From positions 668,304-732,303 of the forward strand of contig JAMWFC010000114.1 of NCBI GenBank assembly GCA_027475525.1: DNA of 64,000 bases, given 5' to 3'. Source of the DNA: Macrolepiota albuminosa. Its lineage: Eukaryota; Basidiomycota; Agaricomycetes; Agaricales; Agaricaceae. The first letter of the stretch is position 1. The number at the start of each line of letters is the position of its first letter. A program made the translations under genes and the position numbers. This document shows, in pieces, positions 1-64,000 of the stretch. The notes under the pieces are model-generated. The model saw only the letters and a list, made by a program, of their open reading frames with translations. It had not been told where the DNA came from and made no database searches.

Positions 1-1627
1 TACCCAGGTGGTGGCCGCAACACTTCGTACCAGACTCGTTCCAAATCACCATTAATGCCTTTCTTTCTGTGAATCTTGATAATTTTGACTGCTTTTCGCT
101 TCTCATGAAAGCTACAATGATCAAGCTGGCGAAGCCGGGGGCAGCGCTCAATAAGGTCAATGATTGCAACGTGCATACGTTCCTTCTCTGAACTGCCACC
201 GACAGCTTCCCAAAGTGCTGAGCCACGGAATACCTCGAGATTATGGAAACATGATAGAATATCCAATAGCTGAGACTGTCATGAAAATTGTTGTTTGTTA
301 TATCAGTCCTACAAGGAAGAATTAATCACCCACAAGTTCATATTCAATAATATCCCATCCAGTGGAACGGAATTGCATGTGTCTACCTGGTAACCAAAGC
401 CAAGTGATGCCAACAAACTTCTGTGCAGTAATTTGAAGCGATTCTAGAGAACGCACACTAGCAATTTTTAATTTTCGTAGAGATGAAGTGTCAAAAGTCT
501 GAAATCCTGTGAGATGACTAACGTCTGCATCCCATAAGTCGAGACATTCTATCGGCCTGCGGATTGAATCTGACATTTCTAGACCAGCCACAAGGCCCCT
601 ATTGCTAGACAAACACCTCAGGTTCGGAAGGGCGTCCGGCGGTAATAACGATGTGAGCACCGCATTCCACTTGAGCACTTCAATGGTCGTGTTACAATGA
701 AGAAATCCTGTTACAGAGTTTGCTATCACGCCACTGAGGCTCGTTGCATTAGCTCCCAAGGTCATAGGAAGTCCGACCCTTTTGAGGCGCGGAAGGTGAC
801 AGGTGTCCAAGCCATTCAGTTCCATAGGAACTTCCAAATGCTAATAAAAATAGTTGATGCCAGGCATGAATAAATATAACTGTAGGTCAAGCAGACCTCA
901 ATGTTAGGGGAACGTTGTATGAAACGGACAATGTGTGCAGCATTCGATTTGTTCGCCCAGACCGCTCCAAGCAAGGAAAGCGATTCTAGATTAGTAATAT
1001 TCCACAACTCAACGAGCCATTATCAGTTTACTTCAAGGGTGTTAAATCTCTGATATAACGCACTGGATATAACTGGCCATGAATTCCCCTTCCATCTCGG
1101 ACATGAACTCCACATTGTCCTCCAAGCATCAAATGCCGTAAATTCGGTGCTTGGCACAGTGATGACAGGATCATTTCTTCATGACGGTGATTCAATGTCC
1201 GTAGGCCCGCTTTGGAGTCCACCTCATATTGCCACACGAATGTGGTGAGCCTTTCCATGTGCTTCAAGGCCGTGCAAAGATTATCAATACGATTCTCTTC
1301 GTCGTCGTCCTGGAAGGAATTATTAGCTGGAGAGGCGGGGAACCGATCTGGCGCGGTGTAGTCTTGACGCGCACAGATTTGAACTTCACGGATGTTGCGA
1401 GCGAGATCGGCCCGCTGTGCAAGATGAGCCCACATTGCATACATTGGGGTACGAATGCGAATTTTGCGATACTCTGTATGGTTTGGGATTATGATACTAG
1501 CGTTGGCTTGCGAAGTGAACGCCAGAGACAGCAGGTCTGTGACTTGATCAATCTCAGAAAGGAACGCTTCGATTACTTCAAGCGGCAGCAAGGAAAGAGA
1601 TCTAGAGAAATTATGTGCGTGTGCCAT
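1..1627 (-). CDS. F-box/LRR-type protein, 3' part cut by window edge
   Basis: Start is the ATG at 1627. The N-terminus (LSLLPLEVIEAFLSEID, then a hydrophobic TDLLSLAFTSQ segment) resembles an F-box, which in fungi recruits substrates to SCF ubiquitin ligases. The rest holds leucine-rich stretches (ITNLESLSLLG, LPRLKRVGLPM, LPNLRCLSS, SLRKLKIASV) as in agaricomycete F-box/LRR proteins. I read four exons: about 1627-1064 (donor GTGCGT), 1007-897 (donor GTCTGC), 840-334 (donor GTGGGT) and 275 to beyond the left edge; translation stays open across these joins. The last exon encodes NLEVFRGSALWEAVGG and a basic segment (HEKRKAVKIIKIHRKK). No stop is visible, so the C-terminus is missing. The F-box call rests on pattern and gene shape; substrate unknown. 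Confidence 0.6.
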
Positions 1628-1998
1628 TGGGAGAAATGTGCCTGGGGCCGCCAGACCGAACCTGACCCACTCTCACAATGTAGTTATGTGAGAGTCATGT
1701 GAGATTCGTGATGATTTGAAACCCCGATGTACTTTACTTTTCGCCTTCATCGCCCAATAAGTACAACGCAACAAATAGATGCGTTCAGTTATGAATTCTT
1801 TTACTGATCAGGTTTCGGTTATGTATGTTTCTGTAGCCAACGAACGTTAAAGAACAGAGATTCAATCAACAATGCACGACAATTGGATGACGTTTCAAGA
1901 AAAAGCTCTCAAGGTCGGACCACTCGCTAACTTGGTTTACTAAGTAAGACTAGATATTCCTGACCGTTTCAAAACTGAATTATATTGTCAGCGAATGC
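1628..1998. other. Intergenic stretch, no gene seen
   Basis: Upstream of the F-box gene and downstream of the endoglucanase. I see no conserved ORF or repeat; it probably holds the F-box gene promoter and the endoglucanase 3' end. Confidence 0.5.
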
Positions 1999-3907
1999 TC
2001 AGTGCACAAGGTAAGGAAACAACGTACCCGCTGGAATGTTGGGCCGGATAGCATTAGCCCAAACAGTGTTGAAAGCGCTAGTTCCAAGATGAGTTCAAAA
2101 AGAAACCGGCCACGAAGGAAGAGGGGATGACATACTCAGGTTGGCCCTTGTCATTGAGCATTCCAGGCTCAAGGCTGCCTGTATCTGTACCGCAGCAAGG
2201 CGAGGAGGTGCCCCAAACTGTAGAGTGGCTCGTGACCCCTTCTAGGAAGGATGAGGTACGACTTACGAGGACCAGCAGCCCAGATCGACCAGCCAATGTA
2301 TTCGTCATTCTCTTCCATGTAGTTAAGCATCTCGTCAATCATCTAGGAAACGTCTTTCAGGCTCAAATAAAGGCAAGACACTCTTACGAACCTGGAAGCA
2401 GACCTCATTATTTCCTCCTCCAAACTCAGTGATCATGGCCCTGTACCGATGTCAGTAATTATTATGTCCGACATCATAAGGAAGCTGCTTCTTGCTTCAG
2501 GTTGTTTTCTTGTAACCAAGTCGTCAGAGCCGCGAGGTTCGAAGGTGCTATAGATTAAACGTCAGTCGCGTTCGATCGTAACTAATTTCGGAAATACCTG
2601 GCTGAGTGCAATTATCATGGGATCCGGAAAAATCGACGTCTAATCCAGCTAGCTGTCAGGCAGGCAGAGGAAACTGCAAAACAATCACTGGCCAAGATAC
2701 TATGATCAAAGCGGTGGAAACTATAGATGAACGTGATTAACGGTTTAACGTACGTACTTCATGTATATCAATTGCAAAGTTATTGAGAGGATCTCTGAGC
2801 ATGTTCATGAAGTCACTCGAAGGAGCGTCATTGTTTCCCGTAACTTGAGTCCAAGAGTGGCCACCAGTGAATCCGTTGCCTGGTGCAAGGATGAGCTGTT
2901 CCGCTCCAACAGAACGTATGCCATCGATGGCAGCCTGGTTATTTTCTAACACGAGTTCAGTAGACTTAGAAGAGGCAAGGAGGAATCAGAATCACGATAG
3001 GAATGACGAAAAATTGAGATACCATGTCGTGAGGCTCATTGTTGATGCCAAACACGACCTTCGGATTCGTCTTAAAGCGGCTCGCCAGCTCTGCCCAAAA
3101 CTCGCCGAACTGTTCGGTCGTGGCTGCAGTGGGATCTGAAGAGTCTCCTATGACCTGAACAAGAAATTGTCACATAGTCAATCGATATAATAAAAGTACA
3201 TACGCTACCAGAGAAAGGTTGTTGAGACGGATCGCTGGTAGCTGTGAGCTATTAAAATAGAGGTTACAAAGGAGGCTTACTTGTAACGCATATAATTGTG
3301 GGGGTCAATCAACGCGTATGCCCCTTTTGTGAGTGTGATGTAATTGATCGCGTCCGCATATTCAGCGAAGTACTAGAAAAAGTTACGCTAAGCTGTGATA
3401 TGCCAAACCTTTCAATGAATACTAACTGTTTCGTTGAATTGGCTACCCAGCCCAAAAGAAAGAGGACACATGCGTTCCATGAGAAAGGTGACACGGTACT
3501 AACTGTTTCGTTGAATTGGCTACCCAGCCCAAAAGAAAGAGGACACATGCGTTCCATGAGAAAGGTGACACGGAAGAAATTGATTTTCTCTTGGTCGACG
3601 AAGATATCTACAGTAGACTATATTACCATAGATGAGCAAGGGTGACTTATGGGTGCAGATCGAACAAACCTTATTTATGAACGCGTAATTTACGCCAAAA
3701 CGGCCAGGAAGACCGAATCCTGGGGTGTCAACAGGCGCAAAAACGCCAAATTCGCCTCCAGACTCGGGGGAAGGTGTCAATAGGCGAGTGAAGAACTAGA
3801 TGATCCTAAAAACTCACCTCATTAACTCCTGCGTAGAGAATGGTGGCGTGAGCTATGCAGAGAGCAGCAAGGAAAACGAGAGGTCGGAGCATCGACGAGA
3901 GAATCAT
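1999..3907 (-). CDS. Secreted endo-beta-1,4-glucanase, glycoside hydrolase family 5
   Basis: Retaining cellulase that cuts internal beta-1,4-glucan bonds outside the cell. The first exon (3907-3818) encodes a signal peptide (MILSSMLRPLVFLAALCIAHA). Later exons give, in order, ESGGEFGVFAPVDTPGFGLP, FRVTFLMERMCPLSFGLG, DAINYITLTKGAYALIDPHN, FGINNEPHDM with the acid/base Glu near 3030, an LILAPGNGFTGGHSW segment, AMITEFGGGNNEVCF with the nucleophile Glu near 2430, YIGWSIWAAG-like sequence, then WGTSSPCCGTDTGSLEPG. A last intron (donor GTATGT) leads to FNTVWANAIRPNIPA and a stop at 1999. There is no CBM1 visible. At 3420-3573 an exact 77-bp duplication interrupts the MERMCP exon. The flanking intron GTTAGT...TTTCTAG then joins cleanly to YFAEYADAIN once one copy is ignored, so the gene is very likely intact. 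Confidence 0.85.
3420..3573. repeat. Exact 77-bp tandem duplication in the GH5 exon (probable assembly artefact)
   Basis: 3420-3496 and 3497-3573 are identical. They double an exon segment encoding FLMERMCPLSFGLGSQFNE, which the GH5 family contains once. The period matches that of 32 other duplications in the window. Confidence 0.85.
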
Positions 3908-3940
3908 AGTCCCACATCTTTACTGGGAAAACCCTGAGTC

Positions 3941-3950
3941 TTATATATAC
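3941..3950 (-). promoter_or_regulatory. TATA box of the GH5 gene
   Basis: GTATATATAA on the minus strand, about 35 bases before the ATG at 3907. This implies a very short 5' UTR or a start close to the ATG. Confidence 0.55.
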
Positions 3951-4701
3951 CGCAGCTGGAAGACACCCCAGTACGTAACCAAACACAATGTCATGATTGA
4001 AGCCTGAATCACTCCAAGGATATGCCGACGAATGTCCCCAGGTTTTAGTGGAGTCTCACTTGTTCTGATCTCTCCAATAGTGAGAAAATCAAGTCCTTGC
4101 TTTAAGGGACTGAATCCTTGTGTCAGTGGTCTCCACGAGTCAAGGACGTATCAATGAAAAAAGTACCACCATGTGAACTTCACAAACTTGTGACCAGTTG
4201 AGAGTGAAAAGAATCGGGACGATGGATGTTTTTGTATGGAAATTCTCAGGCGATGCTGTGGAGTGTCTAACATTTACTCATTTAAGTCCATGGCGAGGAT
4301 GTGCTTCTAACCTCTCTCTCACGTCTTGTATGCCAGATTGTTATCCAGTGCGATATCATTGATGTTTGTCCATGATTTTGAGTCGATGGCAATCTGTTGT
4401 GGATTATTCCGAATTACCAGTCACCAGGTAAAAACATTGAGGAACAAGAGAACACACAGAAAACGTCAATATTGACCAATGTCCTTGAATCACTGAAGTT
4501 GCAATAGTACTGGCGAATCCCAACTCAAGACCGAAGAACTATATTTTGTTTCTGACTAGTCTGTTTCCCGTTCCTCGTTGTGAGTAGTGCGATTTCAATG
4601 TCTTCGTGTTACAAATATAGGCATCTGTATCTGCACTTTGTCGGCGATATAGTACGACTGGTTGAAGCTCAAGTGTAAGAATGTACCTGGGAAATGGTTG
4701 A
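3951..4701. other. Intergenic stretch, no gene seen
   Basis: Upstream of the cellulase and downstream of the pyruvate dehydrogenase gene. It should carry the cellulase regulatory region. I found no further ORF and no clear repeat. Confidence 0.5.
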
Positions 4702-6231
4702 TCAAACGTCGTCATTAAGTAGAATGAATTTGAAGCATACTTCTCTGCGCTCACGTCCCCTCCTTGACGACGTAACTTCACCATCATCGTAGACATCCTT
4801 CCACAAGTCCTCTTCCGGAGGCTCTGGAGCAGCTTTGGCCTCTTCGACAGCTTCATTAATGGTATCCTTGACTTCTTTCTCGATTTCCTACATTGTCGCA
4901 TCAAACGAGAAAAACTCAAGCAACAGTGATAATGGAGTGACCTTCAAATCATCATTAGTGCCCAAACCCCAACTTACAATGTAACGTGCAAGTCCGCGAA
5001 TGGGGTCCTTGGTGCTACGCATTTGTTGTACCTCTTCATGAGTTCGATAGGTGGTCCCAGGATCAGACATTCTAGACTTTTAAGCGAGAAAACTATCGAA
5101 AGACGGAGACACTCACGAATGACCAGCATAGCGGTACGTCACAAACTCGAGAATGAGAGGCCCTTTTTTGTCTTCCACCGCCCATTTCCTAGCGTGAAGA
5201 ATGGCTTGACGCGTAGCCAAGACATCCATACCGTTTACCTTAATAGTAGATGTTGAGCCGAAAGTAAACTATGTGATGTCATTGTTGGGACTTACCTGTA
5301 TACCGGGGATGTTGTCACCACGCGTATAATAAAGGGGATTCGCAGAGCTACGTTCTGACGATGTGCCCATCCCATACTGGTTATTCTCACAGATGAAGAC
5401 AGTTGGCAGCTCCCATAACTTAGCCTGTAGAATATCGAGACATTGATAAGGAACCATAAGGTGTGAATCAAACGAAGCTCATACCATGTTAAAAGCTTCT
5501 TCCACCTGCCCTTGGTTGCTCGCGCCATCTCCGTACAGGACGAAAGTCGCTTGCGCTTCATTCATGTATTTCTGTGCAAAAGCAATTCCAGTCCCAACGG
5601 GAACATGAGCACCAACAATCCCATGCCCTCCAAGAAACGTCTGTGTGAACATGTGCATGGATCCACCTTTGCCATGCGATATGCCACTTCTACGGCCGAG
5701 AAGTTCACCGAAGACCTGTGCGACGGTCCCGCCTCGAAGAATGACAAAAGGGTGGCAACGGTATGCTGTAATGATGCGATCATTGTCTTGAACACCATGC
5801 TCTGTACCGACTGACACCGCTTCCTAAAGACGAGCTTTAGAGAGTATGTACGGCAAAAACATGCGTAGAGATACCTGTCCGGTCGAGAGATGGCAGAATC
5901 CACGGATTAAACGTGATCTATACAAGCCTTCTGCCGCCATTTCCATCCGGCGAATCATCTGCATCTGTCTATACATTGTGAGCAACTCCTCTTTCGTTAC
6001 GTGAGCTTCTAGATTTGGTGGGTCGCATTTAAATGAATGAAAAGAGTCCTCATGAAGTTTCACAGCAAAGGGCTTGCTACGATGAGCTTTGTTTCGGAGT
6101 CTTGCCGTGTCTGCACCTAGCTGAAGTGACCTGACACCGCGAGGTTTTCCATAGTTAGATTGTCCTTGAAGTAGAGCTGCAATTGAACTTGGAACTGTGC
6201 GTAAAATTTTGTTTCTGGCCAAAAGAGGCAT
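4702..6231 (-). CDS. PDA1: Pyruvate dehydrogenase E1 component, alpha subunit, mitochondrial
   Basis: E1-alpha with E1-beta decarboxylates pyruvate using thiamine diphosphate in the mitochondrial PDH complex. I prefer the ATG at 6231 ([20 protein letters not shown]), which gives a basic amphipathic targeting sequence; an upstream ATG at 6300 is less likely. Exons encode [73 protein letters not shown], the ThDP/Mg motif [64 protein letters not shown] (the phosphorylation-loop region) and a C-terminus ending near [10 protein letters not shown]. There are at least six short introns. The 77-bp artefact does not affect this gene. The last few residues depend on whether a final GTATGC intron is used, so the stop at 4702 is tentative. 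Confidence 0.9.
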
Positions 6232-6655
6232 AGTCGACGCAAAAAGCTTGTAGAGGTGTGGACGGATGATGTCATTGAAACAGCCACAAATAATGAGCAT
6301 GATATGGTTTCTATTGTCCCAATTGATTAATATGTGAAGAAATCAATCAAAGGGATGAAATGCACACACAGAAGAATAACCAATTATACGGGTTCTAGAA
6401 AGGTCAATATAATTATACAAAGTGCCTTACGAGCCTACTCAGTTGAAGTAATTAAATGTGATACAAATTGCTAGATGTGGTCATGAAATACAGTGAATAA
6501 TATGATAGGTAGGTAGCTTTATTGGGCATTTGTTCAATATCCTGAGATTACACAACTATTTAAATGCATCGAATGAGCATAAAAAAATCACTATAGACAA
6601 AGAAATCTCACCGTATGGTGGCAACCCACTGAAGAAAGTGTTTCTTCCAAAACCT

Positions 6656-9276
6656 CTATAATGACGCTACAGACAACGCAGGCTGTTCCTTCCCCAACAC
6701 CTCATCCGCCTCTACACATTCACCAGGATTCCTGAATACCCTCAACGGGATATGTCCGGGCATAAGCGTGCGCGCGAGGTGCACCCGTGCCTGCAGTGCA
6801 ACTCTCCTCTTCTCGCTTTCTGTCATCTTCGACCCTGACGAAGTAGAAGACAAAGTCGAAGACTTCGACAGCACCGACCCGTCCGGCGCATGGATAACAG
6901 GGACAGGATTATTACTGTTATAATAACTATATGCGCTGGGAGGTGGGCAGGCGAACGTGGAAGAGCCAGCGGATGGCTTCACCGGTTCGGGCTCGGCGGT
7001 GAGAGGGGTAGATGTGAAGTAGTTGCCGCTGGTTTCGTTGCGGGATGTTGAGGATGTGACGCTGCTACTTAATAAGTTTGACAGCGTCCTTGTTCTTCGA
7101 ACACGTGGCCGCATCATGTCTTCTTTTGAGATAGCGACACCGAGGGCCTTCCAGCCGGTGGGGTCATCAATGGGGTCGCCAGTCTCTACGTCGCGAAGGA
7201 ATACTGCGAGAATTTGTTGAGGACGTTCACGAGCGAGTCTTGGATCGTGGTCAGCATGAGACGTAGCAGTGGTACAAGGAACAACTCTCACTCCGCGTAG
7301 AGCTCCATATCCTGCTCTCCCGTGTCTCCAATGAGGATGAACCGTGACTCAGGAAAGGAGTCAAGGACGTCAACTACGCCTGCACGCTTACGCGTCGCAG
7401 GTGCAGTGAGTAGGCTGTGGAATATTGAACGGCCAGCGTAAGACTTCAACCTGATCGAGCCTGGAAGTAAAATGAGGACTTTGCTATCGAAATATACTAG
7501 TCTTACCTGGAGGCAGATGCGAAATTTGGAAGAACTCGTTGACAATAGGAAGGAGCTCGAACGGTCCATTCGACTGTGGTCAAGAAGATCAGCAAAGCTC
7601 AGTGGATAGGTCAAGGAAAAACGTACTACATAATGGAACCGAACACCCTTATTCCACAGCGACGTATACCACTCTCCCATCCCAGGGATAATATTCTCCT
7701 TCAAATCCTTCACAAATACGTTGTGGAAAACTACACGCGCTCCATGCAATATGTTCGACAATTTGACAGTATCATCGATATCTGAGATGACACGAATCGG
7801 CGAATGGGAGATAGGAATGCGCAAGGTCTTGATCGGCGAGACCGGCGCGTCCTGAGTACCCTGTACAGCAGTGGTGGTGGGGGGGCCGTTCCTATTACGG
7901 CTATCGATGTTCGATGACGGAGGCAGAGGCTGTATCTGCGCAGCAACAAGCAAGTCATGTTCCTCGAGCTTATCCCCAAACGCGATATGGAGTGCGCTAG
8001 GATTCTGGCATAGATCCTCCCACTTGATTACGAAATGCGCTTGGAAGCTGCCGTCAACACCAGTGACGACGTCCTGTGCGCCGACAGGCCCATAACTGCT
8101 AGATTCTTCATTTATTGCCTCTTTCTCGTCTTCGGCTTCGGTAGGAGAGGTGTAATGATGGGGCGATCCAAAAAGGTGTATGCGAACTGTCCTTGATGCG
8201 AGAACGGTGGACCAGAAGGGCTGAAGGCGCTGTTCCAGATTGTCGTGGAGCTTGCGAAGGGTTTCTGCGGGTATAGACGGGCCCGCCTCACGGTTGGGGA
8301 GGGTAATTTCAGGAACATCTTGAGAGCTGAGTTTTGAAGGATTGTCTGGTGTGAAAAAGCCAGGGTTCGAGGAGCTTCTGGAATTCGTAGAAGTTGAGCT
8401 GCATGGTTCGGGTGATTCTGTCTTGACGCGTTCGAGTTGACGCTCCAGCGTATCAAGTACATAATCTTCTGTGATTTCATCTGGTCGAGGAGGAAGATTC
8501 TTCTGTCGAAGTAGTGCTTCAGTTGAGGGCGATAATCGAATCAATGGTTCGGGTTCGATGGCGTCTGCGGTAATCTTTGGTAATGATGCAAAACCTGCGA
8601 AATGTTTAGCACACAATCAAAAACAGACTTTGGAAGTTGAAAAAGGAAGATAAAGATTTTCATTCGAAAACGATGAATGACCCTTGCGATATCTCAAAAG
8701 GTCATTTCTAGCATCCACGCCACGCGAGTTTTCAAACACATCCTTTCGAGCGTCGAGCTGCGAGTTCTCTGGATCGCAGTAAACGCAGCACTTCACGACA
8801 TTGATATCATGATGAAATACCGTACCTTTTGCCAGCCTGATAAACGTCCGTTGCGAACGACTAGCGTTTTCCAATGAACGATGGCTTATTGCAAAGCCCG
8901 AGACGAAAACTTCCACTTCAAAGGCGCCTGCACAGATTGAGACAGTTGAAATGCGTATTTGAAGATAAGAACAAGTAAAAGTACCTTGAACATCGCCGCT
9001 AGATGTTTTCCTGTATCGCCGCACAGCCCAGCCCGGAAATAGATTCAGAGTTTCATTGCTCAATCTATTTACTCCATCGTCAGGTCCTTTCATGAGCCTC
9101 AATTTTTGGCCAGCCCATGCTCGCCAGCCTTTTCGACCTCCTTCCTGGCCATCCGTATTGCCGGCTTTGGACGAAATTTTGGCCCGAGCGATATTGACGT
9201 AGTCCCAACTCAGGGACGAAACCCGCGACGACGCGGAGGAAATGAATCTCCAGGACGATGACATGTCTTCAGACAT
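6656..9276 (-). CDS. App1-like phosphatidate phosphatase (DUF2183 family)
   Basis: Homologue of yeast App1, a Mg-dependent phosphatidate phosphatase at actin patches and endocytic sites. Start is the ATG at 9276 (MSEDMSSSWRFISSASSRVS). The catalytic HAD-type motif is VISDIDDTVKLSN near 7780, followed by FVKDLKENIIPGMGEWYTSL, RLKSYAGRSIF and FILIGDTGEQDMELYAE. An intron after ELYAE (donor GTGAGA, branch GCTGAC, acceptor CCAAG) joins to LARERPQQILAVFLRDV, the usual family continuation. The N-terminal region has the GWAVRRYRK and FEVEVFVSGFAI segments. The C-terminal tail past 7000 is Ser/Pro-rich and probably disordered, like the SH3-binding tail of App1. A decayed partial copy of this gene lies at 12985-14130. 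Confidence 0.85.
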
Positions 9277-9628
9277 TGTAGCGGAAGGGAGACAAGGAGT
9301 TCATCGCGCCAGTTACTGGTGACGCACCTAGGAGTCAATTCCCAAAATCGTCATTCACACGTGTCCTGAAAATAAATTGTTACACATACGACAGGTGGCA
9401 CACAGAAATCTTTCATGGCTATGCCACCACTAGAAGATGGTGTCCACGCAAAATAAATAAATCAATATTGATGAGAGAAAAGCGCCACTTTCCCGGTCAG
9501 TGATCAATGATCTCTAGCCTGGGACTATTGGGCCTCAGTTTCCCCAGGCATCAGTAGTCTTTTTGGGGGCTGAGAACAACGAAAGAAGACGGTTCGTAAT
9601 CGAATAAGAATATGGAAAGAGCCTGAGC
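9277..9628. other. Intergenic stretch, no gene seen
   Basis: Upstream of the App1-like gene and downstream of the kinase-like gene. No ORF or repeat that I can support. Confidence 0.5.
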
Positions 9629-11985
9629 TCAACAACGCGGCTGCGTCCTGACAAGCGCTGTCTCTTCATAGGTAACACCCTCTACCTCCAAATACTCAAA
9701 CGCATCATTGGCATCGTACGGTCTGCTATTATCAGGAGTCCCCAAAGTCCTTTGAGGCTCCCACGGCAGTTCTCTACCATCCAAAAGGTCAATCAAATGA
9801 GCCATCTCTCGCTCCCGAGACGGCTCAGAAGCGGCGATATCAGCCATGTCGAAGTCGAAGATGCCGACGGAACCGTCATCTTTAACTGCCATATTCATGA
9901 TTCGCACGTCACGATGGCGCACGCCTGCTGCGTGAATCGACTGGAGGACATCGATGAAACCCTGCCTGGATGAATGTCAGATTTGGGATTTCAGTGATTA
10001 AAGTTGGTTGGACACACCTCTCTTCCGGCGAGACTTGTATAGCACCAGACTTTAGGAGCGGACGCTGCCATAGCGCTTCCCCAACATCACTCATGACAAG
10101 AATCGCCGCCTTGACCCCATGATCAGAATAAATCCCAAATACACGAGGTATGCCCTTGACGCCAGACACCTTGAGATGCTCGTATACTTTATACTCATTC
10201 TGCAGGCGTGTGATGGCCTTAGGCTCTGTAGCCAGCTTGACGACAATATTAGAGTATGTCCGAGGTTTACCATCTCGTCCAAGAAACTCGAGGGTGGCTC
10301 TATGAGCATGCCCAGTTGAGCCGTCGCAGAGTGCAGAGGTGAGCGTTACCACGAAATAATCTTTGGGGCTGCGAATTTTGTCTTTCTTTTTGGGCTTAGA
10401 GTCAGGCTTGTCATTTTTCCAAAAGGATGATGGCGCAGGAGAGTTGTAATGGAGATATTGAACGCGCAGGAGAGCCAGACATCGGCCCTCTAACTCGTCG
10501 TCTATTTCCTGTCTTCATTGATTGGTCGGGGTTGTAGTTTGAACCAGAAAAAACGACGTACGTCTAGAACCCTACGCGCATCAAGCCTACGAAGAGACTC
10601 TCTCGCTGAAGCAGCTCTAGTCCGGGGACGTTTTCTGGGACTCGAAGTTGAAACATCTTCGCTGCCGCACTTCCGCTTCAACTTCTTAAACCTCTCCTCC
10701 GGCGTGACGACTTCTACCTCAGGCTGACACGATTGTTGTGCGAGTAGAGACTCTTTGGCAATGATATGGCGAGTCCTTTCTAGTGCGTCCTCAATAATAG
10801 AGAGATACAATCCCAAGTGAAGTTTCGTGTAGGACGGGTTTGCACACTTCGGAACATCAATGATCTCTGAAATAAACAACGTCTGACTCTCGCGATGTCG
10901 ATAACCGATTCGCTCATGGTTGGCACAATTAATGACAATGAAAGTCGCGTCGACCTCAACTGCTCGCGCCCATGCCTGAGGGATATTCGTGAGCAAGACG
11001 AGTCACAATGTAGAAGTGAAAAAAAAGTACGAACATGAAGCAACATGGATTTAGAAAACTCCTGTGCATCGTCCTTCTTAAAGTGCGGACTCGCGTGAGG
11101 AAGGGTAACCTTAATCCATCGAGTTCCGTTCTTACAAGCGTTATGTTCTCGAGCGGGAATGCGGGAGCTCCGCCGACGTCCACGGTTCAACGACGCAACT
11201 GAATCCCCCCACGCCGTATTAATAGCGTCTTGTGGAACTAGAGGTCCAATTTTTTCTGATCGGCATCCTGGCACAGATGTATGTGATCCGGAATTGAAAG
11301 GTCGCGAAATATGCTTGTCAATATCTCTGAGTCCTCGCTCCGACTGCGCGTCGCCCTCAGAATAGAAATGGAACACCGCGAGCTGAGGGAACAATCTGGC
11401 AGCCTTATTCAACAACTCTCGCCGCGATTTCTCCATCGTATCCCATGCCGCTCGAGCGGGTAATGAGGTCTTGTCATCGGGATCTATACGGAAGGACAGT
11501 CCAGCATTTTCATGCATAGAGTAATTTCTCGGATGTCTCGTATGTGAGAGATCACATCGCGCAAACTTGAGGCTAGATGTCCACCAAGGTGCGTGCGGAT
11601 GGAGCGAGAGCATGGATGCAATAGGGTTTATATAGTTGGCTATGGCCGACTTGTACACTTCGCTGACCGCTTTCCCATCGCTGACGTGTTTGATATTCGT
11701 AGGCGACCGTAAGAGAACGTGCGAACCACCGGTTGGCAAAGCCACTCCGTCAGCTTGAATTTTGTTCATAGCACAGTCGACGACTTTGGCCAGGTTTGCA
11801 GTGAGAGACGGTAATGGGGCAACTCGCTTCAACGAGAGTTGATCGTCGACATGAAAGTCATAAAACGCAATTGGTGTCCCAGCGGGGTCGCATGCAAGGG
11901 CGTCTGGATTTTGAGGTAGGGGATTGGGGGTGTAGTTCAATAATTGTTGAATTGCAGCATTGAGATTTTCGCGGGCAACCTGCAT
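9629..11985 (-). CDS. Kinase-like fungal protein
   Basis: The N-terminal half (start ATG 11985, MQVARENLNAAIQQLLNYTP) has no domain I recognise. It runs to FSKSMLLH, then a GTTCGT...CTCAG intron to AWARAVEVDATFIVINCAN. A basic linker follows (KKLKRKCG, SPRKRPRTRA, nuclear-localisation-like). The C-terminal half is kinase-like: TLTSALCDGSTGHAHRATLE in the glycine-loop position, NIVVKLA with the Lys, NEYKVYEHLKVSGVKGIPRV, a catalytic loop VRHRDVRIMNMAV matching HRDxxxxN, and GIFDFDMAD where a typical kinase has DFG. Stop at 9629. Four exons fit GT...AG introns in frame. Basidiomycetes carry expanded families of such proteins (for example FunK1-type), but I cannot place this one, and the altered DFG makes activity uncertain. 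Confidence 0.65.
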
Positions 11986-12984
11986 CGTAAAATGAAGTGA
12001 AAATTTCAAGAACGATCTTTTAACTAGAATCCTCACCTTAATTGTTATTGAAAGCAAGATCTTGCAGGAGTCCGGCGATATGGTGAACAATGGTTACCTT
12101 GTCGAAGTACGGTTTGGCCCTGAGCGCTATGACCATTGCGCCGGATCGAGAAACTTAGCACGGCATGCAAGCGATATCATTCTACACTCTGGTCGCTGGA
12201 CAGAGCATTGAACAACTTATACTTCGTATGATTGAGACTATGCAAAGAAATTAGAATGGTAGCCGTGAAAGTTTTGTTAAGGAAGACGAGTACGCTACCA
12301 CAAAATCACACGATCAAAGTGATCAGAAAGGGAATCACCGAGAATTAGCAGGGTCCTGTCCACTCCACTGTTCGTAATAACCCCCGAACTTTGGGAATCA
12401 GCGATTAAAACGCGAAATTTTCTCTGCCTACGATTCCGCCGAGGAGAATTCGAACACTCCTTGGGAGTGCAATGAACTAATTACATAAATCCAAACTCCC
12501 TCACACCACTCCTCACAATTGACACCATATACTATCTAATCTCGATCTGTCACTTTCCAAAACAAAGGGCCCATAAATCCGGCGTAAATAACTTCAATGG
12601 CCACTACGTCGGGTCACCCAGAAAAAAGTCATACTCGAGCTTTCCTATTCTCGAGGCATTATACGTTCATTGCCTTCAAGTCTCCTGAATTTGAATGGTC
12701 AAATGTCCTCGCATGTACAAACGTTTTTTAAAGTATCTGCGAGCACTGATGCTCGCGTGTAAATGTCCTGGACTTAGAGATACGTTGACATTTTCTGAAC
12801 GGCCATTTCAGTGGTGAGCAATCTATACAGGAGGCTATTGTCATTATGGTACATCTCACCCATTGTATTTCAATGACAGAACCAGCGCCAGAACAACTCG
12901 CCGTGCACCTACGGGATTCAGATTGCTGGTTGCCACTTTTTTCATCAACCTATTTCTCATCTGTTACTTCGGCAGGGGGGAGAT
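11986..12984. other. Intergenic stretch, no gene seen
   Basis: AT-balanced sequence upstream of the kinase-like gene. I see no supported ORF. Around 12900-12984 it grades into the decayed App1 copy. Confidence 0.45.
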
Positions 12985-13659
12985 GTAGTGTGGTGGTGTG
13001 GTTAATGGATCCGGACTGTCCTTGATGGACACTGGACCAGAAGGGCAAGGCTTTTAGTAGGCTGTCGAGGAGAATCACGGTTGAAGAAACTCGCTGAACT
13101 GAACTCGCATAAGAAGTCAAGTTGCACCAGTCGGCTGATTCTGTCTTAACGCATTCAAATCGATGTCCCAGGCGGCAAGTACATACTTTCCTGTGATATC
13201 ATGAGGTAGGGCGGGAAGCCTCAAATTGAAGCAGCGTGTCATTTGAGGGGCGATAGTCGAATCATTGTTATAGAGCCTGTAGCAACTTCTAGCTGTGATG
13301 AAAACCTACGAGATGGTTAGCACAACCATTTAAACACTGAAGGTGAAATGAAGAGAGGCAGAATAAACTTTCACCCAGGAATGGTTGAATGATCCCGCTA
13401 AGGCGTCAATAGTTACTTTACTTGCAACATCTATACAATCTTCTTGTGCGGGGGGAACGGACTGAGACCGGAAGAGTGATAAGTAGCCTAACGACACTTG
13501 TACACGCTGGAAATTCGTGTCTTCAGAATGAGATGTAGTATGGATGGGTACATAACATATGGTTCGTTAAACGAGGAACACTATACGTGAGAAGAGGTGT
13601 GGTCCTACAGCAAAGGCGTCCGTTTATGGAACTCCAACCAGGCAGTATACAATCCGAAT

Positions 13660-13770
13660 ACCTAGATGATACGCATGCGCGTAAGTGCAATATCCTCAAT
13701 AGCGTATAGTAGACTATATTGGCTGTGCCGAGATGATACGCGTGCGCTTAAGTACAATATCTAGGTACTG
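13660..13770. repeat. Short direct repeat inside the pseudogene insertion
   Basis: GATGATACGCATGCGCGTAA near 13664 recurs about 68 bases later as GATGATACGCGTGCGCTTAA, both followed by GTNCAATATC. It may be the remnant of a small transposable element. Confidence 0.4.
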
Positions 13771-13808
13771 GGTTAATTTGTTATGTATATGATAGATGTG
13801 AGTATGGC

Positions 13809-13842
13809 GTACCCTCAGTCGTGTGTAATAGACTGAGGGTAC
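13809..13842. repeat. Perfect 12-bp inverted repeat
   Basis: GTACCCTCAGTC at 13809-13820, a 10-base spacer, then GACTGAGGGTAC at 13831-13842. It lies in the insertion within the App1 pseudogene. Function unknown. Confidence 0.6.
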
Positions 13843-14385
13843 TCTGAATGCCCGTTAGGTATATACAAATAGGCAAACAAAGCAATGACTATTGTGGTGA
13901 CCCTGGCGTTGGGTCGTTGCACCTCGTCACGTATATCACAATCATGATATCCCAGCAATTTTGGCATCATACATTCAGCCACATTGAAATCATGAGCGAG
14001 TATACCGCTTTTGTCGGCTTTGGTAAATGTTCCGTATCAACGACTCGCGTTTTCCCATAAAGGTGACTTTATTGTAACGCCGGAGACGAAACCTCCACTT
14101 TAAAACCCCGTGAAATAGTTAAAACTGCAAAGTGCGTATGTAAATACAAGACATGTTCATGTTATGTTCGACAGATTGTTTTAATAAGGACTTGTAATTC
14201 TCAGAAATGTCTGTCACCCTCTACTTGTCAGATGAAGATTGAATGCCGATGTCATATTCAATTGTTCGGCGCCTTCCCCCCAACTGCTCAGAATCGATGA
14301 CAGTAGCTTATGTACGACGGGTTCATTCGTTTTACCGTTTACCGTCAAGAGTAACCAAAAATCTGACAATGCCAATACATTCTAC

Positions 14386-15090
14386 CTAGATTTGCGAGAC
14401 AACAAAGCTAGCAGCTTGACCAGCGTCCTATACAATAATGACATGTCATTGAATAGTCAACCTGATGACCAAAGGACACTCACAGCACCGTAACTGAGAT
14501 GAGCAGGAAGAATAAGATCTCCGCCTGCACAGATATCATCACCAGCTGCACAAAACGTCAGTTCATGTGCCTGTATGGGCCCAGGGAATGGCTGTCCGTT
14601 GTCCGGATCACCGAAGACAACCACAGCGTTGACACGGTCCTGGACGGAGCTAGAGAGTCGAGCAGCAGCTAGGTGAGTGACTTGTGCACCTTGGCTTCAA
14701 CCGCAAATATATACTGGTGAGTAGATGCATGGAATGAAAATGATCACGGACGATTTACCTGTAGCCAGACATGACAATCTTGGTATCAGGGCATGCATTG
14801 GCCGTAGCCGTCACATCGTTGGCCATTGTAGCAGCGCCTGCGGGGTCACCCCCTTCGAGAAAGCCGGCGATGCTGGCCGCGTAAGGGATACCTTCGAAGT
14901 CAAGAGATCTGCCAGCGAGGGCATTTTGAAGAGCAGTCTGAAAAGGTGGACCAACAATAGTACCAATGGTGCCGCTCTCACCCGTCCCTCGAGCAAAGAA
15001 GACAGTGACGTCCGCACAGGATTGGCGTCGCTCTAGAGGCGAAGCCAGAGAGGATAGGGCAAAGACGAATAAAACTATGGATTTGAGCAT
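14386..15090 (-). CDS. Cutinase, carbohydrate esterase family 5
   Basis: Secreted serine esterase acting on cutin or related polyesters. Start at 15090: signal peptide MLKSIVLFVFALSSLASP, then a likely ERR processing site before QSCADVTVFFARGTGESG (first conserved Cys and oxyanion region). KIVMSGY is followed by a phase-2 intron (donor GTAAAT), then SQGAQVTHLAAARL, so the nucleophile motif GYSQG is split by the intron. The triad Asp and His follow in CAAGDDICAGGD and LILPAHLSYGA. A last intron (GTGAGT...TATAG) leads to DAGQAASFVVSQI and a stop at 14386. Length and Cys pattern fit CE5. No binding module is seen. Confidence 0.85.
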
Positions 15091-15892
15091 GGGATAGATG
15101 GCGAAAGTTAAGGCAAGTCAAGAGGACAGTTCAAAACCTTTCTCTTATAGTACTCGTATTGCAACCGCAGCGGATCTCATGAGAAAAAGAATCATTTGCA
15201 GCAGAGGTTCTCGAGACCATACAGACCATGGAGCCGAGAGAGCATGTGGATTGATAACCCCAGAAAAAAGGCATTCCACGTTATTGGTCATGGTGCAAAA
15301 CCTCGTGATGAGAACGGGAGCTATTAGCCAGTTGGCTTGTTTTACAGTTCATTGTGTGCCGAGTTACCCGATGCTGGTAACAGCTTTTGTTGTCGTAGAT
15401 CCCTTGGCCTCTTATGAATCCCTTGAAATCATTCCTGTTCATCTCCGCCAGAGCTTTCTCACCAGATGTAGTGTTCTGGCATTAGATGTACGATACATGA
15501 GAAAAATTCGACGAAAAAGTCCATTACGAACAAACCAGCATCGTTCACAATAGATATAGGCTTGAAATGGAGATTCAAGGCCTTGACGAGAAGAGGCAGG
15601 TTTCGTTCTAGGACGACTGTTAAATTATGGACCAGAAAATGCTGCAATGCCGCTTGAGTTGTTATACCGCTTTTAGTTGCTGGGCCGCTGATAGTCATCG
15701 TAAGGAGGCATGTGAACCTATCCGAGGCGAAGTTTGAGAAGTCACAAGAGGGAGGCATACATTTCGGGGTTACAATTCATGTTAGCACCCAAAAGCCAAC
15801 TAAAGAAATTTGTCGAGTTCACGTGCTTTGGGGAATACGATCTAATCTCATCAGTTGGATGCTTCCGTCTCGATATCTTCATTCTGAGTAAA
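15091..15892. other. Cutinase upstream region and left flank of the DIRS element
   Basis: Presumed cutinase promoter near 15091-15300. Open frames here are short and match nothing I recognise; I see no supported gene. Confidence 0.45.
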
Positions 15893-16087
15893 TGTAAGCT
15901 GTGTTACGGGCCTAGGCCCGCTAGCTCAGCGTGAGATAAGGCGGGTAATAGTCACGCATTTCTGTTCTTTCCTCTTATGGTCACTTCGTATGGTCACTTC
16001 GTATGTCAGCTGTTAGTTGGAATGAGACATTTCCTTTGTATTCATCTCGCATATCTTTGAAAACATATACTACAAAACATTTCTATA
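15893..16087 (+). repeat. Split direct repeat A1 of the DIRS-like element
   Basis: About 195 bases beginning TGTAAGCTGTGTTACGGGCC, repeated as A2 at 21753-21947. Confidence 0.8.
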
Positions 16088-16118
16088 TTCCCTATCTGTC
16101 ATCACCTCAGCTTGCATT

Positions 16119-16767
16119 ATGTCTTCTTCTTCCTCCATCTCCAGAGTCTCAGCTTCGTTCCCGTGGAGATGCGGACGTCCCTCCTCAGACAATTACCCAG
16201 GGCTCGCTTGGAAGTCCTCCGCAACCCTCTGTTGAAGAAGAACTGTCCATACTTCCGAACGCCGGTATCCCTGGACCTATTTCTGATGATTTTGATTTTG
16301 ATGGTTGAATCAAACTTCCCGAAGGTCTTGATCGTTTCCAGTTACCGCTTGCTGTTCGAGTACGTGAGAATGCATTAATTGAAGAATACAACAATGCCAG
16401 TATATTGCAGACTGTCAACGTTAAAGCTACTCCCACACCTCGTCCAGTAAACATGGACGTTGGTCACTGAAACCCACTTATTTCTATCGGAGTGACAAAT
16501 TGCGCGATCTTATTGCCAGCAAGGCGCTATGCGCGCTTTTGGCTCCCCTCCCGCCATCTCTGCTCCAAGAAATAGTTGCCACTAGGGCTCAAACTCATAC
16601 ACAAGCTGAGGATGATTGCCAGGTCCTCCAAGCCAAGGAGAAGGAGGTTGACAACTCTATCCGAGCATCCCTCTTTGGCATGATGGATATGATAGACCCG
16701 GTCGAACATTCACTGGGAAAATCTAAGGAGGTGGTTATTCCTACTGTCTATCTTCTAAATATTTGAA
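16119..16767 (+). pseudogene. Gag-like ORF relic of the DIRS-like element
   Basis: Begins near an ATG at 16119 (MSSSSSISRVSASFPWR) and resumes after stops as KLRDLIASKALCALLAPLPP and HTQAEDDCQVLQAKEKEVDN. The position before the Cys/His domain fits ORF1 of DIRS elements. Frames are broken; the function is inferred only from place. Confidence 0.4.
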
Positions 16768-16853
16768 ACCGGGTACCTCCACCTTTACATTTTTTCACTA
16801 ATCATCACATAGATCTGGTTAACAATTCTCCTCACGTTATCCACACTAAAACC

Positions 16854-17675
16854 ATGTGGCCATATAAGCCCAACAAAAAATCCACAGACAAGGTTCTTCT
16901 TTTAGACTTATCTAAGATGATTCCTTTCTGGGGTAATGATGATACTCATACTTGTTTCACTCCTCTTCGTTTCTTAGAGGCTTCTAATAATTTGCTCACT
17001 GCTCTTAAGCTTCTAGCCAGACCTCCTACAAATGTGGATGTATCAGGCCCTCCTACCTCCTCGTCTACCAATCATGCTATCAAGTATGAAAAACACTTGG
17101 ATTTCTTCAAACAAGTTGAAGACTTTGAGAATTCATTTCCTTTATGGTACAAGTTTGAATGGGAGGCTCGCTTAGATATTCTTATGGTGAATGTACTCTT
17201 TAACTGGTCAAAATACGCATCCTGTGTGGATGTCATCCTCCAGGCTCATCAAGCATTGTTGGCCAATCATGTTCACAATTTCCCTAGCAAATTTCCACAA
17301 ACCGGCAATGTCTCAGACGTTCCTTCTCAGCGCGTGATGTCTAAGCTGTCCTCACAGGTTTTTTGTCAAATTGCCTTGGCATGCCTTTTGTGTGGCAAGG
17401 CACACCGGTTCACCGACCACCCAGCCAATATCGTTTCTTTCAATGATGGGAAACCTTTATTCTCCAGACTCGCTGGAAATCAACTTGTGCTCGCAAAAGG
17501 CTCCCAAGGTGGACAAGCAAAGAAAGTATGTGGCATCTACAATCTCAACAGACCCTGCAACAACCGCCATGGAGACAATGCCCTCCATGTCTGCTCCCTC
17601 TGTGGTGGTGGACATTCTGCCTTTGCACATGTGCACTCATGTTTGCGCATTGTTAATGGAAGATTCAGCACTTAA
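16854..17675 (+). pseudogene. DIRS-like ORF with Cys/His-rich (zinc-knuckle-like) end
   Basis: An open stretch of 273 codons starting WPYKPNKKSTDKVLLLDLSK. Its last 50 residues contain VCGIYNLNRPC, then HVCSLCGGGHSAFAH, a C-x6-C...C-x2-C-x4-H-like array. Comparable Cys/His arrays precede the RT in basidiomycete DIRS-like elements and probably bind nucleic acid. Confidence 0.55.
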
Positions 17676-17939
17676 TCCATGTCGTCGGCGTGCACCCAAA
17701 CTATTGGATTATCAAGATTTCACTTCTCAGATACATTACCAAATCCCTACGGCTTTGAATTCTCCACAAGATAATGAACTATTTTCAAGAATTGTACATC
17801 TCTATAATCATAATGCTTTCAACATTCTCCTTGCAAAACACGATCTTCTTTTAAATTATTGATTTTTAATCTGCAATCTATGCCAGGGTTTCCCTTTAGG
17901 AACCCTTCCTCTTCTGTCTTGATCTGTAATTATATGCAA

Positions 17940-19570
17940 CCATTCATCAGTTAAAAAATTTCCCCATGTTATTGAAGACTATCTGAACGATGAGATTTGT
18001 ACTGGTCATATGTCTGGTCCATTCTCACAGTCTCATGTAGAACACATCCTCTGGGGCCCTATCCATGCTTCTCCTCTTATTGTCTCGGGACAATTTCAAG
18101 AAATTGATTTCCCTCCAAAATTTCGAGTTTGTCGTAACTTTTCAAAGGATGATCTCATTACTGGGGTCTTTTCGGTCAACAGCTTCATTGACAAAGATGA
18201 CTTTCCTACACATTTTGATGTTGCGCATCTAGTTGCTGAACAGCAGGTTTCTGTCTTTTGCACTAAGGCCTTTGCTCTTTCTTTTCTACTTGATTCTTGC
18301 CTTCTTTCTTTTCTTTTCTTTTTGACCAGTCTATTTCTTTTTTCTGATATTTCATGAAAATATTGTTTCTGTTCACAGATGACTTCGATCTTCTCTTCCT
18401 TTGATTTTGATTCATTTCTCTTCAATTCAATATTTCTTTTCTTTCTCGATCTCCATTCATTTCTCTTCAATTCCTGTCTTATTCCTACTTATAACTTTCA
18501 TCAGGTGGCGATTGCCCCTGCAGGTTCTCAAGCTTGTTGCTTCAATATCAAATCTTGCATGTCCTGTTTTGCCAGATCACAAACTTTTCCTAGTGGTTTC
18601 TTTCAAAAATTCTTTCTACATTAACCATGCACATTCTTTTGGAGCTAGACCTGCTAGTTTTAACTCAGGACAAATTGCCAATGCACTTGTTGATATATGG
18701 TCAGTGGAGCTAGGTGACAATGGTTTTCTCTTCAAATTCAAAGACGACATCAATTGTTTCCATTTCCCAAACGCTACAGGTTCTTTCTCTCAAGATAATT
18801 TCTGATATGCTCATGATAGGGCTTCAACCTTGAATCTGATATCTTCTCTCAACGTTCCCTGGCACACCAATAAATCTAATTCTGAATTTTTATCAGTCTT
18901 TACCTTTATAGGTTTTACATGAGACATCTCCCAAAAATGGGTTTCTTTCCCTGACAAAAAACCTTTGAAATATCTTAACCATGTTGCTTCCCTCTTAAAT
19001 GTGCACAAACTTCATCAAACATCCTTTTCTCTCAGAGATATTCAAATCATACATGGCACTTTAATGCACGTCTCCTTTGTATTTCCTGAAGGTTCTTTGT
19101 ACCTACCAGTGGAAGATCCATCTCAAAGATCCTGGTGCTTATTGAATGTTGTATCCTATCCAGCCCTTGGAAGATTTTGGTATTTTTGTGGATGCCTCCA
19201 CGTCTTGGGGCATCGGCATTCTTGTTTCTCATTACCATTATAAGCTTAGATTAAAACATAACTGGAAACAACCCAGTTGCAATATTTGTTGGCTAGAGTC
19301 AATAGCCATCAAAATTCTTTTCTGTCTTCTGCGTCAATTGGATTTCCAAAATAGGTATCTCAATTGCCAATGACATTCTTTTCAAAAACTAGATTGTTTA
19401 CAGGCACATTCTTGTTCACTCAGATAGCTCAGGTGCTATAGGTGCTCACCAAAAAGGACGCAGTCACTCAAATCTAATTAATCTATCCGTATGCTGCTTG
19501 TATTCCATTCTCAATAAATGTTTGCTCATCCCAATATTCTGTTACATACCTTCAGAACTGAATCAGGCAG
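17940..19570 (+). pseudogene. Reverse transcriptase / RNase H relic of the DIRS-like element
   Basis: Starts as EDYLNDEICTGHMSGPFSQS, the usual opening of DIRS-type RT. 18247-18505 is a T-rich segment bounded by GT and AG that splits AEQ from VAIAPAGSQACCF, so it is an intron or an insertion. IHGTLMHVSFVFPEGSLYLP near 19050 precedes the RNase H segment FVDASTSWGIGILVSHYHYK at about 19190 and VHSDSSGAIGAHQKGRSHSN near 19410, ending with IPSELNQADALLCRE. Several stops interrupt it. Confidence 0.7.
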
Positions 19571-20259
19571 ATGCACTTTTATGCAGAGAATCTGCACCTG
19601 CTGGTTCTATTCTTTTACATCGGGCCTTTGACCTGCCTAATGACATTATTTATGGATTCTTTGAAAACTACTAGCATTCCTTTGGTGCCTGATGGCACCG
19701 ATGGTACTGTATCTCCACACATTACAGTCCCCTATGTTCCACAATTTTGTGACCCCAACATAATTTCTAATAACATATATCATTTCAAGTACAGACCACA
19801 ACCAACTGTTTTCTTCAAATTGATGCCTGTCTGCTCTGCTTTACCACCTGAGATTTCTACCTCTCTACCTAAAGCATCGCTGAATTTGTCTTCTCAGATT
19901 AACACAAAATCTGCCAATATCTATAAATTTTGATTTACTTCTCATGAATTGTGCTCCTGTCCAGAGAGACATTCATCTAGTCCTACTTTTCCGGATATAC
20001 CTGAAATCTACAAATTTAAATATACTTCCAGCCTCTCTCCATCCCTGTCGCATGACCATAAATCATATTAGGCCACACCATGTCATACTCTTGCCGACAA
20101 TTCTTGTGATTTAGCTGTTCTTTCTTTGCAAAATATCTTACCTCGAGTTCCGAAACTTCAAAACTCCTATACTGCATCACCGCTGTGTCTTCTCATTCCT
20201 GCTGACCATTGTGTTTTGCTCTGGAGAACACCACATGGTATCAAAAATGATAGATGCTT

Positions 20260-21330
20260 AGCGTCAACCTTATTACATTCTAATAGTTTTGAAGTCTTTG
20301 AAGGTCTCTTGTCATCTGTTGAGGAGAAAACATGCCAAGCCTATGGTGCTGGTCTCTTGCGTTTCACACAATTTTGTGATGATCAGAACATTTCAGAAAA
20401 TCTCCGTATGCCTGCAGATCCAATCTTGATTGCAGGTTGATTGCCCATCATATCAGCAAATGTTCTTCAGAATGTATAAGATTATGGTTATTTGGTCTTC
20501 ACCTAGGGCACCAATTTAATTGTGCTGACTGGCCACACAAAGATCCTTGGATAAAATTCTTATTGTCGTCTGCAGCCAATTGAGGTAACCCCTTCAAGCA
20601 ACTACCACATCATCCAATTCTACTCTCTCATCTATGATTACTGCATGATAATTTAGATTTTTTCTGTCCTAAGGATTATGCAATCTGTGCAGCTGCAGTG
20701 ACTGCGTTTTGGAGTTGTCAGCATCTTGGAAAATTACTGCCGGTTTTTCACAACCTCTTCCAACCTTTGCGTAACATTTGTGTTCATTGTGATTTACAAA
20801 CTACGATGGTGCAGAATTGCAAAACCATGTCCTTCCATATACCATGGTCAAAAACCACATGTTTTGATGGTGTCGATTGTATTCTAGTCGAAAGAGATGA
20901 CATAGTCTGCCTGGTTAAAGCTCTATCAAACCATTTGCTTATCAACAACCCTCCAAATGATTATCCTCTCTTTGCTTTCTGCAAGCCTTTTTTTTGACAA
21001 ACTGGTTCTTATTCTCAACAAGTCTCTTCCTCATTTTTTTTTCTTACAAAGAACAAATTTCTTTCTGTCACAAACTGTATTGTCGTTTTTTAACATCTTT
21101 CTTTCCAACTGCTGATGTTTTCACAGACATATATCAGAAAACCAATTTCAAAAACCTTTATGGGCATAGCTATTGAATAGGTGGTTCTGTAAAGCTGCTG
21201 TGCAACGGCGTTCCTCCCCATGTCATTATGAAACATGGTGGGTGGACTTCTCTATGTTTCCTTATTTATTGGAGGCAACTGGACACAATTGTTCCCAATG
21301 CTATTGTGCTTGCATGAAAAAACTCATGTC
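20260..21330 (+). pseudogene. Tyrosine recombinase relic of the DIRS-like element
   Basis: SVEEKTCQAYGAGLLRFTQF near 20330 is the core-binding region. CAAAVTAFWSCQHLGKLLPV near 20700 corresponds to the box with the first catalytic Arg; here the usual R-L-G-E reads H-L-G-K, so the Arg looks lost. FHIPWSKTT follows, then GGSVKLLCNGVPPHVIMKHG and GWTSLCFLIYWRQ near 21200, the H-x-x-G/W region with the Tyr in YWR. This enzyme replaces the DDE integrase in DIRS elements. Confidence 0.7.
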
Positions 21331-21669
21331 GGTGCTTTGCTCAAGAAAATAACCTTTTACATCTCATCGATGCCAATTGGTCTGACTTACTAAATTTCTC
21401 CATGTCTTGAAAAAAAAAAGAAGAGGAGAAAAATGCCCTCTCTCTAGTTTTGTTTCCTTATTATACTGTGCATATCTGTAATGTAAAAAAAAAAAAAAAA
21501 AAAAACCGCCGTCCTTTCTCTACATTATTTCCTTATTGTACTGTGTATATCTATGATTGCAGTTTACTGGTTTCCAATCGGTTAATAAATTTTTTATTTT
21601 TTCATCACAGCTCCAGTGGATAGCGCCGGAGCACGTGGCCTTAGCAGAGCTGTACCAATGTGGGTATCC

Positions 21670-21752
21670 GCTGCGCATGAGATATACTCCCTTCCCCAAA
21701 CATATATGTTTCTTGTTACAATCAGTAGAACATGTGCTTAGCCCAGCCTTAT
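21670..21752 (+). repeat. Split direct repeat B1
   Basis: 83 bases ending GCCCAGCCTTATT, repeated as B2 at 22034-22117. Confidence 0.75.
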
Positions 21753-21947
21753 TGTAAGCTGTGTTACAGGCCTAGGCCCGCTAGCTCAGCATGAGATAAG
21801 ACAGGTAATAGTCATGCATTTCTGTTCTTTCCTCTTATAGTCACTTTGTATGGTCACTTTATATGTTAGCTGTTAGTTGGAATGAGACATTTCCTTTGTA
21901 TTCATCTCGCATATCTTTGAAAACATATACTACAAAACATTTCTATA
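21753..21947 (+). repeat. Split direct repeat A2
   Basis: Second copy of A1, about 195 bases, with CpG to TpG/CpA differences. Confidence 0.8.
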
Positions 21948-22033
21948 CCCACCTTCCCACCCTTTGTACTCTAGCCTAAAGATGCTCAGCTGCACATGAG
22001 GCCCACCCACCCTCCACTGCTACCACTGTAGCT

Positions 22034-22117
22034 GCTGCACATAGGATACACTCCCTTCTCCAAACATATATGTTTCTTGTCACAATCAGTAGAACATGTG
22101 CTTAGCCCAGCCTTATT
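22034..22117 (+). repeat. Split direct repeat B2
   Basis: Second copy of B1 and the right end of the DIRS-like element. Confidence 0.75.
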
Positions 22118-23297
22118 AAATTGTTTTCTCTACATATCTTGTTGAGACTTCACACGTCATTACAGTCATGAACAATCAAACACGACAATTTAATAGCAGC
22201 AGAATGAGTGACAATTTGGGCAATCTGACTTCAGATTCAGGACACAAAAATATGTCAAAAAAGGCACCTCCAGAATTTTTCCCACAAGCTTTTCAGGTAG
22301 CCAAAATTTTGGGTCAGAATTAATGACTAACTTGCAGCTAACTAGGATTCATGATGGTGTCAAGATGCATCATTGCAGTCTGTGAAACAGTTTTATATTT
22401 CTGCTTCTGAACAGCCCATGCTGCAGGCTTCCCTGTAAGTCCAATCCTATATGCATCTATAAATCTTCAAGAATAGTTAACAAAGCACCAAATAAGATCA
22501 ACTGAACAAGCATTGAGTGCATCAAATGCTGCTTTCTTGGCATCATCAAATTTTGGCTTTGGCACTTGATGATAGCTTTTTCTTGCTTGCAGGATATTTG
22601 GAACTCAGTTCACATCTCACGGATCATCCACCAGCATGATGGCCATATTAACCATTCTTGAATAAATGTCTCCATCATCACAAAGATCTTCCAAATCATC
22701 AAAGTCCTCATTTTCCTTCTGATTTTTCAATCAGTAAATTCCAGCATAGTTTTGTACTATCAAAATGTGTTTTTGGGTTTCAGTTCTCATCAAGATTCCT
22801 CTCAGGAAGTTGAGATGAAGGGCATTGTGATGGTAACTATATTGTCAAGTCCAGATCTTTACTAAGAGGTATTTGTAAGGCTTAATCTCTTATTTTGGTT
22901 ATAGCTGTATATACTTTGGGCTGATTCTATAGGCCTGAGATGTTTCTCTTTTGTTTTTTCTTAGGAAGCTTTATACTTGAGGTGGAGTTTGACATATATA
23001 TTAGGAAATTTACACTTTTTCTGAGCAGAAGGACCTTGAACTTTTATTTACAGTCAAAACAAAAGATTTTTTTTTGGTCTGATAGGCTCATGAAAACTTC
23101 TCACCTAATCTACAACAAGATTCAGCTCAACAAAAGAAGTTGATTGTGCTAATTTTTATGATTTTTCTTTCATGTTTTCAAGTGGCCAAAATTTTGAGGT
23201 CATTATTTCTAACCCAGTTAATACTGAGAAATCTGCTTGTATAAATTGACCAATTAGGTCCAACTTTATATGTTCCTGCATTAAAAAGAGCAGCTGG
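22118..23297. other. AT-rich, CpG-poor stretch with no recognisable gene
   Basis: Degenerate sequence, probably old transposon relics. The word GCCAAAATTTTG recurs near 22300 and 23180, each followed by a GTCA word, which resembles transposon termini, but I cannot assign an element. Confidence 0.4.
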
Positions 23298-23898
23298 TGA
23301 TAGAACCCCACATAGGCTAGGCACACCAATAGCAGGCCATGACAGGATATTTTGCCATACATGATCTGAACTTAATGCACACAATTTATCCATTTTAGAC
23401 CATACCTGACAGCCATGCACAGCAAGCAACAGATTCAATCAGTGATAGCACCAGCAGCAGCTGGAATGACAGGTGACAGATGGCATCACTCCCTTGCACT
23501 GCTAGCATTAAAAGATATTTTTATTGGAAATAGTGTAAAAGAAACATGTTATACTATTTCCCATGTGCCAATTTCTGAAAGAAAAAGGCACTTTGCTTTG
23601 TTTAAAGACTTTTTCTTTCAGAAATTGGCACATAGGAAATGGTATAACATGTTTCTTTTACACTTTTTTCAATGGAAACATCTTTCAGTGCCAGCAGTAT
23701 TGGCAAGTATTGACAAATAGCATTACTCTGTTGACAAATGGTGCAGCTAGCCAGTGGCAGTGCTTATAACTTAGAATAATGACATTTCTCTATGACAGAT
23801 AGCCTGGCATTTTACCTTAATGCTTAACAGTGCTTAGCATGCTTCATTCACTTATGCAAACAGCAGTTTTGTGGACTTTTTAATATCTAGTTTAATGC
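23298..23898 (+). repeat. Decayed solo LTR-like copy related to element D
   Basis: TGATAGAACCCCACATAGG at 23298 parallels TGATAGGACCCCATACAGG at the left end of element D. Near 23440 GATAGCACCAGCAGCAGC and TGACAGATGGCATCA parallel GATAGCGCCGACGGCAGC and TGACAGATGGCACCA of D. Differences are largely CpG to TpG/CpA. A fold-back element interrupts it. Confidence 0.5.
23502..23694. repeat. Fold-back element (long inverted repeat)
   Basis: 23532-23587 is complementary to 23609-23664 at about 54 of 56 positions, with a 21-base loop. The arms extend imperfectly another 30 bases outwards. No ORF lies inside, so this looks like a MITE or fold-back insertion in the decayed LTR. Confidence 0.7.
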
Positions 23899-24696
23899 TG
23901 TCAGGTGCTGCTGACTTGGAGGCCTTCTGAGAAAGCAACATCCTTATGAGGCAAACTTGATCTATGTATACTCAGGTGTTTGGGACTCCAGACCGTGCTC
24001 CATGGTTCAAGATGTGAAATAGGGTATATCCAGGGTCAGAGACTTGGTCTGGAGATTAAAGAAGTTGAGGGCGGGTTGAGATTAGAGTTGAGTCAAGAAC
24101 TGGAGATTCTAAGATAAGACCAAGGTTAATAAATTTAAAGTCACAAAGTGTGTACCAATCTCAGAGTATATGTGCCAGTCAAGCATGCCAGTTAATGTGT
24201 ACTAGTCAAATCAAAAGAGCATACAAACAGTAATTGTAATATCAAGACTAAGGTAATACAAGAGGATGGCTACTCTATAAGTACTATGAGAATAACTCCA
24301 GGTTCCTGAGAGGTTCTGGAGTGTTTGAGATTGTTTCTGGAAATTAATGGGTGGCAGTTGGTGGAAAGAAAACTGTATTCTAGAGATTGTGCATGTAGAA
24401 TGCACAATCAATTGGTGCAGAGGAGGCTATGGTATGTGATGCATGATAGCCAGGTGATTGGCATGATCCAATCATTAATTGTGGGGCAATGGCCATGATG
24501 GTGGATAATTCTGGGGTCCATAGTGCAGGGTTGCTAGGAGGACATGCATGATAATGGGTTTTGATAGGTGTAATGGCAGTGTTAGTGGTCATAATGGCAG
24601 GCATCTGCAGGAGTTGTGTTGTAGGGCCAGCAAGGTGGTTTCAGGCAGAATTTTGGGAATGTTCCAGGGTGGTCTCAAGATGGGGAGGTTGTGACA
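23899..24696 (-). repeat. Solo LTR of element-C family with target-site duplication
   Basis: Aligns along its length to the LTR of element C (40810-41703). It starts TGTCAGG and ends GTTGTGACA, where C ends GGTCGTGACA. The flanking pentamers are identical: AATGC at 23894-23898 and at 24697-24701. Nearly every CpG of the C copy is TpG or CpA here. It is therefore a genuine insertion that lost its internal part by LTR recombination and then decayed. Confidence 0.85.
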
Positions 24697-24701
24697 AATG
24701 C

Positions 24702-25361
24702 ATAGCATCTACTTAGTTGAAAACTGATATATGTTGAGCAAAATAAACAAGTTGTGATTGATATCTACAAGCTGTATAGCACAGTGTATAAGAGAAATAA
24801 ATTGAGCAAGCAATATATGGCAAATCTGGAGTAGATGCAAAATATACATTATTGTTGACTTCTCTCAAACTGTCTACTGCCTCTATTCTTTTGACAACTT
24901 TTTACACAGTCAAAGTGGGTAGTGGTGCCTCTGATCCATGCTAAAGACTTGTGCTAATGATGGAGTCAGCAGTTGCTTTGACTCTAGATGTGCTTATAGT
25001 GCTGCTAATTTATCCAGGCACTGATTGATGAAGAGCTTCTGACCTAGAGGCTAGTAATGATTTGTGTGGCAGTATGGCTCCTTGACAGCCTTGATGTTTG
25101 GACTCTGTGATTGATAAGCAGAACCTATTAAGAAAGCCAAAAAGTTGAATAGTTTTAATGTAGTGCTTCAATAAATGTTGTTAGGAGATGCTGAAGCCAG
25201 TTGGATGAACATTGAGTATCTGAAAAACAACTTGTTCTGTTTGAAAGTGTTTCAATGCATTGCAAATCTTTTTAAGTGTGGATTCAGTATGTTTTGACTT
25301 TTAAACAAGGTAGCAAAAATCAAGGAATGCTGCAATTGTCTTGAACATCTGCTGTTGAAAT
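24702..25361. other. AT-rich stretch with no recognisable gene
   Basis: Low-CpG degenerate sequence between two LTR-like repeats. No ORF or element assigned. Confidence 0.4.
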
Positions 25362-25914
25362 TGTCAGGGGACTTCTCATTTCTTCCTTTCTTTGCTTCTT
25401 ATTTTTTTACTCTTCTTTCATTCATTCTCTTATTTCTTCTGACATTATCTGATTTTACTATTTCTATTCTTTCAACACTATTTGTTAATACTATTCTCAG
25501 CCCTTGAAGTGCTCTAGTTCTTTAGCTACCATTCAGACAAGTGTGGGCCCCTCAGCACTGCTTCCAGACTGCTTACATAAGCCAGAATTTGCCAGAGTTT
25601 GCCCCTTATTTGTGCAATTGTTTGTGTAGGCAATTTTTGAGTTTTTAAGATTTTGTTGTACTGTTTTGCCAGAGTTTGCCCCTTATTTGTGCAATTGTTT
25701 GTGTAGGCAATTTTTGAGTTTTTAAGATTTTGTTGTACTGTATAGTTGTTTCCCATGCTTCAGAGGCCCCAGAAGCATCCAACCTGGTATAGAGAATCTC
25801 TAGACTTGTTCTCTTTGGATCTCCCTCTGCCAGGTGAGTAGTTATTATGATATTGTCAGTACATACTCTAATACACTTTGGATCTCCCTCTGCCAGCTGT
25901 GTGACTAAGCCACA
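25362..25914 (-). repeat. LTR-like repeat, second copy at 32386-32880
   Basis: On the minus strand it starts TGTGGCTTAGTCACACAGC and ends AGTCCCCTGACA, the TG...CA form of an LTR. It matches 32386-32880 in opposite orientation along its length. It contains a 77-bp duplication (25588-25664 / 25665-25741). No matching 5-bp target duplication was found, so the exact ends are provisional. Confidence 0.55.
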
Positions 25915-26207
25915 GCCTCTAGAGGTTGCTTTTACAGAAATACAGACTCAGTCAGTGTGGAAATGACTGATATTGACAGTCTATCTACCTGTTGAAATAC
26001 AGACTGTCATGTATTGTTAACATAACTCTATCTTATTATAACCTTATAGTAACATACCTCAGTTAGTATAGAAACAACTAAGGATTCAGTTCACACTCCT
26101 CAACATATCACATGCTTCTGACATGTCTAAAATTCTTCTCTAACATCTGCACTGAAACATGGTCTACAATGGCAGGAAGATAAACTTATAAAGGTTTTTT
26201 TAGCTTA

Positions 26208-26435
26208 TACTGACTCAAAAAACTGCCCTAATACTTGGTCTTTTTAGAAAGATTTACATAGTATGCAACAATTACCTGAGCAAAAAAAATTGTAAAAAAT
26301 CACATAACATATAACTGCATATTGGCCTCATAATAATGTATAGATCATGTGATTTGGACAAGAACTTGCTGATTAATAAATCAAACAAAATATTCAATCA
26401 TTAGGGTAGTTTTTTGACCCACTCTAATTTACTTT
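26208..26435. repeat. Left compound terminal repeat of the Tc1-like element
   Basis: The outer TGACTCAAAAAACTGCC motif recurs inverted at the inner end (near 26405-26430, GGTAGTTTTTTGACCCA). The right terminus, about 27600-27831, has the same two-motif structure. Confidence 0.6.
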
Positions 26436-26439
26436 AATT

Positions 26440-27545
26440 TTCATATTTAGTACTTGGTATAGCCTCCATTTGCCTTTATAACTGCTTTGATTCTTCTAGG
26501 CATGCTTTCTATGAGGCTTTGGCATACTTCTGGTAGTATTTCATTCCACTCCTTGACCATTCTCTCCTACAACTCATGCACTTCTTTAGAGAGTATTTCA
26601 TACTCCAAAAGTTTGTGCTTGATGTAAACTCAGAGGTGTTCAATGAGACTGAGATCAGGCAATTAGGCAGGCTAGGATATCACAATAATGTTGTTTGTTA
26701 TCAGAAAACCAGGTTGTTACCTATTAGGAGGTGTGTTTTAAATTATTGTCCTGCTGAAAATATTGTTTTTCCTCTTCTATTTCCAACTTCTCAAAGCTTT
26801 CTACTACTTTTTTATTTAAAATCTCACAATATTGTATAGCAGCTATCTTCTCCTAACCTTCTATAAGCTTCTCCATTCTATTCCAACCTATGCAGCCCTA
26901 TACCACTAGATTGTTTCCTCCTCCATACTTGACAGTTAGTATAGTGGTGTGGTCAGATAATGATTCTCCTGGAATTTTCTACACATACCTTTCTATTCAA
27001 TCTAATCCAATTAATTTTTGTCTCATCACTCTACAAAACCCTCTTCCAATCCTCCACTGTCCAGTTTTTATGATACTGAGCAATCTTGAGCTGGTTTGAC
27101 AATGAGCAGCCTTGAGCATGGAAACTTTTGTTTTTGTTGCTGAGCAAAAACCTGCCTCTTTTAATGTAATTTTGACTGTCTGAGGATTAACAGGATTGGA
27201 GATGACAGAAGTAATAAACTGTGTGGCTTGAACAGCATTATCCAGCATTTCAATAGTAATTTGATGAATAAATAATAAACTATTTGTCACATTCTGTAAG
27301 CTTAGAAAAATAACCTCCAGGATAATTTTCTTTGTTGCTCTCCAGTTTTTTGCTGATTTTTCTCACAGTGCCCTTTTCCAGGCCAGTTTTTGCTTGGATT
27401 TGATGCTGAAAATACCTTTTATCAAGAAGAGAAGCAACAGAAGAGCGATTGACAGCAGAAATAGGTCGTATGATAGTGGTAAAATGTTAAGAAGATGATT
27501 GACTAGAGTTGAACATGTCAAATTGATACAAATAAGGTCACATGA
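26440..27545 (-). pseudogene. Tc1-like transposase relic
   Basis: Minus-strand fragments in family order: QIQAKTGLEKGTVRKISKKL (helix-turn-helix part), HKNWTVEDWKRVLWSDETKI with the first catalytic Asp in SDET, KYFQQDNNLKHTS with the second Asp in the QDN...KHTS motif, and the C-terminal KEWNEILPEVCQSLIESMPR and RRIKAVIKANGGYTKY. Stops and frame changes separate the parts, so the enzyme is dead. Confidence 0.75.
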
Positions 27546-27833
27546 CATTGTTTATACTTTTCACAAGATGTCTCCATCTTCTACTGCTGAAAAGTGTTAA
27601 AAAATATAAAAATTGGAGTGAGTCAAAAAACTGCCCCAATGATTGAATATTTTGTTTGATTTATTAATCAGCAAGTTCTTGCTTAGATCATATGGTTAAT
27701 ATATCATTATAAAGCCAGGATACAGTTGTATGTCATGTGATCTTTTTTAATTTTTCTGCTTAAGTAATTGTTGCACATTATGTGAATCTTTCCAAAAAGG
27801 CCAAATATTGGAGCAGTTTTTTGAGCCAGTATA

Positions 27834-28573
27834 AGATCAATTGCAAGTAAAGTAAAGTGACTTTCATTAATACTTTTGAATCATCTCCTGTCCATTGCTT
27901 AAAGCCACATTCTTCAGGAAATTGTCAAAGGTCTGGAAATAAAGGAATAACAGCATTTCTGTGAGGTGGTGAGAAATTTGTCAACTTTTTGAAATAAGCA
28001 GGCATACTTTTGATAAATGTCAGCCATGATTGTAGCAGCCTTGTTTTTCCATGATCTATATCCAACTAGTCACCAATCCATGTTACAAGATAGTTTTTGA
28101 AAATTCCTTTAATGACTTGTAGAGAAAGTTGGATGTTATGAGTTAATATATGTCAGCACAGGGAAATGTTGATGTAAAAGGCTGAAAAATTCAAGTGAAC
28201 TTTGAGAAGCTAAAACTGATGTATGTTGCAATTTATGTACCTCAACCTCTGCAACAACACTATGATCTTTTCACAGTGTCTTGAAATCTAAGTACTGGAT
28301 TAGAAGTTCAATTTATTCTTGTATTTGTAGCAATGCCTCAGGATGATCAAGATTTTCTGGAGAGCTAGTGCAGCTAAAAGATGATCTCAGTCACTGTTGA
28401 TAAAAAAGTCTTGGAAAACTTACCAAGGACACCAGTCTGATACAATGCTTATAAGCAAGTACTGCTCAGGATAATCTGCTATGTATAGACCAATACTATA
28501 GATAATACAACAAAAATGGCCATTAAGGCATTTTTTTACTCAAGGTTTTGTTATAAAAGGTCTTAGTGGTTGT
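27834..28573. other. AT-rich stretch with no recognisable gene
   Basis: Degenerate sequence between two Tc1-like elements. No supported ORF. Confidence 0.4.
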
Positions 28574-29016
28574 ACAGTAGCTCAAAAAAGTGTTTTAATG
28601 TTTCATAGTTTTTGAAAGATGGCATTGGCATGTAAAATTAGAAGTACTTAAAATTTTGAATAGATTATGTAAGCTATTATAGCATTGTAGCTACAGATTG
28701 CATTCAAGATTATGTACTTTGAATCAAAACTGATGGAGTAATAGCCATTTTAAAATATTCACTCATTGGAACACTTTTTTGAGCATTTTTAATTTTAGTA
28801 TCTAGTACTTTGTATGCCTCCATTCATTTTGATAACTGCTTGAATCTTTTTAGGCATGCTTTCTATCAGTTCTTGGCATATTTCTGATGATATTTCATCC
28901 TACTCCTTTGCAACCCTCTTTTACAATTCATGTACACTATAAGGAGGTATTTCATATTGCCTAAGCTGCTTCTTGAGGTACTCCCAGAAGTGTTCAATAG
29001 TGTTGAAATCTGTAAT
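28574..29016 (-). mobile_element. Truncated second Tc1-like element
   Basis: 28574 onward has a compound terminal repeat (TACAGTAGCTCAAAAAAGTG outside, its inverted partner CACTTTTTTGAGCA near 28773). It is followed on the minus strand by a transposase C-terminus: EYLKKQLRQYEIPPYSVHEL and CQELIESMPKKIQAVIKMNG. The rest is missing; it ends abruptly near 29016. Confidence 0.65.
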
Positions 29017-29185
29017 GGAGTGTCACACATGTACTAGCGTCAACAACACTATCTGCCTTCAGTAGAGTATTATGTAAGATAACATCTTGTATTCACGCTA
29101 GTTCTAGTTAATCCAATACTGCAGTCTGATTCAGCATTGTGTGAAACACACAAGATAGTTCTAACTCATAACCAATGATTACATG

Positions 29186-29866
29186 TTTCTGATTCTATCG
29201 AGGAGCATAAGCAGCACCTACAAATCGTATTTGAATGACTATGTAAGGCCAGCCTCTACCTCAAATGAAAGAAGTGCGAGTTGTATGCACTTAATATAGA
29301 CTGTCTCAATCATGTCATTGACAAGAAGGGTATTCACCCAGACACAGACAAACTTGATCAAATTCAAGAGTGGCGTACTCCACACACGTATAATAATATC
29401 CAGTGATTTGTTAGATTAGTAAACTATATTGGTAAATTTTTGCCAGATATCATGGCATACACTGGGCCACTGATGGCCATGACTCAGAATGGGTCCCCTT
29501 TTCACTGGAGACCACTGCATCAGCGGTGCTTCGAGATGATTAAGCACATTTGCGCAAAGATGCCAGTAATCCAGCCAATTGATCTATGCATTGATAAGCC
29601 CATTTGGCTTATATGTGACACATTGAAGACCGGGGTGGAGGCCATGTTTGGCCAAGGTAAAACGTGGCAAACTTGCCAACCAGTGGGATTTATGTCCTAT
29701 AAGTTCACTGCTGCATAGCAGAACTATGCTGTACACAAGTTAGAAACACTTGCTATCCTAGAAGCCCTCCTAAAGTGGGAGAATAAGCTGATGGGGTATA
29801 AGATTTATATCATCATGGATCATAAAGCACTCAAGTTTTTGAAGACCCAAGTGCATCTATCACCGC
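29186..29866 (+). pseudogene. Old pol fragment of the element-B family (RT end and RNase H)
   Basis: Matches 57575-58240 of element B, with C-to-T and G-to-A changes dominating. It encodes IRREWRTP-like sequence, the stretch AYTGPLMAMTQNGSPFHWRP, WLICDTLKTGVEAMFGQGKT and later a TDHKAL-like segment (here MDHKAL). It breaks off at 29866 exactly where the terminus of element D begins, so D inserted into it. Confidence 0.75.
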
Positions 29867-30128
29867 TGATAGGACCCCATACAGGATCAGCGCATCAACG
29901 GCAGGCAACAGCAACGCAGCACCGACTTGGGATACCTTAGCGCGCGCTAATTATCCAATTTTGGCAATATTTGATGGCCGCGCATGGCAAGAAGCAGATC
30001 TGATCAATGATAGCGCCGACGGCAGCAAGAATGACAAATGACAGATGGCACCAGTCACTGATGACAGCGCTTAGGGAGAAGCCTGATGATCTATCAAAAA
30101 CTGACGGACAGCTTGGCGTTTGACCTTG
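29867..30128 (+). repeat. Left LTR region of element D
   Basis: Begins TGATAGGACCCC. Its right end is hidden by the assembly gap. A decayed relative lies at 23298-23898. Confidence 0.5.
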
Positions 30129-30228
30129 NNNNNNNNNNNNNNNNNNNNNNNNNNNNNNNNNNNNNNNNNNNNNNNNNNNNNNNNNNNNNNNNNNNNNNNN
30201 NNNNNNNNNNNNNNNNNNNNNNNNNNNN
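30129..30228. other. Assembly gap of 100 N
   Basis: Exactly 100 N, the usual placeholder for a scaffold gap of unknown size. It falls between the LTR and gag of element D, so the primer-binding site is not visible. Confidence 0.95.
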
Positions 30229-30249
30229 CTCTCCCAGTATTTCAAGGAG

Positions 30250-31770
30250 TTGGAGTATTTATTCAGAGATTGTAACATTACTGACCATACGCAGATGAAG
30301 GAGTATGCGGCAAGATACGTATCATATGACACGGCAGAGATGTGGACAGGTTTGACCGAGTTTGCCGCCTTTGTCCCTGCTGCCCCACCCGTTCCAGCCC
30401 AAGGCGCTTTGTATGAGGACTGGAAGACGGCAGTGATTCAGTTGTACCCTGGCGCAGAAGAGGCTACCCGATACACGGTAAACGAGCTCCAAAAACTAGT
30501 ACAGGAATCATTCGACAGTGGCACATCGTCTCTTGGCGCATTCTCCACGTATTACCACGAGTTCCAGAAAATTGCTAGGTGGCTTCTACAGAACGGCAAG
30601 CTCTATATTAACGAGGAATGTCGCCTATTCTAACAAGGCATCCCAACTTCGCTTTGGACTCGCATAGCTCGTCGCCTAGAGATAGCTCATCAGGCTCATC
30701 ACCCAGACGAGCCCTATAACGTTGCCGACGTCTTTGAAGCCGGTAAATGGGTTCTCAAGGGAACGGACACTGGCGTTGGACTGCAACGTGCTAGGACGAG
30801 CCCACCACCTGAGCGAACTAACGGTATCATTCCCATCCCGCCTCCTGTTGCCGACTTCGTTAAGAAAGAGGAGCTCAATGCTGCTATTACCGCCGCTGTC
30901 GCTTCCGCGATGACACGTATCGAAACTATGATTACCACCAACCTGACTGCTAACCGACCCGCTAACGTACCCGCACCTGGCCCTTGCCACTTCTGTGGGG
31001 AAATTGGCCACACTATGACTAGAGGATGCTGCGTTACCCTAGAAAACTACATTCGGCAAGGAAGAATTTGACGGGCTATCGATGGCAAGATAGTTCTCAC
31101 CACTGGCACCATCATTCCCAACTACCCAGACAAGAAGTCCTTCCAGGAGCAAGTTGATGAGTGGCATAGGCGCAACCCAGGACAGATCGTTACTGGGACG
31201 CTTTCTGGCAACGCCAACCCCGACCCTGAACAGGCGACCCAACAGCAAATGGTTCACGAGGTCTTACACTTCGACAGCGTTGGCGACCATCCTACTTTTT
31301 CGCGGGAAGAACGTATCGCCAAGCTGCAACAGGAGCTGGATTCGCTAAAGAACCAGGTTTTTGATGGGGTTGAAGTTAAGCAGCCCAAACAACCTCTCAA
31401 AGGATATAAGCCAATCCCTCCCGCTAGCAAGTTACCGACACCTGCTCCTGCCGCACCGCCTGCCACTACCCCTGCTACTGCTCCAGAACCATCGTCATCC
31501 GCTACCGCTCCCGAACCGCCTTTGCCGCCTCTCCATCCCTACTCAGGAATTCCTGACCGTTATCACGCACCAGCACAACGAAACTTTGCTGCTCCCGAGA
31601 AACGTCCTGAGGGTGGCTACCGACCTACCGCGCCAATATTCGACATAGAAAAATCAAATCACGTCTTTAACCGCATTATGAAAATGGCCGTTACCTTATC
31701 AGTTGAAGAGCTTTGTAGCATTGCCCCAGACGTCCGCAACCAAGTCAAGACGGCAGTCACTCCCCGATGA
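30250..31770 (+). pseudogene. Gag of element D
   Basis: One frame with two internal stops (after INEECRLF and after YIRQGRI) and a third TGA joining it to protease. EDWKTAVIQLYPGAEEATRY is capsid-like. The knuckle CHFCGEIGHTMTRGC matches C-x2-C-x4-H-x5-C. The C-terminal part is Pro/Ala-rich (APAAPPATTPATAPEP). Gag would form the particle shell and bind RNA. Confidence 0.65.
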
Positions 31771-31773
31771 CCC

Positions 31774-32385
31774 TTGGCGACAACCGTTGCCGGGGTCGAG
31801 GATCTCGACAACGCGCTCCCTGGTTTTTCCGTTACCGTCGACTCTTTAGACACTGAAGACTCTCCTGCTGACACCATCGCTAACGCCACCTCTGTGGACC
31901 CAGTGGAGACCTACCTTAGGTCAGTAGACCATGGAGAAGACCCCGCAATCCTTACCGTCGCTCAAGAATTGCACGCTATCTGCTCAGTCGCGCTAACTGT
32001 CGATAATAAGCACGAGGTAGAGGCAATTGTGGACAGCGGGTCTCAAATCATTTCTATGGCAGCTGAAGTCGCTAACAATTTGGGCCTTATTTATGACCCT
32101 ACTGTTATACTAAACATGCAGAGTGCTAACGGCACAGAAGACCGATCCCTAGGACTCGCCAAGAATGTGCCGTGCACCCTTGGCAACATTACGTTTTATT
32201 TTCAGATACACATCTTACGTTCACCAGCATACGACCTGCTACTGGGCAGACCCTTTGACGTCTTGGCGCGATCAGTCGTCAAGACAGTTACCGACGAGGA
32301 AACGACCCTTACAATTAGCGACCCCAATTCCGGAATCCAACAAACAGTGCCAACGTTCCCTAGGGGACAACGAAAAGGCGCAGGC
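31774..32385 (+). CDS. Protease domain of element D
   Basis: Same frame as gag after the TGA at 31768-31770. Retropepsin active-site segment HEVEAIVDSGSQIISMAAEV near 32030, then SPAYDLLLGRPFDVLARSVV as the second conserved block (LLGRPF). The frame continues until the LTR-like repeat inserted at 32386. Confidence 0.7.
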
Positions 32386-32880
32386 TGTGGCTCAGTCACA
32401 CAGCTGGCAGAGGGAGATCCAAAGTGTATTAGAATATATACTGACAATATCAAGGTAGCTACTCACCTGGCAGAGGGAGATCCAAAGAGAACAAGTCTGG
32501 GGATTCCCTATGCCAGGTTGGACGCTTCTGGGGCCTCTGAAGTGTGGGAAACAACTGTACAGTACAACAAAACCTTAAAAACTCGAAAATTGACTAACCA
32601 AACAAGTGTGCAAACAAGGGAGGAAAACTCCGGACTTTAGAAGTCAGAAAGGCAAACTCTGGCTTATCTAAGCAGCCTGGAGCGGTGCTGAAGGGCCCAC
32701 ACTTGTCTGAGTGATAGCTAAAGAACCAGAGCACCTCAAAGGTTGAGAATAGTACCAACAGATAGTGTTGAAGAAGTAGTAACAGCAAATGAGAGAATGG
32801 TAGAAGAAATAAGGAAGTGAATGAAAGGAGAGTGAAGAAATAAGGAGTGAAAGAAGAAAGGAATGAGGGGTCCCCTGACA
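32386..32880 (+). repeat. LTR-like repeat inserted in element D
   Basis: 495 bases, TGTGGCTCAGTC...CCCCTGACA, homologous to 25362-25914 in opposite orientation. It separates the protease from the linker before RT. No exact target duplication is visible (flanks CAGGC and CCCGC). Confidence 0.55.
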
Positions 32881-33056
32881 CCCGCGCTAAGCCCCCAGAG
32901 TTTACCGACCAACAAGCCAACGAGCCTCCCCACCGGTGTTTTCACAGACCATCGAGGAGGTGATTGGCAACGATCATGGAGATGTGGCGCTAACGCTGGA
33001 ATATGACCATTCAACTGGTCTTGTAACTGTTATGTCTACTGCTTTTCTTGACTAAG

Positions 33057-36000
33057 ATGTTTTAACTACTTTACCCACTACCGACACAGAGCCTACCCAG
33101 AAAAATCAAAACATTACCGACTCCTCTCTTGCCTACTTGTACCTTACCGCTTCTGAATCATTTCAAAATATTGCGTCTACCGATACGTATCTCACTACCC
33201 TTCCCGGAGCATCGTCTCCTGCCGTCCTTGGACTTGCCGCTCCTCAGGCTACGATTCCCCTTTCCACCTCTGTATATAACCAAGCTAACGCTCCCAAAAG
33301 GAAAGGGGTACAAGTTAAAAAGAAATATAAGCCAGTTGCGCTTAAAACAAAACCCGTCGCTACGCACTCTCCTGAGACGTTTAGAATCGAGCGCCAGATC
33401 ATTGGCGACCCTCTTACCGACATGCCAGCTTTATCACTGAATCCGCCACCCTTTCAGCCCACAGGACGTTTTACCGTGGAACGCCAGCAGCAGTTTGCCA
33501 AGGAGCACGACACAGGATTTTTGACCAAAGATGAGTTGAACGTCCTTACCGATCTTGTCACTAAGCAAGACAAAGCCTTTGCTTGGGAGGACTCAGAACA
33601 CGGCAGCCTCCGCACAGACTTCTTCCTGCCTGTCGTAGTCCCGACCATCCCTCACGTGCTGTGGACTGAGCACAACCAACCGTTACCGCCTGGAATCGAA
33701 GCCAAGGTCTGCCAAATCATTAGGACCAAGATCAAGGCTGGCGTCTACGAACCCTCCAATAGCTCTTACTGTTCCCAATGGTTTTGTGTCCTCAAAAAGA
33801 ACGGCAATCTACGCATAGTTCACAGTCTTGAGCCGCTGAATAGAGTTACCATACAACACTCTGGCGTACCGCCTTTTCCTGACCACATTGCCGAGTCCTT
33901 TTCCGGGCGCATTTGTGGCGCCACCCTTGATCTCTATGTTGGCTACGACGAACACCTGATACACCCCTCTTCCCGGAACCTCACCACCTTTCAAACTCCG
34001 TTTGGCGCCTTGCGCTTAGTTACCTTGCCGATGGGCTGGACAAACTCAGTCCCTATATTTCATGACGACATCACTTTCATCCTCCAACCCAAGATACCGC
34101 ATAATGTCCTTAGCTTCATTGATGACGTTGGCGTCAAAGGCCCCAAAGATTGGCGACTCATAAATGGCTTACCGGCAACCCATCCCGACAACTCCAACAT
34201 TTGCTTAGCGCTATGGGACTTTTTCCAGTTGCTCAACCGGGTTCTCCAACGTATGAAATATAGCAGGGGAACGTTTAGCAGTCACAAACTCCTCCTTTGC
34301 GTGCCAAGGTTCAAAATACTCGGTCACATCTGCACTCCCGATGGTCACGTTCCTGACGAATCTTGCTTAGCACTCCTGGAGCGATGGGGTTCTTGCCGCG
34401 ACTTATCTGAAGTTCGCGCCTTTCTTGGCACGGTTGGAGTTCTCAGGATATTTGTCAAAAACTTTGCCCATCGCGCACATGCTCTTAACCGACTCACCCG
34501 CACCAACGAGCCCTTCGAATTTGGGCCAGACCAGGTCACTGCACAGCGAGACTTAGTAAAAGCCCTACAAGACGCCAAGCCCCTAGTTCCAATCGACTAT
34601 AGCTCTGCCGACCTGGTCATCTTGGCGGTGGATACCTCGTACATTGCCGTTGGCTACTTTTTATGCCAATGCCTTAGCGACAATCGGAAACAGCGACGCT
34701 ACAACCGCTTTGGGTCTATCACGCTAAACGACCGAGAATCTCGCTACAGTCAGCCTAAGCTAGAGCTCTATGGACTCTTCAAAGCCTTCCGGTCGCTAAA
34801 GATGTATTTGATTGGCGTGCGGAACCTGATTGTTGAAGTCGACGCTAGGTACATCAAAGGCATGCTGCAGAATCCCGATATCCAGCCATCCGCTAGCATG
34901 AACCGGTGGGTAGTCGCCATCCTCATGTTTCACTTTGAGTTGGTACACGTCAAGAGCTCTTTCCACGGACCGGATGGACTCTCTAGGCGACCGCGGCAGC
35001 CTGGCGACCCGGCAATGGACCCACAGGCTGATAGCGATTTCGAGGACTGGATCGACCGACTACATGGTTTCGTGCACCTCATACAACAACCAATCCCCCT
35101 ACTACGACGGCAACAGCCTACCAGCATATTTTTACATCCCATTATCCCTTACCGCCCCGAGATCTTTAGCGCACCCCACACATTCTACACGGCAAGCATT
35201 TTTGGTCAAAACTTGCCACCAGTAAAAGTCGTACAGGAACCCCATCCGCTAAGAGAAGACAGCAAAAACCTGACCTACGATGCCGTTCCCCGATCTGCCA
35301 AAGCAATGGCGGAAGACAGTCGCTTGCTAGTAGTTGAACAATGGATACGAGACCTTAAGCAACCCGCAGGCCTTACCGACGAACAATACGCGACCTTTAT
35401 CCGCTATGCTACCCGTTTCTTCTTTACCGACAACCGACTTTGGCGATGAAATCGAGATGGCACTCACAAGCTGATCATCAAGCCAGAAAGTCGCTTACAA
35501 GTCTTGCGCGCCATGCATGACGAGCTAGGACATAGAGGTCTGTACGCTACCCGAGCTTCTCTGCTAGAACGATTCTGGTGGCCACACGCTAGTGCCGACA
35601 TCGCCTGGTACATCAGGACTTGCCACCTCTGCCAAATTCAACAAACACGCCAAGTGCTCATCCTGCCAACCGTTGCAATGCCAGCTCCCCTCTTCAGCAA
35701 AATTTACGTCGATACCATGCACATGCCCAAATCCGGTTGCTACAAGTACATCATTCAAGGTCGTTGTTTGCTAATCCACTGGCCTGAATTTCAAATGCTC
35801 CAAAGAGAAAATACCGAGGCAGTCGCCAAGTGGCTATTTGAGGACGTCATTTGCCATTGGGGAGCGCTAAGAGAAATCGTCACGGATAACGGTGCGCCCA
35901 TCATCAAAGCGCTAACTTACCTCGCCAAGAAATACAACATTCACCACATTCGAGTATCTGGCTACAACAAACGCGCCAATGGCCTGGTAGAGAGACCACA

Positions 36001-36362
36001 CTTTGACGTTCGGCAAGCGCTCTTTAAGGCAGTCGATGGCGACGAGTCTCGTTGGAGTGAAGCGACTTACTCAGTATTTTGGTCGGAAAGAGTTACCATT
36101 CGTAAGCGCATGGGTTGCTCTCCCTATTACACGGCTACTGGCACCCATCCTTTACTCCCTGCCGACATCATAGAAGCGACCTACCTTCAGCCAGCACCCA
36201 ACAGCATCTTAGCGACTACCGATCTTATTGCCAGACGAGCTATTGATCTCCAGCGAAGGAAAGAAGATTTAGAGCGACTCCACGAGGTAGTCTTTAGCGC
36301 CTTATTGCCAGACGAGCTATTGATCTCCAGCGAAGGAAAGAAGATTTAGAGCGACTCCACGA
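33057..36362 (+). CDS. RT, RNase H and integrase of element D
   Basis: RT blocks: AGVYEPSNSSYCSQWFCVLK, LRIVHSLEPLNRVT, GATLDLYVGYDEHLI, FQTPFGALRLVTLPMGWTNS and NVLSFIDDVGVKG, so the catalytic motif is FIDD rather than YxDD. RNase H: VILAVDTSYIAVGYFL, KLELYGLFKAFRSLKMYL, VEVDARYI. One TGA at 35447-35449 (LWR stop NRDG, readable as CGA before C-to-T change) precedes the integrase in the same frame. Integrase has H and C pairs in MHDELGHRGLYATRA and CHLCQIQQTR, then the DDE residues in YVDTMHMP, VTDNGAP and GLVERPHFDVRQ. A 77-bp duplication at 36231-36384 shifts the frame near the end. Confidence 0.8.
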
Positions 36363-36462
36363 GGTAGTCTTTAGCGCACGTCGCCAAGCAGCATTATGAT
36401 TCGAAACCGAGCATAGCGCTATCATCAAGGATTACAACTTCCCAAGAGGAGCGCTAGTACTT

Positions 36463-36762
36463 ATGCGCAACTCTAAAATTGAAACCTCATACAACAAGAA
36501 AATGCGCCCTCGCTATCTAGGACCTTTGGTAGTTATCTCTCGTAACCATGGAGGCGCTTACGTGCTCTGTGAATTAGATGGTTCAGTACTGCATCGACCG
36601 GTTGCCGCTTTTCGCCTATTGCCATATCTCGCCAGAGAACACATTGACTTGCCGCTTGAAGCGCTAGATATCGACACCGCCAAGCTGAGAGAACTTGAAG
36701 AAACCGAATTATTGGACGATGATGACTTGCCGACTTTAGTTGAAGAAGAAGAAAACGATTAG
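36463..36762 (+). CDS. C-terminal end of element D polyprotein
   Basis: Continues the integrase frame after the 77-bp duplication: RPRYLGPLVVISRNHGGAYV and VLHRPVAAFRLLPYLA, as in the GPY-like region after the integrase core, with an acidic tail. No chromodomain follows. Confidence 0.6.
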   Translation: MRNSKIETSYNKKMRPRYLGPLVVISRNHGGAYVLCELDGSVLHRPVAAFRLLPYLAREHIDLPLEALDIDTAKLRELEETELLDDDDLPTLVEEEEND

Positions 36763-37184
36763 AAAAGACTATACTGATAAGCTTTCATTTTCTATTACTT
36801 ACTGTACTTATCTTTCTTGCCGATACTTACTATACTATATTCAACAGACAATTTCTTACATAGTCAAGCCGCAGCGCTAGCATGTCGGCAACGCTTAGCG
36901 CATTGCGCAACTCTCGCCAGGGGTTTTTCGCCATGATGATTTACTGAGTGTTTCCCTTTTCTCAAAAATTTGTCTAAGTCCCACACCTACTTCTCTTGCT
37001 AAAACCTACTTTAGAATTCTTACCGCTTGCTTTCTCTTTGCTTTAATTTCCTTGCTCTCTGCTGTTGCGCCAACTCAGATTATAAGACTTATCCGTTCAC
37101 TCTGCAAGAAGTCGGCAAAAACATTTTTATATCACGACGGCAAAGAAAATGTATATACAGCGGCCACTCTACGCTAAGGTCCGC
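36763..37184. other. Spacer between pol of D and the antisense ORF
   Basis: Pyrimidine-rich in part (36920-37080). No supported ORF. Convergent transcripts from either side would end here. Confidence 0.4.
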
Positions 37185-37710
37185 TCAGTCACTCTCATCT
37201 TCCAGCGGCAAAGAGTCGTCAGAAATTGGCAGGGAGGAGTCGCGAAGGGGGAGAAGGTCGCCAGGAAGAATGTTGTTGGCAGCTTGCCAATCCATGGCGG
37301 CTTGGCAATCCCCCTGGTAATCACGCAGCACGCGAAGGCTACGACCCAGGTTGGAATAGCGCAATTGCAGCGCCATTAGCTGACCCCGAATGTGTTCTCG
37401 TTCCCGCTCCATTGAAGCCTCCATCGTTGCCGCTCTCCTGGAATAGCGCTCTAACATCTCACGAGGGTTGAGTGCTATGACTGGGTAGACGAGGTCTTGT
37501 CCCAGCCACTGGAAAGCGTCGCCAGTGACCGTCGGCTCCGGCTGAGGGGTCCAGGCAGGATTGACCCTGGCAATCACGGGGCGCCTAGGCTCCAGCCCGG
37601 CAACGTCTTCAGCTCCGGCTGAGGGGTCCAGGCAGGATTGACCCTGGCAATCACGGGGCGCCTAGGCTCCAGCCCGGCAACGTCTTCAGGATCTGACACC
37701 TCTCAGGGGG
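37185..37710 (-). CDS. Antisense ORF downstream of pol in element D
   Basis: Minus-strand frame reading VSDPEDVAGLEPRRPVIARV, WTPQPEPTVTGDAFQWLGQD, NPREMLERYSRR, then a probable coiled coil (MEASMEREREHIRGQLMALQ, LRYSNLGRSLRVLRDYQGD) and an acidic end, stop at 37185. A stop sits just upstream of VSDPED beside a CTGAG, so this may be the last exon of a spliced gene with upstream exons towards 37790. It contains a 77-bp duplication (37535/37612). It runs tail-to-tail with pol, as the antisense gene of element C does. No family recognised. Confidence 0.5.
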
Positions 37711-37790
37711 CGACGTTACTGTAAGGCGGTAGCCACCGCCACTTAGGATCCCCCCTGGTAACTCCAGCCGCTCCCTCCCCTTCTCCCGCT

Positions 37791-38086
37791 ACTAGCGTAG
37801 TCCGCTATGTGGCGTTGACCACATAGCTTATACTTACAGTAGTAGTTAATATTATATTATATTAATTATAATATAATATTATATTAATTATAATATAATA
37901 TTATTTACATTATTATATATATATACTTATACCAGCTGCTTACAATGCAGCTTATTTTTGTTCTGTACTACATAGTCAATAGACCGGACTGGTCTGATTC
38001 TGTGCAGTGTGAACATTAAGCTCTCACAATTCCTGTAACTTCGTTACATTTTTTTGAATCTGCCAGCTAGGAACTATTGCCTAGCA
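37791..38086 (+). repeat. 5' LTR of element A
   Basis: Matches the 5' LTR of B but is diverged (extra AT-rich repeat units near 37860-37920; the first two bases read AC rather than TG). Stem-loops shared with B, such as GCTAGG...CCTAGC, keep their stems. Confidence 0.75.
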
Positions 38087-38179
38087 CCCGGCGTCAGTCA
38101 CTGAGTTCATTGACAGAACTCTATCAGCTTCTCGAGCTTCTTGCACAGCCACACCTTGCAAATTTCAAACAAGGAATCG

Positions 38180-40808
38180 ATGAGTAATCCCATACCTGCA
38201 GTTTCCACTGATGGCAGGCGGAATGCCCACAACCTATAGGGAGATCCAGCAGACACCCAGGACGCGTCAGCGTCCAATGCGGGTCAGGCAAGACCCAAGG
38301 CTCGAGACCGGGGTCAGAGCACCGACCTGGCCGGGAATGAAAGTGAGGCCCGGAGAGCTGAAAGCTCACAGCAGGATGGTCAGCAACGTCTCCAGGACAA
38401 GATGCCAGGGGGACTAACTCCCCCAGTTACGCAGTTGCCAGGAGGACTGCAACGGTCTAGCCAATTAGCTTCAAAAGGGCTCCCTGAGGACGGCTGACAG
38501 TTAACAGGCACCTATGGCACCCCAGGAGACACCAAGTCGTCAGTATGGACTGGGAGAGCTCTCCCTCCAAGCCAGAGTAGTGGGACCAGGTGGTCCACAG
38601 CAGGCTCAATGCCTTCTAAAATAGCAGAAGCCCGCATAGAAGAGGTACCAGAGGAGGCTGCAAGGCCTGAAGTATCCTGCGCGGAAAACTGATTCCCATG
38701 CACACCAGCAGTGGAGGAAGTTCTGGAGGTTGTAGAGCTTCCCAAGGAGGTGATTGAGTTGTCAAGTGATGACGACACCGGAGCAGAGAAGCAGCAGCTG
38801 AAAACTGCGTACACCGTGCGCTTGCGGGTGTTCTGGGACTTGCACCCAGAGGTGATGAAATACACTACCCAAGGCTGAAAACCGCGTACACCGTGCGCTT
38901 GCGGGTGTTCTGGGACTTGCACCCAGAGGTGATGAAATACACTACCCAAGCACGACTTGAGCGCTACGCGTCAGCACATATAGTAGCACTTAGGTGACAA
39001 GGGCACAAAGTGCCCAATGTATTCAGTACAAAATATACTGATTTGATGATGAGAGTGCTCACTATTGAGCTGCAAATGTATGTGCAGTGGAAGGCCACAT
39101 GGCAATCGGGGGCCTCAACCCCCTGGAGCCACACGTCCGAGAAATGCTCAGCATGGCACAATCAAGACGTCGGAATCGAGCTAGTGGAGGCACTAGCACG
39201 GGCGCAGGAAGTGCCCGAAGCAAGACCGGTGAGTACTTTCTATACTCCAGCAGGACAAGGGTGGCATGAGGAGCCCCCACACATGCGTAACCAAGACCTT
39301 AGGACAGATATGTCAGGTCCGGATGGGCACGATAGTACCATGCTCAAGGTGGAGAGTGAGGCATCTGTGATGCCATGTGTGCCGATGGCAGAAACGTTGA
39401 GCGACAGAGTTGCGTATCAACGTATGCGCAATGGCGACCTCAGGACTAAGGGACAGTCCCTTATTGACGATCAGGGCATTGTATTTGAGGGCACTAAGCC
39501 CATTGACAAGATGCGTCGTCAATTTGTCACACAGGGTCAGGAGAATCAAGCTTCTCCAGTTCCAGGGCGGCGCAACGATCATGATCGAGGAGACTTCCTC
39601 GATTGAGATGGTGCCACGAGACGTGATGCCCCTGGTAACGGCCGGGATAATGGCCCTAGGTCGACTCCTCAAGACGAGGGCAATTATGCCCACAGTTGAG
39701 GAGGCTTGGGACGTCCTCTGCAGGGTGGACAAGGGAAGTCACTTCCCCATGCCGCTGATTTGGCGACTAGATCCCCAGGTCAGCGGGAGGCCATTCGAAT
39801 GCATCGTGAAGCCATGCACGATTGCCTGCATCGAGTAGTCGATGATGCCCTGGGTATCACCTTATGGTTACCAGACAGGGTGAAGCTGCGTAAAGCAGAC
39901 AGTAGGCATATTTGCGCCTATACAGGCGCGTCCAAGTTCAGCGACTTGGAGGATTGGGCAATGAATGTATGCACCCACCTCACCATGTGCTTATACGGAG
40001 GCGACCATATGGAACGAGAACGGATCTTTGTTCTTCCTGAGTTCTTGGCTGGAGAGGCCATGGGGTGGTTTCGACGGGCAGTACTGCACGTCAACCATGT
40101 CCAGTATGACTGGACGTTCAAAGGAGTCCTTACAGGACTGTATGATTGATTCATGCACCCCTCAACGCTCCAGGATGCGAGGCGGGATTTTCAGTCCGCC
40201 AAGTACACCGAGAAGTTGGGAGTGCAAGGATTCTATGATACCCTTAACGACCATGCCCAGAATATGGCAGTATACCCGGACGGGTATACAATGCTCAAAA
40301 CATTCTTGGATGGCATTCCAGCAGACATGCGCCACTATCTGATACGTGAGGATGGACTGTCCCCAGAAGTCAACAATGTGGAAGAGTTTATGGCATATGC
40401 CATCAGGTATGAGCAGTCCCTGAAGACTGCTAACCACTACAAACATTGGAGTGGACACAAAGGGGGAACCAGGCAACTACCGCCTGCTGGGACACCATCA
40501 CGGAGTCAGCATGTGGGGACCTTCTTGGCCAAAAAGGCTGATTTGGATCGTGACCGCAACATGCGGTTTGTGGTACGCAGAACCCCTGCTGCGAACTGAG
40601 GGCGGAGCCGCCCATGCCCAGAGCAGGCGCCGGATGGAGAACGTCCTAAACCAAGGCCGGACTTCAAGCTGGCCAACCCACCAGGTCAGACGGGGACTTG
40701 TTTCGCGTGTGGCCAACCAGGCCACTACGCTACCAACTGCCCCACAAAGCTGGGAGCCCCAAGGAAGGAGTATACACCCTGCGCCCACCTTCGAGCTGCA
40801 CATACTGC
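38180..40808 (+). pseudogene. Gag of element A (decayed)
   Basis: ATG at 38180 as in B. Later blocks include KTAYTVRLRVFWDLHPEVMK, NVFSTKYTDLMMRVLTIELQ, YTGASKFSDLEDWAMNVCTH, ERIFVLPEFLAGEAMGWFRR and a CCHC knuckle GTCFACGQPGHYATNCP-like segment near 40690. Stops at FLD-stop (39606), D-stop-FMHP (40149) and AAN-stop (40599) each read CGA in B. A 77-bp duplication with one mismatch lies at 38797-38950. Confidence 0.75.
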
Positions 40809-40809
40809 A

Positions 40810-41703
40810 TGTCAGGTTCCGCTGAATCGGGGGCTTTCCGGAAAAGCGACGCCCTTACGATGCGGACTTGATCTACGGATACTCGGGTGTCTGGGACTCC
40901 GGGGCTAGGACTCCGGGGTTCAAGACGAGGACAGGGGTAATCCCGGGAGAGGGGATTAGAGTCCGGGGGTTTTGGATGAGAGTGGCTGGGAGTTAGAGGG
41001 GGTCGAGTCGTGAACCGGAGGCTCTAAGACGAGACCAAGTTAGTAACTTAAGAATCGCGAAGTGCGTACCAAACTTATAGCACGCGGATACTGAGGCGTG
41101 CCAGTCGAAGCGTACCAAACAAGGCGTACCAGTCAAACAAGAGGGCACGCAATATCCAAGTAACAGTTATGCAATATCAAGACTAAGCGTACCAAACAAG
41201 GCGTACCAGTCAAACAAGAGGGCACGCAATATCCAAGTAACAGTTATGCAATATCAAGACTAGCGAATACAACAAGGAACTGTGCTATAAGTACTACGGG
41301 ACCCGGTCTCAGGGTTCCGGGGTGTCTGGGATGGGCTCCGGGGGTCATTGAGTAGCGGCAGGGGCTGTATACCGGGATCGCGCGTGTGGGGCGCGCGATC
41401 AATTGGCGCGGAGGGAGCTATGATGCGTGATGCGTGATAGCCGGAAATGGGCCGCGTGATCCGGTCGTTGATCGGGGCTGGTGGCGGCTGATGGCGGTCC
41501 TTGATGCGCGTGATGGCGGTGTCGGCGGTCGTGATGGCGGGTCGTTGATCGGGGCTGGTGGCGGCTGATGGCGGTCCTTGATGCGCGTGATGGCGGTGTC
41601 GGCGGTCGTGATGGCGTGGCATGTCCTGTGGGGTCGGAGGGAGGGTCCCGGGTGGTGTTCCGGGGGTGTCCCGGGGTGGGCCCGGAGGGGAGGGGTCGTG
41701 ACA
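40810..41703 (-). repeat. 3' LTR of element C
   Basis: Minus strand reads TGTCACGACCCC...AACCTGACA. It contains two 77-bp duplications (41108/41185 and 41464/41541), so the native length is about 740. A decayed solo relative lies at 23899-24696. Confidence 0.85.
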
Positions 41704-41716
41704 TCACCCCCCCCTC
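41704..41716 (-). other. Polypurine tract of element C
   Basis: Minus strand GAGGGGGGGGTGA directly abuts the 3' LTR, the expected plus-strand priming site. Confidence 0.75.
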
Positions 41717-41830
41717 AGCGCCGAGACCCTCCGAGGCGTGCGTAGCCAGTGGTTCGGACCGGGGGTCAACCGTGGGATCCGGCACCTGACCTGCCACATA
41801 TCGAAAAAAAATTTTACCGTCAAGTTCAAC

Positions 41831-43914
41831 CATGTCGTGCATGCCAACACATTCCCCGATGCCCCCGCAAACGAACGAGGTCGCGCCCCTCATGGCGTGG
41901 GAAGCCCGGGACGCGCGTTACCAGGCTCGTCTTGACCGGGAGCACGTGGCGGCGCTCATCAAGCAACGTGAGTACTCCCGCGCCGCCCCTTTACCCCACT
42001 GACCTTTCCTTTTCAGAACAACGCAACATTCCGGCCCCGGAGGCGGGTCCCAGCCGACTTCCGGAGTCTATTCCCGAGGCTGGCCCCAGCGTTCCCCACG
42101 CAACATTCCGGCCCCGGAGGCGGGTCCCAGCCGACTTCCGGAGTCTATTCCCGAGGCTGGCCCCAGCGTTCCCCCGGAGCCCTCTCGGAGTTGCCCCGCG
42201 CCAACTTTTGCGCGGATGACCGTACGCCCTCCTCGTCCCCCGCCCCCTCCCCGCCCGAGATTGCCTGCCCCCCATTTTCGCCGCTCCCAGATGGCGATAG
42301 GGACCGTGGAAGAGGTCCCGGAGGGGCAACGTGTCGCGTGGACGGGCGCCACGCAGGATCTTTTTGAGGAGGCCCTGGAGAGGCCCCGGGGACTGCCTAC
42401 TCACGCTTGGTGCGTGAGTAACGGACCGGTGAGTCGTGCCCTGAGGAGGCCCTGGAGAGGCCCCGGGGACTGCCTACTCACGCTTGGTGCGTGAGTAACG
42501 GACCGGTGAGTCGTGCCCTGTCTATGATCCCTTGTTGCTGACTTTGGTGCAGTGTTTGCACTGTGCCCGCCGGGGGGTGCTCTGCACCTTCGAGGTCCCG
42601 AGCCCCTCATCCTGCCAGGACACGGCAGTGTGCGAGGCTTGCCGCCTCAATCACGAGCGCTGTTCCGTGTCGGTGCTGTGGAGGGCACGTTCTGTCGCCC
42701 GGGAGCAAGGATGGCCGCTGGGGGGGATTACCCGGAGGATGGGGGTTGAGGAGCGCGATTGGGTACGTTCTGTCGCCCGGGAGCAAGGATGGCCGCTGGG
42801 GGGATTACCCGGAGGATGGGGGTTGAGGAGCGCGATTGGGTGGTGGAGCCGGCAGGGGAGGCGGTGGAGCCGGTGGGGGAGGGGCTCGCAGCGCCCGCGG
42901 AGGTGCCCAGTGGGGGGTCGGGGAGTCGGGGGGTCGCCCGGGTGGGGGGCCGGGGCCAGCCCGTGGTGTTGATCACGCGCCGGGCCCCTCGGTCCGTCGC
43001 CCGGGGGCAGGGAGGGCGCCTGGACAAGGGGAAGCGGCGGGCGTCGCCCAGTCCTTCCCCAGGACCCTCCAAGAGGGCGCGCTTGCCCTCGGAGACCCCG
43101 TCCCTGGTTTTGCCCCCGCGCCTGTCCCCAGCAACATTCTCCCCTCTGTCGGGGCGGCCCCTGGGGGCGGATGTGAGGGCCCTTCAAGAGCGCCCGGGGG
43201 AATCGGAGCAGGGTGGGGAGGCAACCGCCGCGCGAGGGGAGCTGGAGGCGAGTCGGGAGGCGCTGCGACAGCTGGAGGAGGCCCGGGTCGCTAGGGGGGA
43301 GGTGGAGGCGGAGCTGGAGGCGCTGAGGGCGCGGTTTGGGCAGGGAGTGGGGTCCCGGAGAGGGCCCCCTCGGGACAGGAGTTGGTGGAGGGCCTGCGCC
43401 GCGACGTGGTGATTGCGCGCATGGCATCCCTGAGTAGGTCTCTCTGTTGCTTGCACATTCATCCGCTAACGTCTCCAGGCTGGGCCCGGGAGCACCGTCT
43501 GCTCCTGGACGGGGTTGCCGCGGCGCTTGCCGCGCTGCAGGAGGGGCAGCACCAGGCTGGGCCCGGGAGCACCGTCTGCTCCTGGACGGGGTTGCCGCGG
43601 CGCTTGCCGCGCTGCAGGAGGGGCAGCATGCGGAGATGACGACTCCCGGGGTGGAGCGTGGCCTCGACCTCTTGGGGCGGTTGGTGGTCGCTCACTGCCG
43701 GAGGAATGTGCCCGCCCCGGGCTCCTGGTTTGAGCGCGTGTTGGACGAGGGTGAGCCCCTTCCGACTTGGGAGATGTTGGTCAAGGAGGTGTGCGGGGAT
43801 CACGGTCCGGAGGGGGTGGGGGGAGAGTTCCGGGGTTGGCCGAGGGGAGGGGGGGAGAGGGTAGTTCAGGGCCCCAGCTCTAGGGGCCCCCGTTTTCTTG
43901 TTGCCGTCCCGTAG
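41831..43914 (+). CDS. Spliced antisense accessory gene of element C: zinc-finger-like, basic and coiled-coil protein
   Basis: ATG at 41831 (MSCMPTHSPMPPQTNEVAPL). Introns read cleanly: 41968-42016 (GTGAGT...TTTTCAG), about 42506-42552 (GTGAGT, branch TGCTGAC, TGCAG) and 43434-43478 (GTAGGT...CTCCAG). Exon 3 opens with a Cys cluster, CLHCARRGVLCTF then CEACRLNHERC, two C-x2-C-x6-C-like units recalling fungal binuclear fingers. A basic, nuclear-localisation-like segment follows (RLDKGKRRASPSPSPGPSKR), then a coiled coil (ARGELEASREALRQLEEARV, EVEAELEALRARFG). The last exon encodes REHRLLLDGVAAALAALQEG and VPAPGSWFERVLDEGEPLPT, stop at 43914. Four 77-bp duplications (42021, 42365, 42687, 43477) disrupt the frame as given. 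It lies between pol and the LTR, on the strand opposite to pol. A regulatory DNA-binding role is inference. Confidence 0.65.
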
Positions 43915-44259
43915 CTGTAGTATAGTGTACTCTATAAAAGAAAATGTATATACTTGGCTGTCCCGGGTCAGTAGGGGTAAGGGGGCGAAAGAAACCGAGA
44001 GAAACCGGAAAGAACATCTTGCCCAGACGCCGGGACACTACTATGAAAAGGTACTAAAAAGGAGTAAGGTCTAGAAAGGAAAAGGTAGAAAGTATACATG
44101 GGAGTTGAATCCCTACTGGGCCCAGAGGCGGGGGTTACGCCCACTACTGCCATCTGTGAGTCCTGCGCCCGGGAAGGTCGTTTGAATCCCTACTGGGCCC
44201 AGAGGCGGGGGTTACGCCCACTACTGCCATCTGTGAGTCCTGCGCCCGGGAAGGTCGTT
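43915..44259. other. Convergent spacer between antisense gene and pol of element C
   Basis: Presumed 3' ends of both transcription units. A 77-bp duplication lies at 44107-44260. No ORF supported. Confidence 0.45.
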
Positions 44260-44440
44260 TCCTGGGTGCCGTTGTTGGAAGTCCCGGAGTTTGTCGAGGG
44301 CACCTTCGAGGTTTCGGCGTAGTTCCCAAGTGTCGTCTTCCGGGCCGTATCCCTTCCACCGTACGAGGAAGTGGGGTCGTCCCTGAATGTTCTGGGAGTC
44401 GAGGATGTCTTCAACTTCGTAGTGGTACTCGTCCTTGACC
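44260..44440 (-). pseudogene. Chromodomain at the C-terminus of element C pol
   Basis: Minus-strand frame reads [37 protein letters not shown] and [17 protein letters not shown], a canonical chromodomain that steers integration to methylated-histone chromatin in chromoviruses. It is in a different frame from the integrase end (stop 44411), so a small indel lies between, real or from assembly. Confidence 0.75.
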
Positions 44441-45502
44441 TCGACCGGGGAGGGGGCTCGGGACGCCGTTCAGGGAAGGGATCCGGGGGTGTCGTTCCAG
44501 GAGGCGGACGTGGAATACCGGGTGCAGACCTTTTAGTCCCGGGGGGAGCTTGATCTTGTAGGCGTGGGATGAGACCTTCTTCAATATTTTGAATGGGCCG
44601 AGACGCTTGTGATCGAGTTTTGGGGAGGGCCGGCGGGTGCGGAGGTGTCGTCGATCTAACCATACCTTTGTCCCGGGGGCCCAGTCGGGGGTGTCTTCCC
44701 GTTTCCGGTCGGCGTGTTTCACGTAGGCCCGGTTCGCGGTGTCGATCTCTTCCCGGAGGAACTCGTGAAGGGATTGGAGATCCCGGGCGACCTCGTGGGC
44801 GGCGTGCGACGGGATGTCCCGGAGCGAGAGCGTCAGTCGAGGGTGGTATCCCTTGTTGGCAAAGAAGGGTGATACCCCGGTGGCAGAGTGTGGCGTGTTG
44901 TTGTAGGTGAACTCGGCCAGGGGGAGCTCGGCGCGCCAGTCGTCCTGCAAGTAGTTGACGTACAGCCGGAGGTACTGCTCGAGGGACTGGTTGACCCTTT
45001 CGGTTTGGCCATCGGTTTTGGGGTGGTAGGCGGTAGAGAGGTTAGTCTTTACTTCAAGTGCCTTACACAGGGAAGTCCAAAACTTGGACACGAAGAGAGG
45101 GCCACGGTCGGAGACGATGTCGTCTGGGAGTCCATGTTTGGCGAAGACGTGCTCGAGGAACAGCCGGGCAAAGTCCGGGGCGGTGTCCGTGGTGTGGCAG
45201 GGTAGGAAGATGCCCTGTTTGGTCAGCCTGCACACAACGACGAGAATAGCATCGAACCCTTCAGATTCCGGGAGCTCGACGATGTGGTCTAGAGATATGG
45301 AGGACCAGGGGCGTCGCCCGACCGGCAGGGGTTTCAGGAGTCCGTACGGTCGGTGTCGGGGGACCTTGGCCCGGAGGCAGGGCTCGCACAATCGAATGTA
45401 ACGGGTCACGTCCTTCTTCAACCCTGGCCAAAAGTAAGTCCGGGAGATGAGCTGGAGGGTCTTACGTATTCCAGGATGTCCCCGGAGTTTGTGGTCGTGA
45501 TG
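44411..45502 (-). CDS. Integrase of element C
   Basis: Zinc part [16 protein letters not shown] and [14 protein letters not shown]. Catalytic DDE residues lie in [26 protein letters not shown] and [19 protein letters not shown]. The GPF-like segment is [20 protein letters not shown], then [15 protein letters not shown] just before HHDHK (VLR stop HHDH, near 45502) interrupts pol; CAA to TAA would explain it. Confidence 0.85.
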
Positions 45503-47840
45503 TTAGCGGAGGACGTCGTAGCGAAGTCGGGCGTGATCCGGGACGTAGATGCGGCCGTCCCGGAGGAGGAGTTTCTCGTCGGGGGACAGGGAGAAGGCGG
45601 GGTCCCGGTCTGATCCGGGACGTAGATGCGGCCGTCCCGGAGGAGGAGTTTCTCGTCGGGGGACAGGGAGAAGGCGGGGTCCCGGTCGGTTCTGTCGGGA
45701 GAGTTTTGGGGGTCGTGATCGGTGAAGTACTTGTCTCGGGGAGCGCGGCGGATCTGGTTCAGGGTTCCTTCGTCGTTTAAGATCAGTACGGCATTCAGAT
45801 GTTCGGGAGGGATCACCATGCGATGATTGAACGCATTGCGTTCCCCCTCGAATGACTTCTTGGGGTAGACGTCCGGTCGACGGGTGAGGGCATCGGGCTT
45901 GGCGCCAAGTCATCCCGGGCGGTACTGAATCATGAAGTCGTATTCTGAGAGGATCTCGGACCATCGGGCCTGCCGTCGACTGAGTTGCTTGGTCGTGGTG
46001 AAATACTGCAGGTTATTATGATCCGAATAGACCTGGATCCGGTGCCGGGCTCCCTCGAGGTAGGCCCGCCATTGCTTGAAGGCTTCGACGATGGCGAGGA
46101 GCTCCTTGTCGTAGATGTCGTAGTTGAGCTCGGCGTCGATCATGGACCGGGTGTAGAAGGCAACGGGCCGGGGAGGAGCTCCTTGTCGTAGATGTCGTAG
46201 TTGAGCTCGGCGTCGATCATGGACCGGGTGTAGAAGGCAACGGGCGGGGTTCCCCTCCGTCAGGTTCCATCTGCGAGAGGATCCCGGCGATGGCGTAGTC
46301 GGAGGCGTCGCATTCCAGGATAATCGGGAGGGTCGGGTCGTAGTGCCGGAGTACGGGGGCGGTCGTGAAAGCCTCCTTGAGCAGGTTAAAGACACTCTGA
46401 CACTTACTGTCCCAGTTCCAGGCGACGTCCTTGCGCGTGAGCCGGTTGAGGGGTTTCGTGATACCGGAGTAGTTATCTATGAACCTCCGGTAGAAATTAG
46501 CGAAACCCAGGAAAGATTGTACTTCCTTGACGTTCCGGGGTTGCGGCCAGTTGACGATGGCCTCGACCTTGTGGGGATCCATGCGGACGCCATTCGGAGA
46601 TACTATGACGCCAAGATACTCAACCTCTTCGGTATGGAATGAACACTTCTCGGGCTTGGCGTGGAGGTTGTGCTCCCGGAGGCGCTCGAGGACTTGCCGG
46701 ACATGCTTCTGGTGATCCTCCGGTGAGTCGGAATAAATGAGGATGTTGTCCAGGTAGACGATTCGAGGACTTGCCGGACATGCTTCTGGTGATCCTCCGG
46801 TGAGTCGGAATAAATGAGGATGTTGTCCAGGTAGACGATCACAAAGACGTCGCTCATGTCGTGGAAGATGTCATTCATGAAGTATTGGAACGTGGCGGGG
46901 GAGTTAGTCATTCCAAAAGGCATTACAAGGTACTCAAACAGACCATACCGCATGCGGAACGCAGTTTTCCACTCGTGTCCCGGGGCGATGCGGACGTTGT
47001 TGTAACCGGAGCGGAGGTCGATCTTCGTATAAACCTTGGCACTGTGGAGTCGATCGACCAGATCGCCAATGAGCGGGAGCGGGTAGCGGTTCTTCTTGGT
47101 GATCTTATTGAGTCCCCGGTAGTTGACACAGAGTCGGAGCGAGCCGTCCTTCTTCTTGGCGAATAGAACTGGGGCTCCGGCGGCGGAGGCAGAGGGTCGG
47201 ATGAATCCCTTACCGAGCATTTCGTCGAGGTAGTCCTTGAGGGCCCGGAGCTCGACCTCCGACATGTTGTACACCTTGCCGAAAGGGGGGTTGGCTCCTT
47301 CCTCGAGGTCGATGGTGTGATCATAGGGGCGGTGAGGGGGGATCTCCTTGGCGTCTCCTTCAGAGAATACGTCAGCGAACTCGTGATACTCCGGGGGAAC
47401 TACTTCTCGGAGGATCTGCTCCTCGGTTTTCGGCTCCGGGGGAATAGCGTCCCCTCGTAGGTGTTCTTCCGGGAGAGAAGGCGAGGTGTGCAGCTGAAAC
47501 GTGGGAGTTCCATCCCTCATGAGGCGGGCGAAGGGGGCGGCCCCAATGATCCTGATGTCGAGTGCGCTCGGGTCGATCGGAGTTGCGGAAGCATCGGCCG
47601 GAGCGGGTGTGACGCGTGTCTGAGACCGGCAGGGGTAGTTCGGCCCTTTGTACTTGTTCCGAGGAATGTTTGGGGGTCGATCGGGGGCCTTGCGGTCTCG
47701 GATGGGCGGGGGTGGTGCATGCGTGGGGGCTTGTTCCGAGGAATGTTTGGGGGTCGATCGGGGGCCTTGCGGTCTCGGATGGGCGGGGGTGGTGCATGCG
47801 TGGGGGCGCGGCAGTTGTCCTGGGGTGTCGGGCGTCGGGT
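45503..47840 (-). CDS. RT and RNase H of element C
   Basis: [58 protein letters not shown], then [13 protein letters not shown], a YLDN variant of the YxDD box. RNase [50 protein letters not shown]. Two more conserved parts surround a TGA at about 45911 (YRPG stop [16 protein letters not shown] in relatives). 77-bp duplications at 45534, 46096, 46687 and 47653 split the frame; the protein is continuous if one copy of each is ignored. Confidence 0.85.
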
Positions 47841-49078
47841 CGCTTCCTAGAGCCCAGAGGTGCACGGCGGTTGAGGGGTGGTCTTCGGGCCCCGGGAAGG
47901 TCATGGTGAGCGTCCTCCAGTCGATGTCGGGGTTCGTGTCGCGCAGCCAGGGTAGTCCCAGCACCATCGGGGTCGATTCGTGAAGTCGCGTGACCAGGAA
48001 GTCGGAAGTGAACTCGTAGTTGTTGTCCAGGGTCACGCGTCCCGAGTGAGACCTTTGGATGGGGCCGGAGGAGGAGGGGGTGCCGTCGAGGCGCTGCAGG
48101 CGGAGGGGCTGGTCGAGGGAGTGTGAGACCTTTGGATGGGGCCGGAGGAGGAGGGGGTGCCGTCGAGGCGCTGCAGGCGGAGGGGCTGGTCGAGGGAGTT
48201 GTGGGGGAGGTCAAGGGCGTCGCTGATGAAAACCCCGGTGGCTCCGCTGTTGATAAGGGCCGATATTGGTCCCGGGGCGCTGTCCAGCCTGGCATTGATG
48301 ACGAAGGATCGGGACGAACGAGACTGGAGTCCGGGGGGTGGTGGGGGCTCGTCCGGGGGGTCCTTCGGGGTTGGATTTGAGGAGTGGGGGATGTCGAAGG
48401 GGAGTTGCTGGTCGTCGGGGGTCGGGTCCCGGGTCAGGCGAAGGGTGAGGTGTCGCCAATCGATGCGGGGGTTAGTGTCTCGGAGCCACGGGAGCCCTAG
48501 GACCAGGGGTGCGGAAGGGTGGAGTTTGGTTATCAACATCCGGAGGGTGTGAGTCTGTCCGTTGGCGAAGGTGACAGGACCAGGGGTGCGGAAGGGTGGA
48601 GTTTGGTTATCAACATCCGGAGGGTGTGAGTCTGTCCGTTGGCGAAGGTGACGGGCATACACACAAAATGAGTGATGTCCCCCGCCGTAAAGGCGTCGCC
48701 GTCGAAGAGGCAGAGCCGTACCGGGACCGGGAGTCGCTGGGCGGGTTCCGGGGCGAGGGTAGACCACGCTTTGTCGATGAAGTTGTCGGTGGCGCCGCTG
48801 TCGACGAGGGTGTTGAGGGGAGTTCCGGAGGGGGTGAGGCAGGTTTTGAGGAGGAGGGAGTGCAAAGAGTGGGAGGGTAGATAAGCCGTGAGGGTGTCCG
48901 GTATGAGTGTCATAGAGCGAAGATGTGAGACCGGGGCGGAGAAGACGTCGGGGTCGATTCTGCGATTTAGGGCGTCTTCCGGGTCTAAATCGCCGGGTCG
49001 TTTTCCGAATACTCGTAGGTGGCGTCCTCCCCTTCGAAGGTCCAGGTGGCACGTCCCATGACCTGTCGTTTGGGGCAC
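47841..49078 (-). CDS. Tandem retropepsin-like domains of element C
   Basis: Two homologous protease domains follow each other. First: [18 protein letters not shown] near 48790, later [20 protein letters not shown]. Second: [20 protein letters not shown] near 48250, later [20 protein letters not shown]. The catalytic Asp of the first is Asn in the second. The frame is open from 49078, overlapping the end of gag by about 90 bases in a different register, which would fit a -1 ribosomal frameshift. 77-bp duplications at 48046 and 48501 interrupt it. Confidence 0.75.
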
Positions 49079-51273
49079 TCGGAGATGAAATGATCTTTCT
49101 CACCACAGAGTATGCAGACACCCTCCCTTCTCCGTCGTTCCTGCACATCCGTTGGGACTTCGATCCAGGGTCGTCCCTTCTTTTGAAGCCGGTTGGCTCG
49201 GAGGGCCTCCTCGTCCCGTTCGTCGTCGAAGTCGAAGTCTTCCAGGGTCGTCCCTTCTTTTGAAGCCGGTTGGCTCGGAGGGCCTCCTCGTCCCGTTCGT
49301 CGTCGAAGTCGAAGTCTTCGGGTCTTCCGGGGTTCCTCGGGGCTTGGCACGTCGCCTGGGTCGTGGGCGGCCACGGCGGCGTTGAGTTGGGCCTGGGGCG
49401 GGCGCCGCTGCCGGGGTTAGCATTGGGCGGGCCGCGACTCACCGGGGGTCGGCCGCCAGGGAACGCGGGGGGACCGGGGTTCCGACCTTGGGGGTTGGGG
49501 GCTTCGCCGGAGGGCCAAGGGGGTCCTCCTCTAGGGTTCCAGGGGGGTCGGGAATTTGAATACTCGCTGCGGTCTTCCCAGTAGCGTTGGTCGATCTGCA
49601 TGACGAGGGCCTTGTATCCGTCGTAGGAGGGTTGTTTCGGGGCGAGTCGGAGGACGTCCTTGATACGTTGTGGGAGGGCGCGGCGGAGGGCGTACCGGAG
49701 GGCGCTGTAATTCCAACCTGTCTCGTAAGCTTCCTTTTCAAAACGTACGATGAAGGTTGTGAAACGTTCTTCAGAGCGCATCCGGAGGTTGAAGAGGTTG
49801 TCCTCGGCCTCGGCCACGGTGTCGTATATCCCGAATTTCCCGGAGAACTCGTCGACAAAGGCTTGCCAGCGAGCGAGTGCCGGGTTGTTGGGGTCGAACT
49901 GGATGAGGGCCGTGTAGTGATCGAAGGCGATCCCCTGGAGGTATGATGCGGCAAAGGCCACCCGGGAGCTGTCAACCTGAAACGTGAGCGGCTTTGCCTG
50001 GAACGTATTGAGACACTGAGTGAGGAAGGTACACCATTTTCGGGGGTCCTGGCCCGTGAAAGCGTTGGGCTTTTGGATGTCCAGTCGTCCTTCGCGGGCG
50101 AGGGCGTCGCGAGCGTTGTCCGGTCCGGCAGCGTTGCGGGGAGGGGGGCCAGCATTGTAATAGTAGTAATAGTGATTACCCCCCCCTCCTTGAGGAGGAA
50201 AAGCACCAAGTTGCGGGGAGGGGGGCCAGCATTGTAATAGTAGTAATAGTGATTACCCCCCCCTCCTTGAGGAGGAAAAGCACCAAGGGTGGGGCCCCAC
50301 CCGCCAGGAGGTCCCCCTCCGGGTGGCTCACCTGGGGGTCCACGCCCAGGAGGTCCGTTGTCCCAAGGGGGTTCGTTCCTGCCAGGAGGGGGCCCGGGTC
50401 TCCACGCAGGGAGTGGCGGGGGTGGAGGGCCTGGGGGTCGTCCTCGGGATTCAGCTGGGGGTGGCGGAGGCGGTCGGGGAGGGTTCGGCGGTGTCGGGTT
50501 GGGCGGAGGGGGGTTAGGTGCTGGGTCGGGTGCCGGGTTGCACGGGAGACGTTCAATCCGGGAGGGTCGGGCTTGCATCGGAGGTCGCGGGGGGTTCCGT
50601 AGGTCAAAGTGGGGCGGCAGATCGCGGTGGAAGTTGCGCTCCGGGAGGGCCGGGGCGGACGTGGGGGGTGGTGCTGGTGCCGGGGCGGGCACGGGCGCGG
50701 GACGTTGTTCGTTGTTGTCGCGTGTGAGCTTGTCAATGTAGCATAGCGTGTCGTCCGTACTAGGGGTGTCCACCCGGGCTCTACCGGGGTTCGTCGGGGG
50801 CGGGGGTCGGGCGTTGTCCATTCGTGGGAGGGGTTCCAGGGGTCTCTGGGGCTGCCCCCAGGTCTCGAAGGTACTAGGAACGGAGTTAGCCCTGCGGCGA
50901 GTTGACAAGCCTACCGTGCGAGCAGCGGGTTGATCGAAGAGGCCTCCAGTCAGGTTGAGGGACCGTAATATGGCTGAGGCGTTCTGCCGTTCTTCCCGTT
51001 GTCGTTGCTCCGGAGTGGGGACCGTGGGGGCTGCCGGGACTGCTGGGGCCGGTTCCGGGGGTTCCCGTCGAATGTGAATCGAGCGACCTGGGTCCGCGGG
51101 GTTGTTGAGGGGCCGAGGGGAGGGGGACGCGTGGACTTCGTCGAGCAGCTGCTGTAATTCTTCCCGGAGGATCGTATTGCGTTGAGGGGCCGAGGGGAGG
51201 GGGACGCGTGGACTTCGTCGAGCAGCTGCTGTAATTCTTCCCGGAGGATCGTATTGTGCCTATACTTTACCAT
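48985..51273 (-). CDS. Gag of element C
   Basis: ATG at 51273 (MVKYRHNTILREELQQLLDE). A long Pro-rich segment (APAPAPPPTSAPALPERNFH) precedes the capsid-like part: LDIQKPNAFTGQDPRKWCTF, FAASYLQGIAFDHYTALIQF, FVDEFSGKFGIYDTVAEAED, RSEERFTTFIVRFEKEAYET. A nucleocapsid knuckle [19 protein letters not shown] (C-x2-C-x4-H-x4-C) follows, and an acidic end stops at 48985. Four 77-bp duplications (49165, 50134, 51104, 51301) are the main reason the frame looks broken. Confidence 0.8.
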
Positions 51274-51303
51274 GGTTTGCTCCGGGAGTTCTCCTCACGT
51301 GAG

Positions 51304-52132
51304 GCGATCCCCGAATTCGACCAGGCAGTGAGCCCATTCCTCTGGAGTGCCTTCGAAGTCGTCGTGTCCGAATTCGTGAGGCGATCCCCGAATTCGACCA
51401 GGCAGTGAGCCCATTCCTCTGGAGTGCCTTCGAAGTCGTCGTGTCCGAATTCCACGAGCAGCATCCTTGTCTGTTGCGCGAAGTTCTCTGGCGAGATCCT
51501 GAGGGAGCGGAGTGCCTCGTCCCGTTGCCATTCATACTCCTCGAGGCGTCATCGTCCCATTGGCGAGGGAGGGGTTTGAGCGGGTGGAGCGGCAGCCGGG
51601 TAATGACGGGGGGATAGTCGGGGTAGGGGGGCCCTCGGGTTCTCGGGGTTGGGGGACGGGGCGCTAATAACCGTAGTAGGGGGTGGGTGCGAAGGGGCCC
51701 TCGCTGGGGGGAATCGGGCGAGGTCCGCTGGGTACAGGTGGGGTCTCCGGCAGGCCCCCGGGGATGCTCCGGTACGAGGGGTGGGGGGAATCGGGCGAGG
51801 TCCGCTGGGTACAGGTGGGGTCTCCGGCAGGCCCCCGGGGATGCTCCGGTACGAGGGGATCTCCACGGGTCGTGCCATGGCTAAATTGGGCGGAGGGGCC
51901 CAGCTGGCTGAGGGCCCCAGGTCGTAGAGGGACGGGTCGGGGGCCCAGTGGCGGTGGAGATATGGAGGGGAGGAGCCCAGCTGGCTGAGGGCCCCAGGTC
52001 GTAGAGGGACGGGTCGGGGGCCCAGTGGCGGTGGAGATATGGAGGGTCGTACGGGAGAGGTGGATAGACGGGGCGGGGGTCTGCGTGGAGTAGTGCTCGG
52101 GTACCGGGCGTCCGTAAGGGTCAGTCTGGTAC
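51304..52132 (-). other. Pro-rich leader / upstream ORF region of element C
   Basis: Minus-strand frames encode a Pro/Ser/Arg-rich stretch (RPVEIPSYRSIPGGLPETPP, NPENPRAPLPRLSPRHYP) and then EEWAHCLVEFGDRLT with a stop just before the gag ATG. Three 77-bp duplications (51301, 51711, 51899) obscure the frame. It may be an upstream gag exon or a separate small ORF. Confidence 0.4.
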
Positions 52133-52403
52133 TGTAGCGTAGTCCGCTATGTGGCGTTGGCCACATAGCTTTACTTACTGTATATTAGTACATATTATAT
52201 TATATTTATTATAATATAATATTTATTTACATTCGTATATAATTAGTTACTCAGCTGCTTACAAAGCAGCTTATTTTGTTGTAAACTACATTGTCAATAG
52301 ACCGGTCTGGTCTGATTCAGTGTTGTGTGCACACTAAGCTCTCTCAAATTCGTAACTTCGTTACATTTTTTTGAATCCGCCAGCTAGGATCTATTGCCTA
52401 GCA
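52133..52403 (+). repeat. 5' LTR of element B
   Basis: Starts TGTAGCGTAGTCCGC. Identical to 63768-64000 up to 52365. The true right end is not fixed because the 3' copy is cut; CTAGCA at 52398-52403 is one candidate. It includes a perfect 9-bp hairpin (52147-52155 with 52160-52168) and others (GTAAC...GTTAC). Confidence 0.85.
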
Positions 52404-52496
52404 TCCGACGTCAGTCGTTGAGTTCGTTGACAGAACTCTATCAGCTTCTCGAGCTTCTTGCACAGCCACACCGTGCAAATTTCAAACAGGGGATTG
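52404..52496 (+). other. Leader of element B, primer-binding site not recognised
   Basis: No TGG complementary to a tRNA 3' CCA directly follows the likely LTR end. Two stem-loops (GAGTTC...GAACTC, TTGCAC...GTGCAA) lie before the gag ATG. A Tf1-like self-primer is one possibility. Confidence 0.35.
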
Positions 52497-55400
52497 ATGA
52501 GTAATCCCATACCTGCAGCGCCCACTGACGGCGGGCGAAATGCCCACGACCTATGGGGAGACCCAGCAGACACCCAGGACGCGTCTGCGTCCAATGCGGG
52601 TCAGGTAAGACCCAAGGCTCGAGACCGAGGTCAGAGTGCCGACCTGGCCGGGAATGAGAGCGAGGCCCGGAGAGCTGAAAGCTCACAGCAGGACGGCCCG
52701 CAACGCCTCCAAGACAAGATGCCCGGGGGATTAACGCCCCCAGTTACGCAGTTGCCAGGACACAGCAGGACGGCCCGCAACGCCTCCAAGACAAGATGCC
52801 CGGGGGATTAACGCCCCCAGTTACGCAGTTGCCAGGAGACCGCGACGGTCTAGCCGATTGGCTTCCAAAGGACCCCCGCAGGACGGCCGACAGTTAACCA
52901 GCGCCTATGGCGCCCCAGGAGACGCTGAGTCGTCAGTACGGACTGGGAGAACCCTCCCTGCGAACCGGAGCAGTGGGACCAGGCGGTCCACAGCGGGTCC
53001 AATGCCTTCTAAAGTAGCGGAAGCCCGCTTAGAAGAGGTACCGGAGGAGGCTGCAAGGCCTGAAGGATACCGCGCGGAAGATCGATTTCCGCGCACACCA
53101 GCAGTGGAGGAAGCTCAGGAGGTTGTAGAACTTCCAGAGGAGGTGATGGAGTCGTCAAGTGACGACGACGTCGGAGCAGAGGAACAGCGGCTGAAAACCG
53201 CGTACACCGTGCGCTTGCGGGTGTTCTGGGACTTGCACCCAGAGGTGATGAAATACACCACCCAAGCGCGACTCGAGCGCTACGCGTCAGCCCATATAGT
53301 AGCACTTAGGCGACAAGGGCACGAAGTGCCCAATGTATTCAGTACGAAATATACTGATTTAATGGTGAGAGTGCTCACTATGGAGCTGCAAATGTATGTG
53401 CAGCGTAAGGCCACACGACAATCGGGGGTCTCGACCCCCTGGAGCCACACGTCCGAAGAATGCTCGGCACGACGCAATCAAGACGTCGGAATCGAGCTAG
53501 TGGAGGCACTAGCACGGGCGCAAGAAGTGCCCGAAGTAAGACCGGTGAGTACTTTTTATACTCCAGCAGGACAAGGGTGGCGTGAGGAGCCCCCGCACAT
53601 GCGTAACCATGACCGTAGGACAGATATGTCAGGTCCGGATGGGCACGATAGCACTGTGCTCAAAGTGGAAAGCGAGGCATCCGTGATGCCGTTAGGACAG
53701 ATATGTCAGGTCCGGATGGGCACGATAGCACTGTGCTCAAAGTGGAAAGCGAGGCATCCGTGATGCCGTGTGCCCATGGCCGAAACGTTGAGCGACAGAG
53801 TCGCGTATCAACGTATGCGCAATGGCGACCTCAGGACTAAGGGACAGTCCCTTATAGACGATCAGGGCATCGTATTCGAGGGCACTAAGCCCATTGACGA
53901 GATGCGTCGTCAATTCGTCACGCAGGGTCAGGAGAATCAAGCTTCTCCAGGTCCAGGGCGGCGCAACGATCATGATCGAGGAGACTTCCTCGATCGAGAT
54001 GGCGCCACGAGACGTGATGTCCCTGGTAACGGCCGGGATGACGGCCCTAGGTCGATTCCTCGAGACTCGATCGAGATGGCGCCACGAGACGTGATGTCCC
54101 TGGTAACGGCCGGGATGACGGCCCTAGGTCGATTCCTCGAGACAGGGCAATTATGCCCACAGTCGAGGAGGCTCGGGACGTCCCCCGCAAGGTGGACGGG
54201 GAAAGTCACTTCCCCATGCCGCTGACTTGGCGACTAGATCCCCGGGTCAGCGGGAAGCCATCCGAATGCATCGTGAGGAAAGTCACTTCCCCATGCCGCT
54301 GACTTGGCGACTAGATCCCCGGGTCAGCGGGAAGCCATCCGAATGCATCGTGAGCCATGCACGATCGCCTGCATCGAGTAGTCGATGATGCCCTGGGCGT
54401 AACCTTACGGTTACCAGACGGAGTGAAGCTGCGTAAAGCAGACAGTAGGCACATTCGCGCCTATACAGGCGCGTCCAAGTTCAGCGACCTGGAAGATTGG
54501 GCGATGGATGTATGCACCCATCTTGCCATGTGCTTATACGGAGGTGACCGTATGGAACGAGAACGAATTTTCGTTCTGCCTGAGTTCTTGGCCGGAGAGG
54601 CCATGGGTTGGTTTCGACGGGCAGTACTGCACGTCAATCGTGTCCAATATGACTGGACGTTTAAAGGAGTCCTTACAGGACTGTACGATCGATTCGTACA
54701 CCCCTCAACGCTCCAGGATGCAAGGCGGGACTTCCAGTCCGCCAAGTACTTACAGGACTGTACGATCGATTCGTACACCCCTCAACGCTCCAGGATGCAA
54801 GGCGGGACTTCCAGTCCGCCAAGTACCGAGAAGTTGGGAGTACAAGGGTTCTATGATACCCTTAATGACCATGCCCAGAACATGGCAGTATACCCGGACG
54901 GGTATACAATGCTCGAAACGTTCTTGGATGGCATTCCAGCGGATATGCGCCGCTATTTGATACGTGAGGACGGCTTGTCCCCAGAAGTCAACGATGTGGA
55001 AGAATTCGTGGCATATGCCATCCGGTATGAGCAGTCTCTGAAGACTGCTAACCACTACGAACATCGGAGTGGACACAAAGGGGGATCCAGGCGACTACCG
55101 CCTGGTGGGACGCCCTCACGGGGTCAGCATGTGGGGACCTTCCTGGCCAAGAAGACCGATTTGGATCGTGACCGCAACACGCGGTTTGTTGTACGCAAGA
55201 CCCCTGTTGCGAACCGAGGGCGGAGCCGCCCACGCCCAGAGCGGGCGCTGGACGGAGAACGTCCTAAATCAAGGCCGGACTTCAAACCGGCCAACCCACC
55301 AGGTCAGTCGGGGACTTGTTTCGCGTGTGGCCAACCAGGCCACTACGCTACCAACTGCCCTGCGAAGCCAGGACCCCCGAGGAAGGGGTATACACCCCGC

Positions 55401-56186
55401 GCCCACCTTCGAGCTGCACATACTGCAGCCGCGAGTGGGAGTGACGGAGACGTATCTGCCGATTCTGAGGCGGAGAACCCCACAAACGACCAGGAGCCCC
55501 CAGAGGAGGCATCGGGCGCCGAGCCCGAGAGTGTGGTCGTGGAGGGGGAGGAGTACGTCACAGTCGACGTATATGACGACGTCTACAACAATGAGTATTA
55601 CAGTCGCGACAGCGACTCTGAGTGCCTAGCGGCGATGACGGATTGGCCGTCCGCAAATGACCCCGAACGGAATAACGTGGTTCGGATGAAGAAGGTGACC
55701 CTTCGTCGTGCAGAGGGCACTTTGCAGCGCCCTACATTGAAGCGAGCAGACAAGGAGTGCCTGGTCTCGTATGTGGACGTAGACGGCCACAAGGCATGGA
55801 CCCTATGGGACTCTGGGAGTACCACATCGGGCATAACGCCCCAGTTCGCCCATGTGTACGGAATATCCGTGCAGGAGTTGGATACGCCATTGGCGTTACA
55901 GCTGGGCACCGTAGGGAGCCGAGCCATGGTGCAGTACGGGACAAATGTGAATGTCCAAACGCCGGGCTCACGTAGCCGTGAATACATGGATGTAGCGAAC
56001 TTCGATCGCTACGATATGATACTGGGAACGCCATTCATGCGGCGTAACAAAGTCATACTAGACTTTGACCAATGTCAGGTACTGGTGAATGGGAAAGTGA
56101 TCCCAGCCGAACGAGCAACAGCAGACGACACTGATAATCGTCTGCGACGTCATCGCACTACGGAGAAACGCAAGGACTCTCCATGA
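52497..56186 (+). CDS. Gag-protease polyprotein of element B
   Basis: ATG at 52497 (MSNPIPAAPTDGGRN), conserved in element A. Blocks in order: acidic/disordered N-terminus; KTAYTVRLRVFWDLHPEVMK near 53195; YTGASKFSDLEDWAMDVCTH, ERIFVLPEFLAGEAMGWFRR and VQYDWTFKGVLTGLYDRFVH (capsid-like) near 54460-54700; AYAIRYEQSLKTANHYEHRS; CCHC knuckle CFACGQPGHYATNCP near 55320; acidic linker; protease KAWTLWDSGSTTSGITPQFA near 55800 and YDMILGTPFMRRN near 56010. The frame is broken by duplications at 52684, 53616, 53989, 54200 and 54672, several followed by loss of 1-2 bases relative to element A. Discounting those leaves one frame of roughly 1,100 codons to the TGA at 56184. Confidence 0.85.
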
Positions 56187-59100
56187 CTTGGCCGGCGCAG
56201 AGTGCCGACCGTGGAGGATGGGGAGGAGGAAGTGCAGGCTATGCCTGGACTAAGCGCAGACCACAACGTGGTAATGATGAGCGAGGAGGAGTATCAAGCC
56301 TCCAAGAGGAGCAACGAGCGAATAATCGCTCCCGAGATTCGAGGCGCAAGGCCTCCAGACAAACGCCATCGCAAGGCGAGACAACGGGAGGACTCAGTGG
56401 ACGTATGCCCACCTACGTCCTCACGAGTCAAGTTGGAAGACTTGAAAGACAGCACTCGAGAGGCGGAAGCCTCAGTAGAGGGGGACACACGGTCTCTATG
56501 GGAACGACCAGCTCCCCTACCGGAGTACGACTGGGCATACGACCCCCGAATGCCGCAAGAGTGGAACGAGCTGGTGGCAGCCACGTGTGCGCGAAATGCG
56601 CACCAGAGACGGATGACCGTCAAACCAGTGTATCGCCAGCCAGCCCCGGACGAGGTATCCGTAGCGTACTCGCTTGTACGTGAGGGAAGAAGCCTCGTGG
56701 CTTGTAAGGCAGCGGTAGCGGGTGCCCCGCTGAGACTACATATACCTGATGACAGTGTCAATCGGGTGCTCGCAATGCGAGAACAGTACGCGCCGCCGCC
56801 TCGGCCACCCTCAGAGACGGTGGAAGTACTTCCCCCGGTACGCATGAAGGGGAAGCAGAAGGCGACAAGCCTTCGTGAGGAAGATATCCCTCGGTTGCGT
56901 CAGCAATGGCAAGAAGAATTTGCCGACATGGTCAATGGGACCAAGGAGGAGCTCCCGCCGTGGCGGGAGGTGAACCATGAGATTAATCTCATAGACGAGA
57001 ACAAGCAGTATAAGTACCACTTGCCGCGCTGTCCGCGCGCCCTCCAGGAGCAACTACGCGATAAGACTAATCGCTACTTGAATGCTCAATGGTGGTCCCC
57101 ATGCACCACCGCTCAAGCTGCACCGTTATTGTGCATCCCGAAGAAGGATGGAACCCTTCGAACAGCTCTTGATGCGCGTCAGCGCAATGACAATACCATA
57201 AAGGATGTAACTCCTTTACCAGATCAAGAGGTGATCCGGGAAGACGTGGCTCGGGTCAGCGCAATGACAATACCATAAAGGATGTAACTCCTTTACCAGA
57301 TCAAGAGGTGATCCGGGAAGACGTGGCTCGGCGAAGTATCGCTCGAAGATTGACCTTACTGACGCTTACGAGCAGGTGCGCATTCGCACCGAGGACGTAC
57401 CCAAGACCGTATTTGCGTCGATCATGGGTACATTCACGAGCAATATAATGCAGATTGGAGACTGCAATGCTCCAGCAACTTTCCAGAGGCTAATGACCTC
57501 TATCTTCCGAGACGTAATAGGACGTTTCATGCACGTCTACTTAGATGACATATTCATCTACTCGGATACCATGGAGGAGCATGAGCAGCACCTCAGAGTC
57601 GTATTCGAACGACTGCGCAAGTACAAGTTGTACTTGAAGTGGAAAAAATGTGAGCTCTACGCTCAGAGTATAGACTGCCTAGGGCATGTCATAGACGAGC
57701 GGGGTATCCACCCTGATCAGGACAAGCTCGATCGTATTCGGGAGTGGCGCACGCCCCGAAACTACAATGACATCCAACGATTCGTTGGCCTTGTCAACTA
57801 CATATCGAGCTTCTTGCCCGATGTCACAGCCTATACTGGGCCACTTATGGCCATGACGCAGAACGGGTCACCGTTCAATTGGAGGCCGTTGCACCAGCGG
57901 TGCTTCGAGATGGTCAAACGGATCTGTACGAAGACTCCGGTGATTCGACCAATCGACCCTAGACGGGACGAGCCAATATGGCTCATTTGCGACGCGTCCA
58001 AGACAGGCGTCGGGGCCATGTACGGCCAGGGAAGCAGCTGGCAGACGTGCCGCCCAGCAGGGTTCATGTCGAAGAAGTTTACAACGGCCCAGCAAAACTA
58101 TGCAGTGCACGAGTTGGAGACTCTTGCCATACTCGAGGCTCTCCTCAAGTGGGAGGATAAGCTGATGGGATACCCCATCCACATCATAACGGACCACAAG
58201 GCCCTTGAGTTCTTTAAAACTCAGGTGAACTTGTCGCCGTGTCAGCGACGGTGGATAGACTACATGTCGAGATACCAGTTCGACATCACCTATGTTAAAG
58301 GTGAACTCAACAAAGTGGCAGACTGCTTGTCACGCTACTTTGAGAGTGATGTAGTCGGGGAGGCTCACGAGCCTCATGAGTATGTGCAGGCAGACTGCCG
58401 CATAGACCCTGATGGAGAGGATTTACCTCTCCACCGATACCAGGAGCTCAGGGAGCATGTCCTGGAAGTACGCGCTATGCGTGACGATGAACGGAGGCGA
58501 AGCACTCGCCTCAGAGAGCAGCGTGAAGAACGGGACGTAGCCGCCCAGTTGCTCAAGGAGCATGAAACCGTGGACCCAGCATCCACTAGGGAGCACGAGC
58601 GCCACGATGTACCCGTTACGCTTGCGGAGATGCTCGAAGGCGAATTGCCTTCATCCCAGCCTCCTAGCCTGGTCAATGACGACTTCCGGCAGGAGGTGGT
58701 GCAGGACTATGGCGATGATCCTCTCTTCGCCGAGATAATCGCCAATCCTGCAATGACGACTTCCGGCAGGAGGTGGTGCAGGACTATGGCGATGATCCTC
58801 TCTTCGCCGAGATAATCGCCAATCCTGCGACCATCCTCGGTTCAGGCATGAGCCTGGTGGACTCATCACGACGGAGAACCGTCAAGGGGTGGCAGTGGTA
58901 TGCCTCCCCCGTACGCGGGTCTTGGACCAGGCCCATGCCCTGGTGGGGCACTTTGGTGCCGCCCGGACATTGGGCTACATCCGGCCCGTACGCGGGTCTT
59001 GGACCAGGCCCATGCCCTGGTGGGGCACTTTGGTGCCGCCCGGACATTGGGCTACATCCGGCATGGTATTGGTGGCCACGTATGGCCCAAGAAGTGACTA

Positions 59101-60380
59101 AGTTTTGCGCGTCCTGCGCAGCGTGCCAGAGGGCAAAGTTGCCCCCTGGATCCCCTCTTGGGAAGCTACACCAGCTACCCGTGCCGGTGAAACCCTGGGA
59201 CTCAATTGGAATGGACTTCGTAGGTCCCTTTCCCGAGTCCAGAGGGTTCGATTACCTCTGGGTAGTCATATGTCGTATGACAAGCATGGTGCACCTCATA
59301 CCGGTGCGAACTACGCTGACGGCTAAGGAGCTGTCGTGGATCTACCTGAGGGAGATCGTTAGGCTGCATGGGCTGCCTAGCACCATTGTGAGCGATCGTG
59401 ACTCAAAGTTCACGTCTCAATGGTGGAGAGAACTCCACAAACTGCTAGGAGCGCGACTCCTCATGTCGACGTCCTTCCATCCTCAGACGGATGGGCAGAC
59501 AGAGCGGGTTAACCGCAGTATAGGTCAGATTTTGAGGGCAGTTGTTCGCCCTGACCAACGGGACTGGGTGGACTGGTGTCCACTCACTGAGTTCGCGATT
59601 AACGCGAGTATCTCGGAGACCACAGGGTATGCGCCCTTTGAACTCAACGGAGGGTACTTGCCCTCCATGCTGCACGAACTTCGTGCTGATACGGTAGCTC
59701 ACCGTGGAGTTGTCGAGTTCGCCAGGCAGGCCCTGGAGAACATCGCGGCGGCGCATGACGCCATCATAGAGGCGCGAGTCTTTCAGGCGAAGAACGCCAA
59801 TCACCGTAGGCGAACAGACCCGCCAATAGCTGTAGGAGCGTTGGTATACTTATCAACGCGTAATCTGAGGCTCCCAAAGGGACGGGCGAGTAAACTCTGC
59901 CCGAAATGGGTAGGCCCATACCGCGTCCTAGACGCAGAGCCAAGTACCTCCAACTACGTGTTGGAGCTGCCTCTGGCATTACAGGAACGACGCATCGTTC
60001 CTAAGTTTACGCAGAGCCAAGTACCTCCAACTACGTGTTGGAGCTGCCTCTGGCATTACAGGAACGACGCATCGTTCCTAAGTTTCCATGTGTCGCTGTT
60101 GCGACCTTATAGCGCGTCTGATGATGCGCTGTTCCCTAACAGGGCGACCCCGGGCCCCTATGATTTTGGGGCTCGAGACGATGACGAATGGTTCGTCGAG
60201 TGCATAATTGGGCACCGGTGGACTGAGCGTAACACGCTCGAGTTTGAGGTACGATGGTCCCTGGGGGACACAACATGGGAGCCACACTCCCATTGCTCCA
60301 AGCTAGCGGCACTTGACCGTTATTTGGAGTTGAAGGGCGTTAAGCGCCCACATCAATTAAGTAAGCGTGCCGGCGCTTAA
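56187..60380 (+). CDS. Pol polyprotein of element B: RT, RNase H, integrase, chromodomain
   Basis: Same frame as gag-protease, after one TGA. RT: LLCIPKKDGTLRTALDARQR, KIDLTDAYEQVRIRTEDVPK, MHVYLDDIFIYSD (YLDD) near 57540. RNase H: WLICDASKTGVGAMYGQGSS, HELETLAILEALLKWEDKLM, IITDHKALEFF. Integrase: zinc part HALVGHFGAARTLGYIR and CASCAACQRAK, catalytic residues in GMDFVGPFPESRG, TIVSDRDSKFTSQWW and [19 protein letters not shown]. Then LCPKWVGPYRVLDAEPS and FHVSLLRPYS. The chromodomain is DDEWFVECIIGHRWTERN, FEVRWSLGDTTWEPHSHC near 60180-60310. Duplications at 57178, 58674, 58908 and 59932 interrupt the frame. Confidence 0.9.
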
Positions 60381-60445
60381 TTTGATCGGCAGTGCCGATC
60401 GCGGCTTGGCTGAGTTGGTCAGCAGCTGTGGCTGAAACACGTCTT

Positions 60446-60473
60446 AAAAGGCGAAATTTCTTTTTCGCCTTTT
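60446..60473 (+). terminator. Perfect 11-bp stem-loop followed by T-tract between pol and ORF3
   Basis: AAAAGGCGAAA (60446-60456), six-base loop, TTTCGCCTTTT (60463-60473), then more T. It looks like an intrinsic terminator, though fungal RNA polymerase II does not use these; it may be a structural RNA element. A second perfect hairpin, GATCGGCA...TGCCGATC, lies near 60382-60398. Confidence 0.45.
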
Positions 60474-60483
60474 TTCCCCAACC

Positions 60484-63400
60484 ATGGACAGCATGCCCGT
60501 GGACATAAGTGACCAGCAGCAGCAGCAGCTACAGCAGCAGCAATTTGAGAGTACGCCGTCGGTCTTACCGTCGGCTGAAGGGGGGGGCAGATGGCTCCCC
60601 CGCTGACCCAAAATGCGCCCCAGTGGGGACAATCGCAACAGGCTGTGGGCTTCCCACAGCAGCAGCAACAACCAGCGGCGGGCTACCCGCCGCAGCAGCC
60701 GGTGATCAGTGGCTATCCGCCACTTCAAACCATGCAGGGCAACTTCATGCCCCAGAACGCACCTGTGGGCGGCTATCAGCCCCAACAACCAGCACCGGGC
60801 GCTTATGCGCCACATCACACCGAGGGCCAATTCCAGCAACAGGCCTACGGGGGGCTAGTCAGCCCCCAAGCAGCGCCGGCATGGAGGCAGCTTGCCCCTG
60901 TACCGGCAACAGGGCAACTGGGGACACATCCTTTTCCCCAGTTTACCGCCCCGGCGCACTACCCTGGGATGGGTGGTGTGCCCGTAATGATGCCGTACCC
61001 CCCGGCTTGGATGGGGGCTTGGGGCGCAATGCCCCAGTACAGCGACTCGCATGAGTCGCAAGCCAAGGGAGGCCGGTCGATTTCCCTGTCGACCACAGTA
61101 CCAACCGATAATCTAGAGGGACGCCAAGCATCCCTCGTGCAGGCCACCGCGGCCATTGAGAGAGCAGAAACTCTCAATACAGAACGAAGCGTCGGATCAT
61201 TGTCCGATGCGCCGACGGAGAGCCTGGCCAAGCTCTCCTTGCTACAGCGGCTGGAAATGCCGCACCAATCCGAGCCCAGCTCGGAAGAAGAGTCGCGTCC
61301 TCGACGCGACAAAGGAAAAGCACGGGCTGTCGAGCCCACTCACAGCCAGGACTTAGTCCTGGCTACCCTTCTCCAACGTCTTGGAGATAACGGGTACGAT
61401 GTACCCGCAGAGTCGTCATTCCTCCGCGATGCGGAGGCAGTCGTCCTCATCTGCCGGATGATGGACAACATGGATCATATGCGCGCTCAGCGCAAAACTG
61501 ATCTCCTTGCCATTTCGGCCGCTCGTAAGCGGCAGACTACACCCCCGAGTCGGGACACCGACTCCAGCAAAAGGGCGCGTCGGCAAGGAGTGGAGGACGC
61601 GCCCTCCCGCTCGATTAAGTCGAGCGTTGCTGCCCCCGGCCGGGAGGCCGGTCTAGGACGGGACATCCTCCCTTATGAAGATGTTCCTGCTCCAGCCGCC
61701 CCCCGGCTTATCCAGCGCCTCGCCAGCGGCGCGTCTGAGGTCGCGTCTTCGCGACCAGTATCCGTGGTATCCACCACGCACTCTGGGGAGCAGAGTTCCA
61801 GGGGTGTGAGCACACGCCCCACTGAGGCCAAGGCCTCACAACCCCGAAAGGATCGTCGGGGTAAGCAACCGGACGTGCGCGCCTACGTCAACGTGCACTT
61901 CCCTGAGGATGCCCCGAAAGGGGCCCCAGGGGCTAACATCCCCTTTTTACCCGCTATACTGGTAGAGGGCCCGCCAGCCCGACTCCCGCGGTGTGTGTGG
62001 GCAATGGACCCACGATCTGAGAAGTCGGAGCCGGAGAGGCTGCCTTCCCCTCCCTCCGACAACGATTGGTATGAGGAGCCTGAAGAGGCTCGTATGGAAT
62101 CCCCAGTGCCGCATGAGACGGCGGCACAGCGTATGGCGCGCGAACGGCGCAACAGCAATCGACGAGCCAAGATGGAGCGTCGGGCGCAGAACAGCGCCAA
62201 ACGAGGGGCCGCCCTCCTTGAGGACGAAACCGGGCGCATCCCTGATGCGCTCGGTGTGGTGATCTACCGTGATCACACTATTGAGCGCCAAAACTCATTC
62301 TTTGGCGCGGGGTTGGCTCCCCAATTCTATTGGTCGCCAAGGACCAATACCATCTTCGTCGGGCAAGAAGCCCGCGCAGCCAGGTCCTTCGAGGACGACA
62401 AACCGGGCAACGCCGCCGCGACGCCCCACAACAGTAAGGTGTACCAAGTTGCACCTCACGGGTTTCCCCGCAGTCCTCGAGAAGTCCGCAGACTTCACGC
62501 ACTGGTCAACAACCAGTTTACGCCGCTTCGGCAGCGTCAGTTGGGCTACCTCTTGCTCAACGAATTCAAGCGGGTGGCGCTCAACTGCCACCCTACGGCC
62601 CGAGACAGAGCTATGTCTCATTTACTCGACGAGGTCGAGTATAGGACTATCGCGGTACCCTTCGTGAGTCCAGAGGAGCGGGAGAGCTTCCCGCGAATGA
62701 TTGTGCCGTCGCGGCTCTATCGCCGCAAAGAGGGAGGGAAGATTGCCTTCGTCGGCCTTACCCCCCCTGATCCAAAGCAGCCATTTGCTTTGGACTACCT
62801 GGGCTCATACGCCCTCCTCTATGGACGTCCTGGGACGTCCAATGTGTGGACCGGTCTGGCCATGGACCGAGCCATGCGCATTCATTGGCGCAGCCTCTTT
62901 GGGTTTGCGCTTGTACGCGCCCTCAGCGCCAGCCGCCCCTCTAAGGCCACGGTACACAAGTACCTGGCCTACGTCTTCGCCAGGCCAGGCCTCTATAAAG
63001 AGGCCGTGGCCGAGTACGAGGCGGCCACGGGGCGAGTCTTTGAGCCCATCCACGCCGACGACCCTACCTTCGAGGTTTGGGCTGTGGACATTCCGGAAGC
63101 GTCAGCTTCCGTGTTCTCCACTTCGGACGTGTTACGCGTCCTTCTCCACAATCAAATCCCGGTCAGCTGGGCTGACCACGCGTACACTTATGGGGTCACC
63201 TACTTGGCCCACCTATTCTTCAGCGACAGCCGGCTCTACAACGAGGCGGCTGCTATCGACGACGAGAGGCTACAACGCCTCGATCACTACGGTACACCCC
63301 AGTCCATCCCTCAGTGGGATGGGTGGCGCGAGGGCACCATCGGCGATCGTCAACGCCTGATGCTCCAGCAGCAGGACAGTCGTCGTGCATACGACGACGC

Positions 63401-63722
63401 GCTCGCCAAGGGGATGTACCTCTCTATCGGGCAAGACATTCATGCCCGCGAAATCTGGACGCGCCAGTACCCGTCCGACACCGGGGATCTGCCTGATCCC
63501 CAACCAACCGTCTCGGAGTCGACCATCGACCCCAATCTCACACTGTCCCCCCTCCGGGACTATGACGATTCCCTGCCTGTGGCAGGGCCTTCGGGTACTT
63601 CTTACGCGCCCGCACCCGAGGATGAACTCCTCGACTACGACATGGACGACGCGACTGCCGATCCATTCCGGGAGCCTGGGGACTCTCCCATTGCCCCCGT
63701 CCCAGACTTACCGACGGCATGA
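60484..63722 (+). CDS. ORF3 of element B: unknown protein of about 1,040-1,080 residues
   Basis: Uninterrupted from ATG 60591 to TGA 63720-63722 (1,043 codons). An upstream ATG at 60484 opens MDSMPVDISDQQQQQLQQQQ and stops after a run of eight G at 60580-60587; one more G would join it in frame, so the natural start may be 60484. N-terminus is Gln/Pro/Gly-rich (QQQQQPAAGYPPQQP, prion-like). The middle is charged and disordered (SSEEESRPRRDKGKARAVEP). A basic segment RMARERRNSNRRAKMERRAQ precedes a folded-looking C-terminal region (EVRRLHALVNNQFTPLRQRQ, YLLLNEFKRVALNCHPTARD, WRSLFGFALVRALSASRPSK, HKYLAYVFARPGLYKEAVAE). An acidic tail ends it. No signal peptide or membrane segment, so not an envelope protein; no enzyme motif seen. 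No 77-bp duplication falls in it. Confidence 0.75.
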
Positions 63723-63767
63723 CCGTCGTATTATCTCGAGACCGTAGCTCGGTCTGATTGGGGGGTG
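63723..63767 (+). other. Short spacer with purine tract before the 3' LTR of element B
   Basis: GATTGGGGGGTG directly precedes the LTR start TGTAGCG at 63768, a likely polypurine tract. Confidence 0.5.
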
Positions 63768-64000
63768 TGTAGCGTAGTCCGCTATGTGGCGTTGGCCACA
63801 TAGCTTTACTTACTGTATATTAGTACATATTATATTATATTTATTATAATATAATATTTATTTACATTCGTATATAATTAGTTACTCAGCTGCTTACAAA
63901 GCAGCTTATTTTGTTGTAAACTACATTGTCAATAGACCGGTCTGGTCTGATTCAGTGTTGTGTGCACACTAAGCTCTCTCAAATTCGTAACTTCGTTACA
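63768..64000 (+). repeat. 3' LTR of element B, cut by window end
   Basis: Identical by eye to 52133-52365 over all 233 visible bases. Confidence 0.9.

What the first reader, a model, noticed from the sequence alone, without database searches (positions are those of the whole stretch)
52133..64000. Element B is tiled with short perfect stem-loops from LTR to LTR
Seen directly: perfect inverted repeats with 5-9 bp stems and 3-9 base loops occur about every 30-45 bases through LTR, leader, gag, pol, spacer and ORF3. Examples: 52147-52168 (9 bp), 54888-54907 (8 bp), 55992-56012 (7 bp), 56122-56144 (7 bp), 61391-61407 (7 bp), 61421-61437 (7 bp), 62234-62250 (7 bp), 62772-62793 (8 bp). In ORF3 alone I counted by eye about 30 stems of 6 bp or more; a uniform random sequence of that length would give about five. 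Sampled stretches of the App1-like gene and of element D do not show this. Several A/B differences sit in loops or keep pairing as G-U. Inference: either selection for RNA structure (packaging, reverse transcription, RNA stability) or an RT that turns imperfect hairpins into perfect ones by template switching. I know of no described LTR element with this property.
Basis: partly seen in the sequence, partly recalled or inferred. Interest (0 to 1): 0.9.

Follow-up and report, generated by a model that had tools for sequence, protein, structure and literature searches.

The report
Retrotransposon tiled with selected hairpins
A mobile element that copies itself through RNA, in what is likely a mushroom-type fungus, is filled almost end to end with tiny perfect hairpins whose paired letters, at third codon positions, change about four times less than other such positions in the copying lineage, so the folding is likely kept by natural selection, perhaps because the element's single-stranded DNA copy would need it.

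Summary
Element B (52133-64000), a Ty3/gypsy LTR retrotransposon with an extra 1043-aa ORF3, holds 152 perfect stems of 6 bp or more (loops 3-9) against 18.5 in dinucleotide shuffles; each of six ORFs tested exceeds all 200 codon-keeping shuffles. Host DNA in the window and the other elements tested lack this. Four sister groups in the same genome (about 70% nt identity) have it too; where tested, at other positions and with their own stem and loop sizes.

In a tree of 21 B copies, third codon positions in stems change 11/347 times on internal branches, against 183/1371 outside, 16/125 in loops and 41/303 in chance stems. Terminal (mostly post-insertion) CpG decay hits stems and non-stems alike. 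So stems are likely kept by purifying selection while the element replicates. In B, changes that leave G-U are purged as much as those that leave A-C. That fits DNA hairpins better than RNA structure, so I commit to selection on folding of single-stranded cDNA (inferred, moderate confidence); RNA-level selection is the main rival. Template-switch repair is not supported. Nine literature searches listed no LTR element with this property.

The parts
52133..52500 (+). 5' LTR region (starts TGTAGCG; 52133-52365 identical to the 3' LTR piece; exact LTR end not located)
   Evidence: the repeat finder D7, 233 of 233 bases identical; 8 stems >=6 bp vs 0.62 by shuffle
53002..53763 (+). open frame in the gag region, no Pfam match
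   Evidence: 10 stems vs codon-shuffle mean 2.9, max 9
54357..56186 (+). gag-protease frame: CCHC knuckle and retroviral aspartyl protease
   Evidence: PF00098, PF08284; 21 stems vs codon-shuffle mean 4.6, max 12
56241..57278 (+). pol frame upstream of the RT match, no Pfam match; ends inside a 77-base duplication
   Evidence: 10 stems vs mean 3.6, max 8
57424..58815 (+). reverse transcriptase and RNase H
   Evidence: PF00078, PF17917, PF17919; 14 stems vs mean 4.2, max 10
58848..60380 (+). integrase with SH3-like and weak chromodomain match
   Evidence: PF00665, PF17921, PF24626, PF00385 below its cut-off; 17 stems vs mean 4.6, max 10
60591..63722 (+). ORF3, 1043 aa, no Pfam family; homolog in sister family L067 and in Termitomyces
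   Evidence: 51 stems vs codon-shuffle mean 8.8, max 18
63768..64000 (+). 3' LTR, cut by the window end
52146..52169 (.). example: 10-bp perfect stem, loop 4, in the LTR
61344..61437 (.). example: four perfect stems in 94 bases of ORF3 (9, 7, 7 and 7 bp)
37701..40510 (+). element A, partial copy of the same family; also hairpin-rich
   Evidence: 84-94% identical blocks; 38 stems vs 4.4 by shuffle

Best explanation
This is a Ty3/gypsy LTR retrotransposon family that carries perfect short hairpins through nearly its whole length, and because stem letters at third codon positions change about four times less than other such positions in its replicating lineage, the hairpins are likely kept by natural selection, most likely on folding of the single-stranded cDNA made during reverse transcription. 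Shown: the excess; its presence in four sister groups, in the three tested at other positions, with differing stem and loop sizes; conservation of stems but not loops on internal branches, including at third codon positions; no such difference for CpG decay on terminal branches; no tolerance of G-U over A-C among changes in B. Inferred: that purifying selection (not lower mutation) causes the conservation; that the folding molecule is DNA (minus-strand and/or plus-strand cDNA in the particle) rather than RNA; that the benefit is compaction or protection of an exposed single strand. New stems would arise by ordinary, mostly synonymous, substitutions and be lost and replaced as families diverge.
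For: Excess over shuffles in every ORF tested and in the LTR; loop-length peak. All nine sister-family loci fetched are enriched over long-loop controls: L059 24 vs 5.2, L060 14 vs 3.5, L061 32 vs 4.1, L062 24 vs 5.3, L063 32 vs 5.2, L064 16 vs 2.2, L065 12 vs 2.2, L066 9 vs 2.5, L067 40 vs 6.6. L039-L058 (20 B copies) have 11.6-14.4 stems/kb, L001-L008 (B 5' parts with flanks) 7.6-10.3, 30 other gypsy loci 0.6-3.0. Third-position internal changes: arms 11/347, outside 183/1371, loops 16/125, chance stems 41/303; internal:terminal 11:84 vs 183:447, OR 0.32, p 1.7e-4. 0 of 1000 in-frame shifts reach the observed value, also for ORF3 alone and RT+INT alone. Replicate on LTR+leader+gag, 9 copies: 13:85 vs 192:457, OR 0.36, p 6e-4. 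CpG transitions at third positions: terminal 57/347 in arms and 223/1371 outside, internal 3 and 43, OR 0.27, p 0.024. Transitions in stems leaving G-U versus A-C: internal 9:9 and 4:6, terminal 100:99 and 27:28. Standing 7-pair stems over six sequences: perfect x14.9, one inner G-U x3.1, one A-C x3.8. PMC6993869 (abstract and passages): GU pairs coevolve in ssRNA viruses and ncRNA, GT pairs are near neutral in ssDNA viruses.
Against: Folding z is more negative on the sense strand in ORF3 (difference -0.58, s.e. 0.15) and L058 (-0.25, s.e. 0.10), not in gag-pol (+0.06, s.e. 0.09): a hint of RNA. The CpG contrast is weaker over all codon positions (11:172 vs 67:560, p 0.064) and absent at positions 1-2 (p 0.66); non-CpG third positions alone give p 0.098. 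ORF3 alone, all codon positions, does not differ from chance stems (OR 0.92), and INT alone is not significant (p 0.43). Terminal third-position changes in arms are also somewhat low (0.242 vs shifted mean 0.309; RT+INT 0.164 vs 0.328), which lower mutation could explain, though the gap vanishes without the four most diverged copies (0.195 vs 0.193). Stems are not shared between families. Healing of mismatches is not clearly favoured: 12 of 27 vs 13 of 39 in controls, CpG changes left out. Loops peak at 6-8 in the L061 family, not the 4-5 that I recall for DNA. No long-lived ssDNA was shown.
Confidence: 0.42

Rival explanations
1. Selection acts on the RNA: a genome-wide ordered RNA structure in the element's transcript (packaging by Gag, RNA stability or shielding from RNA silencing).
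For: Stems are conserved and loops free; folding z about -2 in B; sense strand favoured in ORF3 and L058; hairpin energy lower on the sense strand in 149 of 268 unequal cases; G-U above A-C in L061 7-pair stems, 18 vs 7.
Against: In B, G-U is treated like A-C both in standing stems and in changes, and in the pooled set too (14 vs 13; 93 vs 108); no GNRA or UNCG loop preference (1 GNRA and 0 UNCG of 39 tetraloops in B).
Confidence: 0.35
2. Paired bases mutate less because a single-strand-specific mutagen or RT error acts on unpaired bases; hairpins pile up without selection.
For: At non-CpG sites loops change more than outside on internal and terminal branches (ratios 1.56 and 1.51), arms less on both (0.27 and 0.58).
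Against: CpG transitions, which hit stems normally on terminal branches (0.86 vs 0.81 per site), are still depleted in arms on internal branches at third positions (3:57 vs 43:223, p 0.024; over all positions p 0.064); terminal third-position rates are equal without the four diverged copies while internal rates stay low (0.029 vs 0.075).
Confidence: 0.15
3. Reverse transcriptase perfects imperfect hairpins by snap-back template switching, copying one arm from the other.
For: Perfect stems are far more enriched than one-mismatch stems of any type; sister families show imperfect palindromes at the same places.
Against: Derived changes lie in both arms: 12 of 75 multi-change stems are one-armed, 17 expected; arm change rates are not raised between families (0.23-0.27 vs 0.25-0.26); internal double Watson-Crick changes are 0 against 22 single changes in the joint tree, 1 in the ORF3 tree and 1 in the union set.
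Confidence: 0.06
4. Chance, composition, codon bias or assembly artefact.
For: 77-base duplications look like artefacts and double some stems.
Against: Codon- and dinucleotide-keeping shuffles never reach the observed counts in six ORFs; 20 other copies and four sister groups share the property.
Confidence: 0.01

Closest known systems
Ty3/gypsy LTR retrotransposons (chromovirus-like, Agaricomycete)
   Same: LTRs, gag with CCHC, protease-RT-RNase H-integrase order, weak chromodomain match; RT 78% identical to a Hypsizygus and 60% to a Leucocoprinus protein
   Different: whole element tiled with perfect hairpins; additional ORF3
Genome-scale ordered RNA structure (GORS) of RNA viruses
   Same: structure spread over the whole coding genome; synonymous sites constrained (recalled; only search listings seen)
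   Different: here in B strictly Watson-Crick, G-U not favoured, nearly strand-symmetric except in ORF3
Pervasive functional secondary structure in ssDNA virus genomes (Muhire et al. 2014, seen only as a reference in PMC6993869)
   Same: dispersed structures under selection; GT near neutral in ssDNA viruses (PMC6993869 passages)
   Different: those are viruses with an ssDNA genome; here the single-stranded DNA would be a replication intermediate
Ty1 and Ty3 genomic RNA structure (SHAPE studies, PMC11381356, passages read)
   Same: stable structure dispersed over the RNA; up to 30% in stable, highly structured regions
   Different: the passages seen report no tiling by perfect short hairpins

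Membership tests
Ty3/gypsy LTR retrotransposon | LTRs flanking the internal region | tested here: met
   233 of 233 bases identical at 52133 and 63768; 3' copy cut by window end
Ty3/gypsy LTR retrotransposon | domain order PR-RT-RNase H-integrase | tested here: met
Ty3/gypsy LTR retrotransposon | primer-binding site and target-site duplication | tested here: inconclusive
   LTR end not located; the one extra fetch gave no readable letters; primer-binding site not searched
Chromovirus | integrase C-terminal chromodomain | tested here: inconclusive
   PF00385 at E 0.00055, 20.2 bits, under the 25.1 cut-off; L067 21.5 bits
Genome-scale ordered RNA structure | sense RNA more stable than sequence-shuffled controls along the genome | tested here: met
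   mean z -2.01 (gag-pol) and -2.79 (ORF3); LINE D, the 33422 gypsy copy, L024 and L014 lie at -0.14 to +0.31; the host control did not run (time limit)
Genome-scale ordered RNA structure | RNA-type pairing: G-U kept as a pair | tested here: not met
   B; exception L061 at 7 pairs
Template-switch (quasi-palindrome) hairpin repair | one-armed clustered changes and concerted double changes | tested here: not met
ssDNA-type functional secondary structure | stems conserved, GT not tolerated | tested here: met
   in B; yardstick from PMC6993869; L061 at 7 pairs is an exception
ssDNA-type functional secondary structure | the single-stranded DNA form exists and folds in the particle | not testable with these tools
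   needs chemical probing

The most novel reading that the evidence does not exclude
A retroelement clade whose entire cDNA is under selection to fold as DNA: dispersed, positionally free, strictly Watson-Crick hairpins whose stem and loop size is a trait of each family (stems 7-9 with loops 6-8 in one, 5-8 with 4-5 in B, 4-6 with 3-4 in another), a whole-genome structural code laid over its genes.
Probability: 0.33. Interest if true: 0.9.

Novelty: new variant of a known kind. Interest (0 to 1): 0.78.

Why it matters
Selection on nucleic-acid folding along a whole retrotransposon would mean that its synonymous sites are far from neutral, which would bias dating and Ka/Ks work on such elements, and it would give a natural experiment for what a replicating single strand needs. 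Sister families with different hairpin sizes, and the many decayed copies (a built-in neutral control), make the RNA-versus-DNA question testable by sequence alone once more copies are read.

Tried and rejected
Chance and codon bias: rejected by shuffles. RNA tetraloops: no preference; a shared loop motif: none seen by eye in the list. Conserved structure between families: rejected for L059, L060 and L061 groups, retention equals shifted controls; third-position identity between families is 0.39-0.45, so turnover is not surprising. A first reading of arm variability (union of stems over copies) was open to ascertainment bias; replaced by root-ascertained stems with chance-stem controls. In one search codon positions in ORF3 were off by one because a column had been dropped; found, corrected. 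Relatives outside this genome: no match in viral contigs, 12 pattern matches but 0 confirmed in genome contigs. ORF3: no homolog with the whole protein among the 7993 candidates scored; 2 with residues 540-975 among 7994; no Pfam family. Regular spacing: only in the L061 family (L061 CV 0.75, L067 0.73, random 0.97), not in B or L059. One search hit its time limit before the host control. Of the nine literature searches seven named retrotransposons and two viruses; only passages of PMC11381356 and PMC6993869 were read.
Full report
What it is. The window is a piece of contig C105 of an unnamed assembly of 100,137,612 bases in 129 contigs. Named protein relatives of the RT come from Hypsizygus, Leucocoprinus, Pleurotus, Trametes, Peniophora and Pisolithus and of ORF3 from Termitomyces, so the host is likely a mushroom-forming basidiomycete (inference). 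Element B is a Ty3/gypsy LTR element by its domains with an extra ORF3 that has no Pfam family. The family is large: 93 RT matches were listed when 92 of 4418 candidates were scored.

The observation. Perfect stems of 6 bp or more with loops of 3-9 bases number 152 in B against 18.5 in dinucleotide shuffles, and each of six ORFs exceeds all 200 shuffles that keep codons and dinucleotides. The excess peaks at loops of 4-5 and falls to background by about 12. By exact stem length: 5 bp 152 vs 49, 6 bp 79 vs 15.5, 7 bp 41 vs 4.2, 8 bp 19 vs 1.3, against stems with loops of 30-129. The first 30 kb of the window (56 vs 51) and ORFs of element D and of the gypsy copy at 33422 (0, 0 and 0 vs 2.0, 3.1 and 2.5) do not show it; the leader of B is not clearly enriched.

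Who has it. The 20 B loci L039-L058 have 11.6-14.4 stems per kb and L001-L008 (5' parts with flanks; L001 is the window's own) 7.6-10.3; 30 loci of other gypsy copies (31-40% aa identity to B in the parts that matched) have 0.6-3.0. Four sister groups in the same genome are all enriched, nine of nine loci; three of them were in the RT tree and form a supported clade with B. Their third codon positions are far from B's (identity 0.39-0.45) and their stems lie at other places: stem pairs of one family are kept in another no more often than shifted controls (L066 not tested). In the sister families the same place often holds an imperfect palindrome. Stem and loop sizes differ: L061/L067 stems 7-9 with loops 6-8, B stems 5-8 with loops 4-5, L059 stems 4-6 with loops 3-4. 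The ORF3 of the L061 family is a 32% identical homolog (E 3.6e-90), and the stretch that holds it is dense in stems, 40 vs 6.6.

Selection test. Terminal branches of the copy tree hold mostly decay after insertion (CpG transitions dominate); internal branches hold changes that passed through replication. Stems were found on the inferred root state only, and chance stems with loops of 20-100 served as control. In RT+INT+ORF3 of 21 copies (columns with fewer than 15 letters dropped) 78 stems were found; internal changes in arms were 25 against 66.1 expected from outside sites of the same base class (0.38), chance stems 1.04, loops 1.23. At third codon positions the internal rates were 0.032 in arms, 0.134 outside, 0.128 in loops, 0.135 in chance stems. 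In-frame shifts of the stems never reached the observed value in 1000 trials for all data, for stems >=5 bp, for ORF3 alone, for RT+INT alone, without the four most diverged copies and without the window; for stems >=7 bp 1 of 1000 did. The 5' part (LTR, leader, gag; 9 copies) gave the same result: 13:85 internal to terminal in arms, 192:457 outside, p 6e-4. Against: ORF3 alone over all codon positions is not distinct from chance stems (OR 0.92; against outside OR 0.59, p 0.023), and INT alone is not significant. In sister copies arms vary less than chance-stem arms (25/614 vs 95/1296, p 0.006; the controls are inflated by ascertainment), while loops vary 23/286.

Selection or mutation. CpG transitions on terminal branches hit arms as often as outside sites (third positions 57/347 and 223/1371), so this mutation does not care about pairing; yet on internal branches they are rare in arms (3 vs 43; odds ratio 0.27, p 0.024). 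Purifying selection explains this, protection from mutation does not. The evidence is thin: over all codon positions the CpG contrast has p 0.064, at positions 1-2 it is absent (p 0.66), and non-CpG third positions alone give p 0.098. The lower terminal non-CpG rate in arms (0.58) can come from the part of those branches before insertion, but also from a mutational effect, which stays open.

DNA or RNA. In B, changes in stems that leave G-U and those that leave A-C are equally frequent on terminal branches (100:99 and 27:28) and equally purged on internal ones (9:9 and 4:6). Standing stems of 7 pairs in six sequences: one inner G-U 3.1-fold enriched, one A-C 3.8-fold, other mismatches 2.3-fold, perfect 14.9-fold; by sequence G-U and A-C differ both ways (B 37 vs 56, L059 5 vs 14, L060 22 vs 18, L061 18 vs 7, L067 10 vs 10, L066 1 vs 3). 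PMC6993869 reports that GU pairs are selected in RNA viruses and ncRNA while GT pairs are near neutral in ssDNA viruses (abstract and passages). This favours a DNA hairpin, hence cDNA. Hints for RNA are the sense-strand excess of folding energy in ORF3 and L058 and the L061 stems.

Mechanism, inferred part. During reverse transcription RNase H would expose long single-stranded cDNA; dense local hairpins would keep it compact and away from nucleases, deaminases or wrong annealing. None of this is shown.

Template switching. A snap-back RT should convert one arm at a time and turn about half of the arm mutations into double changes. Derived changes are spread over both arms (12 of 75 one-armed, 17 expected) and internal double Watson-Crick changes number 0 against 22 single ones in the joint tree (1 each in the ORF3 tree and), so this is disfavoured.

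Novelty. Nine literature searches listed no LTR element tiled with selected short hairpins; the library holds open-licence papers only, and I read passages of two. I rate it a new variant of a known kind.

Noticed in passing
window, e.g. 36224-36377, 41463-41616, 42021-42174, 42365-42518, 43475-43628, 44105-44258, 45534-45687, 53989-54142, 54668-54821: Many tandem duplications of exactly 77 bases, those listed 99-100% identical, inside and outside element B: likely an overlap of k=77 left in by the assembler, which splits frames in the window. At one such place in B, 11 of 12 copies that span it carry the stretch once by their BLAST coordinates.
   Followed up: partly
window 46603-49781 and 33422-35449: ORFs of a LINE-like element and of another gypsy element have no perfect stem of 6 bp at all (0 of about 7.7 expected in three ORFs): possibly avoidance of hairpins.
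   Followed up: no
L034: One locus of the otherwise hairpin-poor gypsy copies has 3.0 stems per kb, 2.4 of them >=7 bp; not explained.
   Followed up: no
L067:292-3369 and P0121, P0122: ORF3 is a protein of unknown fold with a variable Pro/Gln-rich N-terminal part and a better conserved part from roughly residue 545 to 960, present in Termitomyces (39% and 34% identity).
   Followed up: partly
B-family copies, one search list: In-frame stops in copies are mostly TGA and terminal changes are dominated by CpG transitions: decay by methylation-type C to T change.
   Followed up: partly
hairpin loops of B copies: Loops change about 1.5 times more than outside sites at non-CpG positions on internal and terminal branches, though not at third codon positions on internal branches.
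   Followed up: partly
window 42001-44000: GC-rich stretch (69% GC) with slightly more stems than the shuffle mean (11 vs 6.4, maximum 13); identity unknown.
   Followed up: no
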